Below, in pieces: positions 1-51,801 of a stretch of 51,801 bases of DNA (positions within the stretch are counted from its first letter, which is position 1; each line of letters opens with the position of its first letter). Position numbers and translations under genes: made by a program. The DNA lies in the IMG/VR virus record IMGVR_UViG_3300028388_002547, positions 1 to 51,801 of that record. The stretch is one strand, 5' to 3'. Source of the stretch: a virus. A model generated the notes under the pieces. That model saw nothing but the letters and a program-made list of their open reading frames with translations, searched no databases and was not told the origin of the DNA.

Positions 1-1357
1 CGGCCATTTCTGATTCTGAATTAGGCAGTAGTGATGATGGAGCAGTATAAAATTTATCTCTTTCAAATGTTCCCCACGATGAACCCAATGGTAATGACGA
101 TAAAGTATCTAATTGATATGTGAATTTTATTGTGGATAAATCATCTGCAGGACTTGCGATCATATCCATATAGTTAGAATCATTGGTAAATCTTAATCTT
201 ACAAAGGTATCATTAGGGGCATCAATACTTGCGATGCTAATAGAAGAATCAATATTAGATATTATTCTCGCACCACCGAATAGCAAAAGACCAGCAGGAT
301 GAATTACATCTTTAACTATCTGTCTGTATTTTTCTATGGATTCATTTACGTATATTACATACGAATATTGTTGATAGAAGTATCCATCCTGCAAACGGTC
401 GGAGTTGTTTAGTTTCCCATCATCATTAATAAAATATCCCTCTTCATCAGTCTGTGCTACTTGTATGAATGGCCCGAAAGCATTTACACCAGCAGTTGAA
501 TTGACTATGATTTCTCCTGGAGCTGTGAATTCAGGGAATGTTATATAATTAATACCATAATCAGCGACCTTATAATCTAGTATTTCACCCGACGACCCAA
601 CACTAGTCACTTCTAACTCACCATATAAACCACTACCACCATTGAGAACAAAAGTATCACCTACAGCATACCCAGTTCCTTGACTACCATATAAACTACT
701 ATTAAACTCTATACCACCAAACAAAGGATATATTTTAACTTCAATACTACCATCTAGGGTTTTGATATTCTCTCCTGGTGTGAACGTACCCTTGATTGAA
801 GATCTATTCATCAACAATTCATATACAAAATAAGGCCCCAACTGAATAGTTTTCACATCATCAATATACGCATTAGCACCACTAGTAATTCCATAGATTG
901 TAGTAGAAACCATCTGAAATGGATCACCACTTATAACTTGCACTCGCAATTTTTTATCTTGTTGCCACTTACCATTAGATGGTTTTAGTAGATCAACATG
1001 TGGATAATAAAAGTCAACTGTCGATTCAAATAAGATATTGAATAATAATTGATAAGATTTTTCTGTACCCTTTGCACGATAAAACTGTCTTATATATTTG
1101 AGTAGTTTTCTCTTATCGGCGAGCATCGTTTTAGGTATAGATGCCATAAATTCATCTTCAAAATATGTGACAAATTTATCTAAGGTATAATCGATGTCAT
1201 TATAATTAAGAAGATTTTTATTTGAGTCAATCGCATTACCCGATTGTTCCATCCACTCATAGTATGCTTCGAGAAATTTAATAAATAAAGGATATTCCTC
1301 TCTCACAAATTGTGGTACTTGATACTTTACTAATGGTGATATCTTTTTAATACTCAT
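1..1357 (-). CDS. Tail/baseplate structural protein, 3' end cut by window edge
   Basis: Open minus-strand frame from ATG at 1357 to the window edge, about 452 codons, so the C-terminus is missing. The N-terminus reads MSIKKISPLVKYQVPQFVRE, followed by an aromatic-rich helix with FLEAYYEW and a later KGTEKSYQLLFNILF motif. This pattern is familiar from large virion structural proteins encoded next to gp6 in marine T4-like phages. The ATG overlaps the gp6 stop (TAATG), so translation is probably coupled. The rest is Gly/Ser/Thr/Asp-rich and looks like beta structure. It may fill the place of T4 gp7 or gp8 in the wedge, but I cannot assign it to one of them. Confidence 0.8.
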   Translation of the reverse strand, partial: MSIKKISPLVKYQVPQFVREEYPLFIKFLEAYYEWMEQSGNAIDSNKNLLNYNDIDYTLDKFVTYFEDEFMASIPKTMLADKRKLLKYIRQFYRAKGTEKSYQLLFNILFESTVDFYYPHVDLLKPSNGKWQQDKKLRVQVISGDPFQMVSTTIYGITSGANAYIDDVKTIQLGPYFVYELLMNRSSIKGTFTPGENIKTLDGSIEVKIYPLFGGIEFNSSLYGSQGTGYAVGDTFVLNGGSGLYGELEVTSVGSSGEILDYKVADYGINYITFPEFTAPGEIIVNSTAGVNAFGPFIQVAQTDEEGYFINDDGKLNNSDRLQDGYFYQQYSYVIYVNESIEKYRQIVKDVIHPAGLLLFGGARIISNIDSSISIASIDAPNDTFVRLRFTNDSNYMDMIASPADDLSTIKFTYQLDTLSSLPLGSSWGTFERDKFYTAPSSLLPNSESEMA

Positions 1358-3153
1358 TACGATGTTACACCTGTTGTTTCATCAATAACTGTTACCGAAA
1401 TATCTTCATCTTCTATTAGAAAAACTTGATTTCTTTGTGATATAAGATCATTTAATTCTGGTTTGACGATAATATCTATAGTCTCACCCGATGGCAATGC
1501 TTCTGGTGTAAAATTTCTTAGTGTGATTTTACCAGTATCATAATTGATTGTACCTACACCAGTTTCGAAAATAACCTTTGTGCTAGCATACATTCTATAA
1601 ATATAAATACCACCATTACCATCATCACCAAGATAGGATGTCACACCTTTATATGTAAATGCACTACTGCTAAGTGTTGATTCATTATTTTGCGAATCAC
1701 CTTTATCTATTTGATTATTAAATGATATTGTATATTGTGTTGGTACATTTAATGCAGGTAATATTTTTGCTTTCATTGTAACTTCACTAAGACTATTTAA
1801 TATTGAATCATCTGATTCATCTATAGTATTTGATAATTTAGAATATCTGAATAATTTATTAAAACCAGCAAGTGAGTTTGTTCTATAAGATTTAATTGCG
1901 TTTATCGCAGTTTGTTTAATTGTACCCGCAGTATCATTTGTCAATGATGACAAATATCTAACTGTTGTATCTGTAATAATATATGTATAATCAGGCTCAA
2001 CCAACACAACTTCCATAGAAATAAGATTCCTTTTTCGAATCACTGTGTTGATGATATAATCTTTTTGAGATTTTGATAGTTGAACACCACCGATTGGTTT
2101 TAGTGATACAAACACCCTACCATACTGCGGAGGATCATTATCTTCACCACCCCAAACCCTAGCAAATTCTATCTCAGGATTATCTGATTTGATAAGATAT
2201 TCATAATCATTGACTGTTACAGCTCTGTCCTGTGCTTCCCAATTCAATGGTGCGAGAAGTCTTATAGAATCCAACGACTCTGGTAAAGCTCCGCCACTAG
2301 AATTTGATGTAGTCTCAATAGTCAATGTTGATGAGCTATAACCAGCAACACCATTAGCAGGAGCAAATACTGATATATCATTACCACTGATACCATTGGA
2401 AACTACATACTCCACATTTACAATAGATCCATCTGTTGGTTTTTTACCTATGATATCATCACCAAAATATATTTCATATAGACCACCTTCAATTTCCTGT
2501 AGGTAGAAAACATTATCATCTGGTTGCACCAAATTTATATCTTCAACTCTCTTATGAAATACGGAGGGGGCTGATGAGTTTGATTGAACAGTGACTAATA
2601 TATATGAAGTGTCAACATTTGCGTTTGGTAATATATATCTACTTTCACTTGGCCCCGAATAATCAACATCAAAGCTATGTATCAATCTTGTACCCTCGAT
2701 TATTACTAAATCCTCAACCTTAAATTCTCCGGATGAATTTGGGTAAACAACTTTTGTTTCCGTTGATGTAAATGTATATGTGGAACTATCTGACCCACGA
2801 CCAGTAAAGGCTGTTCCCTTTGGTATTGTGATATTTGATACACTACCAGGAGTATTGAATGTGATATTGATTGAAGCTCTAGCCGAGTTGGTTGATCTAG
2901 GTATGTATGCTAAGTGTTTTGCTTTTGATACGACACTCTCTCTAAGTTGAGCAGTATCAAGAAACATTTCAGCTCCCACCATGTTAGTATAAAAGGAATT
3001 GTAGTGTGTATTATATGACAATAAATCGATCAGTATAGCAAGTCCACTGGCTTCAAAATCATAGTCATTGAATTGTGATTGACTTCTAAGAAAATCTTTT
3101 AGATTATCTTTTATCTGATCAAAATCTAATTCTGTTATAGTTTTTTTCGACAT
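1357..3153 (-). CDS. 6: Baseplate wedge protein gp6-like (baseplate J family)
   Basis: 598-aa protein with the characteristic gp6 N-terminus: an FDQIKDNLKDFLRSQSQF helix, then GLAILIDLLSYNTHYNSFYT and a LRESVVSKAKHLAY segment. In T4 gp6 forms the inner ring of wedge arms that joins neighbouring wedges. It sits directly downstream of gp25, as in other T4-like phages, and its ATG overlaps the gp25 stop by one base. Length is close to T4 gp6 (about 660 aa). The C-terminal third is beta-rich. The assignment is firm from family resemblance plus synteny. Confidence 0.93.
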   Translation of the reverse strand: MSKKTITELDFDQIKDNLKDFLRSQSQFNDYDFEASGLAILIDLLSYNTHYNSFYTNMVGAEMFLDTAQLRESVVSKAKHLAYIPRSTNSARASINITFNTPGSVSNITIPKGTAFTGRGSDSSTYTFTSTETKVVYPNSSGEFKVEDLVIIEGTRLIHSFDVDYSGPSESRYILPNANVDTSYILVTVQSNSSAPSVFHKRVEDINLVQPDDNVFYLQEIEGGLYEIYFGDDIIGKKPTDGSIVNVEYVVSNGISGNDISVFAPANGVAGYSSSTLTIETTSNSSGGALPESLDSIRLLAPLNWEAQDRAVTVNDYEYLIKSDNPEIEFARVWGGEDNDPPQYGRVFVSLKPIGGVQLSKSQKDYIINTVIRKRNLISMEVVLVEPDYTYIITDTTVRYLSSLTNDTAGTIKQTAINAIKSYRTNSLAGFNKLFRYSKLSNTIDESDDSILNSLSEVTMKAKILPALNVPTQYTISFNNQIDKGDSQNNESTLSSSAFTYKGVTSYLGDDGNGGIYIYRMYASTKVIFETGVGTINYDTGKITLRNFTPEALPSGETIDIIVKPELNDLISQRNQVFLIEDEDISVTVIDETTGVTS

Positions 3154-3542
3154 TACCTAACTCTCTCTAAAAATATTGTAACACTGACTGGCTCTGTCAT
3201 ATTATTGACCTTAAAGTCTATAGTAACATCCAAAGCATTTTCGTCTACTTTTTCTATTATTCTTATGTCTAATACAGTAGCTCTTGGTTCATGCCTTTTT
3301 ATTACCGATAATATATTAGCTCTGAGTCTATATATCTCAACAGGGCCGATATTCTCAAATAGAGATTGCTTAACCCCACTACCAATATCAGATTCGAATG
3401 GTCTTTCATAGAAATCATGCAAAACAAGATTTCTGACTGATCTCTTTACAGCGTCAATATCTTCTAATATATTAATATCACCAGTCAATGGATGTGCATT
3501 GAAAGACAAATCTAAATCTTTATATTTTATTTCTTTTGCCAT
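3153..3542 (-). CDS. 25: Baseplate wedge protein gp25-like (sheath initiator, lysozyme-fold family)
   Basis: 129 aa, the usual length of T4 gp25 (132 aa). It shows the family order: a LSFNAHPLTGDI start, IDAVKRSVRNLVLHDFYERPF, the DIGSGVKQSLFE motif, then a IYRLRANILSVIKRHEPRATV helix, ending in a beta strand. In contractile tails gp25 joins the wedge core and starts sheath polymerisation. GAGGG lies just before the ATG, and a perfect TATAAATA late promoter sits about 13 bases upstream (3555-3562). It is followed by gp6 in an overlapping operon. Confidence 0.95.
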   Translation of the reverse strand: MAKEIKYKDLDLSFNAHPLTGDINILEDIDAVKRSVRNLVLHDFYERPFESDIGSGVKQSLFENIGPVEIYRLRANILSVIKRHEPRATVLDIRIIEKVDENALDVTIDFKVNNMTEPVSVTIFLERVR

Positions 3543-3549
3543 AAACCCT

Positions 3550-3897
3550 CTATGTATTTATATAGTAATATATAAATAGAAGCCTAAACCATAAAATTAA
3601 AACTACCAAATATATAACAAAAATAAACATTAATACAATTGAGAATTTTTTATCATATCTATGCGATACAGTATATAAATATGAGAGCATAGATATAGCC
3701 AGTATTTTAATTAAAATTAAACCCCCAGCGGCTCCCAAATTAGTCATGAGATATTTGACAATAGGGTTACCCTCTACATCTAAACCACCTATACGAACTC
3801 CCATATATGTAAATATACCATCAAATAATTGTGAAAATATCAATAATAGTATAATGATTTTATTAAAAATTGATACCCTATTCATCAACTCCCTCAT
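3550..3897 (-). CDS. Small polytopic membrane protein, DUF5658-like
   Basis: 115 aa with three or four hydrophobic helices. The pattern SQLFDGIFTYMGV followed by EGNPIVKYLM resembles the DUF5658 family of small membrane proteins, judged by eye. It overlaps the last 20 bases of gp5. Translation could start at the ATG at 3897 or at the second ATG at 3885, which follows AGGGAG closely. A membrane protein inside a baseplate operon is unexpected. It might act in lysis or superinfection control, but nothing in the sequence decides this. Confidence 0.75.
   Translation of the reverse strand: MRELMNRVSIFNKIIILLLIFSQLFDGIFTYMGVRIGGLDVEGNPIVKYLMTNLGAAGGLILIKILAISMLSYLYTVSHRYDKKFSIVLMFIFVIYLVVLILWFRLLFIYYYINT
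3555..3562 (-). promoter_or_regulatory. T4-type late promoter for gp25-gp6
   Basis: The plus strand reads TATTTATA, so the minus strand carries a perfect TATAAATA. It lies 13 bases from the gp25 ATG and points into gp25. It falls inside the 3' end of the small membrane-protein gene, so it would add transcription of the wedge genes beyond read-through from gp48. In T4 this motif is recognised by gp55 with gp33 and gp45. A second TATAAATA lies on the plus strand at 3571-3578 without a suitable gene. Confidence 0.6.
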
Positions 3898-6163
3898 ATC
3901 TTTGTGAAGAATCCTCTATAGTAAATGATCCTGCACTTGTTTCTATTGTCGATCCATTAGGAAAAGATTCTCCTGGTTGATCAAATCTATAATGCTCACG
4001 ATCACCGTGTGCCGTTACAGTATATCTTCCTTCATATTTTGTACCATCGGGGGTGATAACATTTGCAAAACCACCCTTACCAGAAGGTAATAACATAATT
4101 AAATTACCATCACTATGCGATATGGGTTTGTATAGAAATCCTTCTGGCATCTCTGGTAACGGCTCGCTATCTTTTGGAGCTCCTCCGCCTGTTCCACCCG
4201 AATTACTAGATGTTCCTGGCGCCGAGTCTCCTGGACTACCACTAATACCAGCACTTGACATAGAAGAACTAGCAATATCTATAACAAAGTTAGTAATTTT
4301 ACCAAGAATACCATCACTAGGTTCATTACTCACTGATGTATCATTCCTTAAATATGCGGGAAATCCACTACCATCAGCACTGAATCCAGAAAAAATATTC
4401 ATCGTCGAAAACACGATTGCCTGTAAAGTTTGTATTAATGTATTTGTTTCTGTCACCTGTTCCGTGTATTTGATTGTAGAATCATTACTGATACTACTAT
4501 CAGCTATTACAGGGACAACTGGATCACCACCTATTCCTGGACTGCCAGATGGTACTGGCCCAGTTATGAATGGTACTTGTGCAATCATACCAGTTGATTG
4601 TATGTCAAACGGGGCAACAGAATTTACTGTCACAAGTCCTGAATTTATTAATGCTTCTGTGACAGATTTGATACTCACATTACCCGCATTGAGTTCAAAA
4701 TTTGTTGTGACATTATTTGTAAATGATACTGAATCACAGTTTAATGATGAATCTGTTTGTAAATTGAGAGTACCTTTATTATAATGAGTAGTACTGTTAC
4801 CCACAATAGAAGTCCACTTACCCTCGATATCTGTTCTATAATCACCAATTACATATTCATAAGAATTTTGTTTGACATGGTTTTCCATATCTTCTTCAAT
4901 AATTCTATACCAATTTTTCATATAATATTCGTGTGTATCATCACCAATTTTCTTGGTGTGATTACCAAATACATCCATGTGAAAATTACCACCAACAGAC
5001 AAATCATAATTACCATCTATTCTATGATTGACATTACCATTAGTTGTAATATTAGTATCACCTTTTACAAGCGAATTTACATTACCATCTATTTGGGAGT
5101 TGACATCGCCCTTGACATATAAATTGATATCACCATTGATTGATACGTTCCAGTTACCATCCTGATTGAAAAGGTTAAAGTCACCCCGATCTGTTGTTAT
5201 ATTAATATTACCACCCTTGCCAACAGTAATTGAGCAATCCCAATCTTCTTCATCTTTATTCACAAACAGTCTATATTCTTTATCCACAGTTTCATAATGA
5301 GAATGTTCAATATGATCGTATCTTTTCGCTAGTGTTATATTCCAATCACTTTCGACAATTTTAGTTACTCTCGATCCCTCTTCATGAATCTCTTCGAATG
5401 TACCAACACGATGATACCAAGCTAATCTCTCTGATTCTGGTGTGTCATCAACTTCAAATATATGACCCGATTCAGCCGCATATACATGATTGTATGGGTA
5501 CTCCGCATCATAAGGAGTTTCCCTTTCTGTCCATGGATGTGTCAGCGATTGTTCATCCGTACCTACACCTGAATCTGGGTGGTATGCTACTAAAACATCT
5601 TTCTGACCTATATTAACATCACCTTTTTTCTTTTCTACAATAGTCTCAGCAATCTTTTCAACTCTTTCTAGTCTGTGTGTATCAGCTTCATAGAAATATC
5701 GTTTATCAGGATATGGATGTATGCACTCACGATTTTTAAATTCATTACCCGACCCATCATCAAATTGTAATGGCCAATCTTCAGGATCTCTAGGAACTTT
5801 ATTATCAATTAAACAATATCCACTAGCTTCTCTAGGATCATAAAACCCCATTTTAGAATCAGCTTCTCTTTCAGGATATCCTTGTACTTTACCAAACATC
5901 ATTGGTTCTTGTTTTACGTGTGAGTCTAAGAAAAATCCTATTACCCAATCACCTTCCCTATAACCAACAACTGAACGACCATTATCACCCTGCAAAATTG
6001 GCATTGCCCAGGGAAGCTCTTCGGTAGGCATCTCATCTTTATCTTTCGTATGGTGAGCCAGTATTCTAACCTTACATCTACCTAGATATAATGGATCATG
6101 TCGATCTTCTACGATACCTATCCACCATATTAAACCATCCTGGCCATCAAAATTCGTCAACAT
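3878..6163 (-). CDS. 5: Baseplate hub / tail spike protein gp5-like
   Basis: 761 aa. The N-terminal part has an OB-fold-like start (GLIWWIGIVEDRHDPLYLGR, then KVRILAHHT) typical of gp5/VgrG hub proteins. Residues about 320-400 are short Gly/Asp/Asn repeats (GDVN, GNVN, GDTN, GNYDLSVGG), the pattern of the triple-stranded beta-helix needle. A Gly/Ser/Pro-rich linker and a small C-terminal domain follow. The T4 lysozyme domain between OB fold and needle is not evident. This agrees with a separate lysozyme-like domain in the tape-measure protein at 12125. It overlaps gp27 by one base, its binding partner in the hub. Confidence 0.88.
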   Translation of the reverse strand: MLTNFDGQDGLIWWIGIVEDRHDPLYLGRCKVRILAHHTKDKDEMPTEELPWAMPILQGDNGRSVVGYREGDWVIGFFLDSHVKQEPMMFGKVQGYPEREADSKMGFYDPREASGYCLIDNKVPRDPEDWPLQFDDGSGNEFKNRECIHPYPDKRYFYEADTHRLERVEKIAETIVEKKKGDVNIGQKDVLVAYHPDSGVGTDEQSLTHPWTERETPYDAEYPYNHVYAAESGHIFEVDDTPESERLAWYHRVGTFEEIHEEGSRVTKIVESDWNITLAKRYDHIEHSHYETVDKEYRLFVNKDEEDWDCSITVGKGGNINITTDRGDFNLFNQDGNWNVSINGDINLYVKGDVNSQIDGNVNSLVKGDTNITTNGNVNHRIDGNYDLSVGGNFHMDVFGNHTKKIGDDTHEYYMKNWYRIIEEDMENHVKQNSYEYVIGDYRTDIEGKWTSIVGNSTTHYNKGTLNLQTDSSLNCDSVSFTNNVTTNFELNAGNVSIKSVTEALINSGLVTVNSVAPFDIQSTGMIAQVPFITGPVPSGSPGIGGDPVVPVIADSSISNDSTIKYTEQVTETNTLIQTLQAIVFSTMNIFSGFSADGSGFPAYLRNDTSVSNEPSDGILGKITNFVIDIASSSMSSAGISGSPGDSAPGTSSNSGGTGGGAPKDSEPLPEMPEGFLYKPISHSDGNLIMLLPSGKGGFANVITPDGTKYEGRYTVTAHGDREHYRFDQPGESFPNGSTIETSAGSFTIEDSSQRYEGVDE

Positions 6164-7596
6164 TATAATCCATCTCCTGATTCCATGAGTTCTTTATACT
6201 TTTTAATCAAATCAATATGCTCTGGCTCAACTTCAAAACTATCTTTCGCTATCTCTATATCCATGAAATATTCATCCGGATGCAACTTATGATTTATTGA
6301 GATTATTAGCCACTTCCCCGCAAAATATTTATCAAGCTCCTGTCTAAATTCTTCCGTGACCTTTGAAGATACTTCTGGTAAATCGAATTTGATGACATCA
6401 CCAACTTTACGTCTTGGATCTCCAGCAACAGTCAATATTATTCTATTTGAATGTAATTGGTGTAGCTGACTTGTTCTCTTTTGTATATAATCTTCAAGAT
6501 AATATGGTAAAATCCCTGGCTCATGAGATGATATCCATGGAGTTTTATCATGATCTTTATTGGTGTGTCTCAATCTCACATGTGATAATGGATCGCCACC
6601 CGCATCAAGTTCATCTGTATTAATTGGTTCATTACCCAAATGTTTAAACTCACCAAATTGTTTTTGGTAGTCAAAATCATAATCATCAAACCACAATTGC
6701 CTCACAAAATCATAAGTCCATAGTTTAGAATTATACATACCATTAGTTTGATTGTTTATAACATCAAAGGAGTTGCTCCATAGATATTGTTGTACTGTTC
6801 TAAGATCACTTGTATTATTATTTTCATATAAGTTTATTTGAGGATCTGGCCTTGTCTTACTCATTCTACTATTAATTGTTTCAGAATAATTAACCAAACC
6901 AAAACCATAATATTCTTTAACTGGCCCATCAATGAGCTTACCTACACTAACATAATTAAATTGTTCATTATCTTCATAGAATACATACCCCTCCCCATTA
7001 CCCTCATCAGATATTGAACGACTTGCCATTGTGTTGAAAGTCTCTAATGGATCTGTATTGGATATGGCAAACTTTTGATCGAATTTGGTTGGTTCTATAA
7101 CTAATGGCTTCTCAATAAACACAAATTCATCAAATAATTCCTCGATCATTTCAGAATATCTCATGTCTTTATATGTTCGTCTTATTTTTGTTTTTAGACA
7201 TTTGATATATTCTTCACTAACAAAATGCAATACAAATCCTTGCGATTTATCGTGTGCTAATGATCTATTTGACATCTTATATACACGAAAATTGAATTTT
7301 ATATCAGGTAACTCTTTATCAATTTTTACTTCACTGTGTCTAGTTAATACTATTTTTAATCTCTCTTGACCAATTAAAGGATACATTTGTGGTATATCAA
7401 GTGCGTCGAAAAAGCTCAAACTGCCCATCATACAATTCTGAAACAAGTCTGAATATATAGACAATTTTATTCTTATATTTCTTACATCATATTCAGATTC
7501 ATCAAACGCAATTAACTTTAATTCCTTTATTTTAAAGTCATTATTCTTACGTAAAACATCTAATTGTGGTGTATATTGATCGCCGAAATCTACCAT
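6163..7596 (-). CDS. 27: Baseplate hub protein gp27-like
   Basis: 477 aa, longer than T4 gp27 (391 aa). It shows family features: an early strand IKELKLIAFDESEYDVRNI, then GSLSFFDALDIPQMYPLIGQ with ERLKIVLTRH, and FRVYKMSNRS. In T4 a gp27 trimer makes the hub torus that adapts the six-fold tube to the three-fold gp5 spike. The gene lies immediately upstream of gp5 with a one-base overlap, as expected for partners. The C-terminal part holds a RKVGDVIKFDLPE strand and ends in a charged helix. Confidence 0.85.
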   Translation of the reverse strand: MVDFGDQYTPQLDVLRKNNDFKIKELKLIAFDESEYDVRNIRIKLSIYSDLFQNCMMGSLSFFDALDIPQMYPLIGQERLKIVLTRHSEVKIDKELPDIKFNFRVYKMSNRSLAHDKSQGFVLHFVSEEYIKCLKTKIRRTYKDMRYSEMIEELFDEFVFIEKPLVIEPTKFDQKFAISNTDPLETFNTMASRSISDEGNGEGYVFYEDNEQFNYVSVGKLIDGPVKEYYGFGLVNYSETINSRMSKTRPDPQINLYENNNTSDLRTVQQYLWSNSFDVINNQTNGMYNSKLWTYDFVRQLWFDDYDFDYQKQFGEFKHLGNEPINTDELDAGGDPLSHVRLRHTNKDHDKTPWISSHEPGILPYYLEDYIQKRTSQLHQLHSNRIILTVAGDPRRKVGDVIKFDLPEVSSKVTEEFRQELDKYFAGKWLIISINHKLHPDEYFMDIEIAKDSFEVEPEHIDLIKKYKELMESGDGL

Positions 7597-7605
7597 AATC
7601 TAATA

Positions 7606-8403
7606 CTAATTAAATAATACATTTAACTCAGAAACCATCTGATTAATATATTGTGGTTCTACAATTTGTATGATTCTTTTATTTTCATTTAATGTATTTT
7701 CCCAATCCCTAACAGATTCCACAGAACGCTCTGATTCCGAGAGTGAAAGATATGTATTTTTATCCACTATTAATCCATCATTATTTTTAAAGTTTTTTAC
7801 AATTCTTGATGGGTATTCATAACTCAATGATATCAAAGCACCATTTTGGTTAGCTACCTGATAAGTAATATCATCTGAAAAACTTACCCCAATATCAGCA
7901 ACTGGCGTCAAATAAACCTTACATTGAGTGGATGATGATACAATGCCATTGACAAAGAAATTACCATCATTAACACTAGCATCACTTCCTTCAATCTCGA
8001 TATATGATTCTGAGATCAAACTAGATAATGTTTCAATCTCCACTGGATCTATACTAACTATTGTATTATCAGTATTATCAAATGAAATTGTATCACTTAG
8101 TGTTAATATAGAAGCACCACCACCATATTTTTCCTCTAAATAACTATTGAATTGATCGGTAAATAAAACCCATTCATGAATAGGATCAAATATATTATTG
8201 ATATAAAATATAGTCCATGTATAATCAGCACTTCCATATAATTCTTCTGAAATTATATCTGGTCTTTCACCATCTGAAACAGTATAGTCATAGAAAACAT
8301 AAGAGGATTTTTCTATAAAATCTCTAATTTTTCCACGTACCATTATATTTGTAGCTTGATTATCTGAATACTCTACTATAGGAAATATATCAAAGTATCT
8401 CAT
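7606..8403 (-). CDS. 53: Baseplate wedge protein gp53-like
   Basis: 265 aa. The first 90 residues carry the gp53/LysM-like pattern: FPIVEYSDNQATNIMVRGKI, a ERPDIISEELYGSADYTWTI segment and an IHEWVLFTDQFNSYLEEKYG segment. T4 gp53 locks neighbouring wedges together around the hub. Residues 100-200 look like an inserted beta domain. It overlaps the gp48 stop by one base and is separated from gp27 by 9 bases. The usual gp53 is about 200 aa, so this copy is long. Confidence 0.87.
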   Translation of the reverse strand: MRYFDIFPIVEYSDNQATNIMVRGKIRDFIEKSSYVFYDYTVSDGERPDIISEELYGSADYTWTIFYINNIFDPIHEWVLFTDQFNSYLEEKYGGGASILTLSDTISFDNTDNTIVSIDPVEIETLSSLISESYIEIEGSDASVNDGNFFVNGIVSSSTQCKVYLTPVADIGVSFSDDITYQVANQNGALISLSYEYPSRIVKNFKNNDGLIVDKNTYLSLSESERSVESVRDWENTLNENKRIIQIVEPQYINQMVSELNVLFN

Positions 8404-9170
8404 TAAGCACCTTTCTCTATATTAGATTTGTTCATTGGTAATAGTTCATTAAATGTTAAAGACATACGAACATCTACAGGAGCTCCTGTCTCATCAAAAA
8501 AAGTAGGTACACCTGACCCAGCATAATTAACATTCATCTCCGTCAATACACACTTTGATATTTTAAATAGATATTTGTCGTTAGGTGAAAATAAACCTAT
8601 AACAAATTGCTCCGGATATGTAAAAAATCTACTTGTATCTCCTGAAGAATCCTTGACATTTGGGTGCATGTGGAGTTTAAATGTATATATTATATTATTA
8701 ATTTGTTCACTTTCTTGTTTGTTCTTTGCGAGCATATTAAATTCAAAATTGAATTGTCTAAATGACATACCAGTAAATGCTTGTGTCATATGAGGATTTA
8801 TAAGTTTCTTGCCTTGAAACTCTGCTTGCGCCCTAGCACTACCACCCAATATACTATGACCAACAAATTCTCCTAAATCCATCAATCCCTGACCAGCCTT
8901 AGACCAAGTATCTATACTCGCACCAAAATCACCAAATCCAGAATTAGTCGAAAATGACGACCAATCTGATAATTCCTGATAGTTTGCGGCATATCTTACG
9001 GATATTGTCGCAGGCATATATAGGGTAATAAAACCCTTTGGTGGTGCACCTTGAATAATAGAGTCTCTTATATCAAATAACATATAGGGTTCTTGTCCTA
9101 CTTGTCCAACATTTAATGGATATTTATAGGATGGTTGAGAATATTTCGTTGTTGGTTTTTTGTTCAGCAT
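8403..9170 (-). CDS. 48: Baseplate tail-tube cap protein gp48-like
   Basis: 255 aa. It contains the pattern of the gp48/gp54 family: a YMPATISVRYAANYQELSDW strand, a Gly/Ala-rich middle, FRQFNFEFNMLAKNKQESEQ, then an INNIIYTFKLHMHP helix and a target-tube-like beta C-terminus. T4 gp48 caps the hub and helps initiate the tube. It is first in the leftward late operon, and a perfect TATAAATA lies 41 bases upstream. T4 gp48 is 364 aa, so this version is shorter. The related gp54 role cannot be excluded. Confidence 0.8.
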   Translation of the reverse strand: MLNKKPTTKYSQPSYKYPLNVGQVGQEPYMLFDIRDSIIQGAPPKGFITLYMPATISVRYAANYQELSDWSSFSTNSGFGDFGASIDTWSKAGQGLMDLGEFVGHSILGGSARAQAEFQGKKLINPHMTQAFTGMSFRQFNFEFNMLAKNKQESEQINNIIYTFKLHMHPNVKDSSGDTSRFFTYPEQFVIGLFSPNDKYLFKISKCVLTEMNVNYAGSGVPTFFDETGAPVDVRMSLTFNELLPMNKSNIEKGA

Positions 9171-9210
9171 AGTTATTTTCTCGGGAATAAATATTATATA
9201 ATACTACTAT

Positions 9211-9218
9211 TATTTATA
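9211..9218 (-). promoter_or_regulatory. T4-type late promoter for the leftward baseplate operon
   Basis: The plus strand reads TATTTATA, giving TATAAATA on the minus strand, 41 bases upstream of the gp48 ATG. The intergenic space is only 67 bases and also serves the divergent gp4 operon. For that side only the weaker AATAAATA at 9186-9193 on the plus strand is visible. Back-to-back late promoters would start both tail operons together. Confidence 0.75.
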
Positions 9219-9237
9219 TGACATATTTAAGGACGAT

Positions 9238-9681
9238 ATGAAAACTTATCATGGATTGTATAAACCCACTGAAAAATATTGTGGTGATCCAGAGAAAGTT
9301 GTGTATAGATCTCTATGGGAATTGGCAACTTTCAGATGGTTAGATGATAATCCAAATATCGTGAAATGGTCATCCGAAGAAACCCCTATAAGATACCGTG
9401 ACGCAAGTAGTGGAAAAGTCAGAACATACTACCCCGATGTACATATTTGGTTCAAGAATAAAAAGGTTATACTTGTGGAAATAAAACCCAAGAAAGAGTT
9501 AAATCCACCAAAAGTACCTAAGAGAAGAACAAGAAGATATATCAATGAAGTCAAAACATTTGCCACTAATCAATCTAAGTGGAAGTATGCTCGTGAATGG
9601 TGTCTTGATAGAAATATCAAATTCGAGATATGGACTGAGGATATACTCAAATCTTTAGGTATATGTATATTAACATCGTGA
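9238..9681 (+). CDS. 4: Head completion protein gp4-like (nuclease-fold)
   Basis: 147 aa, matching T4 gp4 (about 150 aa). Family motifs are clear: YRSLWELATFRWLDDNPNIV, KWSSEETPIRYRD, then TYYPDVHIWFKNKK with LVEIKPKKE. This is an E...D...ExK arrangement like the TnsA/PD-(D/E)xK nuclease fold. In T4 gp4 (with gp50) finishes the DNA-filled head before tail joining. Ribosome-binding sequence AAGGACG lies just before the ATG. It opens the rightward late operon. Confidence 0.92.
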   Translation: MKTYHGLYKPTEKYCGDPEKVVYRSLWELATFRWLDDNPNIVKWSSEETPIRYRDASSGKVRTYYPDVHIWFKNKKVILVEIKPKKELNPPKVPKRRTRRYINEVKTFATNQSKWKYAREWCLDRNIKFEIWTEDILKSLGICILTS

Positions 9682-9689
9682 TATAAATA
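9682..9689 (+). promoter_or_regulatory. Possible internal late promoter TATAAATA
   Basis: A perfect TATAAATA lies between the gp4 stop and the next ATG at 9694. A T4 late promoter starts RNA roughly six to eight bases beyond its box, which would put +1 at or inside the start codon and give a leaderless message. It could instead boost the genes after 10305. The region is very AT-rich, so chance is possible. Confidence 0.35.
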
Positions 9690-9693
9690 TATA

Positions 9694-10308
9694 ATGGAAC
9701 AATTAAATCTAATACAATTACTATATAAATCCATAAAAGAAGGTGCGGCAGATAATAGATCCAAGAAAAGTATTCTGTGGTTTAAGGAGCAGTGTGAGAT
9801 CGTCAGCAAAGATACTGACATAACACCCGATTTTGATCAAGTGACTGATGATGAGTCTAGGTTTACGTTAGATCCGGAATATGGAACTTTATATCATTTC
9901 AAATACAGGGCGACCACTAAAGACTTACCCTATTATGATAGGTTTCCACTAAGTTTTATAATACGTCGAAATGCTACCAGTTTTTATGGATTGAACATGC
10001 ACTATCTTCATTATCCGTATAGAGCGGTACTTATGGAACAGTTATATTCATTACAAAATAATACTGGCATTGATAAAGATAAAAGATTAATACTCACATA
10101 CCGCACCCTAAATAAATCAGCAAGGTTTAAATTCTTTCGTCCTTGTATAAAGCACTACTTATTTAGAAATATGAAATCACCTTTCATGAAAATAGATTAT
10201 AGTGAATGGAACATGGCACTATTTTTACCAACAGAAAATTTTGTGAAGGTTGGTAAAAAAGAAGTATGGGAAGACTCAATCAGAATAATAAAAGGTATGA
10301 AAAAATGA
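9694..10308 (+). CDS. Conserved T4-like virion-associated protein of unknown role
   Basis: 204 aa. The motif LPYYDRFPLSFIIRRN, followed by FYGLNMHYLHYPYRAVLMEQ, is strongly conserved in marine T4-like phages, where the protein lies among tail and head-completion genes. No catalytic motif is visible. It lies between gp4 and a tube-family gene and ends in ATGA overlap with the latter. No ribosome-binding site is seen before the ATG, where a TATAAATA box sits instead. It may be structural; the exact T4 counterpart is not clear to me. Confidence 0.75.
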   Translation: MEQLNLIQLLYKSIKEGAADNRSKKSILWFKEQCEIVSKDTDITPDFDQVTDDESRFTLDPEYGTLYHFKYRATTKDLPYYDRFPLSFIIRRNATSFYGLNMHYLHYPYRAVLMEQLYSLQNNTGIDKDKRLILTYRTLNKSARFKFFRPCIKHYLFRNMKSPFMKIDYSEWNMALFLPTENFVKVGKKEVWEDSIRIIKGMKK

Positions 10309-10952
10309 CGTTCAATATAAATGAAATCAAAAGCACTATTAATCAGAATGGTGGTATAGCAAGAAATTCTCAATACTCAGTATATATAAACACTCCACCA
10401 TGTTTTTCTAATAATTGGCCAAACTATCTGCATATAGTATGTGATACGGCATCTCTTCCAGGACGACAAATACTATCAACACCTCAAGTTATATATGGAG
10501 CAGAAAGAAAAATGCCGTATGGTGTTGTATATAGTGATTTCAATGTATCCTTTATATGTACTAATAATATGTTCGAAAGAAAAGCTATAGATGCTTGGCA
10601 TAGTGCCATTCAAGATCCAACTAATAATTATATGAAATATTATGATGATTACGTGACCACTATAACCGTAGTGAAATTCAATGGACAAGGACAGCAAACA
10701 TATAAGGTAGAAATATTAGAAGCATATCCATCGACTATTGAGGAACAATCATTGAGTTGGGAGACAGAACAGCTTCTTAAATTGAATGTTCAATTTACTT
10801 ATTTGAAATGGAGAAATCAGTCTGATATACAAGCATCCAATAAAGCAGGAAGTGGATTTAATTCAGATGATTCACCATCACTCCCTGATCCAGAAGTTGA
10901 CAGATCAGAGGGGGTTTTAGAAGAATTAAAAAAATTCAAAATACAATTTTAA
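10305..10952 (+). CDS. Tail-tube family protein, gp54/gp19-like (probable tube initiator)
   Basis: 215 aa from the ATG at 10305, chosen over the longer frame from 10266 because it makes a tight ATGA overlap with the preceding stop. It has the tube-family signature: a strand with NWPNYLHIVCDTASLPGRQI, the YGAERKMPYG loop, then FNVSFICTNNMFERKAIDAW and a terminal TIEEQSLSWETEQLLKLNV strand. The family covers T4 gp19 (tube) and the tube domain of gp54 (initiator). Position next to hub genes and away from a sheath gene favours the initiator. Confidence 0.78.
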   Translation: MTFNINEIKSTINQNGGIARNSQYSVYINTPPCFSNNWPNYLHIVCDTASLPGRQILSTPQVIYGAERKMPYGVVYSDFNVSFICTNNMFERKAIDAWHSAIQDPTNNYMKYYDDYVTTITVVKFNGQGQQTYKVEILEAYPSTIEEQSLSWETEQLLKLNVQFTYLKWRNQSDIQASNKAGSGFNSDDSPSLPDPEVDRSEGVLEELKKFKIQF

Positions 10953-10984
10953 TATTATTTTATTGATGATAATGGAGTTAAATT

Positions 10985-11698
10985 ATGTTACCTAAAATTA
11001 AATATCCTATATATAAAACAAAAATGCCAAGTACTGGTAGGATTATTAAATTTCGTCCCTTTCTTGTAAAGGAAGAAAAGTTATTATTAATGGCAGCTAG
11101 CGGAAAGGATGAAAATGAAATAAAATCTGCTATAATGCAGGTTGTAAATAATTGTATTTTAGATGAGATGGATGTAGAAAAAATGCCTGTGTTCGACTTA
11201 GAATGGCTTTTTTTACAATTACGAATAAAGTCAGTATCATCCGTTGTCGAAACTATCATATCAGGTGATGAGAATAGTGATTGTGAAATATGTCAGAAAG
11301 ATACAAAAGTATTGTTGAATTTAGAAGATGTCAGATGTGAATTAGATGAATCTCATACAAATAAAATAGAACTAACTGATACTATCGGCTTGGTCATGAA
11401 ATATCCAACATCAAAAACATTCGAATCATTTGATAGTGATGATGTTGATCAGATGTTTGATTATATAATAAACTGCATTGATTTTATTTATGATGATAAA
11501 AAACAATATAATATGTCAGATAGTTCACGCGAAGAGGCGATAAATTTTTTAGAATCCTTAAATAGAGAGCAATTTACCAAAATAGATAATTTCTTCAGCA
11601 CAATGCCTGAATGTAAATTGTATGTTACTAATAAATGCAATAAATGTGGTCATGAAATTCAATATGAGTTGAAGGGGCTCTCAGATTTTTTAGCATAA
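10985..11698 (+). CDS. Baseplate hub assembly protein, T4 gp26/gp51 family
   Basis: 237 aa. It opens with a short strand and the KFRPFLVKEEKLLLMA helix typical of the T4_baseplate family, continues with FDLEWLFLQLRIKSV, then two CxxC pairs: CEIC near residue 99 and CNKC near 225. These could together bind zinc. It ends with the family-type GLSDFLA tail. In T4 these proteins promote hub assembly. GGAG lies before the ATG. Its stop overlaps the next small gene. Confidence 0.85.
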   Translation: MLPKIKYPIYKTKMPSTGRIIKFRPFLVKEEKLLLMAASGKDENEIKSAIMQVVNNCILDEMDVEKMPVFDLEWLFLQLRIKSVSSVVETIISGDENSDCEICQKDTKVLLNLEDVRCELDESHTNKIELTDTIGLVMKYPTSKTFESFDSDDVDQMFDYIINCIDFIYDDKKQYNMSDSSREEAINFLESLNREQFTKIDNFFSTMPECKLYVTNKCNKCGHEIQYELKGLSDFLA

Positions 11699-11868
11699 TG
11701 CTGGGCTATTCGACTATTGAAAACTATTATAGATTGACTTTCGATTTAGTTCAGCATCATAAATACTCCATAGAAGAAGTGGAAAATTTAATTCCATTCG
11801 AAAGAGATTTATATGTTGATTTATTAATACAATTTATAAATGAAGAGAATAAAAGATTAAGTCAGTGA
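11698..11868 (+). CDS. Small conserved baseplate-region protein, 56 aa
   Basis: ATG at 11698 overlaps the preceding TAA (TAATG) and the frame ends with TGA at 11868. The product carries YYRLTFDLVQHHKYSIEEVE and LIPFERDLYVDLLIQFI. This short pattern recurs directly after gp26-family genes in many T4-like phages and is probably helical. The arrangement, a short coupled frame just before the tape-measure gene, resembles tail assembly chaperone pairs, but that role is inference. Confidence 0.75.
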   Translation: MLGYSTIENYYRLTFDLVQHHKYSIEEVENLIPFERDLYVDLLIQFINEENKRLSQ

Positions 11869-11869
11869 T

Positions 11870-12121
11870 ATGGATGAAGAAAAAATAAAGAAAGAAGAGC
11901 GGGAATTAGAACTAGATATTAAAAGATGGAGAAATCGTAGAAGAATGGCTTGGATATCTTTAATGGCTATCTTGGTTGTAACTTATCTTATGTTATATCA
12001 AATAGGCATTGAAAGAATAAAAGTATTAAAAGAAGTAATTACATGGTTCTATACAGTGATGGGGTCAATAATCGGAGCCTATGTTGGTTTTGCTACATGG
12101 GCATCTAAGAAAAAGGTATAA
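11870..12121 (+). CDS. Two-helix membrane protein, holin-like
   Basis: 83 aa. A charged N-terminal helix (about 1-25, rich in Glu, Lys and Arg) is followed by two transmembrane helices, roughly residues 28-44 and 57-77, and a short basic tail ASKKKV. This is the size and shape of a class II holin. It lies 3 bases upstream of the tape-measure/hydrolase gene and one base after the 56-aa gene, so it would be expressed late. Holin function is inferred from topology only; a structural role is possible. Confidence 0.65.
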   Translation: MDEEKIKKEERELELDIKRWRNRRRMAWISLMAILVVTYLMLYQIGIERIKVLKEVITWFYTVMGSIIGAYVGFATWASKKKV

Positions 12122-12124
12122 TAA

Positions 12125-14635
12125 ATGGCAACCGAAAAGGATTCATTACAAGAAGCAATAACAAAATTAGATAAAGAATTAAAATCTTTAAGGAAAGAAA
12201 ACAAATTCAAAGAAATTCGTACATCTATAGATAAATTACGAGAAACTGTATCTAATAAAAGTAATATTGTTGAAACAGTGGAATCACAATTAGATGAATT
12301 GATATCTGATTCAAGTGATTCTATTAAAGAAATAAAGGAACGAAAGAGGAGAATATCAAATATACAGAACAGCATAAAGCAGAGTAAAGATGCTTTTGAT
12401 GCCACAGAATATGAGAATTTAATGTCTCAAGTAAATATGGCATCTGATACCATTAATAATGATCTAAAAAAGAAAAGGAATTTATTCAAAAGAGCAGGAA
12501 AGGGTATAAGAAAATATTCATCCGATATGGCAGCAATCACAAGCGGTATGTTGAGTAGTAATCCAATGGTTATGTTGGGTACTAAGATGGTTGGTGATAC
12601 CGTTTCGGGTGCTTTCTCAAAATTAAGAGAAAGAAAAGAGCAAAAGGCAAAGGACATCATGAAAATGAGGGATGCTCTATTTGCACAATCTAAAAATTTA
12701 GATGATAATATTACTACATCCACATTAAAAGACAAACCAAAATCAAGTTTCATACAAACTCCACAAGAAGAAAAAAGAGAAGATATTAGTTTATTAATAC
12801 TAAAAGAAACTATAGAAAGCAAAGATATACTAAATGATATAAAGGCACTTCAAGAACAAGTATATATAGAAAGGAATAAGAAAGATAAATTTGCTCAACT
12901 TGAAAATGAATTTGAAAGTAGAAACTTAAATATATCTGGGATATCCACTTCAACAAATAATAATTTAATAGCTTCTAAATTAGCAGGAGCTACAGGTGGT
13001 TTATCTAGTATGATTCAAAATGCTGGGGCTTACTCAGAAATATTACAAGGTGCGGGTCCATTAAAAAATGCCATGATAATGGCTTTGACTCCATTTACGG
13101 CATTGGGTAGGGGAGCAAAGGGTTTGGGTAAAATGGGTATGAGGGGTGCTGGTGGAATAGGGAGAATGGCTCTAGCAAATCCAGCTAATACACTGGCTGG
13201 TGGAGCATTGGTTGGTCAATTAGGTATGGCTATAAGTGAAGCTAAACAAACTGCTAAAGAAGCAGGAGCATCTGAGGGTGCGGCATTTTTAGCTGAGTAT
13301 GGCGAAAAGGCAACATTCGGAATGAGTACATACATCGCAGATACTAAAGAAGTATCTAAGGGTTGGCAGATATTATTCGATGATTTAAATGGCTCTCTTA
13401 AAAATAGTAAAGCTAATTATGATAAAATGATGAGCATTGATACTAGACAAAAAGCTCAATTAGATGTATTAGCTGAACAGAAAAAATCATTGAGTAAATT
13501 ACTCGATGAAAAAGAATCTGCCGATGATATTAAAAAGGCACGGATAGAACAGAAAATTCAAGATAAACAACTAAAGATTCTAAAACTTCAAGAGAGGATA
13601 TTGAAAAATGATCCTAGAGCTAAAGCTAAAGTAGAAAGAATAGATAAACTTTTGGCAATGCAAAAGAAACTAAATGACCCCAAATTTCGTGGGAAACTAG
13701 CACATAGATTTATAAATGTTCTTGGAAATACAGCAGAAGAAGCTAGAGAAAAAATAGAAAAACTCAAGGCACAAGTAGATAAAGATGTTGCGAAGATTAA
13801 AACTAGAGAGGTGAAAACATCTAATGGAAGAGAAAAGAAGCAAATAGATGCAAATAAAATACTTGATGGTTCTCTTGGTTCTATATCAAGAAAATATGAG
13901 TCACGTGGTAATGCTGGTACTATCTCTACTGGTGTCGGAGATCCTGGCGGTAAATCTTATGGTTCATATCAATTATCATCCAATAAAGGAGTTCTGCAAT
14001 CTTTCATAAACCAATCAGGGTTTAAAAATGAATTTGATGGATTGAAAATAGGTTCGCCTGCATTTGATAAGAAATGGAAAGAACTTGCACAAAAATATCC
14101 GGATCAATTTGCGAAAGAACAGCATGACTTTATCAAGCGTACTCACTTTGATCCAGTTGCGAAAGAAGCTAGTAAAATGGGTTATGATCTATCAGATAAA
14201 AGAATCAGAGAAGCCTTATTTTCATCATCAGTACAGACATCATTTAGTGGTAATAAAGAAATACTAAAAAATGCAGATCCTACTGGTAATACAGAAGAGC
14301 AAATCAATTCTTTATATATGGCAAGGAAAGATTATGTTGCTAGAAAGGGTGGATTGAATAGCAGAACAGAACAAGCTGTTATGAAAAGATATGATCGTGA
14401 AAGAAAGGATGTTCTCGCAATGAGAAACCAAGATCATATACAGGTAGCTAGTTTGAATCAAGAAAATATGAAATTAAGAAATCAAAGACAACAACCAGTT
14501 GTTAATAATACTGTTGTCAATCAGGGTGGTAGTAATCAATCAAACAATCAAAAGAAAATTACTATCGAGCCAAGAGCATCTGAAAATACATTCATTAGAA
14601 ATAATGACCGAGCATTTAAAGGTACAACAACATAA
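12125..14635 (+). CDS. Tape-measure protein with lysozyme-like domain
   Basis: 836 aa, the longest gene here. Residues 1-130 and about 430-560 are charged coiled coil. Residues about 280-380 are Gly/Ala/Met-rich and hydrophobic, as in tape-measure proteins that contact membrane. From about residue 585 comes a lysozyme-like region: SRKYESRGNAGTIS, GDPGGKSYGSYQLSS, with the Glu of YESRG a candidate catalytic residue. Conserved helices follow up to about 705, then a Gln/Asn-rich tail. In T4 the tape measure is gp29 (590 aa) and the lysozyme belongs to gp5. Here the wall-cutting domain appears to have moved to the tape measure. Confidence 0.82.
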   Translation: MATEKDSLQEAITKLDKELKSLRKENKFKEIRTSIDKLRETVSNKSNIVETVESQLDELISDSSDSIKEIKERKRRISNIQNSIKQSKDAFDATEYENLMSQVNMASDTINNDLKKKRNLFKRAGKGIRKYSSDMAAITSGMLSSNPMVMLGTKMVGDTVSGAFSKLRERKEQKAKDIMKMRDALFAQSKNLDDNITTSTLKDKPKSSFIQTPQEEKREDISLLILKETIESKDILNDIKALQEQVYIERNKKDKFAQLENEFESRNLNISGISTSTNNNLIASKLAGATGGLSSMIQNAGAYSEILQGAGPLKNAMIMALTPFTALGRGAKGLGKMGMRGAGGIGRMALANPANTLAGGALVGQLGMAISEAKQTAKEAGASEGAAFLAEYGEKATFGMSTYIADTKEVSKGWQILFDDLNGSLKNSKANYDKMMSIDTRQKAQLDVLAEQKKSLSKLLDEKESADDIKKARIEQKIQDKQLKILKLQERILKNDPRAKAKVERIDKLLAMQKKLNDPKFRGKLAHRFINVLGNTAEEAREKIEKLKAQVDKDVAKIKTREVKTSNGREKKQIDANKILDGSLGSISRKYESRGNAGTISTGVGDPGGKSYGSYQLSSNKGVLQSFINQSGFKNEFDGLKIGSPAFDKKWKELAQKYPDQFAKEQHDFIKRTHFDPVAKEASKMGYDLSDKRIREALFSSSVQTSFSGNKEILKNADPTGNTEEQINSLYMARKDYVARKGGLNSRTEQAVMKRYDRERKDVLAMRNQDHIQVASLNQENMKLRNQRQQPVVNNTVVNQGGSNQSNNQKKITIEPRASENTFIRNNDRAFKGTTT

Positions 14636-14661
14636 AAAGAGGAGATCAGAATGATCTCCTC
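14633..14661 (-). terminator. Rho-independent terminator for the gp32 transcript
   Basis: Perfect 10-bp stem GAGGAGATCA/TGATCTCCTC with a 3-base loop (14639-14661). On the minus strand it is followed at once by TTTTT. It lies between the convergent 3' ends of the tape-measure gene and gp32. On the plus strand no T tract follows, so it serves mainly the leftward transcript. Confidence 0.8.
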
Positions 14662-14675
14662 AGTAGGTGGGAATA

Positions 14676-15611
14676 TTATATATCATCAATTAGGGCAGAT
14701 ATACTATCCAATTCATCAAAACTATCATCTTGATATGTTATATCTGACCCAGCATCATCATTTGTCTCGTCAGGATAATCATCTTTTGTCTCAACAGGAA
14801 CATCATCACGAACTTTAGATTTAGAAACTTCTGTTTCTACTTCTACATTATTTAACCCAACAACTTTATCAAACTTAGCTTTAAGTTCGTCATATGATTT
14901 AAAACTTTTTGGATCAACTAATTCTTGTAATGAGTATTGTTTATTCCATACCTCTTCGATCAATTCATCATCATCATATATTACTGACTGTGATAGAAAA
15001 ACAGATTTATCATAATTTCTATATCCATCAACCTGTCTAATAATTAACTTAAAGTTTGCACCTTCCCAAAAACAAAATGGAAATATAGGTTCAACTCCAC
15101 CAAGCTCATCATCCGGCGGACTCATTAAATCATTAATCTTGTCCATTATCTTTGTACCGAATCTATATAAAAACACCTTGCCCTCGTTCTCAGGAGCTTT
15201 AGGATCAGCGACTACAAGAATGTTTGAATAGTAGTTTAACTTTCTCTTTCTCTCTCTTGCAAGTGATTTATTCTTTTCCAAACCTGTATTCCATAGTAAT
15301 GTGTTATTTTCAGAAACTGGATCATTCTTTTTAAGAGTTGTTAAAGAATCTTCTATATACCACAAACCAGTTGGCCCTCTAAAGTAATGTGAGTATTTTT
15401 TCACAAATGGGAAATCTTCTCCCTTAGCCGCTGGTAAAAATCTAATTATGGCACTGCCATTACCACTTTTATCAAGAGTTGGTTTCCAAAAACGATCATC
15501 TTTAAAGGATGTCTTTTTAGAGGAATCATCAATAGATTCCAACCTCTCGGTTAGTGAGGCTATTTTTTCACTCGCTCTCATTTTTTTCAATTTATTGAAA
15601 TCTTCTGCCAT
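14676..15611 (-). CDS. 32: Single-stranded DNA-binding protein gp32
   Basis: 311 aa, close to T4 gp32 (301 aa). Residues 1-20 are the basic, cooperative B domain (KLKKMRASEKIASLTERLES). The core holds DRFWKPTLDKSGNGSAIIRF, PFVKKYSHYFRGPTGLWYIE and LNYYSNILVVADP. The last 45 residues are strongly acidic, as in the A domain that binds replication partners. The four zinc ligands of T4 gp32 are not present: the segment after LWYIEDSLTT has no Cys. It has its own consensus promoter and terminator, fitting high expression. AAAAGGAAAAG precedes the ATG. Confidence 0.95.
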   Translation of the reverse strand: MAEDFNKLKKMRASEKIASLTERLESIDDSSKKTSFKDDRFWKPTLDKSGNGSAIIRFLPAAKGEDFPFVKKYSHYFRGPTGLWYIEDSLTTLKKNDPVSENNTLLWNTGLEKNKSLARERKRKLNYYSNILVVADPKAPENEGKVFLYRFGTKIMDKINDLMSPPDDELGGVEPIFPFCFWEGANFKLIIRQVDGYRNYDKSVFLSQSVIYDDDELIEEVWNKQYSLQELVDPKSFKSYDELKAKFDKVVGLNNVEVETEVSKSKVRDDVPVETKDDYPDETNDDAGSDITYQDDSFDELDSISALIDDI

Positions 15612-15682
15612 TTTCTTTTCCTTTTAATTACTTTTAATTTCTTTTTATTATAATTCAATACAAAAATTGTTTAACTGGTAAT

Positions 15683-15710
15683 ATTATAATATATATTTAC
15701 TTGTTGTCAA
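15683..15710 (-). promoter_or_regulatory. Sigma70-type promoter for gp32
   Basis: Minus strand TTGACA (15710-15705), 16-base spacer, TATAAT (15688-15683). Both hexamers are perfect. The -35 box lies in the last codons of gp59. The 5' leader of about 65 bases is A/T-rich and includes a second TATAAT-like box at 15647-15652. An unmodified host holoenzyme could read this promoter. Confidence 0.8.
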
Positions 15711-16332
15711 TTATTTTTTTCTTAATATATACACCAAATTGCCCCTCATCTATATACTTTATTAAAAAAGGACTATACTTTGTCATCTTTACTATTTGAT
15801 TCGGTAATAGAATTGGATCATTAGATGATATTTTCCACCGATCAAATAGTTTTAAAAAATGATTTGAAATTATAACTGTTTCTAGCATTATTTTATTTTG
15901 AATATACAATTTAAAAATAAAAGGATGCTGTCCATCGACACATTTAAACGCATTTGTAAATTTATCTCCGTCATATTCATCTATCAATTTCTCAAAATCT
16001 TGCTGAAAAAAGTAAAAAAGACTTTCAATAGTTGTTGTCCATTTCTTATGAACAGACATACAATGTCCTTTAAAAGTATTTCCTATCCAATAATTACTAT
16101 CATCTATCATATTAGATACAAATATCTCTTGTATTACATGAGAATAATATTGCTTGGCCATTTTCTCAAAAAAGAATCTATCCTTTCTTTTATAGTATGT
16201 GTCTTTGGTTACTCTCAATTTTCCATTATATTTGAAATAATCATACGATTCGGATGTGAAATGACGTTTAAGAGCTAAATACATACAAAAAACCTGATAT
16301 GGTGTTAATCGTATATAATTATTCTTCATCAT
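15697..16332 (-). CDS. 59: Replicative helicase loader gp59-like
   Basis: 211 aa, as in T4 (217 aa). Recognisable segments are YFKYNGKLRVTKDTYYKRKD, RFFFEKMAKQYY, a NYWIGNTFKGHCMS segment and a HPFIFKLYIQNKIMLETVII segment. They follow the gp59 order DVIKYN, RVSDAAYQKRRDKYFF and YIFKLLQSN in T4. gp59 places gp41 helicase on gp32-covered DNA at forks. It follows gp33 with an overlap and precedes gp32, the T4 32-59-33 order. Confidence 0.85.
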   Translation of the reverse strand: MMKNNYIRLTPYQVFCMYLALKRHFTSESYDYFKYNGKLRVTKDTYYKRKDRFFFEKMAKQYYSHVIQEIFVSNMIDDSNYWIGNTFKGHCMSVHKKWTTTIESLFYFFQQDFEKLIDEYDGDKFTNAFKCVDGQHPFIFKLYIQNKIMLETVIISNHFLKLFDRWKISSNDPILLPNQIVKMTKYSPFLIKYIDEGQFGVYIKKKIIDNK

Positions 16333-16555
16333 ATTCTAATGGTTCTATCTTATGCTTAAAAAAATTTCTGTGCGACGCTTCACGATATAATTTATCTCTA
16401 AGACTCCTTGTCAATAATTTTGATACCATATCAAGTTCAATAGAGTTCTCTTGAATCTTAATCATTATAGCATCAATCACATTAAGATCAACATTTCTTT
16501 TTAATAATTCCTCAACAGATTGAGAAAAGTCACTCTGGTCTAGTAGTTTAAGCAT
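16319..16555 (-). CDS. 33: Late transcription co-activator gp33-like
   Basis: 78 aa, mostly helical. The pattern NVIDAIMIKIQENSIELDMV, then SKLLTRSLRDKLYREASHRN, resembles the helical gp33 of marine T4-like phages. Its position between gp59 and ligase mirrors T4, where 33 lies next to 59. gp33 bridges RNA polymerase and the sliding clamp at late TATAAATA promoters, which occur in this window. T4 gp33 is longer (112 aa). Confidence 0.72.
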   Translation of the reverse strand: MLKLLDQSDFSQSVEELLKRNVDLNVIDAIMIKIQENSIELDMVSKLLTRSLRDKLYREASHRNFFKHKIEPLEYDEE

Positions 16556-17446
16556 TTATTCTCCGCCTATATCGTCTGTGTGTCTAAATCCTAGAAAGAC
16601 GGGAAATCTTGGTGCGTCTTTCCCAAATTCCTGATACTTGTACTTCACAAACTTTCCAATATATTGTTCTTTGTTGTTCCAAATTTCTTTCCTCTGTTCA
16701 TCATTGAAACCAGATCCTATATTAAAAAGTATCTCTCCACCATTATCTAATGTTTCTTTGACTGTCAATGACCCAAGAGTATCGGCTGGTATCATACCAT
16801 CTTTCGCCGAGCTTCTTTTAGCATACCCCATCTCATCTTTCTCCTGAACATTGGTATTCGTCATTTTTTCCACGAAATCAATTACCGTTGCCTCTGAATC
16901 TTTGAATCGTTTGAGTTTTAATAGAATGGCTTCTTTGACTGTAGATCTTCCCTCTTTATATCTACCATCATATTTTCGTATCATTATACCCTCATACCCA
17001 GCGGCTATACATTCATTTTCATATTTGATTAGTTCATCCTCGGAAGAGCATGACACAACGGGAACAATATTTACTTTGAAGTTATCATATAAGTCCCATG
17101 CTATTGTAGATAGTTTTTCTAATCGTTTAATATATGGTTCATCTAAATCATCATTAATATAATCGAATACATTATATTCAAAATAAGGTTCTCCATCAAA
17201 CGACATTACTTTAGATTGCATCTGGTTGAACGTGCATCCAGGAATCATTATCTCACCATCAAATGTATGAGATAACTTGGATAATTGCTCACGTATATGT
17301 GTATTCGGAATCGGTTTTAATTTCCTGCTGACTGGTTGACCATTGATAATCAAACATCTAATACCATCCAATTTTGGTGATGCGAATACTGGATATTGTA
17401 TTTTATCTAATTGACAAGTAGATGCAAGTAAAGGTTTTTTGATCAT
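16556..17446 (-). CDS. ATP-dependent DNA ligase
   Basis: 296 aa. Motif I is SPKLDGIR with Lys25 as the likely adenylated residue. Motif III-like FDGEIMIPG, motif IV EGIMIRK and motif V LLKLKRF follow in order, and a C-terminal OB domain runs from about 195. It seals nicks in phage replication and repair. It is smaller than T4 gp30 (487 aa) and nearer the minimal T7/virus type. It is transcribed from a consensus promoter about 20 bases upstream and stands one base before gp33, so ligase-33-59 look like one operon. Confidence 0.93.
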   Translation of the reverse strand: MIKKPLLASTCQLDKIQYPVFASPKLDGIRCLIINGQPVSRKLKPIPNTHIREQLSKLSHTFDGEIMIPGCTFNQMQSKVMSFDGEPYFEYNVFDYINDDLDEPYIKRLEKLSTIAWDLYDNFKVNIVPVVSCSSEDELIKYENECIAAGYEGIMIRKYDGRYKEGRSTVKEAILLKLKRFKDSEATVIDFVEKMTNTNVQEKDEMGYAKRSSAKDGMIPADTLGSLTVKETLDNGGEILFNIGSGFNDEQRKEIWNNKEQYIGKFVKYKYQEFGKDAPRFPVFLGFRHTDDIGGE

Positions 17447-17465
17447 AATTAACTCCTATAATAGT

Positions 17466-17494
17466 ATTATATTACCTATATTATAGTTTGTCAA
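17466..17494 (-). promoter_or_regulatory. Sigma70-type promoter for ligase-gp33-gp59
   Basis: Minus strand TTGACA (17494-17489), 17-base spacer, TATAAT (17471-17466). Both boxes are perfect with ideal spacing. The -35 begins immediately after the stop codon of the upstream gene. AGGAG lies before the ligase ATG. Confidence 0.85.
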
Positions 17495-17815
17495 TTATTC
17501 TTCTATAATTTCATTTAGTGGTCTATCATCTTCCCCAGCATTTCTTTTTTCATAAGCAATTAGGAATAATATGCAACACCCTGCATGGGCGAGATGTGAT
17601 AGTCCTGTTTCTGGATCTTTATCTTGGCCCCTATACCAAGCGGTGACGTGTCTGAATAAGGCTCCTATAATTCTCGACCATTTCATACCACCTTCCCAAT
17701 TACGCTCATTATATTTCTTGGCACCCAATGTCATGACTTTCACTATTTCCTCAATAGCATCATAGGGTAGTAATTGCCAAAGGAGTTTCTCATCGTCGTA
17801 CTTGACACCTTTCAT
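17495..17815 (-). CDS. dATP/dGTP diphosphohydrolase-like (DUF5664)
   Basis: 106 aa. Family signature: KYDDEKLLWQLLPYDAIEEI, LGAKKYNERNWEGG, then FRHVTAWYRGQDKDPETGLS with HLAHAGCCILFL. These alpha-helical MazG-like nucleotide hydrolases are common in phages and are thought to clean or adjust deoxypurine triphosphates. The ATG follows GGAG. An upstream TTGACT/TATAAT pair has only 14 bases between the boxes, so a dedicated promoter is doubtful. Confidence 0.85.
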   Translation of the reverse strand: MKGVKYDDEKLLWQLLPYDAIEEIVKVMTLGAKKYNERNWEGGMKWSRIIGALFRHVTAWYRGQDKDPETGLSHLAHAGCCILFLIAYEKRNAGEDDRPLNEIIEE

Positions 17816-17847
17816 AATATATCTCCATGATTATAGTTCAATAATTC

Positions 17848-18105
17848 CTAGTCAAATTTCACGTGTTTTTTTACATCTTCAGAAAGTTTTTTCAATCTAT
17901 CCATCAATTTCTCAAAATCTTTAATAATAGAGGAATACTCTTTATATATTGGATGATCTTTACCAAATGCTTTTTCAGCTCTTTTTAAATTGAAAGTTAG
18001 CATTTCACTTAATTTAGATACAACATTTTTATCATTTCTAACAAACTGATTTGATAAACCATACCATAATAATTTAGCTATTTTAGGTACTACTGGCTGT
18101 GACAT
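17848..18105 (-). CDS. Hypothetical helical protein, 85 aa
   Basis: I do not recognise it. The product is helical and basic, with a C-terminal heptad-like helix (DFEKLMDRLKKLSEDVKKHV). It lies between DUF5664 and the PhoH-like gene in a leftward operon, with AGGAAAAG before the ATG. No signal peptide, membrane segment or metal motif is visible. Confidence 0.65.
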   Translation of the reverse strand: MSQPVVPKIAKLLWYGLSNQFVRNDKNVVSKLSEMLTFNLKRAEKAFGKDHPIYKEYSSIIKDFEKLMDRLKKLSEDVKKHVKFD

Positions 18106-18125
18106 TTTCTTTTCCTCAATCTTTA

Positions 18126-18608
18126 TTATAATTCTAATTCATCACAAGCAATAATAAATTCTTTAACAATCTTGGAACGAACTATATCCTCTTTCTCGAA
18201 ACTAATACAAGAAAAAGACTTCATACGTTCTACAACCATCATCATATTATTTAAGCCTGTAACCTCTTTTCTTGAACGATTCATATTAAAATCTGACTGG
18301 CGAAAATCACCACAAAATATTATTTGTGTTTTATCACCCAGTCTTGTCATTATACTATGATATTCGTGCCATGTCAAGTTCTGGCACTCATCAACTACAA
18401 CAACACAATCATTTATATTTATACCTCTGACAAATGAAGTACTCATGAAATGAACAACTTCATTTTCCACCAATGTTTCATACGGATTCATTATGTTACA
18501 TATTTCATAACAAATGGATTCATATAATACGTTTTTTTGTTTTTCTGTTATTGGATTAATTTTTCTAAGTGATAACTTACCGCTCTTCCGACAATGATAT
18601 TTGCTCAT
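18126..18608 (-). CDS. PhoH-like protein lacking the Walker A region
   Basis: 160 aa. The first residues match the start of phage PhoH proteins (LRKINPITEKQKNV) and the rest matches the second half: VVHFMSTSFVRGININDCVV, Walker B VVVVDECQNL, TRLGDKTQIIFCGDFRQSDF and EDIVRSKIVKEFII. The GxxGxGKT P-loop and the roughly 60 following residues that normally lie between these parts are absent, without a frameshift. T4-like PhoH proteins are usually well above 200 aa. The protein could hardly hydrolyse ATP in the normal way. It may be a decayed gene, a regulatory remnant, or an assembly artefact. Confidence 0.8.
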   Translation of the reverse strand: MSKYHCRKSGKLSLRKINPITEKQKNVLYESICYEICNIMNPYETLVENEVVHFMSTSFVRGININDCVVVVDECQNLTWHEYHSIMTRLGDKTQIIFCGDFRQSDFNMNRSRKEVTGLNNMMMVVERMKSFSCISFEKEDIVRSKIVKEFIIACDELEL

Positions 18609-18624
18609 TTATGGCCTATTGGTT

Positions 18625-18891
18625 CTAATAGTCTTTCATATTTGAACGCCTATTACTCTTTTTGATCCTTTTAGTTATCTCTCTAAATTCGTCGGTAGGT
18701 TTATGCCTAGCAGTTCCGACGGTTGTTCTCATAATATCCATCCAACCTACAGCACCAAGTACAATGTAAAGGCTATCCTTCGCACCGCATTTTTTACAAG
18801 GTTCTTTAGTTGGATTTTCTCTATCATTAACACTAAGAATCTCCGTGAAACTATCTTCACATTCTTTACAAGAATATTCGTAAATAGGCAT
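18625..18891 (-). CDS. FmdB-like zinc ribbon protein
   Basis: 88 aa. Starts MPIYEYSCKECEDSFTEI and has a second pair CKKCG, giving CxxC-n-CxxC as in FmdB/CxxC_CxxC_SSSS proteins. The C-terminal half is basic (KRIKKSNRRSNM). Such genes are frequent in marine T4-like phages. A zinc-stabilised regulatory or nucleic-acid-binding role is likely, but the target is unknown. Confidence 0.85.
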   Translation of the reverse strand: MPIYEYSCKECEDSFTEILSVNDRENPTKEPCKKCGAKDSLYIVLGAVGWMDIMRTTVGTARHKPTDEFREITKRIKKSNRRSNMKDY

Positions 18892-18904
18892 TGTTTCCCT
18901 CTTT

Positions 18905-19438
18905 CTAATTATTTATAAACCAACTCGGCTTGTTTCTAATAGTCCATTGACAAAAATTAAACTTTTCTTTAATATAATATTCACGATATGATTTCACTGC
19001 TCCACCAACTTTACAATAATCTGGCATCGCTAAAGGTGGTTCAGTAAATTCGTCCATAGTTATATTATCAGGAACATAGTTTAATATACCACGAAAAATT
19101 GAATCGCATTTATGTACTTTGATGTATCTATATGTATATTCATCACATAAAGAAACAAATAGTTCATATAACCATTTATAATTCTGATCAGATTTTCTGG
19201 CCCATATACAGCATGGATGATTGATATGTGTTGCTTTATATAAAATTGACTCTAGGTTGGAATTGAGTTTGTAATGCTTCTTTTTTCTGCCATTATTTAA
19301 TATGACCAGTTCACCATCAAGAACTCGATGGGATGTGCATAGAATCTGTGCTGTTTCTAAAATCATCTTAACACAATGTTTATTATTGTGCATTTGTGCC
19401 GCAACAGACGGATCTGAATCAAGATAAAATATATTCAT
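18905..19438 (-). CDS. Conserved T4-like phage protein of unknown function
   Basis: 177 aa. Starts MNIFYLDSDPSVAAQMHNNK, then HCVKMILETAQILCTSHRVL, HINHPCCIWARKSDQNYKWL and a LFVSLCDEYTYRYIKVHKC stretch. I recognise this as a protein widespread in T4-like and other environmental phages. Invariant-looking His, Lys, Arg and Asp residues suggest an enzyme. A relationship to pyrimidine-dimer glycosylases has come to mind but I cannot support it from the sequence. Confidence 0.75.
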   Translation of the reverse strand: MNIFYLDSDPSVAAQMHNNKHCVKMILETAQILCTSHRVLDGELVILNNGRKKKHYKLNSNLESILYKATHINHPCCIWARKSDQNYKWLYELFVSLCDEYTYRYIKVHKCDSIFRGILNYVPDNITMDEFTEPPLAMPDYCKVGGAVKSYREYYIKEKFNFCQWTIRNKPSWFINN

Positions 19439-19455
19439 AATATAATTATACTATA

Positions 19456-20058
19456 TTAGTCTAATTCGTCAAGGAATAAACCATCAATATCTTCGAGTCT
19501 AATATTCTCATTGCGTAATATGATACCACGCACATACACATTCGGATAATGAACGGAGTATACTGACTCAAACGTGAATGTTTGCCCCTTCATTCTGGTG
19601 TACATTTCCCCTGCTCTCTGTGGTCTGAATTTACCTATATCCATTTCTTGATCTTTACTAACATAAGCACCTGACCTTGATGTAGTGCCAATCAATAGAG
19701 CATTTTCTGAATCAAATGGTTTATATATTATCGAGTCTTGATCATACTTCTTACCAAGTTTCTTTAGAACACCTTTAAATTTTCCACCATCATCAGAATC
19801 AGGCCCGATAACAAAGAAAGATTTCTCTTTTTGCTTGACGACCGACCCATCATCTTGTGTTTCTAGGTATGTACCTTCCACCGTACTATAACCATACCCA
19901 GCTTGACGAATATCACTACCAAGTTTTTTTGATAGACTTAGATTTTCTTTCTTGGAATTACCATATCGAAAAGCTGAAATCATTCCAACACTTCTATCTT
20001 GATTGTGTTTGAGTAATCTTGACAACGACGATTCTTTGATAAATTTTCTATAGCTCAT
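19456..20058 (-). CDS. Conserved phage protein, possibly DUF3293-like
   Basis: 200 aa. The order GMISAFR, SKKLGSDIRQAGYGYSTVEG, then KQKEKSFFVIGPDSDD resembles small phage proteins related to DUF3293, in which an arginine-containing N-terminal strand precedes a Gly-Tyr-Gly-Tyr loop. The C-terminal half has KFRPQRAGEMYTRMKGQTFT. Function is unknown. It overlaps the upstream gene by 11 bases. Confidence 0.65.
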   Translation of the reverse strand: MSYRKFIKESSLSRLLKHNQDRSVGMISAFRYGNSKKENLSLSKKLGSDIRQAGYGYSTVEGTYLETQDDGSVVKQKEKSFFVIGPDSDDGGKFKGVLKKLGKKYDQDSIIYKPFDSENALLIGTTSRSGAYVSKDQEMDIGKFRPQRAGEMYTRMKGQTFTFESVYSVHYPNVYVRGIILRNENIRLEDIDGLFLDELD

Positions 20059-20566
20059 CTTTTCTCTCTAATTTATAGTACTTGTTTGATATATATGGAT
20101 ATTTATTTATATAATCCTTAATTACCTTATATTTATCATCTGGTATATCATCACCTACAAACATTTTAAATCTCCTGATATCTTCATACAAATATGGTAT
20201 GCACAATTCGATTGTTTCCATGAAAAGTTTGTCGTCAATATTGTTCTTCTTGATATCTATATATTTATCATATAATCTATTTCGAACGCCTACAAGATCA
20301 TTATACTCCCTCGTTGCTTCTTTAGCAAGTACATGATTCTTTATTTCTTCCGGCAGTTCTTCTAATTGTGAGTTATTCCAATAAACAACTGACTCACCTA
20401 TTGATTCAAAGAAAGGACTCTCTTTTAATGACCGATATTCATCGGGTCTTGGAGCCCTTTCTTCTGGTGAGTAAAAAGCATATAAACATTTACCAGTCTT
20501 GCTATTCTGATATGTCGCCAACACTGGTTCTTTACCTGTCTTTATACATCTTTTCATGTCTTTCAT
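20048..20566 (-). CDS. Hypothetical protein, 172 aa
   Basis: Not recognised. The N-terminal 40 residues look like a small beta domain (EPVLATYQNSKTGKCLYAFY) and the rest is helical and charged. Start ATG overlaps the upstream stop (TAATG), and the next gene overlaps by 11 bases, so it is a cistron of the 19.4-21.0 kb operon. No membrane or metal motif is present. Confidence 0.65.
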   Translation of the reverse strand: MKDMKRCIKTGKEPVLATYQNSKTGKCLYAFYSPEERAPRPDEYRSLKESPFFESIGESVVYWNNSQLEELPEEIKNHVLAKEATREYNDLVGVRNRLYDKYIDIKKNNIDDKLFMETIELCIPYLYEDIRRFKMFVGDDIPDDKYKVIKDYINKYPYISNKYYKLERKDEL

Positions 20567-20970
20567 TAAATTCTATCATACTCAATTAATGCTTTTAAAT
20601 TTCTAGTAACCAATCCATTTACACTATCCTTTATCTCATCTAAAGATATATAAAATGATGGAATACCTAACTCTCTTGCATACTTCAATTCATCAATCAC
20701 ACCTAATGATTCTTCCCATCCAGGAATCGTCAATACTATAACAGCATCACAATGGTCTAAGAAAGATTTATCACAATCTTCCCAGAAATCCCAATCGGTT
20801 GGAATATCTTCGATAACCATTGGATGATTATATGCTATAGGCGAAAATGCCCATATTCTGTGATGTACAATAAGATGAATAGATGCAATCTGTGCGTCTT
20901 TAAATCTTTTCTCCCTTATATTTTCATCAACATGTGTATATGGTGATGCCACGTAATATATTTTTCCCAT
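20566..20970 (-). CDS. DUF1937 / nucleoside deoxyribosyltransferase-like protein
   Basis: 134 aa. Starts KIYYVASPYTHVDENIREKR, then FSPIAYNHPMVIE, DWDFWEDCDKSFLDHCDAVI and LTIPGWEESLGVIDELKYAR. This is the DUF1937 pattern, a Rossmann-like relative of nucleoside 2-deoxyribosyltransferases. A role in nucleotide or base exchange is plausible. It heads its operon behind a consensus promoter with GGAGGG before the ATG. Confidence 0.8.
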   Translation of the reverse strand: MGKIYYVASPYTHVDENIREKRFKDAQIASIHLIVHHRIWAFSPIAYNHPMVIEDIPTDWDFWEDCDKSFLDHCDAVIVLTIPGWEESLGVIDELKYARELGIPSFYISLDEIKDSVNGLVTRNLKALIEYDRI

Positions 20971-21002
20971 ATTAAACCCTCCATTAGTTATTATTTCTAT
21001 AT

Positions 21003-21030
21003 ATTATACTATATTCAATGGAGATGTCAA
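21003..21030 (-). promoter_or_regulatory. Sigma70-type promoter for the DUF1937-led operon
   Basis: Minus strand TTGACA (21030-21025), 16-base spacer, TATAAT (21008-21003). Both hexamers are perfect. It lies just after the stop of the HELQH membrane-protein gene, the same layout as the ligase promoter. Confidence 0.8.
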
Positions 21031-21031
21031 A

Positions 21032-21784
21032 TTATTTTTTTGTGGACAACTCATGAACAACTTTACCAACTAATGGTGTCTCAAAATAAGGAGGTTCACA
21101 TGATTTCCATATCTGTTGATGGTGTCCGCCACCATAGCCAGTCTTTTTCTTGAGAAAAAGGTGTTGTAATTCATGGCGATATATACCCTCTACGTTATAA
21201 TTCTCGACAATAAAAACCGTGTCTGTGTTGGTATCAAAATATCCAACAGCACCCATAAATTCTGTAACCATTATAAGGTTGGCGCCACCATTATATACGA
21301 CGCCCATTGATGCGGATGATATAACAAAGCATCTAGGTATATTAATTTCACTTGAAATTGGATCATCTTTCCACAATTCATTAGCACATGTTAAAGCACG
21401 TTCATAATGTTTTACCTCATTAAAATAGGCTCCACATGGTTTTAAATTATCCCAATTTGTATAATTATTAATCATTTCTGTCGGAAGTGGAGTAGTTTTA
21501 ATGTGAGTCTGAACAACATGTCTTCCACCCACATCAGTGACGATAGGTTTAGGTGTGCAACCAAATACATATAATGTAAAAAAGGCAACTAATGCAAAGG
21601 ATATAATATAGAATACCACTTTTATAAATGTGCCTATGAAAAATCTAACATATCTATTATAATATATGGCAACAAGAAATTTCCATAATGAAACTAAAAT
21701 ATTTTTGGGTATTGATCCCAAAATATATACTAATGAATCATGGCAAAAAACCAGTACCTTCTTTGTTGTTTCCTTTAATTTCAT
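21032..21784 (-). CDS. Membrane-anchored protein with HELQH zincin-like motif
   Basis: 250 aa. Residues about 35-75 hold one or two membrane helices ending in LYVFGC, which resembles a lipobox but lies too far from the start for a simple lipoprotein. The outer domain has six Cys and, near residue 207, IYRHELQHLFL followed by GYGGGHHQQIWKSC. HExxH with a downstream His is the zinc-binding pattern of metallopeptidases. The likely location is the inner membrane with the catalytic domain in the periplasm. It overlaps no neighbour and follows the DUF6433-like gene by 1 base. Peptidase activity is inferred from the motif. Confidence 0.7.
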   Translation of the reverse strand: MKLKETTKKVLVFCHDSLVYILGSIPKNILVSLWKFLVAIYYNRYVRFFIGTFIKVVFYIISFALVAFFTLYVFGCTPKPIVTDVGGRHVVQTHIKTTPLPTEMINNYTNWDNLKPCGAYFNEVKHYERALTCANELWKDDPISSEINIPRCFVISSASMGVVYNGGANLIMVTEFMGAVGYFDTNTDTVFIVENYNVEGIYRHELQHLFLKKKTGYGGGHHQQIWKSCEPPYFETPLVGKVVHELSTKK

Positions 21785-21785
21785 A

Positions 21786-22307
21786 TTATCCCTCTGTTAT
21801 TTCGTTGTTTGTATTTTCTTCAAGGCTCTCAGACTCGACTGGTTTTTTCTTTTTATTAACTTTTTTCGTCGAAATAGGAGCTAGTTCTGGTATTAGTTTT
21901 TTTAATTTCTTCGGTGATATACCAAGATCTAATTTCTTGTCTTTAATCAATACCAAATACTCTCGTTCTTTCTGGTCTATACCAGCATACAGATCGAAAA
22001 ATAATGACTCTCGTCTAGGTGGTTTGAGATTTCTACATGGAACATCATTTACCGATGCAAAAATATTCATCTTTCTGGCTTCGGCCTTTAAACTGGTATA
22101 ACCAAAACCATTTGGACATTCTTCTACTTTGATTGGCGGAGTACCCTCTGGTATTAATGATTTTATTTTCTTATCATAAGCAAAGAGTAACAATGCCTTT
22201 AGTGGAACTGTGCATTGTATGTAATGCTTTTCGAGTATTGATAGCTTTGTTGCTTCATCTTCTGCTTTTATAACTTCGTCAAATATTTCACCAATAGTCA
22301 TATTCAT
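21786..22307 (-). CDS. Conserved T4-like phage protein, DUF6433-like
   Basis: 173 aa from the ATG at 22307, preferred because AAAGGAG precedes it; an upstream in-frame ATG at 22331 overlaps the RNase H gene. Helical core with an ATKLSILEKHYIQCTVPLKA segment, then LIPEGTPPIKVEECPNGFGY and KPPRRESLFFDLYAGIDQKE, ending in a Lys-rich tail. The RRE-LFF-LYAGI/LE motif is typical of a conserved phage family placed near replication genes. Function is unknown. Confidence 0.75.
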   Translation of the reverse strand: MNMTIGEIFDEVIKAEDEATKLSILEKHYIQCTVPLKALLLFAYDKKIKSLIPEGTPPIKVEECPNGFGYTSLKAEARKMNIFASVNDVPCRNLKPPRRESLFFDLYAGIDQKEREYLVLIKDKKLDLGISPKKLKKLIPELAPISTKKVNKKKKPVESESLEENTNNEITEG

Positions 22308-22320
22308 TTCATAATCTCCT

Positions 22321-23202
22321 TTAAAAATCATTTATATGGGGTGTCAATAATTTCAATTTATTCATAACAAAATATTTAAAAAGTCCACTTCTATCAGGAA
22401 CTTTTGCATTGTGGTATGATTCTATTATATCTTTCTTGACTTCTTTAGGTATTTGAGATAGATCAATAATTTCTTTATTGCGATAAAAATTTCTTTCTGC
22501 TTTACTATCTGTCCATACACCTGTATTTATCTGCTCCAGAATAGCTTCTTTTCTTTTCTTTGTCAACTTACTTTGCTTCTTGTTCTCATCAAATAGAGAA
22601 TCATCTGAACTTACAATATTCGGAACACCATCACCCGAATCACCTTTCATAAGATGTTCTATTAAATATTCTTGTGGATCATCTGTGTATATAAACTTTT
22701 TGAGAATAGGCGAATACTGCTTGACATTATCATATTTTTGTAATTGTAGAAAATCTTTATCAGATGACAATATTAATACTTTCTGCTTGCTATCCACTAA
22801 TAAGCCATCAAGTTCATTCTCTTGTAGGTACTCGCACATTGTAGCTATTATATCATCCGCTTCTGCTTCATCAACAAGAACAACTTTATATGGAAAAATA
22901 TTATCTATTTCATCTCTAATTTTATTAAGAGATCCGAATATTAAATTCCAATCATAATCTGACTTCTCTCTGAGTTTCTTTCTATTCGCCTTATAATATT
23001 TGAAATATGTTTTTCTCCAATACTTTCTTCCGTCACAGCAAAAAACCATTTCACCAAACTCATCTGAGAATTTACCACGAAAATAATGTATTGAAGATAG
23101 CACCATGTGCCTAACAAGACTTTCATTTAATTCCATTCTTGATGAATGAAGCTGGGACATTAAATTACTGATCACAACTTGGTTAAAATCCACAAGTATC
23201 AT
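22321..23202 (-). CDS. rnh: RNase H / 5'-3' flap exonuclease (T4 rnh-like)
   Basis: 293 aa, near T4 RNase H (305 aa). Metal-binding acidic residues lie in MILVDFNQ, VLVDEAEADDIIATMCEYLQ, LILSSDKDFLQLQ and KGDSGDGVPNI, the FEN-1/5' nuclease order. The bridge region has KYWRKTYFKYYKANRKKLRE, the basic helix that grips DNA. It removes RNA primers from Okazaki fragments. It shares a leftward operon with the ExoI-like nuclease. Confidence 0.93.
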   Translation of the reverse strand: MILVDFNQVVISNLMSQLHSSRMELNESLVRHMVLSSIHYFRGKFSDEFGEMVFCCDGRKYWRKTYFKYYKANRKKLREKSDYDWNLIFGSLNKIRDEIDNIFPYKVVLVDEAEADDIIATMCEYLQENELDGLLVDSKQKVLILSSDKDFLQLQKYDNVKQYSPILKKFIYTDDPQEYLIEHLMKGDSGDGVPNIVSSDDSLFDENKKQSKLTKKRKEAILEQINTGVWTDSKAERNFYRNKEIIDLSQIPKEVKKDIIESYHNAKVPDRSGLFKYFVMNKLKLLTPHINDF

Positions 23203-23211
23203 ATAAACCTC

Positions 23212-24627
23212 CTATAATTTCACTCTAGGACGCACAATATTTTTTAGAGCGTCATAACAAAAGAAATTGACATCACTCTGATGATAAAATTTCTGTAGGG
23301 ATATCATTAACTTTTTGTCCTCGTCTGAGCCATTTTCATGTGATTCCTTTATCTCATCATACAATTCCTTTAGAGTTATATGAAAATCTTCCGGATATAA
23401 ACCATCATCATATTTCGAATCTGGATTAAATTTACTCAACTTTAATTTTCCACCATATCTATATTTACAATATTCTTGGAATGGTTTCAGTAAATTTGAA
23501 TTACCGATGTTATTACATTGATTCATTTTATATCGCAAGTATAACAACGCACCATTCTTACTTCTTTCTTCTTTCAATCTATCTATTGTATCATATTTTA
23601 TACAATGAATCAATGCATTCATTTCATTAAATCCTAGAGTATAGATGTGCTGTTCCAGATCACAATTTTTGTGAGGAAAATATGTCTCTAAATCTATATC
23701 TGTCGCATCTTGAAATGTTTTCAATAACTTGGCAATCTCTTCATCATCTCTAATATCTTCAACAACAAATGAAAACGCATCTTTGTTTACCCATTGCGAC
23801 GACTCACGGGCATATCTAAGACCATCATCCGGCCAAAAATCTTGAAGAGAATCTACATCGATCCATAGAGCATAATTTCCCTGATCATCCAATAAGACAT
23901 AATCTTTAAATTCTAGTTCTCCAGGATTATCAAAAGATGGCATTACTCTAGTAAAAACTCTACCCCACCTTTCTCTACTTCCATCCAGCGGCTCGTATGT
24001 ATTAGCCCTACGAACATCAAACTCTTCACCAAAACGATCAATAATATATTTTGATAATTTGATAGTTAAAATAACATCACTCAATGATTCATGATCCTGT
24101 TTCTCGTCTTGACCTAATATTCCAAACTTCTTACATAGCTTTTCTAATTTAAATGGTCTATCATTTCCATCTATTACTATTCTTCTAAACTCCTCATTCT
24201 TACTAGCAACATAATATGAGAGAAATCTCGTATCAGCATAATATAGACATCTTTTATTAAAGTATGGATACACACCATTTCTAATCATTGATGTTCTTAA
24301 AAAAGCTAAATCAAATTTACTCGTATTATGACCTATCATTGCAACTGGTTCTCTCTCACGCTCTATCCTAGCGTCTATCCAGTCTTTTATAGCTTGCATA
24401 GCCTCTTTCTCTGTCTGATATATAGATGTCTCTTGATGCTCTAGGACGTCTATCCTGTTAGCTAGGATAGCACCTGGCTGTGGTAGTTGTAACCTTGATA
24501 TCTTAATAGTACCAGTAAATTGATCTATAATTTCAAAATCTTCATCGACCAGCACAAAAGCAAAATTTAATATTTGACCGATTGGATTTATATCACTTGT
24601 CTCTAAATCCCAAAATATACTCTTCAT
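23212..24627 (-). CDS. Exonuclease I-like DEDDh 3'-5' exonuclease
   Basis: 471 aa, the size of bacterial ExoI (SbcB, about 475 aa). Exo I motif FWDLETSD (Asp7, Glu9), Exo II GHNTSKFDLAFLRTSMIRNG and Exo III HESLSDVILTIKL are in order, followed by a long region like the SH3/C-terminal part of ExoI with RWGRVFTRVMPSFDNPGELE. It should degrade single-stranded DNA from 3' ends. Full-length ExoI homologues are not part of the T4 core. It may process recombination ends or host DNA. Its ATG overlaps the upstream stop. Confidence 0.87.
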   Translation of the reverse strand: MKSIFWDLETSDINPIGQILNFAFVLVDEDFEIIDQFTGTIKISRLQLPQPGAILANRIDVLEHQETSIYQTEKEAMQAIKDWIDARIEREREPVAMIGHNTSKFDLAFLRTSMIRNGVYPYFNKRCLYYADTRFLSYYVASKNEEFRRIVIDGNDRPFKLEKLCKKFGILGQDEKQDHESLSDVILTIKLSKYIIDRFGEEFDVRRANTYEPLDGSRERWGRVFTRVMPSFDNPGELEFKDYVLLDDQGNYALWIDVDSLQDFWPDDGLRYARESSQWVNKDAFSFVVEDIRDDEEIAKLLKTFQDATDIDLETYFPHKNCDLEQHIYTLGFNEMNALIHCIKYDTIDRLKEERSKNGALLYLRYKMNQCNNIGNSNLLKPFQEYCKYRYGGKLKLSKFNPDSKYDDGLYPEDFHITLKELYDEIKESHENGSDEDKKLMISLQKFYHQSDVNFFCYDALKNIVRPRVKL

Positions 24628-25751
24628 TAATACACCTTCAATAAAATTGTATGCTTATTCAACCTACCATTTGGAGTATAATCAGTTGTTTTAATTTTCT
24701 CCAAAATTTTCCTACAACGAGTTTTGGCATTACTCATTATTTCTGGAATAACCTCATCAGGTTTCCGTAACCTTTTTTCCAAAGATGAATCATCTACATT
24801 TTGAAGTGTTGAGCCTTTTATCATAAAGCCAGTAGCACTACTGCAAACATATCTAGTTAGTTTTTTATTCTTCGTATTGTATGTCCATAATTCAGACTTT
24901 CCGATTATCTTTTCTGGATTAATACTTTTTAATGATAAATTATTATATTCTTTTAAGTAATGTAGTTTCTTTACCTGCTCTTTGGGTGTCTTAATTTTTC
25001 TTTTTCTTTTCTTTCTGGTTGGTTTAATTTTGGCAATCTCTTCTTTATATTTCTCCAAATCTCTAAAAATATCTGTATAAAATCCTATGAACTTTTTCAT
25101 GTGAGTTTTCTTATAACAAGACATTGATTCAAGCATTTCTTTATCACCGTTTAATGCTTCTTGGAAAGGTATGATCTGTCTATCAATATATTCAGATATC
25201 TTATTGAAGTGAATACTCTTTACACTATTTGTATGCAAAAAATTATAGAATGAAAAATCTGACTTAAATTTATTCTCAATAAAATTATCCAATTCTTCTT
25301 CAAGTGTTCCAATATATTCAATATATTGCTCATTGATATAATCTTGGATTGTTTTCTTTCTAACCTTAACGTCTTTCTTTTTTCTGTTATGTATTCTTTT
25401 ACCACGTTCTATTGCGGAATTTATGGCATCATATAAGTGATTTTGACCATTTTCATCCAACTCATATTCATCATTATTCATGCTAATTCTTGCGAGCCAA
25501 CCTGAATTTAATGGTATATATTTGTCTGGAGATTCTTTGAAGTATTTTATATCTGTACTATCATAATCACGATCTTCTTTCATATATTGGATTATATACT
25601 TGACACAATCCTTTCTCGATTTATTCGCATTATACCAGTTTAATAATCTCAATATTTCCATATCACCATTATCCAATGAAAATACTGGCTCAGTGATCTG
25701 CTTTTCCAAAATCTTTCTATCTTTAATTTTTCTCTTGGTCTTTCTATCCAT
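24627..25751 (-). CDS. Conserved basic protein of marine T4-like phages, unknown function
   Basis: 374 aa from the ATG at 25751; a GTG at 25766 is in frame. Very Lys-rich with several charged helices. The segment LHYLKEYNNLSLKSINPEKI, then IGKSELWTYNTKNKKLTRYV and IKGSTLQNVDDSSLEKRLRK, is a pattern I know from marine T4-like phages without an assigned role. It sits upstream of ExoI-like and RNase H genes, which suggests DNA metabolism. A degenerate copy of the repeated early-type promoter lies about 40 bases upstream. Confidence 0.75.
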   Translation of the reverse strand: MDRKTKRKIKDRKILEKQITEPVFSLDNGDMEILRLLNWYNANKSRKDCVKYIIQYMKEDRDYDSTDIKYFKESPDKYIPLNSGWLARISMNNDEYELDENGQNHLYDAINSAIERGKRIHNRKKKDVKVRKKTIQDYINEQYIEYIGTLEEELDNFIENKFKSDFSFYNFLHTNSVKSIHFNKISEYIDRQIIPFQEALNGDKEMLESMSCYKKTHMKKFIGFYTDIFRDLEKYKEEIAKIKPTRKKRKRKIKTPKEQVKKLHYLKEYNNLSLKSINPEKIIGKSELWTYNTKNKKLTRYVCSSATGFMIKGSTLQNVDDSSLEKRLRKPDEVIPEIMSNAKTRCRKILEKIKTTDYTPNGRLNKHTILLKVY

Positions 25752-25787
25752 GATGTATTGTATCACTTATATAATATAAATCAAATC

Positions 25788-25807
25788 TTCTATATAGGAT
25801 ATCGTCA
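25788..25807 (-). promoter_or_regulatory. Early-type promoter core, isolated copy
   Basis: The minus strand carries the exact 20-base core TGACGATATCCTATATAGAA found before the small genes at 46-51 kb. The upstream -35-like GTTT box is not well conserved here (GTCTAA instead). It points towards the conserved basic protein and the nuclease operon. Confidence 0.65.
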
Positions 25808-25878
25808 TATTCTGATTGGAACATTAGACTTTGGCTCATTATTATGACTAAAATATCTCAATAATTATAATATATTAC

Positions 25879-26058
25879 TTAATCTATAACCTTAACAAGT
25901 CCAGCTTTCAATAATTTTGTCAATTCTAGTACGGCTGTATTATCTGCATAGGTTATATGACCCAATGTGGATAAATGATTGATATGTTCTTGGTCTTTCA
26001 CACTCATCTGACCATTTTCTAAAATTCTCACTATTACATCTTTTATATTATTTTCCAT
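25879..26058 (-). CDS. Hypothetical protein, 59 aa
   Basis: ATG at 26058 with AAAGGAG seven bases upstream; TAA at 25879. The product starts MENNIKDVIVRILENGQMSV and ends TKLLKAGLVKVID. It is helical with a possible winged-helix-like outline, but too short to be certain. It is not in an operon with its right neighbour, which is divergent. Confidence 0.7.
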   Translation of the reverse strand: MENNIKDVIVRILENGQMSVKDQEHINHLSTLGHITYADNTAVLELTKLLKAGLVKVID

Positions 26059-26089
26059 GTTTCTCCTTTAATTATCAATTTACACTATA

Positions 26090-26097
26090 TATAAATA
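26090..26097 (+). promoter_or_regulatory. T4-type late promoter for the Ig-like virion protein
   Basis: Perfect TATAAATA on the plus strand, 72 bases before the ATG at 26170. AAAAGGAG provides the ribosome-binding site. It drives a single rightward gene that stands alone among leftward early genes. Confidence 0.85.
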
Positions 26098-26169
26098 TAC
26101 GGTATGTACTAATTATATATTATGTATAGTAAATGATCAAATTATTTAATAAGCAAAAGGAGATTTAAA

Positions 26170-26997
26170 ATGCCTATATGGACAAAAGATCGTGCTCCAT
26201 ACTACGCACCCAACGCAGTTCAGACAGCAAGTGGATGGACTGACAAAGATACGGGTGAAGTATTGGTGGCAATTAGTGATTTAGATGAAAAGGGAGGAGC
26301 GGCCAATATCGTTTCTGTAGTTTTTGATGCGGAGAGTTATGTCTCTGGTGACACCGTTGAAGTAACAGTCACATATTCAGAAAAGGTTGATGCCTCAAAT
26401 GATGAAACTCTCGTCGTATCTATTTTAGATGCCATTGATGGTGTTACGGAAACAGTAACACTCACATCGGCAGCAAGTACGGATTCATATGATGTTGTAT
26501 TCAGTGGAACTATAGAAGATAAAGACAGTGGAACACTTAGTATAGAAGATCAGACAATAAGTGGATCTATAGCTGATTCTGATGGTGCTGATACTAGTGC
26601 TTTGGCATTAGCTAGTGTTACAGCAACAGCAACATATACTGGTAAAGCTAAAGTTGTTAGTGCCGCTTTCAGTCAGCCTCTTGGATATGACAACGGTGAT
26701 ACTCTAGCAGTGACATTAACATACGATCAAAATGTTACGGCAACTGGAGATGAGGAAATTGTTGTAACAGATAGTGATAATACCGACCATACTTTGGTTG
26801 CTAGTGTATCTAGTGGATCAACGGATGTAGTATTCACGGAAGCCAGTGCTTTAGCAGGGACTACAAGTTCGACATTATCTCTTGATGCTCAGACTATAAC
26901 AAATGATATAGAAGATGATGGTGCTAATGATACATTAGCTAATCCAACTATATTAGATGGTCTAGTTGCGGATGTTGATTACACATACACAGCATAA
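26170..26997 (+). CDS. Ig-like domain virion protein, probable capsid decoration
   Basis: 275 aa, acidic, almost no Lys/Arg after residue 45, and no Cys. The N-terminus MPIWTKDRAPYYAPNAVQTA is a known start in marine T4-like structural proteins. Two tandem beta-sandwich repeats follow: VVSVVF/VSAAF, then SGDTVEVTVTYSEKV in the first and NGDTLAVTLTYDQNV in the second, each closing with GTLSIEDQTI or STLSLDAQTI. Repeats of this kind occur in Hoc-like decoration proteins. A dedicated late promoter and a strong terminator fit an abundant virion protein. Display on the capsid rather than tail is inference. Confidence 0.75.
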   Translation: MPIWTKDRAPYYAPNAVQTASGWTDKDTGEVLVAISDLDEKGGAANIVSVVFDAESYVSGDTVEVTVTYSEKVDASNDETLVVSILDAIDGVTETVTLTSAASTDSYDVVFSGTIEDKDSGTLSIEDQTISGSIADSDGADTSALALASVTATATYTGKAKVVSAAFSQPLGYDNGDTLAVTLTYDQNVTATGDEEIVVTDSDNTDHTLVASVSSGSTDVVFTEASALAGTTSSTLSLDAQTITNDIEDDGANDTLANPTILDGLVADVDYTYTA

Positions 26998-27004
26998 TTA
27001 AATC

Positions 27005-27028
27005 AAAGCCCTCCCACGGGAGGGCTTT
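27005..27028 (+). terminator. Strong rho-independent terminator, probably bidirectional
   Basis: 10-bp stem AAAGCCCTCC/GGAGGGCTTT with loop CACG, followed by a T tract on the plus strand and TTTGATTT on the minus strand. It separates the rightward Ig-like gene from the 3' end of the leftward resolvase gene. Confidence 0.9.
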
Positions 27029-27041
27029 TACACTTCTAATA

Positions 27042-27617
27042 TTATGGAATTTTTATAAGATTTTTTTCGAGATCAACATAATATACATACTTACATACGT
27101 AATATGAGTCCACAATATCACTTGTCGGACTCATATTTTTAATATCTTTCGTTTCCAATAAAGAATGTAAATCTAATTTTGTCTCTTCATAGAAAGTATA
27201 GTACATTTGTTCTTTGTTCGCATTACCATTTTTGGTAGCAAATTTTTTTATTGTCTTTGGTGGGATTTTGATGAAGTCTATTTTGTTTATATGTAAATAG
27301 TGTTTAAGAATAGAGCAATTTTCGGCAATCTGTAGCATCGTATTACCCCTAGAGCCATATGAATAATCTTCTATACCTACATGATTAACATTTTCACATT
27401 CATTCAACACCATATCTTTCAGAAAAATATATCGCTCTTCTGGTGTCAGAAAATCTTTCAGTGATACATCAACAGCTTTCACTTTATCTGTTACAATATG
27501 TTGTGACTTTTTTTTGGGTATAAAGACAAATCTACAATTATCAATATTAAAATCATCCCCATCGAATATACAAATTCCTGGAGATGACATTGAATAGTCA
27601 ACGCCTATAATTTTCAT
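27042..27617 (-). CDS. RuvC-like Holliday junction resolvase
   Basis: 191 aa. Strand 1 IIGVDYSMSSPGICIFDG carries the first catalytic Asp (Asp6), the second acidic motif is GIEDYSYGSRGNTM, and the C-terminal pair lies in SPTSDIVDSYYVCKYV. The middle has PPKTIKKFATKNGNANKEQM, typical of phage RuvC-like resolvases. In T4 the resolvase is gp49, of another fold, so this is a non-homologous replacement. It should clear branches before packaging. The ATG overlaps the upstream stop (ATGA). Confidence 0.87.
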   Translation of the reverse strand: MKIIGVDYSMSSPGICIFDGDDFNIDNCRFVFIPKKKSQHIVTDKVKAVDVSLKDFLTPEERYIFLKDMVLNECENVNHVGIEDYSYGSRGNTMLQIAENCSILKHYLHINKIDFIKIPPKTIKKFATKNGNANKEQMYYTFYEETKLDLHSLLETKDIKNMSPTSDIVDSYYVCKYVYYVDLEKNLIKIP

Positions 27618-27808
27618 TCTACGTCATCAATTCCATATTTGTCATAGAGTTCCTCAAGTAGTTCATCGTCACGATTTAAATTACAATCACTTTCCGTAAT
27701 TTCTTCACCGCACAGAGGGCAGAATTGTATCGTTGGATGCTTCATCGAAACAATAATATGATATTTTTCATCACAAGACATGCAATTAATATTAATAAGT
27801 GTTCCCAC
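27614..27808 (-). CDS. Small zinc-ribbon protein, 64 aa
   Basis: Two cysteine pairs (CMSC near 9-12 and CPLC near 30-33) make a zinc ribbon, followed by an acidic helix DDELLEELYDKYGIDD. GGAGGTATT lies before the ATG. It lies between NrdJ and the resolvase and overlaps the latter by 4 bases. Small ribbons of this kind often act as adaptors; the partner is unknown. Confidence 0.75.
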   Translation of the reverse strand: MGTLININCMSCDEKYHIIVSMKHPTIQFCPLCGEEITESDCNLNRDDELLEELYDKYGIDDVE

Positions 27809-27832
27809 TGGAAATACCTCCTATATTATTTA

Positions 27833-29764
27833 TCACTTTAAATCCACAATCTCACAACTTCCACTAGAGCATGCAAGAGTATGGGAACTTTTGGTAGTAT
27901 CTATCTGTTCATAATTTTGTAGTTCTGACCAATCAACATTCTTAGGCATATTCTCCACCAATGTATTATATTCTTCCTCAGTACATTCTTGATATGGTGC
28001 TTGCCTATAGCAATGATCTGAATGAGGAAGAAAACTCACACCTGACATACTATCAAAATGTTTATACACCCACGCACCAACTTCAAGCCATTCATGCTCT
28101 TTCACAGTAATCGTCACACTTGGCTTATGTTCACACCACGAATCTTGATACATTTTCCATAACTCCAATTGTTGAACAGCAGTCATACCATCTCTAAAGA
28201 TAGCTCCATCAGGACTCTTAATTGGAAATGAAAATACTATTGTGTTATCAGGATTCATTACACATTTCTCATGAGGGAATCCCATGTCGATCATCATATG
28301 ACATAAAGGATCTTTTATATCTGCCCTCACCGTTCTAATATAATATGGACTATATCTAGCATGTATTCCTGATGATGAATTTACTAACTGGCTGATCGTA
28401 CCTGATGGTTTCACTGTTGTTATTGCGACTGATTGATTAATATTCAATAACTTCGAATATTTTTTATTTACTTCAATTGTCTTATTTTTAAATTGTTCTA
28501 ACCGATGTTTAGTTTCATCACAAACTTTATTTGTCAAATGAGAATCCATGATACCTGTTAGACTAACACCTAGTAATCTTTCTTCTTCACAGTTATTTTT
28601 CCATTGCTTGGATAGATATCTGAAATTGGTCAATGTACATTGAAATGTTCCTAGTATTGTCGCTATTTCTATCTTATCTAATATATCTTCTTCTGTATCA
28701 GTTTTTCTTAATACAACTTCCGTGAGATTGCATAATTGTTTCTTTCTTAATATAATCTCAGCACATGGATTTGTTCCGAAATCATGTTCTGGTTCTCTAC
28801 GTCCTGTTTTCTCTACTTGCTTTATTGCAGACGATCTATTGAAAATACCACGCTCACCCGATCGAGATTCATACAAAGATTTCCATTCATTTAAGAATAT
28901 ACCAATATCTGGTTTCTCGGTATAGCAAGCGGAATTATTTGCTAATGCCCTTTGAGGATTTTCTAACCACCATTGTCCTGATTTTGCCAACACCATTCTA
29001 TCATCGCTCAGATTCGAAAGTGATAGACACGCAGATCTTCTAACCCCACCCGACACAACAATCTCCCCAATCTTACATGCCATATCGTGACATTCAATAC
29101 TAGTCAATTTTCTTCCCCTAGCATTTCTGAAAATATTAGTAATGAATGATAATAGATTTTTTAATTGGTCTGGCCCCGATGCTCTACCACCAAAAGTTTT
29201 GAGAGGAGCCCCAGCAGGTCTAACCTTACTCGTATCAACATTTGGTATCTCACCACAATATAACATGTTGATATACTCTTTAAGTGCCTTTGACCAACCT
29301 AGCTTACTATCTACTACAACGATGGTGGACTCGGTTGGATATAATTCTTCTGGTACTTCTGGTAACTTGTTTATGTATTGTCTCTCGACCGAAAAACCAA
29401 CCCCTGTTCCTGACATTAAGATATATAGAATCTCGTCAAATGCCCTTGGACTATCTATTGCTATATAGGAACAATTATATGCACACGTGTTATCACGTCT
29501 GAGTGCGTCGCCAGCAGACATTAACGCTCTCATACTGGGCATTACCTTCATTGTTAATACTGATTGTTCTAGCTTATTTCTAAGGTTTTTTGATAGGGTA
29601 TAATTACACTTCTCTAATAGATGCTCTTCCATAAAATCAAAGTATCTCTTAATTGTTTCCTCCCATGTTTCTCTTCTTTTTTCATTAGCAACCCACCTCG
29701 AATATCTACTCAAATGTATAAATTGTGAATACAAATCCATCCCATATTTATTTGTTTTATTCAT
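27833..29764 (-). CDS. nrdJ: Class II (B12-dependent) ribonucleoside-triphosphate reductase
   Basis: 643 aa, somewhat short for monomeric NrdJ (about 700-740). Motifs: NTCAYNCSYIAID (cleft Cys), ILMSGTGVGFSVER, GGVRRSACLSLS, the active-site loop GTNPCAEIILRKKQLCNLTE, KPSGTISQLVNSSSGIHARY and the redox tail CSSGSCEIVD. These match adenosylcobalamin-dependent monomeric reductase, not the NrdA/NrdB pair of T4. It makes deoxynucleotides without oxygen and without a second subunit but needs cobalamin from the host. Confidence 0.9.
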   Translation of the reverse strand: MNKTNKYGMDLYSQFIHLSRYSRWVANEKRRETWEETIKRYFDFMEEHLLEKCNYTLSKNLRNKLEQSVLTMKVMPSMRALMSAGDALRRDNTCAYNCSYIAIDSPRAFDEILYILMSGTGVGFSVERQYINKLPEVPEELYPTESTIVVVDSKLGWSKALKEYINMLYCGEIPNVDTSKVRPAGAPLKTFGGRASGPDQLKNLLSFITNIFRNARGRKLTSIECHDMACKIGEIVVSGGVRRSACLSLSNLSDDRMVLAKSGQWWLENPQRALANNSACYTEKPDIGIFLNEWKSLYESRSGERGIFNRSSAIKQVEKTGRREPEHDFGTNPCAEIILRKKQLCNLTEVVLRKTDTEEDILDKIEIATILGTFQCTLTNFRYLSKQWKNNCEEERLLGVSLTGIMDSHLTNKVCDETKHRLEQFKNKTIEVNKKYSKLLNINQSVAITTVKPSGTISQLVNSSSGIHARYSPYYIRTVRADIKDPLCHMMIDMGFPHEKCVMNPDNTIVFSFPIKSPDGAIFRDGMTAVQQLELWKMYQDSWCEHKPSVTITVKEHEWLEVGAWVYKHFDSMSGVSFLPHSDHCYRQAPYQECTEEEYNTLVENMPKNVDWSELQNYEQIDTTKSSHTLACSSGSCEIVDLK

Positions 29765-29833
29765 TATACCCCATTTATTTCGATTTTTTAAAAAATGTGT
29801 TTAGATATCATATTTATATTTGAAAAATAGTAT

Positions 29834-30841
29834 CTACGATCTTTTCCATTCATTAAATTTAAGTTCGGCCATTAATCCCTGATGGGTATTTTCATCAATA
29901 ATTTTCAATACATCAACTCCTGATAATACCATATCATTGATATCTTTATATGAAAAGTTTTTTATATCCCATATAACAATCTGATGGCCTTCTTTAATAC
30001 AGTTTTTCATAGTTTTAGTTATATGCGGATTTCTTTTTTCATTATCGAATACAAAAACCATGTCATCAATTTTTATATTTGTCTGCTTTTGGAAATTATA
30101 TATCATTTTATGTAAATTACTATTTGTCACTGCTAAAGCATTAGGTAAAAATAACGAATCAAGTGGCCCCTCAACAATATAAGTCCTTCGTCTCGAATCC
30201 CATCTATCTAGTCCATATATACTAGCTCTTTCATCATTTTTCGCAGTTGCGTATCTGATTATATTTCCTCGATCTAAAGCTCTACCTTGTGACGCAAATA
30301 AATTTCCTTCCAAATCATAAAAGGGTATCACCACTCTATTATCGGATGGTATGGACTCAGTTCTCGCATTATCAAAAACACTATCACACCACTCTTTATA
30401 ATTTTCAGTATAATGTAATATACTATGAAATCTAAAAGGAATCTTTCTACTTTTTACCAACCTCTTAGCAGGGTGCTCTTCATTTAATTCAGCAATAGAT
30501 GGGATATTTAATTTCTTTATCTCTTTCTTTATTTCAGGTTTTGCTTTCTTAGTAATTTTTATCTCAGATTCTTTATCTTTGTATTTCTCAAAGCAATACT
30601 CTTCAAATAATCTACCATCATACCATTTTAGAAAATTATAGAATGACATAGATTCTTTACAGTTATGACAATAATATATAAAGCCATTGCTCTTTCTAAG
30701 AACGTATGCTCTAGCTTTTCTAGTATTCTCTTGAGAGTCACCACATATTGGACATGAGAAATTCCAAAGGTAGTCATCTTTACGTTTGAAATTTCTTAGT
30801 GATGAGCCAATGAGTTGTATGTACTTAGAGTCAAGATACAT
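29834..30841 (-). CDS. 61: DNA primase gp61-like
   Basis: 335 aa, as in T4 gp61 (342 aa). N-terminal zinc ribbon FSCPICGDSQENTRKARAY with the second pair YYCHNCKESMSF, then a Lys-rich linker, and a Toprim core with VVIPFYDLEGNLFASQGRAL, YIVEGPLDSLFLPNALAV and FVFDNEKRNP. It primes lagging-strand synthesis with the gp41 helicase. The ATG lies next to the stop of the lipoprotein gene. Confidence 0.92.
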   Translation of the reverse strand: MYLDSKYIQLIGSSLRNFKRKDDYLWNFSCPICGDSQENTRKARAYVLRKSNGFIYYCHNCKESMSFYNFLKWYDGRLFEEYCFEKYKDKESEIKITKKAKPEIKKEIKKLNIPSIAELNEEHPAKRLVKSRKIPFRFHSILHYTENYKEWCDSVFDNARTESIPSDNRVVIPFYDLEGNLFASQGRALDRGNIIRYATAKNDERASIYGLDRWDSRRRTYIVEGPLDSLFLPNALAVTNSNLHKMIYNFQKQTNIKIDDMVFVFDNEKRNPHITKTMKNCIKEGHQIVIWDIKNFSYKDINDMVLSGVDVLKIIDENTHQGLMAELKFNEWKRS

Positions 30842-31186
30842 TTATTCATCCGATTCATAATATTCACGATATAATCTAAGTACCTCTTTTTCTTCTATTA
30901 GATATCTTTTAATCTCCTGCATGTTTAGAGCAAGGGCTTTGTAACCATCACCAGTGATCGCAAAAACAACACCTCTCTGATTTTTATTTTTGAGTTCACG
31001 GAAGATTGTATCGACATTTTCCTTTGTGATGACAATCCACTCAACTCTTTTTAAATTTAATGGCACAGGATTCTCCAATGATAGTTTTGCTTTGTCTGTA
31101 GGTTCACATACTATTTGTTGTATAGGCGAACACCCCGACATACTTATACATAGTATAATGAATAATATTATAATTTTTCTCAACAT
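30842..31186 (-). CDS. Outer-membrane lipoprotein, probable o-spanin (Rz1-like)
   Basis: 114 aa from the ATG at 31186 (an in-frame TTG at 31201 is less likely). Signal peptide MLRKIIILFIILCISMSGC with lipobox Cys19. The rest has RVEWIVITKENVDTIFRELK, VVFAITGDGYKALALNMQEI and a final helix LRLYREYY. This pattern occurs in phage lysis cassettes next to Rz-like genes. It would fuse the outer to the inner membrane with the i-spanin candidate at 31952. The separating gene makes the assignment less certain. Confidence 0.65.
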   Translation of the reverse strand: MLRKIIILFIILCISMSGCSPIQQIVCEPTDKAKLSLENPVPLNLKRVEWIVITKENVDTIFRELKNKNQRGVVFAITGDGYKALALNMQEIKRYLIEEKEVLRLYREYYESDE

Positions 31187-31202
31187 GTATTTTATTCTCA
31201 AC

Positions 31203-31952
31203 CTATAATGTTATTTTCTTCAATTTTTTAGTTAGTCTTTTGTTCACGGTGTACGGTAATCTAAAACCCATACCATGTCCAATATCTTCACCACTCTTAG
31301 CATTTTGGACAAGCAAATACTTTATCTTGTCTTTATTATATCGTCTATTATGATATTGATATATAGCATCAACAGCATCATCCACACTGATATCAATATC
31401 CTGTGGCTCTATTATAGAATCATCAATATTAATTTTACGCTTACTATCAATATACTCTATGTATTCCTTTCTGTTAAACTTTTTACTACCATCAATTATA
31501 TACACCTTCTCAATTTGTCTAGGAGATATAAAACCCAAAAACAATGCTTGTGATTCTTGACCTTTCCCACGCTCTAACATATCATAACTAACTTCTGGTC
31601 TGAAGGAATCAGGATATTTCTTCTTCATCATATCATCACCTTTCAGTTTGGTTCTCTGACCATACATCGGATATAAGTCCTTACCCATTGCTTTGAATTT
31701 AATCACAACTTGTCCAAAGTGAAATGCTGTTTCAATATCTGGTGTTACATATAATCCCCTAGTGACACGTTTACCACCTACTTGATGTGGATATAATCTA
31801 TGTACTGACTTCTTAGCATCAACACCATTCACACAAAAATTATATATATTCTCTTCTGTAGATCCATGAAACAAACTCAAAACAGTGTTAGGCTGTAACT
31901 TCTTTATATCACTAATTTTGCTTTCGACTAAGTGTATATCAAATCTTTTCAT
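31203..31952 (-). CDS. Putative ADP-ribosyltransferase-fold protein
   Basis: 249 aa. The N-terminal half follows the H-Y-E layout of small ADP-ribosyltransferases and DUF3990-like proteins: LSLFHGSTEENIYNFCVNGV with His29, then VTRGLYVTPDIETAFHFGQV near 62-84, and a candidate acidic residue in KGQESQALFLGF near 132. The C-terminal part is basic and ends in two helices. Its ATG overlaps the stop of the spanin candidate. T4 uses Alt/ModA to modify host RNA polymerase; a similar attack on a host protein is possible. Fold and activity are inferred from motifs only. Confidence 0.55.
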   Translation of the reverse strand: MKRFDIHLVESKISDIKKLQPNTVLSLFHGSTEENIYNFCVNGVDAKKSVHRLYPHQVGGKRVTRGLYVTPDIETAFHFGQVVIKFKAMGKDLYPMYGQRTKLKGDDMMKKKYPDSFRPEVSYDMLERGKGQESQALFLGFISPRQIEKVYIIDGSKKFNRKEYIEYIDSKRKINIDDSIIEPQDIDISVDDAVDAIYQYHNRRYNKDKIKYLLVQNAKSGEDIGHGMGFRLPYTVNKRLTKKLKKITL

Positions 31953-32404
31953 CAGTCACCGCATGGATTATCTTCATCACTTTCACCACCACTCAAGTAC
32001 TCTAAACACTTGAAAACATCTTCTGTTCCATTATTGATAATTTTCTGAATGAGTTTCGGCTTTGCCTCTGCCAATTCTTCTAAACTTTTTTTACCATACA
32101 TTTCTCTATTCAAAGTTTTCTCCAACTCATTCCTTTCTTCCGCAAGTTCTGTTGCCAGTTTTGATAGTCTCTTATTGGAAGAAAGGATTTTAGCTACATC
32201 CTTTTTATATGTATCTATGGTGTTTTTGGCTTGAGCATTTTCTATGGACAACTCATTGACAGTGGCTTTTAGTTTTTCTATAGTCAACCTATGGTTGATA
32301 TCACGGATATAAACATAAGTGCATAGTGACAATATTGCAGCCACTATAGCAACCTTATACCATGAAATATACTGACCGATGAAACTCTTTATTAGTGTGA
32401 TCAT
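31952..32404 (-). CDS. Inner-membrane spanin candidate (Rz-like)
   Basis: 150 aa from the ATG at 32404, chosen for GGAG just upstream. One N-terminal membrane helix (about 16-33), then a long coiled coil, and a C-terminal KPKLIQKIINNGTEDVFKCL stretch with a Cys. The last motif is typical of phage Rz-like proteins ending in a Cys-containing helix. It overlaps the upstream gene by 50 bases. It probably works with the lipoprotein at 30842 to disrupt the outer membrane at lysis. Confidence 0.75.
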   Translation of the reverse strand: MITLIKSFIGQYISWYKVAIVAAILSLCTYVYIRDINHRLTIEKLKATVNELSIENAQAKNTIDTYKKDVAKILSSNKRLSKLATELAEERNELEKTLNREMYGKKSLEELAEAKPKLIQKIINNGTEDVFKCLEYLSGGESDEDNPCGD

Positions 32405-32732
32405 AATCTCCATACGAATCATAATTTGTCATTTGTAATCCAACCAACTCAACAGCAGATTCACCCAATGAATAAGTTCTCTCTACTATCGAATCACTTT
32501 CTGTCTGTGATACTGGCGAATAATCAACTTCTGGTATAACACATCCAGTTACATGTCTTTCGTATCTACTTCTATTTATAGGTGCAGTGACTCTCACAAT
32601 AGAATCAGAAATCGTGACAGAAACATCACCGTCATAAATTCCGCAACCATAAAACTTTAGTCCTTTGCTATATTTATCGAGTGATTCTTTCCATTCGCTT
32701 GCATCAACATCTATAAGTGTAAAATTCGACAT
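32355..32732 (-). CDS. Hypothetical protein, 125 aa
   Basis: Not recognised. Beta-rich, starting MSNFTLIDVDASEWKESLDK, with YERHVTGCVIPEVDYSP in the middle and a Tyr/Asp-rich end. GGGAG precedes the ATG and a consensus promoter lies about 50 bases upstream. The 3' 50 bases overlap the spanin gene in another frame. Confidence 0.65.
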   Translation of the reverse strand: MSNFTLIDVDASEWKESLDKYSKGLKFYGCGIYDGDVSVTISDSIVRVTAPINRSRYERHVTGCVIPEVDYSPVSQTESDSIVERTYSLGESAVELVGLQMTNYDSYGDYDHTNKEFHRSVYFMV

Positions 32733-32762
32733 TATTATCTCCCTAGTTCAATTAATAAAATA

Positions 32763-32795
32763 AAAGATATGCTATTTCAATTATAGCATATCTTT
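32763..32795 (-). promoter_or_regulatory. 13-bp inverted repeat over promoter: operator or terminator
   Basis: Arms AAAGATATGCTAT (32763-32775) and ATAGCATATCTTT (32783-32795), loop of 7. The right arm and loop include the TATAAT box. On the minus strand the hairpin is followed by TATTTTATT, so it could end the transcript of the secreted-protein gene, or act as a repressor site. Both readings are open. Confidence 0.65.
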
Positions 32796-32808
32796 ATCTC
32801 AATGTCAA
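32780..32808 (-). promoter_or_regulatory. Sigma70-type promoter for the lysis-cluster operon
   Basis: Minus strand TTGACA (32808-32803), 17-base spacer, TATAAT (32785-32780), both perfect. The -35 starts 6 bases after the stop of the secreted-protein gene. A 13-bp perfect inverted repeat covers the -10 and start region. Confidence 0.85.
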
Positions 32809-32811
32809 TTA

Positions 32812-34845
32812 CTACTCACCACTGAATGATAATAAGTAATAATTATTATATATACTATTAGTCACCAATATATTACTACCACTAACCACAACAATACCAT
32901 ATATATTTTTGGGTATATTCAAATCAACATCTGATTGTGACCCAGCTTTGACTAATAATTCTTTGGTTGAAACCAAATTACCATTGTAATCGAGTACATC
33001 AAATACAACCGTTTCGTCATTACTTGATACATTAGCAACTCGGACATCATTAATCTGACCCAAATACGTATTATATTGCAATAATTGTACAATACTTTTT
33101 ACTACTGGCTCAAAGTCATTAGATACAACATAATCAACAGCACCATCACTTAGTCTATATTGAACTAATGTTGCATTAACACCGAATAAAGTTGAACTAA
33201 CATTGACATGACCACCACCACTTAAAACACTATCAACAACAAAGTGTCTGGTTTCATATTTTGATAATGATAGAACATTATCATATACAGCTACGCCATT
33301 CTCATCATATACGGCTACTCTCACATCATTATCAAAATTACTTGGATTATTAATTTCAACAATATTATATGAATCATCATCCACTGATACTATACTATGT
33401 ACTTCGTTTCTTGATGGTTCTCTAGCTGGTACAGTATAAGCAGTAATAAACTTCTCGCATGCAAAAACTGAATGTGCGTCAGGGGAGCAGTCATATAATA
33501 CCCTAGAAGCAGTCACATAAAATTTCTGTGGTTCATCACCTATTCTTGACAATGGTAAAAATACAGCAAAACCAACTGTATCATGATCAAGATATTCATG
33601 AGTTGGGAAATCATATCTACCACCATCCCTAACTCTAACCTGAAATGTATGTTTAAAGCTAGTGACACCATTTTTTGTTTCGTAAACTGATAGATTACCG
33701 AACAAATCTCGACCGTCTTTCTCTGAATCTGTAATTCTAACCCAGTTGGCGGCTCCACTACCACCTAACCTATAGGTATTCAATGTTACTACTTGTGAAG
33801 ATGTAACGGCATTTTTGAATGGTAAATAAAGTGCGAAATCAAAATCAGTATTATCACCAAAACCACTGCTTTCTGGGGAAACCCTGTATTGTGTAATTCC
33901 ACCAAACCACAAACCTTCTGCGTCGATTGATGATTCAATGCAAACAGTACCATAACTATCAACATCTAAACCATTATCATTAACAATAATATCTTTCTTT
34001 GTATTTGGTAATACATTGAATACAAAATCACTCTGAACATCACCCCACAAATCTGTGTAGGTATATCGAAATTCGAGATCAACCATACTCTTGTTGACGA
34101 CACTTGCTATATTGATGTGTTTCAAGAAACCATTGACACTAGAGCAAACTTTTGAATCTAGGTCTTTTGACGAACAAGATGTTCCATCGCCATCACAAAT
34201 TCCACATTGGTCAACTACAGCATCGCCATTGGGTACACCTGCACAATCAACAGGACATTTCTGTGAATCTCTACTAGCAGTTGCGGTTTTACCTCGTAAT
34301 GACCATACTAAATTACCACCATCGAAATCTACACTGAAAACATTAACAAATCTACCCTTATTATAAAATTCAGTTTGGTTTCTGTTGCTAGGACGTGGGG
34401 TAAATTTATTATCACTACCTACTGGTATTGATACATTGTAATCATTACCATTATAATAGCCAAAATAAGCGGTATATAATTTATCTGACTGTTGATGAAC
34501 ACACTCAAGAACAGGAGAAACCTTTGAACATTTTCTCTCATAGTATTCTTCACTACATCCAGCCTTTGGTTTAACTGACTTAAATTCTTTATTGAGTTCA
34601 AATCTGTATGAATCACCCACGTTTAAGTCATCATACTTATAAACTGATCCATCACAAAATGCAAATGTAACATGTGATAGATCTTTGCTAGATTCTACCA
34701 GCACACTATAGCCATCATCACTATAATCAACACTGAATGTTGCTTTACACGAATAACATAACGGTTCCACATTAACATCCGCACGGGCATCGCTATTGAA
34801 TAGTAATATAATGATAATTAACATTTTCAAAAATATAAGTTTCAT
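32812..34845 (-). CDS. Large secreted beta-rich protein with Cys cluster
   Basis: 677 aa from the ATG at 34845, chosen because GAGGAAATT precedes it and a signal peptide follows (KLIFLKMLIIIILLFNSDA, cleavage after ARA). The mature protein is beta-rich, Asp/Ser/Val-rich, with paired Cys residues. A short cluster near residue 195 reads CPVDCAGVPNGDAVVDQCGI with CDGDGTSC, a type seen in secreted proteins of marine bacteria. Several repeats of about 110 residues seem present. No phage counterpart is known to me. Host origin and an envelope function are plausible. It is transcribed alone. Confidence 0.75.
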   Translation of the reverse strand: MKLIFLKMLIIIILLFNSDARADVNVEPLCYSCKATFSVDYSDDGYSVLVESSKDLSHVTFAFCDGSVYKYDDLNVGDSYRFELNKEFKSVKPKAGCSEEYYERKCSKVSPVLECVHQQSDKLYTAYFGYYNGNDYNVSIPVGSDNKFTPRPSNRNQTEFYNKGRFVNVFSVDFDGGNLVWSLRGKTATASRDSQKCPVDCAGVPNGDAVVDQCGICDGDGTSCSSKDLDSKVCSSVNGFLKHINIASVVNKSMVDLEFRYTYTDLWGDVQSDFVFNVLPNTKKDIIVNDNGLDVDSYGTVCIESSIDAEGLWFGGITQYRVSPESSGFGDNTDFDFALYLPFKNAVTSSQVVTLNTYRLGGSGAANWVRITDSEKDGRDLFGNLSVYETKNGVTSFKHTFQVRVRDGGRYDFPTHEYLDHDTVGFAVFLPLSRIGDEPQKFYVTASRVLYDCSPDAHSVFACEKFITAYTVPAREPSRNEVHSIVSVDDDSYNIVEINNPSNFDNDVRVAVYDENGVAVYDNVLSLSKYETRHFVVDSVLSGGGHVNVSSTLFGVNATLVQYRLSDGAVDYVVSNDFEPVVKSIVQLLQYNTYLGQINDVRVANVSSNDETVVFDVLDYNGNLVSTKELLVKAGSQSDVDLNIPKNIYGIVVVSGSNILVTNSIYNNYYLLSFSGE

Positions 34846-34874
34846 AATTTCCTCACAATAAAAGATTAATAATG

Positions 34875-34910
34875 TATATAGTATCGTCATTATAACACAT
34901 AAACTTTATA
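34875..34910 (-). promoter_or_regulatory. Early-type promoter, variant copy
   Basis: The minus strand reads GTTTAT, 17 bases, then CTATATA, with TGACGATA inside the spacer. It is a two-base-shorter variant of the right-end repeat core TGACGATATCCTATATAGAA, and it lies 30-65 bases before the secreted-protein ATG. Confidence 0.55.
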
Positions 34911-34969
34911 TTTTATACTAGAAATATCAAATAATATCAAATTAATATTATAATGATTATAGGTACTTA

Positions 34970-35332
34970 CTAATGTAGTTCTGAAATGTCTGGTTTGATT
35001 TTTCCAAAAGTATCGAATCCTGATAGTCTATCCACTAAATCTTTCATGGATTCTTGTAACATGTGGGCATATTCAGTTATAATATGAACATGTTTAGTGA
35101 TCTCGGCGGTATTTTGTGTTTTTATATGTATTAATAAATTATCTATATAAATTTTACATCTTTTAATCATCTGTTCGCCCTCTTCCATTTTTTCCGCAAC
35201 CCCACACTCAATCATTTTAGGACTATTATTCATACTTTCAAATTTTATTTTTTTGGAATTAAATTCTCTTTCAAGTTCAGTCCATGCTTTATGTAATGCC
35301 AAATATAGTTCCATGCTTGATTCAATACTCAT
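34970..35332 (-). CDS. Hypothetical helical protein, 120 aa
   Basis: Not recognised. Nearly all helical: LYLALHKAWTELEREFNSKK, then IDNLLIHIKTQNTAEITKHV and LQESMKDLVDRLSGFDTFGK. A four-helix bundle is likely. It stands alone between the secreted protein and the lipoprotein. The ribosome-binding site before the ATG is weak. Confidence 0.6.
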   Translation of the reverse strand: MSIESSMELYLALHKAWTELEREFNSKKIKFESMNNSPKMIECGVAEKMEEGEQMIKRCKIYIDNLLIHIKTQNTAEITKHVHIITEYAHMLQESMKDLVDRLSGFDTFGKIKPDISELH

Positions 35333-35352
35333 AAATCCTCATTATTATAATT

Positions 35353-35457
35353 TTAATAGTTCTCTTGTAATTTTATAACCTTATATGTTTCAGCCCTTCT
35401 CTGATTCACAACACTGTATGCAGATCTATTATTAATATTAGTTATTTTATATATCAT
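35353..35457 (-). CDS. Possible microprotein, 34 aa
   Basis: ATG at 35457, TAA at 35353. Product MIYKITNINNRSAYSVVNQR, then RAETYKVIKLQENY, basic. It follows the lipoprotein stop by 9 bases. No clear ribosome-binding site, so this is a weak call. The rest of the 130-base gap holds nothing else visible. Confidence 0.3.
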   Translation of the reverse strand: MIYKITNINNRSAYSVVNQRRAETYKVIKLQENY

Positions 35458-35466
35458 ATATTTTCA

Positions 35467-36429
35467 TTATAATCGCAAAAGTTCTTTAATTTCGTCATGG
35501 CGTCCATCGAATGTATATGTTCTCTCATTCATTGGCAATCTTCTACCCTGATCATCTACCTGATGTAATCCTTGCCATTCAGCACGCCAAATATACACAA
35601 GGTTATCATGTGCGATGGCATTTCTAATCAATGTCTGAATTTCCCACCATGATGTATTACCATGCGAATCATAATCATACGGATAATAATCTTCATCAGC
35701 ATATCTCATAGTACTACCATCAAAATTAATGACATCACCTGATCGACAAGAATTAGCAGTACTTATATTGGTGGTATGTACTTCTGAATTGATAATACCA
35801 TGTAATGTATTATCTAACCTATTGACATTGATATCAACATTAGGTACGTGACCAAAAACTTCAATCGCAGTGTTCACCGAAACAGCTTCCGCTTCACCTG
35901 TCATATTTGATTCGAGTTCTGGAACTATAGTAAACGTCAATTCTGGATATGCCAATACATAATTATTCAGTATATCGGTATATACATTTCTCAGTGATTC
36001 TTTTACTGATCTATCATGTACCATATAATAATTAAGTTGATCGATGTCATATTGTGGATAGAATTTAACATATTCACCACTGTGTCTAGGTCGGCGACAT
36101 GGGCCGCATATAGCATATATCTGTATATGGGGCTTTAGATCATATATACCTTCCACCAAGCGATAAAAGTTCTCATCATGTTGCCCGAAAACTCTATAAG
36201 GAAATGTAAATGTGGCTCTATGTCCCTGACGTGTTGACCTAAGAATATCTATCGCTTCATTGACTGGGAATCCTTCATTTGTCAATCCGAACAACGACAA
36301 CCCAACCGTAGGTTTCAGTAATTCAACTCCATTATCAGTTGAATTGTTATCGCCGCCACCGCCACCACATGAAATGGTAAAAGCAACTGCGAATGCCACC
36401 ACAACAGCCACAAGCGATATTTTTTTCAT
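35467..36429 (-). CDS. Phage-encoded lipoprotein, unknown function
   Basis: 320 aa from the ATG at 36429, preceded by GGGGTATAGG. Signal peptide MKKISLVAVVVAFAVAFTIS, lipobox Cys21, then a glycine run GGGGGDNNS, a tether typical of bacterial lipoproteins. The mature part has GLSLFGLTNEGFPVNEAIDI, an ATFTFPYRVFG strand, FTIVPELESNM and a WWEIQTLIRNAI helix. This alternation of strands and helices with Glu and Trp could be a TIM-barrel glycosidase-like fold. Location: outer or inner membrane facing the periplasm. Superinfection exclusion is one possible role. Confidence 0.75.
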   Translation of the reverse strand: MKKISLVAVVVAFAVAFTISCGGGGGDNNSTDNGVELLKPTVGLSLFGLTNEGFPVNEAIDILRSTRQGHRATFTFPYRVFGQHDENFYRLVEGIYDLKPHIQIYAICGPCRRPRHSGEYVKFYPQYDIDQLNYYMVHDRSVKESLRNVYTDILNNYVLAYPELTFTIVPELESNMTGEAEAVSVNTAIEVFGHVPNVDINVNRLDNTLHGIINSEVHTTNISTANSCRSGDVINFDGSTMRYADEDYYPYDYDSHGNTSWWEIQTLIRNAIAHDNLVYIWRAEWQGLHQVDDQGRRLPMNERTYTFDGRHDEIKELLRL

Positions 36430-36433
36430 TAAC

Positions 36434-37063
36434 CTATACCCCACTTTTTTTATTATGTATTTTTTTCGACAACTCTTTAATTTTATCTATATTGAGTTCT
36501 CCATCTTCCCTATTTCTTCTTAAATATTTAGTCTGATCCCTATTCTTAACCACGACTGTACCGTCACCAACCCCAGCTATAGCACCACTACCTGCTACAT
36601 TTGCTATCTCTTCTATTTCTTGACAAGTCAATCCATCAATCATTTCTCTGAAAGCCTGCTCATTATCTTCAACAGCCTCAGAATAAAAATCTTCAAATGA
36701 TTCGCATAAATTATCATCTTCAAACAGAAAGTCATCTTCATCAAAGTATTCTGATTCACGGATAAAGTATAGTGCGGCCGCATAACTAGCTATTTTAGAT
36801 CTTCCAAACGGTAGTCTCGATAATAGTTTTTTCATTTTGAGTATGAAGAGATCAAATACAGTAAATGCTTCTTTCTCTTCTTTGGTTTTTAGATCTTTCC
36901 TGGATTTAAGTATATTACCCTCTTCATCAATTATACCAAGATCAAAAGCCAACCAATCTTCAAAAGGTTTAGTCAATTTCCGAATGAAAAGATATATTAT
37001 ATAGGTATCAATTACCCTAGATTCATTAAGTAATGTGATTTCTTTTCTTTCTCCAGCTATCAT
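36434..37063 (-). CDS. Conserved T4-like protein of unknown function, 209 aa
   Basis: Contains IDTYIIYLFIRKLTKPFEDW, DLGIIDEEGNILKSRKDLKT and SKIASYAAALYFIRES, which I recognise from marine T4-like phages, where the protein is conserved and unassigned. The second half is acidic (FDEDDFLFEDDNLCESFEDF) and ends in a basic tail after AGSGAIAGVGDGTVVV. The neighbour at 37060 overlaps by ATGA, and the two are usually found together. A virion or packaging role is only a guess. Confidence 0.75.
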   Translation of the reverse strand: MIAGERKEITLLNESRVIDTYIIYLFIRKLTKPFEDWLAFDLGIIDEEGNILKSRKDLKTKEEKEAFTVFDLFILKMKKLLSRLPFGRSKIASYAAALYFIRESEYFDEDDFLFEDDNLCESFEDFYSEAVEDNEQAFREMIDGLTCQEIEEIANVAGSGAIAGVGDGTVVVKNRDQTKYLRRNREDGELNIDKIKELSKKIHNKKSGV

Positions 37064-37446
37064 AACCGTTTTAATACCTCTAGTACTTCCATATTCATTG
37101 GAATATGCTCTACTTTAATTGGATGCTCTTTTATATATTTTACTTCATTTTTCAGGAAATTCAAGTAAAAAAGAAATGCCGTTAATTCTGACCAATGCTT
37201 TGGCTCTATTTTGAACATCAATATTCTGACGCAATCATCAATGCCAAAAACATTAGACAACTCAATTATGTGATTGAGTATGAGCCTTTCTTTAAGAATA
37301 CCCCTAGTCTTATATCTATTTATTAATCGGATTATATAGTTTATTTTTTTCAGATCATTATAATAATCCTTTGTGGAAAGACAAGGAGTTCGGTATGCCT
37401 TCATAGCATACACATCAAAATTATCATCGGTAATCAAAAATGACAT
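37060..37446 (-). CDS. Conserved T4-like protein, DUF7207-like
   Basis: 128 aa. Pattern DYYNDLKKINYIIRLINRYK, TRGILKERLILNHIIELSNV and FGIDDCVRILMFKI, which resembles a conserved helical phage family found next to the preceding gene. Function unknown. It overlaps the next cistron by four bases. The upstream gap holds a 36-aa membrane microprotein. Confidence 0.75.
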   Translation of the reverse strand: MSFLITDDNFDVYAMKAYRTPCLSTKDYYNDLKKINYIIRLINRYKTRGILKERLILNHIIELSNVFGIDDCVRILMFKIEPKHWSELTAFLFYLNFLKNEVKYIKEHPIKVEHIPMNMEVLEVLKRL

Positions 37447-37482
37447 TATTAATAGATTGTATTATATGATTATTTTCATCAA

Positions 37483-37593
37483 TTAGTATAAAGTGGCATC
37501 TGGATATCCAATACTGAATATTATTCCCATCAGTAAAAGAATATAGATACCACTGAGTGTGAGTAATGCTTTCTCTAATTTATTATAACTCAT
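37483..37593 (-). CDS. Single-helix membrane microprotein, 36 aa
   Basis: ATG at 37593 directly follows the stop of the 310-aa gene; TAA at 37483. Product begins MSYNKLEKALLTLSGIYILL and has one membrane helix, about residues 10-29, ending PDATLY. No ribosome-binding site, so coupling to the upstream gene is needed. It may be a membrane regulator of another protein; support is limited to frame and hydrophobicity. Confidence 0.5.
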   Translation of the reverse strand: MSYNKLEKALLTLSGIYILLLMGIIFSIGYPDATLY

Positions 37594-37594
37594 A

Positions 37595-38527
37595 TTAGTT
37601 TATGTCCATATCATCCCTACTTTCAGCACCCGTATTAACAACAGATGTGTCGGTAAATTCTACGTTCTCACCATCCCCAGGAACTGGATCAGCATCCGGA
37701 TCAGTAACTACTTCTCCATCCGCCGGTGGTAGTATAGATTGTTGATATCTAATTACTGCTTGTAATGTCATATCATACAATTCACTTGGTATAATCAACA
37801 TTAATTGACTGGGAAATGATACCGCTGGCATTTCTATATCGGGTATAATGACTGGTCTGGAATATGTATATGAAACCATCAACCTATATCCCTCCCCAAC
37901 TCTTGATGAATCTTTCAGTATATCAACACAAATTGGTTTCTCATCTGATGGTAATTCATTCGATTCACTGATTAATGCCATCTGTTCTAGTGCATCACCT
38001 AGATAATCGACAACACTATCTAACTCATTTCTATCAAGATTGATATCATCTTTGTCTTTCATTTTATCATTGTAATCAGTGAGTCCAACGATAGCAACTT
38101 TTTGTAAATCATCTTTAAGTTTTCTTAAATCTGCTTTACCACTTTTCATCACTTTATTTTGTAGTTTCTCCCAATGTTTTCTGTATATCTCTCTATCATT
38201 CTCGATATGATGTATCAATACCTTAGCATCTCTACTCATTTTTTCTTCTGATAATTCTTTACCCCCAGCCAATTTATCAAGTTCTTTCTTATATGTGGCT
38301 TCATTTACCTCTGAATCTTCATCATATTCAACTTCTTCATCATCTGCTTCGGTGTCTGCTTCTTCTTCAACATCAAGATCATCCGCAGTTTCGGCATCAT
38401 GATCTTTCTTGTCATATAGAATTTCATCATCAGGCATATGACTCTCTTTAACTTCTTTACCCTTTCTTATATCATTAATGATCTCCAGTATATCTTCTGG
38501 TACATCTAATATATCTTTATATGACAT
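37595..38527 (-). CDS. Acidic hypothetical protein, 310 aa
   Basis: Not recognised. Residues 35-75 are almost entirely Asp/Glu (with VEEEADTEADDEEVEYDEDS), followed by a Lys-rich helical middle (LIHHIENDREIYRKHWEKLQ) and a beta segment with SFPSQLMLIIPSELYDMTL, then a Pro/Asp tail. Acidic linker plus helical core recalls scaffold or core proteins of T4-like heads, but that is only analogy. GGAG precedes the ATG. Confidence 0.65.
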   Translation of the reverse strand: MSYKDILDVPEDILEIINDIRKGKEVKESHMPDDEILYDKKDHDAETADDLDVEEEADTEADDEEVEYDEDSEVNEATYKKELDKLAGGKELSEEKMSRDAKVLIHHIENDREIYRKHWEKLQNKVMKSGKADLRKLKDDLQKVAIVGLTDYNDKMKDKDDINLDRNELDSVVDYLGDALEQMALISESNELPSDEKPICVDILKDSSRVGEGYRLMVSYTYSRPVIIPDIEMPAVSFPSQLMLIIPSELYDMTLQAVIRYQQSILPPADGEVVTDPDADPVPGDGENVEFTDTSVVNTGAESRDDMDIN

Positions 38528-38564
38528 TGTTATCTCCTAAATATCGAAAATCTTTTTGAGGATT

Positions 38565-39356
38565 TTACTTTTCCATATTATTAATTAATTCTATCAACTT
38601 TCGTCTACTGACAATTTCGAAAAAAGTCTTTTGTTTTAAACTATTTAGTCTTTCTAAATTATACTTAACATCACACCATATATTGTTATAGTGCATAGTG
38701 TTGTGTTTAGGCATCAAAACCACCTGAAAAGCTGTTTTGTGCGAGCTACCTTTATTATTTATATTAAACAAATTATCATTATCTTTATTATCGAATAAAC
38801 ATGCTACTAATAACTCATCAATAGTATTCATCTTATCTATATTAATATTGATATATTCAAGATACTCCAATCCTGAATCGTCGTCATGTTCTTTAGATCC
38901 AATAACCACCACCTCATCTACACTTACTTCCCTCACTTTATTGATTTTTGAATACATGCTATCATTAGAAGTTACAACATAACACTCATCCTTATTAAAT
39001 ATAACATGCTGTGCTTCTTGACGATCATATAATAATGTTCTGGCAGCCCTCGATGGACTCTGTACCTGTAATGCCTTTCTCACACTGAAACCAAGAGGAC
39101 AATAATATCTACCCTTTGACGCTTTTGTCTGTTTGATGGTGCTTCTATACACTGGATTTCCACTCAGTGTCAAAATACCCACACCATATTCATTTAGTCC
39201 TTCAGAATATTTTGAGAATCTATCCCATAAGAGAAGTCTCTCAATTCCATCCCTAAACGATTTTCTAATTTTGACCGATGGTTTGTAAACTCTCTTCTCG
39301 GTCTTTATACCAATCCATCCATAAGAATGTATATACTTACAAATTATAATACTCAT
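38565..39356 (-). CDS. Conserved phage protein, possibly NRDE/TANGO2-like
   Basis: 263 aa. The early order IKTEKRVYKPSVKI, LLLWDRFSKYSEGLNEYGVG, ILTLSGNPVY and SVRKALQ resembles a family in marine T4-like phages whose N-terminus (KNRDRxYxP, DxxxxWSEGMNEYGIG) suggests an N-terminal nucleophile hydrolase. The expected Cys near the N-terminus is Cys6 here. Function is unknown. It overlaps the J-domain gene by one base. Confidence 0.6.
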   Translation of the reverse strand: MSIIICKYIHSYGWIGIKTEKRVYKPSVKIRKSFRDGIERLLLWDRFSKYSEGLNEYGVGILTLSGNPVYRSTIKQTKASKGRYYCPLGFSVRKALQVQSPSRAARTLLYDRQEAQHVIFNKDECYVVTSNDSMYSKINKVREVSVDEVVVIGSKEHDDDSGLEYLEYININIDKMNTIDELLVACLFDNKDNDNLFNINNKGSSHKTAFQVVLMPKHNTMHYNNIWCDVKYNLERLNSLKQKTFFEIVSRRKLIELINNMEK

Positions 39357-40441
39357 TACTTCTTATCAAACTTACTATTGAATTTCTTAAATACTTTAGA
39401 TAGACTTCTTTCAACATCTTCCATACTTCTGTATGTTTCTCTTTTCATGGCTTTCAGTTCATCTATAATAAAACCAAGTTCTTCTTCTATCTCATTCATA
39501 CTTATGTATTTAGGATTTGTCTGAACAATCTTCCGTGGTATTGTTTTCAATCTACCATTTTCTTCTTGTCTCGGATATATAATACCATGAAGTGCCCAGG
39601 CGGCTTCTCGCATTATCACAGATCTTTTTAACATCACCATTGCAATATATTTCTCAGTATCTTTAACATCAAACTTAATCCACTGCTCACTATCGGAACT
39701 CTTTGTATCAAGTTCTCTCGATATACTTAATATCGCATCTTTCTTTGTAAACTTCTTCGACTTAGATTTACCAAGAGCAGATTTCAATTTTTTCTCAGGA
39801 AATAATTCCTCAGGATTCTTGAGTACACTCTTCGTTCCAAACTTTCTGGTATTCCACTCTTGATTAAATAATTTTATCTTTTTTCTGTTATACAATATTT
39901 GGGTATATACTGTCATGTTATACCCTGTATCACTTGACCCGAGCCCAGTGTTGCGTCTTTCATCCATAGAAACAAATATATCTGTAGTGAATTGTTTCTT
40001 TCCATCAATAGTAGAGAAGTTCACTATATATTTAACGTGATATCTAAACCCCGATTTATTTGGATCGGTCTTGTCTATGGTATATGTTAATTTTTCTGAT
40101 ATGATATTCTCAAGATAATCTTTAATTTTTTGTATGTCTAAGGTATCATCTATATATTTTATAACCCGCTCAGCAAATTCTTTCTTCTCCTTCTCAGCAC
40201 TATCCCAATCAAAATCCATTATGCTGGAAGATGTGCCACCAACCTTCTTGAGTTCATCATAAGCCGCATTGATTTTTTTCATCATATCAAGAGATCCACC
40301 CCTATCTGGATGGTGTTTGACAGACAACTCTCTATACTTCTTCTTGAGTTCATCAGGAGTACCAACCGACTTAATATCAAATACCCGCAGGGCATCCTGA
40401 TATGACATTGATTCCAATAGATAATCTTTAAATTTTTTCAT
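39356..40441 (-). CDS. J-domain (DnaJ-like) protein
   Basis: 361 aa. Residues 12-70 form a J domain: SYQDALRVFDIKSVGTPDEL, YRELSVKHHPDRGGS with HPD at 44-46, and MMKKINAAYDELKK. The C-terminal 290 residues lack the Gly/Phe and zinc regions of true DnaJ and contain a helical-beta domain with ENIISEKLTYTIDKTD. It should call host DnaK to a phage process such as head assembly or replication. J-domain proteins occur in other marine T4-like phages. Confidence 0.85.
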   Translation of the reverse strand: MKKFKDYLLESMSYQDALRVFDIKSVGTPDELKKKYRELSVKHHPDRGGSLDMMKKINAAYDELKKVGGTSSSIMDFDWDSAEKEKKEFAERVIKYIDDTLDIQKIKDYLENIISEKLTYTIDKTDPNKSGFRYHVKYIVNFSTIDGKKQFTTDIFVSMDERRNTGLGSSDTGYNMTVYTQILYNRKKIKLFNQEWNTRKFGTKSVLKNPEELFPEKKLKSALGKSKSKKFTKKDAILSISRELDTKSSDSEQWIKFDVKDTEKYIAMVMLKRSVIMREAAWALHGIIYPRQEENGRLKTIPRKIVQTNPKYISMNEIEEELGFIIDELKAMKRETYRSMEDVERSLSKVFKKFNSKFDKK

Positions 40442-40503
40442 TGAATCCTCTTATCAAATATATTTTTGTATCATATATTTAGGTAATATTTTATCTGGTT
40501 ATT

Positions 40504-41394
40504 TTAATATTCATAATTCGTCACCAAAATCTCATTTATTTTTCCACGCTTCGTTGCGTTTGAATTGATATTAGGATTAACCCCGATGAGATTAATATTA
40601 TATTTTCCATATAGTCTATCAAAAAACCCATCATCGCAATATGAATTACTCAGCATACATTTTGCCCCCATGCCACTCAACTGTTCATACATACCAGCAA
40701 GTTCTTTCTGCTCTACATCTCCAAATTTATCTTTGGTATATGATGTAAAGGCAGATATATTAGAGATATGTCTATATGGTGGATCAAAATAGACAAAAAC
40801 TTTATATCCTTTATCTATATTATACTCGCATATTTGGGTAGTTTGTCTGAAATCACCCTTAGTGATAATAGCATCATGGAACAATTCCCTGATCGCATGT
40901 AAATTTTCTGAATCATGGATATTGATTTTCTCAGTATTATTGAAAGGTACATTAAAGCCACCTTTTTGGTTCACTCGATACAAACCATTAAAACAAGTCT
41001 TGTTCAAGAAAACAAACAGTGCGGCCAACTCAGGATAACCACAAATATACTCTTCTTGTTTAAGCTCATTAAACCTAGCTCTTTGCTCATAATAAAATTC
41101 TTTCTTGAGTTCGCATGTATTGAAATCTCTTTCTATCGCTTCTAGTTCTACCAACAAATCTAGTATATCATACTTAACCGACAAGTATAGATTTATGAGT
41201 TCTTTATTATTATCAGATATAAACGCATCTTCGATCACACCCAGTTTCGCTACGTCAAGATATACAGATGCAGATCCAATAAAAGGCTCTACATATATAA
41301 TCTTTTCACCGTCTCTAAACTCTCGTGGATAATATTTGCGAATCTCTGGTAAAACTTTATTCTTACCCCCAACCCACTTGATTATTGGTTTCAT
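40504..41394 (-). CDS. dam: DNA adenine methylase, Dam type (D12 class)
   Basis: 296 aa. SAM site IIKWVGGKNKVLPEI, a YVEPFIGSASVYLDV motif, NKTCFNGLYRVNQKGGFNVP and the catalytic YFDPPYRHIS (DPPY). This is the order of Dam methylases, which modify GATC. T4 Dam is 259 aa. It would protect phage DNA against GATC nucleases or set replication timing. The stop overlaps no gene and its start overlaps the stop of the upstream small gene by ATGA. Confidence 0.92.
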   Translation of the reverse strand: MKPIIKWVGGKNKVLPEIRKYYPREFRDGEKIIYVEPFIGSASVYLDVAKLGVIEDAFISDNNKELINLYLSVKYDILDLLVELEAIERDFNTCELKKEFYYEQRARFNELKQEEYICGYPELAALFVFLNKTCFNGLYRVNQKGGFNVPFNNTEKINIHDSENLHAIRELFHDAIITKGDFRQTTQICEYNIDKGYKVFVYFDPPYRHISNISAFTSYTKDKFGDVEQKELAGMYEQLSGMGAKCMLSNSYCDDGFFDRLYGKYNINLIGVNPNINSNATKRGKINEILVTNYEY

Positions 41395-41621
41395 TCTCTT
41401 AATTCCCTTATTCTTTCTATCTCACCAACTATCTTTAATTTCACTATGTATGAATCATCGATCACATCTTCTTTTAACACCTCATCTATATACACATTGC
41501 CATCAAATATATAATGGTGTCTCACATCATCATTATAAATGTAAAAATGATTATGATCATAAGTCACCTCAAATGGCTTATCACCACACTTAACACTGTG
41601 TTCATATACATAAGTTTTCAT
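41391..41621 (-). CDS. Hypothetical protein, 76 aa
   Basis: Start set at 41621, where ATG overlaps the microprotein stop (ATGA); a longer in-frame reading exists. Beta-rich, MKTYVYEHSVKCGDKPFEVT, then YDHNHFYIYNDDVRHHYIF. His/Asp-rich in the middle. Not recognised. It is coupled to the Dam gene by a 4-base overlap. Confidence 0.65.
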   Translation of the reverse strand: MKTYVYEHSVKCGDKPFEVTYDHNHFYIYNDDVRHHYIFDGNVYIDEVLKEDVIDDSYIVKLKIVGEIERIRELRE

Positions 41622-41719
41622 CTGACTATCACATATCCACATTTATGACAGATCGCATGATCATCATTAATATACACAACTTCACCACATTGACCGCATA
41701 CTACCACACAATCTAACAT
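41618..41719 (-). CDS. Zinc-ribbon microprotein, 33 aa
   Basis: ATG at 41719, TGA at 41618. The product MLDCVVVCGQCGEVVYINDD is followed by HAICHKCGYVIVR, a complete CxxC-n-CxxC ribbon. It overlaps the stop of the upstream gene by 7 bases and the next ATG by 4, so it is a tightly coupled member of a Dam operon. Cysteine spacing makes random occurrence unlikely. Confidence 0.65.
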   Translation of the reverse strand: MLDCVVVCGQCGEVVYINDDHAICHKCGYVIVR

Positions 41720-41997
41720 ATAATATTACTCTTATTAATCAAATAATCAACATCGTCTCTATTTAGATATAACACAACATAAAATATATTTGGATAAGTA
41801 TCAAGAATATTTAATACTTCTTCATCATTAAATATATATTTTTTATCATCATAACCAAAACCGACAAAATCTTCCGGCCCAGCAGGAAATGACTCTTCTG
41901 GATAATCTTCTTGCATTATAAGTCCATAACCACTATCATACATATAACCAATTTTGCTTTCTGATTCTGGAATCATTATAAAGTCATATTTTATCAT
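41713..41997 (-). CDS. Hypothetical acidic protein, 94 aa
   Basis: Start set at ATG 41997, with TAGGTG about seven bases upstream; a GTG at 42006 is in frame. Starts MIKYDFIMIPESESKIGYMY, Tyr/Asp/Gly-rich. Not recognised. It begins the Dam operon and follows the 490-base non-coding region. Confidence 0.65.
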   Translation of the reverse strand: MIKYDFIMIPESESKIGYMYDSGYGLIMQEDYPEESFPAGPEDFVGFGYDDKKYIFNDEEVLNILDTYPNIFYVVLYLNRDDVDYLINKSNIIC

Positions 41998-42006
41998 ACC
42001 AATCAC

Positions 42007-42497
42007 CTATTAAATTTTAGTATATTCAATTATATTTCATTATATCATATTATATCATTATTTCAAAAATCTATATATTTTTAAAGTTCCAAGTATTCAA
42101 CGTTCCAAGTTTTTAACATTCCAAAAATATCTCCACGATCCACGAAAACTCAATTCCATCAAAAACCCGAATTTGACCACAAATGACCAATTTTAACCAA
42201 TTAGAACGGCCACTCAAAGTACCCCCAAAGCACCACAAACCCCCAAAATCACCCTCCACGCACCTTTTTCACCCATTCTCACATAATCTCACATCTGCTC
42301 CACACCCCATAACAGTTTTACTCAGTGGACGACCGTATATAACTGTTTTACTCTGTTTATAAGTGTTTTACTCGCATTTATTACCAATATAACCGTTTTA
42401 ACACTCATTTATCGACATCCTGAGCGTATCCTACGTGTTTTACTCGCATTTATTACCCGTGATACCCCTGTGAGCAAACAAAGCGTCCTAGAGCATC
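42007..42497. other. Non-coding region, G-poor on plus strand, with GTTTTACTC repeats
   Basis: No gene of plausible length. From 42085 to 42300 the plus strand has few G and many C and A, with runs such as CCCCCAAAGCACC, unlike the surrounding genes. From 42310 to 42455 a motif close to GTTTTACTC recurs four times (near 42314, 42342, 42367, 42437) with a weaker copy near 42397; two copies extend to TGTTTTACTCGCATTTATTA. It separates two leftward operons. An origin, regulatory RNA or recombination site are candidates; none is proven. Confidence 0.7.
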
Positions 42498-43340
42498 CTA
42501 TAGCAGGGCATTACTATCAATCTTATGATAATTAGATTCTGTTATATTCTTCGATCTATACAATGCTAGATCGAGCCAATACACTTTACCTTTGAGAAAG
42601 ATATTATATGATTTCATTGAATCCATACACGTATCCATAAAGTATTCTCGGAAAAACACTTTTTGACCCGTTTTCAATAAACCGAGCAAATTCTTTGTAT
42701 ATAATGACGGCTTACTGTAGTTAGGATAATGTCGATCAGATATTTTTAACTTTGTCATCACTTTACGTATTTTCAGATCCCCACTGTCGGTATTACTCGT
42801 GTAATCCTCGATTTTATCATAGAATGACCAATTATCCGTTTCCTTCTTTTTTAGTCTGTATATGGATCTGTGAAATAGTTCGGCTATGTGGTAATAGTGT
42901 AATAGCTCTGGATGGTTTACTCTGCTCGGCTCTTGGAAATACTCTCTGATTAACTCCTCGTCGCCATTTAGTATTGCTAAGAATAGTTCCATTTGGGTTG
43001 AGTCCGGTAGTTCTTCGAATTTTTCTGGGAGAACTATATCTCGGCCTATTGCTTGATACCGAAAAAAATCTCGGCAACTAAAATATTGCTTCATATACAT
43101 TGGAAAGATTTTTCCGTGGATTGTATTCTCTATTACATCATCGGTAGGAAAGACAAATATACTTAGCATTATTAAATCATGGATAAACTCTTGGTACTCG
43201 CTTATTGATATTTTGATGGCTCTATGAAATTCTCTTATTATTAGTTTATTGCGTATATCGTCTGGATTGTCTGTATGTCGTTTACCTAGAAAACTTTCTG
43301 GTTTATATAAAATAGCATATAATCTTGGAAAATACTTCAT
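42498..43340 (-). CDS. Unknown paralogous family, member A (280 aa)
   Basis: Start set at ATG 43340 after AAAGGTG; an in-frame GTG lies at 43346. It begins MKYFPRLYAILY and holds FHRAIKISISEYQEFIHDLI and LHYYHIAELFHRSIYRLKK, features shared with the genes at 43849 and 44559. The C-terminal part has GQKVFFREYFMDTCMDSM. Soluble, helical, basic. I know no family for it. It is preceded by an early-type promoter variant. Confidence 0.75.
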   Translation of the reverse strand: MKYFPRLYAILYKPESFLGKRHTDNPDDIRNKLIIREFHRAIKISISEYQEFIHDLIMLSIFVFPTDDVIENTIHGKIFPMYMKQYFSCRDFFRYQAIGRDIVLPEKFEELPDSTQMELFLAILNGDEELIREYFQEPSRVNHPELLHYYHIAELFHRSIYRLKKKETDNWSFYDKIEDYTSNTDSGDLKIRKVMTKLKISDRHYPNYSKPSLYTKNLLGLLKTGQKVFFREYFMDTCMDSMKSYNIFLKGKVYWLDLALYRSKNITESNYHKIDSNALL

Positions 43341-43375
43341 AATCACCTTTTATGGAAAATACCGTTTTTAACTCG

Positions 43376-43390
43376 TATATGGATATCGTC
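43376..43390 (-). promoter_or_regulatory. Early-type promoter core, variant copy before family member A
   Basis: The minus strand reads GACGATATCCATATA, compared with GACGATATCCTATATA in the right-end repeats. AAAAAGA precedes it and GTAAAAAGAG occupies the -35 side. It lies 36 bases upstream of the ATG at 43340. Confidence 0.55.
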
Positions 43391-43558
43391 TCTTTTTACT
43401 TGATACTTGATATTCTGGCTCTGATTGTTTTTTTCTTGGAAGTTCTGGGACAGCTTTTTTGCTTGGAAAATTTTTTGGAGAGAAAATACCGCAACCAACC
43501 TAGTTATACCCTTAGAGTCTCTCGTTTTACGATCAATGGAAATACTGTTTTTTCTCTT

Positions 43559-43852
43559 TTACTGGAAACAAAGATGTTGGCTCCACCATGGAAAAAATGG
43601 ACGCTCGCGGAACATATTATTATACACCTTATAAACCGTGCACTCTGTTCTATACTTCTTCCTTTCATCTAATAGTGCTTTCCTTTTGTCCTCATCTGTA
43701 ATTACTGACTCCAAGCTGCCAAACTCTTTCCCTATATCTTTTTATATACATTCACAAAATTCTCTAGGTATTTGCTATGCAGGGCATCTATTAAGTTCTG
43801 TATTGTTACTGATGATCTGGTATAGGATGGATAATATGTTTTTGTATCTCAT
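43559..43852 (-). pseudogene. Decayed fourth member of the paralogous family
   Basis: ATG at 43852 overlaps the stop of the upstream member (ATGA), exactly like the intact member at 44562. The frame begins MRYKNILSILYQIISNNTEL, which fits the family start M(K/R)Yxx-LY, but stops after 25 codons. Coding-like sequence continues in two other frames: IDALHSKYLENFVNVYKK, then EFGSLESVITDEDKRKALLD and NMFRERPFFPWWSQH, ending at TAA 43559. Two frameshifts are needed, one beside an A5 run. Either a degraded copy with internal loss, or sequencing errors in a gene of about 97 codons. Confidence 0.6.
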
Positions 43853-44562
43853 AGACTTCTTCTCCTGAAGTCAATTATCTTGTAAAGGTAGCCATCTGAT
43901 ATCTGAATACAAAGGTTTATTATGGTTTGTATATTGTCATTCTTGGCTATGGCTTCATATACTGTTTCCAGGCAGGGATATAGTTTGGTAAAACTTATAT
44001 TTGGATCGGGTATTGCTACGGATGAGAAAAAGCAATCGGCTATATGGAGTATGGCCGCTTCTCTGATTACCATTGGACGTACTATCTCAGGCTCGCTTGC
44101 TATGTTTTGCGTGATACTATATAAGCTTGATTTGCCTGCTAGGCCTTTTGCGAGATTGTTAGCATCATTAGGATCATCTGGATTGACTTTGGCTATTCCG
44201 CATGATCGCATACCCATATTTGTTAGCAAGTCAATCACCGAGTACCGTGCACGGAGTCTCTTGTCTCTCACCAACTCCATCATATCGGAAGACAAGGCTG
44301 ATAAGTCTTCAGGCTGCCCTCTTAGTATTGTTAAAAAGTCTTTGTTGTTATTGAGTATTTGAGTTACGACCATGTAATCGTGTATAAACTCTTGTATCTC
44401 GTTGTTATGATAAGCAACTTGGAGATAGTACCCTGCTAACTGATAGAATGAATCATTAATCTTTATGGCTCTATCTTTAAATAATGTATTAGGGAGATTC
44501 TTCCATCTCCCAGCATTACCGGGAAAATCAACTGCCTGATATAAGTATGGTATATATTTCAT
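43849..44562 (-). CDS. Unknown paralogous family, member B (237 aa)
   Basis: Begins MKYIPYLYQAVDFPGNAGRW. Shared motifs: LFKDRAIKINDSF, EIQEFIHDYMVV near residue 60, and AAILHIADCFFSS near residue 170. Compared with member A, the RAIKI...EFIHD block matches best. No signal peptide or catalytic motif. ATG overlaps the stop of member C by 4 bases, so C, B and the decayed copy form one transcript. Confidence 0.75.
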   Translation of the reverse strand: MKYIPYLYQAVDFPGNAGRWKNLPNTLFKDRAIKINDSFYQLAGYYLQVAYHNNEIQEFIHDYMVVTQILNNNKDFLTILRGQPEDLSALSSDMMELVRDKRLRARYSVIDLLTNMGMRSCGIAKVNPDDPNDANNLAKGLAGKSSLYSITQNIASEPEIVRPMVIREAAILHIADCFFSSVAIPDPNISFTKLYPCLETVYEAIAKNDNIQTIINLCIQISDGYLYKIIDFRRRSL

Positions 44563-45359
44563 GGATGATTCACCCTAAGGAAGTTATTGTCTTTAGTAAA
44601 CCAATCGACAAAGGTTCTGAATTTATAATGCTTTTGAGCAAACAAATCCTGGAATGTTATTACTTTCTCTTTATGCGGAATACCCTTTTCATAGTATAAC
44701 CTTTCTCTGGTTTCTATGAGTTCCCTCATGTCTTGACTTGGGTAATTAAAGGATAGTTGATTCTGACTTGGCTCTAATAGTTCATACTCTTCTGGTATTG
44801 TACCACGATTGAATAAACGGCTAAAACAATCTGAGTAAAAGACTTGGGCAACATGGAAGTAATTTAGAATTTTGTTGTCGCTATGCTTGTCATCAAGGAA
44901 ATGAGTAACACTTGTTTGATAATGAGTATATGCAGATATATCTAATAGAAACTCCCTGCCGAGTAACATATCAATCAACAGTGATACATGATCTTGGAGT
45001 AAAGTTGTGATCGATATATTATCTACTCTCAAGCCCGTCAATTGAGAGTAATCCCTAATCTTGTTTCTAATCCGATGTTCAATATAGTCAATACAAGTAT
45101 TCCGTATATATGCTTCGGCAAGTGTATAGTCTCTTGGACATATATTTGGTTTGAAATTTCTTTGTTTGTCAATAGTCATCACTATTGTTTCTTTGATGTG
45201 GTATTCTGGTTTAATGAATATTTCATCTATTAGATTGGCCATAGCCCAATCATTGATCTCCCCCTGCTTTACTGCATCCTTAAAAAGATATATGGACTTG
45301 TTCTCGTCATCTGCGAGCTTCCATTCAAAAAAATTGACTAAGTATGGCAAATATCTCAT
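44559..45359 (-). CDS. Unknown paralogous family, member C (266 aa)
   Basis: Begins MRYLPYLVNFFEWKLADDEN, with LFKDAVKQGEINDWAMANLI in the position of the second block and LNYFHVAQVFYSDCFSRLF in the third. More diverged than A and B. C-terminal ALF-like block QDLFAQKHYKFRTFVDWFTK. AAAGGAG precedes the ATG. The LPD29-like gene lies immediately upstream. Confidence 0.75.
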   Translation of the reverse strand: MRYLPYLVNFFEWKLADDENKSIYLFKDAVKQGEINDWAMANLIDEIFIKPEYHIKETIVMTIDKQRNFKPNICPRDYTLAEAYIRNTCIDYIEHRIRNKIRDYSQLTGLRVDNISITTLLQDHVSLLIDMLLGREFLLDISAYTHYQTSVTHFLDDKHSDNKILNYFHVAQVFYSDCFSRLFNRGTIPEEYELLEPSQNQLSFNYPSQDMRELIETRERLYYEKGIPHKEKVITFQDLFAQKHYKFRTFVDWFTKDNNFLRVNHP

Positions 45360-45821
45360 TTACACTCCTTTTCTCAAAACATAATCAGAATGGATATTAA
45401 ATAGGTCTGCTACATGTTGTGCAGCCTCTTCGAGAAAACTTCTGGGATAGTCATATCTCAATCGGTGGAGATCGTTTATATCAAGTTTGACTCCATAAGT
45501 TGATTCAACATATCTGGAAAGTTCTGATCTGATATCTTCCTTCGGAACAAAGTTCTGAAGTTTGCTTTTGTCCCATTCATATTGTGCTGAAACATAGGTA
45601 TTTCCGCCCATTAGAATCTCCCCGCTAGCTTCACAATAGTCTATTTCTCTATATTGGTCTAGGTAGTTCTTTACTGCCTCTACACTTACACGCAAATCTT
45701 TCACCGTGCACTTGATTGATTCACTGTACCCACAATGCTCACGCCTTATGTTGATCGCTTTGGCAGGGATATTCAATGCTTTGACTAATTCTTTTTTTAG
45801 TTGATTACCGTTCTTACTCAT
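45360..45821 (-). CDS. LPD29-like protein, 153 aa
   Basis: The N-terminal 85 residues resemble the polyvalent-protein-associated domain LPD29: VKALNIPAKAINIRREHCGY, SESIKCTVKDLRVS and YCEASGEILMGGNTYVSAQY. Such domains occur in proteins delivered or expressed early by mobile elements. The C-terminal half is helical (EEAAQHVADLFNIHSDY). A shorter relative is at 47115. AAGGAG precedes the ATG. Function unknown. Confidence 0.68.
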   Translation of the reverse strand: MSKNGNQLKKELVKALNIPAKAINIRREHCGYSESIKCTVKDLRVSVEAVKNYLDQYREIDYCEASGEILMGGNTYVSAQYEWDKSKLQNFVPKEDIRSELSRYVESTYGVKLDINDLHRLRYDYPRSFLEEAAQHVADLFNIHSDYVLRKGV

Positions 45822-45832
45822 ATTGTTTCTCC

Positions 45833-46144
45833 TTATATTGCTATTGATGCAACTTCATCTTTGTTATGCTTTGGTGTAAACTCGCCATACCTAGCTCTGC
45901 CAATTCGATCACCATTTTCATAGTTAGTTACGATGATGCCCTTGCTGGTTTCGTTTTTTATAGCATCGAAAACTCTTTCCACATCATGATCTTTATGAAA
46001 CAATCGTACTTCCACAACAGACTTTCTTCCTACCTTGTACGTGTACGCATCAAATCTATCATTATAATGCCCATAACCTAGCTTATATGCTACTATATTT
46101 TCAATTCTATAATCTTTCTTAGTGGTTAAAAATCGTCCGCTCAT
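45833..46144 (-). CDS. Small hypothetical early protein, 103 aa
   Basis: First gene behind early promoter copy B, with leader CAATATAAGGAG. Basic, alpha/beta: DYRIENIVAYKLGYGHYNDR, VVEVRLFHKDHDVERVFDAI and GIIVTNYENGDRIGRARYGE. Not recognised. Early expression and small size fit a host-takeover protein. Confidence 0.7.
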   Translation of the reverse strand: MSGRFLTTKKDYRIENIVAYKLGYGHYNDRFDAYTYKVGRKSVVEVRLFHKDHDVERVFDAIKNETSKGIIVTNYENGDRIGRARYGEFTPKHNKDEVASIAI

Positions 46145-46170
46145 ATTGTTTCTCCTTATATTGTTTTACG

Positions 46171-46207
46171 TTCTATATAGGATATCGTCACTTTTTTGGG
46201 TAAACTT
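46171..46207 (-). promoter_or_regulatory. Early promoter repeat, copy B
   Basis: Minus strand GTTTAC, A-rich spacer, then TGACGATATCCTATATAGAA, followed by leader CAATATAAGGAG. GTTTAC equals the -35 box of T4 early promoters. It feeds the gene at 45833 and probably those to 42.5 kb. Confidence 0.75.
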
Positions 46208-46260
46208 GAGTATTTGGATCATATACATCCATATTTCTCAAATAAATACACCAATGTTTA

Positions 46261-46281
46261 CAGGTACTTGCTAAGTACCTG
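46261..46281. terminator. Palindrome after a small gene, possible transcript end
   Basis: Perfect 9-bp arms CAGGTACTT/AAGTACCTG with loop GCT, 8 bases past the stop of the 58-aa gene on the minus strand. No T tract follows, so it could be an RNA-stability or processing hairpin instead of a terminator. Decayed versions occur near 47100 and 50090. Confidence 0.45.
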
Positions 46282-46288
46282 ATATTAT

Positions 46289-46465
46289 TCATCCCAAGAA
46301 TACTTTCTGTTTCTCTTCCTTTTTCTTCTCAAACCCAAAAAAGGTTTTTTGCTTTTTGTCTGATTTTAGACTTTTTACTGCCCTATTAAATAAAACATCC
46401 CACCTGATCTCATGATTATAGAACAATTCAAATTCTTCATCTGGTATATGATGTACTGTGCCCAT
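46289..46465 (-). CDS. Small hypothetical protein, 58 aa
   Basis: ATG 46465, TGA 46289, GGAG upstream. Product MGTVHHIPDEEFELFYNHEI, then RWDVLFNRAVKSLKSDKK and a Lys/Glu-rich tail. Not recognised. Third cistron of the transcript starting at copy C. Confidence 0.65.
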   Translation of the reverse strand: MGTVHHIPDEEFELFYNHEIRWDVLFNRAVKSLKSDKKQKTFFGFEKKKEEKQKVFLG

Positions 46466-46466
46466 A

Positions 46467-46598
46467 TTATTTTCTCCAATTCTTTGATTTTTTTAATAAC
46501 TCCCTAATGAATACCTTAACCACCTTATAGTTAGGATAATATACTACCTTGCTTTTTGTCGCTTCATGTAATATCTGTATAGGGTTTTTATTTTTCAT
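46467..46598 (-). CDS. Small hypothetical basic protein, 43 aa
   Basis: ATG 46598 overlaps the upstream stop (ATGA); TAA at 46467. Product MKNKNPIQILHEATKSKVVY, then YPNYKVVKVFIRELLKKSKN and WRK. Strongly basic and helical. Not recognised. GGGAG precedes the ATG. Confidence 0.6.
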   Translation of the reverse strand: MKNKNPIQILHEATKSKVVYYPNYKVVKVFIRELLKKSKNWRK

Positions 46599-46807
46599 AA
46601 TGACTCCCTAGCTTCCCTAATTTCCGCATTAATTTTAGTAAATAAATGCGAATCTATCTCCCTAACCCAACATTTAGCCATATTACCATAATTCTCATCA
46701 TCAAGTAAACTGTACCATCTGTCCAAAGCCTCAATGCTACCACGGACGCTTTTTGCTCTTTTTTTATTATTAAACTTAAATATATCAAATGGTCTTTTTG
46801 GTCTCAT
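46595..46807 (-). CDS. Small hypothetical protein, duplicate of 49462 gene
   Basis: 70 aa. Begins MRPKRPFDIFKFNNKKRAKS, then EALDRWYSLLDDENYGNMAK and CWVREIDSHLFTKINAEIRE. About three quarters of positions equal the 68-aa protein at 49462. The basic start and acidic-aromatic middle suggest binding to a partner. The duplicates stand behind different promoter copies. Function unknown. Confidence 0.72.
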   Translation of the reverse strand: MRPKRPFDIFKFNNKKRAKSVRGSIEALDRWYSLLDDENYGNMAKCWVREIDSHLFTKINAEIREARESL

Positions 46808-46816
46808 ATATCACTC

Positions 46817-46984
46817 CTAGAAAAAACAACTGTGTTTACTAATCAATTTTCTGTTCTTCTCTTCTAGCTTTTTGATTTCACGTTTAAGGTAATTTATTTC
46901 CTCCTTTGAATCTGCTTTAAGTTTATTAAGTTCTTTTCTTAGCTTGTCGTTTTCTGATTTCAATTGGTGTAATGTGAATTCCAT
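46817..46984 (-). CDS. Small coiled-coil protein, 55 aa
   Basis: ATG 46984, TAG 46817, AAGGAG in the leader behind promoter copy C. Product MEFTLHQLKSENDKLRKELN, then a leucine/isoleucine heptad helix (LKREIKKLEEKNRKLI) ending SKHSCFF. It is a parallel coiled-coil zipper and probably dimerises, perhaps with a host regulator. First gene of its transcript. Confidence 0.7.
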   Translation of the reverse strand: MEFTLHQLKSENDKLRKELNKLKADSKEEINYLKREIKKLEEKNRKLISKHSCFF

Positions 46985-47010
46985 TGTTTATCTCCTTATA
47001 TTGTTTTACG

Positions 47011-47047
47011 TTCTATATAGGATATCGTCATTTTTTTCGGCAAACTT
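47011..47047 (-). promoter_or_regulatory. Early promoter repeat, copy C
   Basis: Minus strand GTTTGC, A-rich spacer, core TGACGATATCCTATATAGAA, leader CAATATAAGGAG. Upstream on the plus strand a 10-bp inverted repeat TACTGGTGTC/GACACCAGTA lies at 47060-47096. Confidence 0.75.
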
Positions 47048-47114
47048 TAGGATTTGGACTACTGGTGTCCATAAAAATGTGGAAAAGACACCAGTAAAAA
47101 CAGGTATTTACTAA

Positions 47115-47315
47115 CTATCTAAAATCATTAATATATTCGATATTATAACTTTTATTCAAATATCGCTTTAGTGCATCGGAATTTAACTCATTATCATGAA
47201 TATAACATACTAACCTACTCCCTGCCCCGTGCCAAGCAAAGGAAACCGAATCATCTGATATATTGAAAACTTTTGCTACTTCTCTTTTTAATTTTTTTGG
47301 TGGTCTATAACCCAT
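47115..47315 (-). CDS. Short LPD29-like protein, 66 aa
   Basis: Begins MGYRPPKKLKREVAKVFNIS, then SVSFAWHGAGSRLVCYIHDN and LNSDALKRYLNKSYNIEYIN. The order of helix, strands and helix matches the first half of the LPD29-like protein at 45360. Half-size paralogue or domain fragment. AAGGTG precedes the ATG. Confidence 0.62.
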   Translation of the reverse strand: MGYRPPKKLKREVAKVFNISDDSVSFAWHGAGSRLVCYIHDNELNSDALKRYLNKSYNIEYINDFR

Positions 47316-47349
47316 ATTACACCTTATTCATTATAATATTAGTAATACC

Positions 47350-47532
47350 TTATACAATCGCTAGGAGCTTCGTGGCACGCTGTCTTTCTCGCTCGGTGTC
47401 TCTGCTCTCGGTCGTACCTAAAACACGTTGGCGAGCTTCCTCCGCTGTCCTTTCTAGTCTTTTACTTACATTGTAGGACTGTCTCTCTGTATCATGCTTT
47501 AATATGCTGTATGCTAGTATGCTTATCGTCAT
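47350..47532 (-). CDS. Small hypothetical protein, 60 aa
   Basis: ATG 47532 overlaps the upstream stop (TAATG). Short hydrophobic start MTISILAYSILKHD, then a helical Arg/Glu-rich body with ERTAEEARQRVLGTTESRDT. Not recognised. Coupling supports it; the unusual Arg-rich composition makes it less certain. Confidence 0.55.
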   Translation of the reverse strand: MTISILAYSILKHDTERQSYNVSKRLERTAEEARQRVLGTTESRDTERERQRATKLLAIV

Positions 47533-47870
47533 TATTCTTCCTCCTGCACCACGTGTTTAGCTAGTTCTGTTTTAATGATATAATCGAAAAACGGATAAAC
47601 GTACTCCAATTTTTCTGTCAAGCATACACGCTCGCCATATAATGATTCTAAAACCTCAAGCCATCTACAAGCATTATCAAGGTATTTCGGAGCATCATCC
47701 CTTGAATGATATACCTGGCTTACTAGACAATCAACAAACAATGCCAGATGAAACTCCACATTATTCAAAATCTCTTCCTTTGACTCACTGTATTCTTTTA
47801 GGTTTTGTTGATTATCTTTATCTCGCTTCAATGGCTCTATTAGATCTAACAATCCGCTTGCTTTTGACAT
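47532..47870 (-). CDS. Hypothetical helical protein, 112 aa
   Basis: First gene behind promoter copy D, with GAGG upstream of ATG. Helical: KEEILNNVEFHLALFVDCLV, YLDNACRWLEVLESLYGERV, and a C-terminal YVYPFFDYIIKTELAKHVV. Not recognised. Confidence 0.7.
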   Translation of the reverse strand: MSKASGLLDLIEPLKRDKDNQQNLKEYSESKEEILNNVEFHLALFVDCLVSQVYHSRDDAPKYLDNACRWLEVLESLYGERVCLTEKLEYVYPFFDYIIKTELAKHVVQEEE

Positions 47871-47918
47871 ATTTACCTCAATTATTCTTATTATTGTTTA
47901 TAACATATTATTTTTACG

Positions 47919-47955
47919 TTCTATATAGGATATCGTCACTTTTTTCACTAAACTT
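47919..47955 (-). promoter_or_regulatory. Early promoter repeat, copy D
   Basis: Minus strand GTTTAG, A-rich spacer, core TGACGATATCCTATATAGAA. Upstream AAAAAAGC tracts match copy E for about 50 further bases. The leader differs from other copies and lacks AATATAAGGAG. Confidence 0.75.
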
Positions 47956-48033
47956 TAGCTTTTTTCGCTTTTATTTCCATATTTTCCGAAAAGATTTTTC
48001 CGTTAATATTCAATATATTAGTCCCAGAAGGGG

Positions 48034-48078
48034 ATTCCGCTGGCGTTTAGAATGGATTAGAACGTATGCCAGCGGAAT
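48034..48078. repeat. GC-rich inverted repeat
   Basis: 11-bp arms ATTCCGCTGGC/GCCAGCGGAAT separated by 23 bases, 18 bases past the stop of the gene at 48096. Unlike the AT-rich surroundings. No T tract on either strand, so it may be a protein site or RNA-end structure instead of a classic terminator. Confidence 0.7.
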
Positions 48079-48095
48079 AGAACAATATAAGAACA

Positions 48096-48437
48096 CTAGG
48101 AGAGTCTTGGCCCCGATTTATCGAGTCTATTTTGTACGACCCTAACCCTATCTACAAGTTCCTTAAATGTTGGAGCTTCATAGTAATATATATCTTTTCC
48201 AACTGATGGATCATATACTATTAAAGATCCTCTACAATCAGCATCTACTGCCCCGAGCTTTCGCATTTGTTTATCAAGCTCTTTTAAATGTTCCCTTGCT
48301 TGCGCCACTACTTCTTTGCGTTCTATTAGTGTTCTGCTTGCTTTTTCCAGGGCTATATATTTCTGTGCTTGATATTGGGCATCGACAAAAGCTCTTGCGG
48401 CCGCCCTTTCAATTCTTTCAAATCTTTGTTGTATCAT
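48096..48437 (-). CDS. Hypothetical helical protein, 113 aa
   Basis: Residues 1-60 form an Arg/Glu/Ala-rich coiled-coil-like helix (FERIERAAARAFVDAQYQAQ), then an alpha/beta tail with VYDPSVGKDIYYYEAPTFKE. Not recognised. Second gene of the transcript from copy E, next to the 79-aa gene with a 3-base gap. Confidence 0.68.
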   Translation of the reverse strand: MIQQRFERIERAAARAFVDAQYQAQKYIALEKASRTLIERKEVVAQAREHLKELDKQMRKLGAVDADCRGSLIVYDPSVGKDIYYYEAPTFKELVDRVRVVQNRLDKSGPRLS

Positions 48438-48440
48438 ATT

Positions 48441-48680
48441 CTACCTATAATTAACCTCTAATTCTACATCCAGATCACTAACATCAACTACTAATGAATC
48501 CTTAATGAATCTTGAATATGCTTGTAATTGTTCTCTTTTACTGTCTGCCACTAAGTTACAATACCAAATTCCGTCATTGCCAGCAAAGGCTACGATAAAC
48601 TTATCCCTAACTTCTTCTTTCGATATTACTAAAAGACCTTGTACGTTTAATTCTACTATTTTATCAGCTACTATTTTCAT
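48441..48680 (-). CDS. Hypothetical protein, 79 aa
   Basis: ATG 48680, preferred over the in-frame upstream reading (to 48737) because AAGGAG precedes it and because the longer frame would cover promoter copy E. Starts MKIVADKIVELNVQGLLVIS, then FIVAFAGNDGIWYCNLVADS. Alpha/beta; not recognised. First gene of its transcript. Confidence 0.72.
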   Translation of the reverse strand: MKIVADKIVELNVQGLLVISKEEVRDKFIVAFAGNDGIWYCNLVADSKREQLQAYSRFIKDSLVVDVSDLDVELEVNYR

Positions 48681-48707
48681 GGTTTGACTCCTTATATTGT
48701 TTTTACG

Positions 48708-48744
48708 TTCTATATAGGATATCGTCATAATTTTCACTAAACTT
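48708..48744 (-). promoter_or_regulatory. Early promoter repeat, copy E
   Basis: Minus strand GTTTAG, A-rich spacer, core TGACGATATCCTATATAGAA, leader CAATATAAGGAG. The 130 bases upstream (48745-48876) are rich in A tracts on the minus strand, including two copies of AAAAAATCAAGAAAAA, which could act as an UP element. Confidence 0.75.
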
Positions 48745-48876
48745 TAGCTTTTTTCGCTTTTATTTCCATATTTTCCGAAAAATCACTCATTTTTTCCGTT
48801 TTTTTCTATTTTTTGACCTAAATTACCGTTTTTTCTTGATTTTTTAGCATTTTTCTTGATTTTTTCCGAAAAATCA

Positions 48877-49116
48877 CTAAAATATCACGCTTATTCCTCT
48901 ATTCTGAAACTCTGTGGATATAAGCCTAAGGTCGAAAACTGTTAGCCCCCTCAATGCCCCCCTGCGCCTCAATGACTTAACATGAAACACTTGTGCTTTG
49001 AGTTCTTCAAGTGATAGCTTACTCAGTTCACCAGCCACGTTCTCTCTACCCATGACATACTTGAACCTATGGAAATTACTCTTGTCTACTGCTATACTCT
49101 TATATGTTTGTTTCAT
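48877..49116 (-). CDS. Hypothetical protein, 79 aa
   Basis: Begins MKQTYKSIAVDKSNFHRFKY, then VAGELSKLSLEELKAQVFHV and a basic block SLRRRGALRGLTVFDL. Helical and basic. Overlaps the upstream gene by ATGA. Not recognised. Confidence 0.65.
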   Translation of the reverse strand: MKQTYKSIAVDKSNFHRFKYVMGRENVAGELSKLSLEELKAQVFHVKSLRRRGALRGLTVFDLRLISTEFQNRGISVIF

Positions 49117-49412
49117 CTTATAATCAACCTCAATGCGGAATTAATATTATTATCATTAGCATACTCATAGATTCCTTTACATAACTTATTAAGTAAAGCC
49201 GCAGGGATTCTATTGAATATTGACCATCTAGCACGTTCTTCGCTATGACCACGAGCCACACACAAATCCAAATACTCTCTAAAAGTCTGTGGCGGCTCTA
49301 TCACCAAATTAAGATCCCATGATAAATCCCTGAATGTTGATATAACTAAACTTTCAATCTCTCTGAAGTGTTCTTCTGTTATAGTCAATCTGTCATCATA
49401 TTTTACGCTCAT
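49113..49412 (-). CDS. Hypothetical protein, 99 aa
   Basis: Leader AATATAAGGAGACACC before the ATG, same form as behind the promoter repeats, but no promoter copy lies directly upstream. Helical: TEEHFREIESLVISTFRDLS, YLDLCVARGHSEERARWSIF and CKGIYEYANDNNINSALRLI. Not recognised. Confidence 0.68.
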   Translation of the reverse strand: MSVKYDDRLTITEEHFREIESLVISTFRDLSWDLNLVIEPPQTFREYLDLCVARGHSEERARWSIFNRIPAALLNKLCKGIYEYANDNNINSALRLIIR

Positions 49413-49461
49413 GGTGTCTCCTTATATTGTTAATCATACTACTAAATCAACGTTAATTATA

Positions 49462-49668
49462 TTATTTCTTTGCTTCCCTAATCTCTGAATTAATTTTAGC
49501 AAATAGATGTGACTCTATTTCCCTTATCCAGCATTTAGCCATATTACCATAATTCTCATCATCGAGTAAATCATACCAGCGATCTAATGCCTCCAGACTA
49601 CCCTTCACATCCTTTTCTCTTTTTTTATTATTGAATTTAAATGTATCAAATGTTTTTTCTGGTCTCAT
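49462..49668 (-). CDS. Small hypothetical protein, duplicate of 46595 gene
   Basis: 68 aa. Begins MRPEKTFDTFKFNNKKREKD, with EALDRWYDLLDDENYGNMAK and CWIREIESHLFAKINSEIRE. Near copy of the protein at 46595. Leader TATAAGGATA before the ATG. Retention of both copies argues that they are used. Confidence 0.72.
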   Translation of the reverse strand: MRPEKTFDTFKFNNKKREKDVKGSLEALDRWYDLLDDENYGNMAKCWIREIESHLFAKINSEIREAKK

Positions 49669-49684
49669 AATGTTTATCCTTATA

Positions 49685-49960
49685 TTAATACCAAATACCC
49701 AAATCTCTTAGTTCTCTATGAACATCTTCCCAGCCGGCTGGTTGAAGCTGAAACAGTGTTTCGCTATTCCAGTTCAATTCATAACCATGTTTTTCGCAAG
49801 CTATATCAAAATCATTATAGCTAGCCGAAGTATGGAAATACTCTCTTAGATAATCTACGGCATCCCGTTTGGAATCAAATGGTTTGCTTCCACTTAACTC
49901 CGAAACTATGTTGTTTAATGTACCTATGTTTAATTGTCTGAATGTATTAATCTTATTCAT
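49685..49960 (-). CDS. Hypothetical protein, 91 aa
   Basis: First gene behind promoter copy F, leader CAATATAAGGAG. Starts MNKINTFRQLNIGTLNNIVS, then KRDAVDYLREYFHTSASYND and QPAGWEDVHRELRDLGIWY. Not recognised. Alpha-helical with a Trp-rich end. Confidence 0.7.
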   Translation of the reverse strand: MNKINTFRQLNIGTLNNIVSELSGSKPFDSKRDAVDYLREYFHTSASYNDFDIACEKHGYELNWNSETLFQLQPAGWEDVHRELRDLGIWY

Positions 49961-49986
49961 GGTAGTCTCCTTATATTGTTTATACG

Positions 49987-50023
49987 TTCTATATAGGATA
50001 TCGTCATTTTTTTCGGCAAACTT
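49987..50023 (-). promoter_or_regulatory. Early promoter repeat, copy F
   Basis: Minus strand GTTTGC, A-rich spacer, core TGACGATATCCTATATAGAA. Upstream flank is related to copy C over about 100 bases, including the palindrome CCATAAAATTATGG (50043-50056). Confidence 0.75.
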
Positions 50024-50158
50024 GAGGATTTGGACTATTAATGTCCATAAAATTATGGAAAAGAAGTCAATAAATTCAACTATTTGCTAAGTACCCTAAA
50101 TCATTATTCTATATAATACACCACCTATATCTGTATATTGTTTCATATAATGGATCTC

Positions 50159-50299
50159 TCATCTCTCTTTTAGTCTCTCAAAGACTTCTCTATGCTCTTC
50201 CATTTTCTCAGCTAACTTTTCGGAACACTCGTCTATATATCGGAGCCGCTCTGCTTCGTTCTCTGGATATTTGTTTGGAGTTTTGTTTGGACTTTCCAC
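50159..50299 (-). CDS. Small charged helical protein, 46 aa, GTG start
   Basis: GTG at 50299 with GAGGTGAG upstream; TGA at 50159. Product begins VESPNKTPNKYPENEAERLR and continues as a charged helix (DECSEKLAEKMEEHREVFER). Not recognised. Start codon and helix make it plausible; no other frame in this stretch is better. Confidence 0.55.
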   Translation of the reverse strand: MESPNKTPNKYPENEAERLRYIDECSEKLAEKMEEHREVFERLKER

Positions 50300-50587
50300 G
50301 ATGTTCTCACCTCAAAAAATTAGTCGAAAATATTGGACAGGCTAAGCCTGCTGGTGGCCGATTAAAGAACCAAATGGCCACCCTGATTAAAGAACCAAAT
50401 GGCCACCCTGCTCTATACCCTGCTATAGTCTCTCCCTCTTTATTATATGCTATATACTAACCATTGTATTGCTACATATACCATATAGGCTATTACTAAC
50501 CAATATACTATTATACCTGTTGATACTACCATTGACTACTATTGACTACTATTGATTGGATTATTAATATTCTCTCTATTGCTTTAT
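50300..50587. other. Intergenic region with tandem duplications
   Basis: No convincing gene. A 25-base unit starting GATTAAAGAACC and ending GGCCACCCT is repeated in tandem at 50360-50384 and 50385-50409. Near 50530-50555 the 10-base unit TTGACTACTA is repeated twice with a third partial copy. On the minus strand a short hydrophobic reading begins MVVSTGIIVYWLVIAYMVYV; it has no ribosome-binding site. Confidence 0.7.
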
Positions 50588-50821
50588 TCATTTTCTTTCT
50601 TTGTATATTCTTTCTTGTTCTACTTGTTCATGATACTTACATTGGAAGTCTGGTGGACTGTCTATGCTTATTACTTCGTTGATGCGGCCGCACCCACACT
50701 CATCCAACTCTGGACTTAGTAGGTCGCTCAGTTTCTCGCATGGATATACTGTCCATGTATATAGATGTGGATTGTCTTTTGGAACTTGCCAATAATTGCA
50801 GTTTCTACATGTCTTGGACAT
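50588..50821 (-). CDS. Cys-rich putative zinc-binding protein, 77 aa
   Basis: Begins MSKTCRNCNYWQVPKDNPHL, then VYPCEKLSDLLS, CGCGRINEVISIDSPPDFQC and KYHEQVEQ. The layout C(R)xCxxW, PCxKLS, (S)xxDxxCKYxE is shared with the protein at 51048. Four conserved Cys could bind one zinc. Overlaps the upstream 51-aa gene by 17 bases. No ribosome-binding site. Confidence 0.7.
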   Translation of the reverse strand: MSKTCRNCNYWQVPKDNPHLYTWTVYPCEKLSDLLSPELDECGCGRINEVISIDSPPDFQCKYHEQVEQERIYKERK

Positions 50822-50960
50822 CTTTTACCTCATGAATCTCTATCTTGTAATCATCATCATATTGTTCACTAATCTCTTGGAAATTGTCTGGTGTTGCTGG
50901 ACATACTTGTACTACATTACCACCTAAATAATATCTCTCTTGTACTACTATTACTTTCAT
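50805..50960 (-). CDS. Small hypothetical protein, 51 aa
   Basis: ATG 50960 with AAAGGGA upstream, TAG 50805. Product MKVIVVQERYYLGGNVVQVC, then PATPDNFQEISEQYDDDYKI and a short acidic end. First gene behind promoter copy G. Not recognised. Confidence 0.68.
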   Translation of the reverse strand: MKVIVVQERYYLGGNVVQVCPATPDNFQEISEQYDDDYKIEIHEVKDVQDM

Positions 50961-50988
50961 TGAATTCCCTTTGATTAGTGATTTTGCG

Positions 50989-51023
50989 TTCTATAGGATA
51001 TCGTCACTTTTTTGGGTAAACTT
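50989..51023 (-). promoter_or_regulatory. Early promoter repeat, copy G
   Basis: Minus strand GTTTAC, A-rich spacer, core TGACGATATCCTATAGAA, two bases shorter than the other copies inside the TATATA run. AAAGCTAAA precedes it, as in copies D and E. Confidence 0.72.
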
Positions 51024-51047
51024 TAGCTTTCGGCTCTCAAATAATGA

Positions 51048-51359
51048 TTATTTTGGTTTTGGAAGTGTAAAAACCCTATTTTTCTCTATTAATTCAAAGT
51101 ACTTACAACTATAATCAGATAAAGATTCTATGCCGACGACCTCACCCTTAAATTCATAACCTTTATTATCTATGAGTACGCTTAGATTTTGAGATAACTT
51201 TAAGCATGGAAATGACATATATGGAATTTCTTCAATAGGCTCTTTACTCGTTCTCCAATGCTTACAAAATCTACATATATGTGGTAATGACTCTAGATCA
51301 TCATATACACTACATTCTTTAGGTTTTGTTTCAGTTAATTTTTTTAGTATGCTAAACAT
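51048..51359 (-). CDS. Cys-rich putative zinc-binding protein, 103 aa
   Basis: Related to the 77-aa protein at 50588: HICRFCKHWRTSKEPIEEIP, FPCLKLSQNLS, then GIESLSDYSCKYFELIEKNR. It has an additional N-terminal helix. AAAGGAG precedes the ATG and an extended -10 box TGCTATAAT lies about 25 bases upstream at 51380-51388. Not assigned to a named family. Confidence 0.7.
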   Translation of the reverse strand: MFSILKKLTETKPKECSVYDDLESLPHICRFCKHWRTSKEPIEEIPYMSFPCLKLSQNLSVLIDNKGYEFKGEVVGIESLSDYSCKYFELIEKNRVFTLPKPK

Positions 51360-51405
51360 TTTTGACTCCTTTAATTATATATTATAGCACATAATCTTGA
51401 TATTT

Positions 51406-51783
51406 TCACTCTTTTTTGGATATATTTTCCGCACTATGAGTAAATATTTCATTTGGCTTTCCTCTTTCTCTTTGATATTTTCTAATTAAACGTAACGTAA
51501 TAAATGATTCACTAAGACAATATAGCAAAAAAACACAACATGCGAAACCTAAGTACCCAAGCAAATACCACAGACCATCTCCAGCAAAGGCAAATGCACA
51601 AGACCAAATCACAAAAAAGAGTAATAAACATAAGTGAAATAAGAAGTGTAAATGATATGAAGTATAGCAAACATCACAAACTCCATACTTTTCTATAACA
51701 AATGTCCATTTACTGCAAAAGCTATCGAGCAGGTTACAATTTGAATCCGCAGTACCATCAAATGCTCCTCTTCTTTCAATCAT
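51406..51783 (-). CDS. Small membrane protein, 125 aa
   Basis: Start set at ATG 51783, preceded by GGAG; an upstream TTG is in frame. N-terminal 45 residues hold six Cys, including VCDVC, then two membrane helices (about 46-65 and 72-92; LFHLCLLLFFVIWSC and WYLLGYLGFACCVFLLYCLS), then a basic helix. Not recognised. Possibly a zinc or disulfide-bound membrane protein. Confidence 0.68.
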   Translation of the reverse strand: MIERRGAFDGTADSNCNLLDSFCSKWTFVIEKYGVCDVCYTSYHLHFLFHLCLLLFFVIWSCAFAFAGDGLWYLLGYLGFACCVFLLYCLSESFITLRLIRKYQRERGKPNEIFTHSAENISKKE

Positions 51784-51801
51784 ATTCAATCTCCATATTT
51801 C

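Follow-up and report, generated by a model that had tools for sequence, protein, structure and literature searches.

Sigma28-type promoter-like cassettes before small genes of a T4-like phage are probably recognised by the flagellar sigma factor of the host

A 51,801-nucleotide stretch of viral DNA (the window), which is a fragment of a T4-like phage, carries near-identical cassettes before groups of small genes, and this raises the question of what the cassettes do and which factor would read them. The 20-bp core TGACGATATCCTATATAGAA occurs exactly at 46171, 47011, 47919, 48708 and 49987, all on the minus strand, with zero copies expected by chance as judged from shuffled sequences, and at 50989-51006 (-) the core is found with TA deleted. 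A preliminary description had given these six positions, and all of them were recovered by our search, but the set is larger: it also includes a further exact copy lying 20 kb from the others, at 25788-25807 (-), before a replication-gene operon, and a diverged copy at 34881-34908 (-), both missed before. All eight accepted copies (sites A to H, Table 1) lie on the minus strand, shortly upstream of one or more genes and in the gene's orientation, in agreement with the earlier view that they are promoters rather than scattered repeats. We infer promoter activity, and the start region proposed below, from sequence, position, orientation and conservation, and the downstream genes are presumed to be early from their type. 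Pfam and PHROGs assigned no function to the small genes that were searched, and an Rfam search gave no match.

Table 1. Promoter-like sites and stem-loops in the window
Feature	Position	Strand	Description
Site A	46171..46209	-	-35 TCAAGTTT 46202-46209, N12, -10 GACGATAT 46182-46189, then CCTATATAGAA; before gene 45833-46144
Site B	47011..47049	-	TAAAGTTT-N12-GACGATAT and CCTATATAGAA; before genes 46817-46984, 46595-46807
Site C	47919..47957	-	TAAAGTTT-N12-GACGATAT and CCTATATAGAA; before gene 47532-47870
Site D	48708..48746	-	TAAAGTTT-N12-GACGATAT and CCTATATAGAA; before genes 48441-48680, 48096-48437
Site E	49987..50025	-	TCAAGTTT-N12-GACGATAT and CCTATATAGAA; before genes 49685-49960, 49462-49668
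Site F	50989..51025	-	TAAAGTTT-N12-GACGATAT, TA lost 3' of -10 (CCTATAGAA); before genes 50805-50960, 50588-50821
Site G	25788..25826	-	TAATGTTC-N12-GACGATAT and CCTATATAGAA; before 24627-25751 (phrog_11903) and exonuclease / RNase H operon
Site H	34881..34908	-	TAAAGTTT-N12-GACGATAC, then TATATA, downstream diverged; before gene 32812-34845 (secreted-looking protein)
Doubtful ninth site	43383..43410	-	weak match TCAAGTAT-N12-GACGATAT inside decayed ORF, ~45 nt before gene 42498-43340
Terminator-like stem-loop CAGGTACTTAGCAAGTACCTG	46261..46281	-	upstream of site A
Stem-loop, 12-bp stem	47059..47097	-	upstream of site B; fold z-score -3.5
Stem-loop	48034..48078 (approximate)	-	upstream of site C; region fold z-score -2.8

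Compared over six independently flanked lineages, the conserved columns were a TMAAGTTT block, a TGACGATA block and TATA downstream, while the spacer and flanks were variable and the spacing was invariably 12. The full TMAAGTTT is found in seven of the eight sites (site G is degraded, with 6/8 matches), and the second block is GACGATAT or GACGATAC in all eight, with a CGATA core. The conserved pair TMAAGTTT/GACGATAT fits the -35/-10 of the sigma28 (FliA/SigD) flagellar promoter class. Bacterial class 3 flagellar promoters (E. coli FliA, B. subtilis SigD) share the TMAAGTTT -35, the CGATA-core -10 and a short fixed spacer; they differ in that their usual spacer is 11, whereas 12 bp separate the octamers at every phage site, and in that the phage sites have an extra CCTATATAGAA, which is conserved more than sigma28 recognition alone would require. 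The phage -10 also has A where most sigma28 -10s have C, and the phage sites occur in multiple copies in one phage, before small phage genes. The GTTTAC, GTTTAG and GTTTGC boxes described earlier are present, but the conserved unit is TMAAGTTT, and the bases 3' of GTTT vary. The -35 had been taken for a T4 early GTTTAC box, and this assignment gives way to a sigma28-class pair; the suggestion that the TGACGATATCC block implies a recogniser other than ordinary sigma70 gains support. The EcoRV sequence GATATC is not avoided in the window (36 occurrences versus ~32 expected).

The assignment was examined by a blind scan of both strands of the window with the E. coli FliA consensus TAAAGTTT-N11/12-GCCGATAA (maximum score 16). 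Seven of the eight sites were within the nine best window matches, with scores of 13-14/16, and all five matches scoring 14 were sites; other sigma classes were nearer background in the same scoring. A score of at least 14 in a random 60-mer has a chance of 3.5e-5, before allowing for the roughly ten classes tried. An n11/12 spacing rule for sigma28 promoters was reportedly given by Yu et al. 2006. The ChIP-mapped E. coli FliA promoters include fliC, whose -10 (GACGATAA) is nearly identical to the phage -10, and have -35s TAAAG and TCAAG (PMC4183435). Using the E. coli FliA matrix from that study, four sites score 17.1 versus 16.8 for fliC. Single shuffled windows can score equally high with this matrix alone, and the case therefore rests on conservation and on parallels elsewhere. 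For example, exact TAAAGTTT-N12-GACGATAT was found in GTDB genomes at 34 intergenic sites with a downstream gene, and Pfam assigned five flagellins, a FliD and an MCP to the genes after these sites. A larger GTDB N12 set (49) included FlgN-, FlgB- and FlgF/G-like sequences, as identified by eye.

Parallels were also found among viruses. Exact TAAAGTTT-N11-GCCGATAA occurs in at least 120 stretches in IMG/VR versus 31 for the reversed pattern, and the matches lie inside long ORFs in 18% of cases versus 68% for the reversed pattern (P = 2e-7). When whole records were scanned, up to 11 sites per record were detected, and 63 records, each chosen for having one exact match, sum to 176 sites versus 6 for the reversed-pattern control. 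The spacings in array phages were N11 (70), N12 (11, the second commonest) and other lengths (3). The contigs L236, L250, L226 and L224 and the T4-like G051 (129.5 kb) carry arrays of 4-11 consensus sigma28 promoters; like the sites in the window, these lie shortly before small genes with a ribosome-binding site and mostly on one strand, and unlike them, they mostly use N11 and GCCGATAA/T. In G051 there are nine such sites, all on the same strand and each followed after 38-48 nt by an ATG. The genomes of the array contigs are otherwise unrelated or distant, with gp32 33% identical to that of G051. These parallels suggest that some phages may drive genes with the flagellar sigma factor of the host, and no paper describing such phage arrays was found. 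Outside this phage, IMG/VR shows no enrichment of the exact N12 form with GACGATAT, the exact core is in no other contig there, and a shorter 16-mer of the core gave 10 unrelated chance matches. No array was found in the relatives recovered by gp32 and phrog_11903 or in nine reference T4-like phages. Pseudoalteromonas phage KB12-38, which shows weak similarity to L236, lacks a sigma28 array, and no phage matched when the region was compared directly by megablast. A lone similar site beside gp32 in two contigs (L022 and L032) was set aside, as it lies inside an inverted repeat. The nearest phages are only distantly related and belong to marine, alphaproteobacterial and cyanobacterial T4-likes.

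We consider it likely that the cassettes are sigma28-type early promoters read by the flagellar sigma factor of the host. In this proposal, RNA polymerase with the host FliA/SigD would most likely read the -35 TMAAGTTT and the -10 GACGATAT across the 12-bp spacer upon DNA entry, initiation would occur within the conserved CCTATATAG just downstream, and sets of small phage genes, which are probably early, would be driven, as would at least one operon of replication genes. Early expression would thus depend on a FliA-active cell. The preliminary description had allowed for a host or a phage factor, and the evidence leans to a host factor, with FliA presumed to be present in the host. The same sites could be delayed-early or middle promoters read by a phage factor, either a sigma28-like sigma of the phage or an activator of the Mot type that binds TGACGATATCC. 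This is rather unlikely: the -10 and the downstream block are conserved beyond the sigma28 consensus, and site G retains the core despite its degraded -35 and lies before replication genes, whose T4 counterparts are middle genes, but both blocks fit a cellular flagellar sigma, and bacterial flagellar genes use the same sequence. A search of the window and of 20 array-bearing records, including G051, found no FliA-family gene, and no sigma70 region 2 above the cut-off was found in the 16 array-bearing records searched. As the window and most of the viral records are incomplete, a phage-encoded sigma could lie elsewhere.

Reading by ordinary sigma70 is very unlikely. GTTTAC resembles the T4 early -35, site H contains GTTTAT-N17-CTATAT, and a TGAC -35 paired with a downstream AT-rich -10 (RTGACG-N17-TAAAAC) is possible, but the hexamer scores are close to window background, no normally spaced hexamer pair is conserved across copies, and T4 itself has no such array. 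TTGACA is embedded in most sites of G051 and of the contig L241, and its position within the sigma28 spacer in G051 means that dual promoters may exist. T4 early promoters are sigma70 promoters with UP, -35, TGn and -10 elements, and in T4 middle promoters a MotA box lies 12 +/- 1 bp before TATAAT (PMC2988021). The phage resembles T4 in having promoter arrays before small early genes and A-rich stretches nearby, but the UP/-35/TGn/-10 elements are absent or at background: no sigma70 -10 is conserved at 16-18 bp spacing, and sigma70, T4-early and T4-middle consensus scores are all close to window background, the MotA box arrangement being absent from the sites. An alphaproteobacterial sigma70 reading with -10 CTATAT was dropped, with a spacing of 19 in most copies and most no better than background, as was, on sequence grounds, an SP6-like phage-polymerase promoter, in which the GTGAC-to-TATAG distance differs by 7. 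The T4 late motif TATAAATA is absent from these sites; elsewhere in the window it does occur, as at 9218 (-) and 9682 (+) ahead of baseplate/tail genes. It is hardly credible that the core is no promoter element but a repeat, an operator or a recombination site that was copied together with small genes. Some cassettes are clearly duplicated with flanks and genes and the core holds short palindromes, but all eight accepted copies are gene-oriented and upstream of genes, flanks are unrelated between lineages that keep both promoter blocks, and other viral contigs show this anatomy again.

The early promoters of phages are as a rule strong and of the sigma70 type. Beyond the host-sigma28 reading of this phage, we hold it possible, if a little short of probable, that a widespread undescribed phage group, T4-like phages included, has recruited the host flagellar sigma as a main early sigma, with infection geared to motile FliA-active cells and overlapping sigma70/sigma28 promoters in some. 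If phages do use sigma28, infection would be gated directly by the motility state of the cell, bacteria could become resistant by losing FliA without any change to the receptor, and phage-host conflict would come to act on FlgM and FliA. The sigma28-type array could also serve as a sequence signature for predicting uncultured phages of flagellated hosts.

Of the earlier interpretation, the promoter reading, a special recogniser and partial duplication are supported, and the T4-type early class with an unspecified recogniser is not. Flanks are shared in two pairs: in the 100 bp upstream of sites B and E (47049/50025), 74 of 97 aligned bases are identical, and for sites C and D (47957/48746) 71 of 87. 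The duplicated unit had been described as a whole intergenic cassette, but in B/E it reaches the downstream gene (46595-46807 versus 49462-49668, 164/207 bases identical) and is therefore not only an intergenic cassette. The leader CAATATAAGGAG, said to follow most cassettes, is downstream of four of the six copies; it is found, too, ahead of two further genes that lack the core, near 45828 and 49418, and is therefore regarded as a separate ribosome-binding module. Fold z-scores of the stem-loops at sites A, B and C were -2.3 to -3.5, with no significant stem-loop at sites D, E and F. Several copies stand behind terminator-like stem-loops, and some appear to have spread as cassette and operon duplications. 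Mobile promoter and stem-loop cassettes of T4-type phages (PeSL) were reportedly described by Arbiol et al. 2010 (cited in PMC4177764). Those cassettes are likewise intergenic between small genes and spread by duplication, with a promoter of sigma70 type where ours is of sigma28 type; in this phage, unlike in PeSL, the stem-loop is not at every copy, and one duplication carried a gene too.

The core TGACGATATCCTATATAGAA was found wherever the preliminary description had placed it on the minus strand, five times exactly and once with a two-base deletion (TA missing), and it was absent from shuffled sequences. Two copies had gone unreported, and each of the eight accepted copies is located upstream of a gene and points in its direction.

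Positions of the cassettes and other features in the window
Feature	Position	Strand	Context
Core A	46171	minus	exact
Core B	47011	minus	exact
Core C	47919	minus	exact
Core D	48708	minus	exact
Core E	49987	minus	exact
Core F	50989	minus	two-base deletion
Core G	25788	minus	exact, unreported; before 24627-25751 (phrog_11903) and exonuclease/RNase H operon
Core H	34881-34908	minus	diverged, unreported; before gene for 677-codon secreted-looking protein
Ninth candidate	43383-43410	minus	inside decayed ORF; left out of count
Three neighbouring genes	42498-45359	minus	resemble tandem paralogues (starts MKYFPRLY, MKYIPYLY, MRYLPYLV)
Decayed sequence	~43350-43840		between two of the three paralogue-like genes
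Leader CAATATAAGGAG	45828-45841		before a gene, no promoter core
Leader CAATATAAGGAG	49417-49430		before a gene, no promoter core
Short direct repeats	50340-50425 and ~50520-50560		CAGGGTGGCCATTTGGTTCTTTAAT x2, AATAGTAGTC x2; gap between genes 50588-50821 and 50159-50299
836-aa gene	12125-14635	plus	C-terminal VgrG3-like domain (Pfam PF21277, E 7e-43); adjoins tail tube genes

When the eight copies were aligned and sorted into six lineages by their differing flanks, TMAAGTTT and TGACGATA were conserved across the lineages at a constant distance, followed by TATA, and the spacer between the two blocks showed no conservation. This layout is that of sigma28 flagellar promoters. When the E. coli consensus TAAAGTTT-N11/12-GCCGATAA (16 scored positions) was used to scan both strands of the window, cassette sites accounted for all five matches at 14/16 and two of the four at 13/16, the eighth site scoring 12/16. 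Scores of at least 14/16 had a frequency of 3.5e-5 in 200,000 random 60-mers, or <0.001 after allowing for the roughly ten classes tried. For sigma70, T4 early, T4 middle, sigmaB, sigma32, sigma54, sigmaE and other consensus sequences, the scores of the sites are common elsewhere in the window, and the T4-early-like -35 box proposed earlier is not upheld. Among E. coli FliA promoters mapped by ChIP-seq, fliC carries GACGATAA, and the -35 elements include both TAAAG and TCAAG (PMC4183435). A matrix built on those promoters gave 17.1 for the four best sites of the window and 16.8 for fliC; because single shuffled windows reached 12-19, this score does not by itself prove the match.

Parallel sigma28-type arrays exist in other viral records. 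In IMG/VR, at least 120 stretches matched TAAAGTTT-N11-GCCGATAA, versus 31 for the reversed (control) pattern, and among the matches listed, 25/137 consensus sites lay inside long ORFs compared with 21/31 control sites (P = 2e-7). Individual contigs carried 11 sites within 5 kb (L236), nine sites with rIIA and rIIB among the downstream genes (L250), six (L226) and four (L210 and L224). Summed over 63 whole records, each picked by one exact match (one via the N12 form) and including a few near-duplicates, there were 176 consensus matches versus 6 control matches. Spacers in the array contigs were N11 in 70 cases, N12 in 11 and of other lengths in 3, the N11 tally, unlike that of N12, being inflated by record selection. 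The T4-like record G051 (129.5 kb, with gp32 and terminase) has nine sigma28-type sites on a single strand, all 38-48 nt before an ATG; most spacers there and in contig L241 contain TTGACA, which suggests overlapping sigma70/sigma28 promoters. Arrays were also seen in L241/L251 and others; as in the contigs above, they precede small genes, and the phages that carry all these arrays appear unrelated. None of nine reference T4-like phages had an array.

The simplest reading of the cassettes is that host FliA/SigD holoenzyme would transcribe the phage genes behind them. No FliA-family gene was found in 21 records searched, including the window and G051, and no sigma70 region 2 exceeded the cut-off in 16 records (G051 not among them), the sole weak match being in record G025. 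We found no literature account of sigma28-driven phage promoter arrays; subscription journals were mostly outside the search, and priority is uncertain.

In bacterial genomes (GTDB), exact TAAAGTTT-N12-GACGATAT occurred at least 118 times. Among the first 80 sites, 34 were intergenic and had a gene no more than 250 nt away; Pfam identified five of these genes as flagellins, one as FliD and one as MCP. In a larger set of 49, visual inspection added sequences resembling FlgN, FlgB and FlgF/G; finding eight or more flagellar genes in 49 has P = 6e-6 against an assumed 2% base rate. Flagellar genes were also among control genes at the same loci, as expected if the loci themselves are flagellar. 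At nine Lachnospiraceae loci (L047, L060, L083, L088, L089, L105, L114, L136 and L140), the exact pattern precedes related small proteins starting MSLSGIGNN... or MSTISTIND..., to which Pfam gave no flagellar name; these are perhaps unrecognised flagellar proteins.

The 51,801-base IMG/VR virus record carries T4-type genes for a gp32-like SSB, gp61-type primase, helicase loader, RNase H and gp48/gp5/gp6-like baseplate proteins. Its relatives are distant, gp6 sharing 38% identity with Pelagibacter and Methylophilales phages and gp32 46-58% with IMG/VR contigs and cyanophages. T4 late-type TATAAATA sites lie before baseplate and tail genes, so the core cassettes form a separate class. The 836-aa gene may encode a tail-borne cell-wall enzyme.

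Spread by duplication of a whole intergenic cassette, as first proposed, agrees with the flanks common to B/E and to C/D, but the B/E event also duplicated the downstream gene. Terminator-like stem-loops precede several copies and, with the duplicated flanks, recall PeSL cassettes (mobile promoter plus stem-loop), which have reportedly been described in T4-type phages. The leader also stands before two genes that have no core, and is therefore a ribosome-binding module reused on its own.
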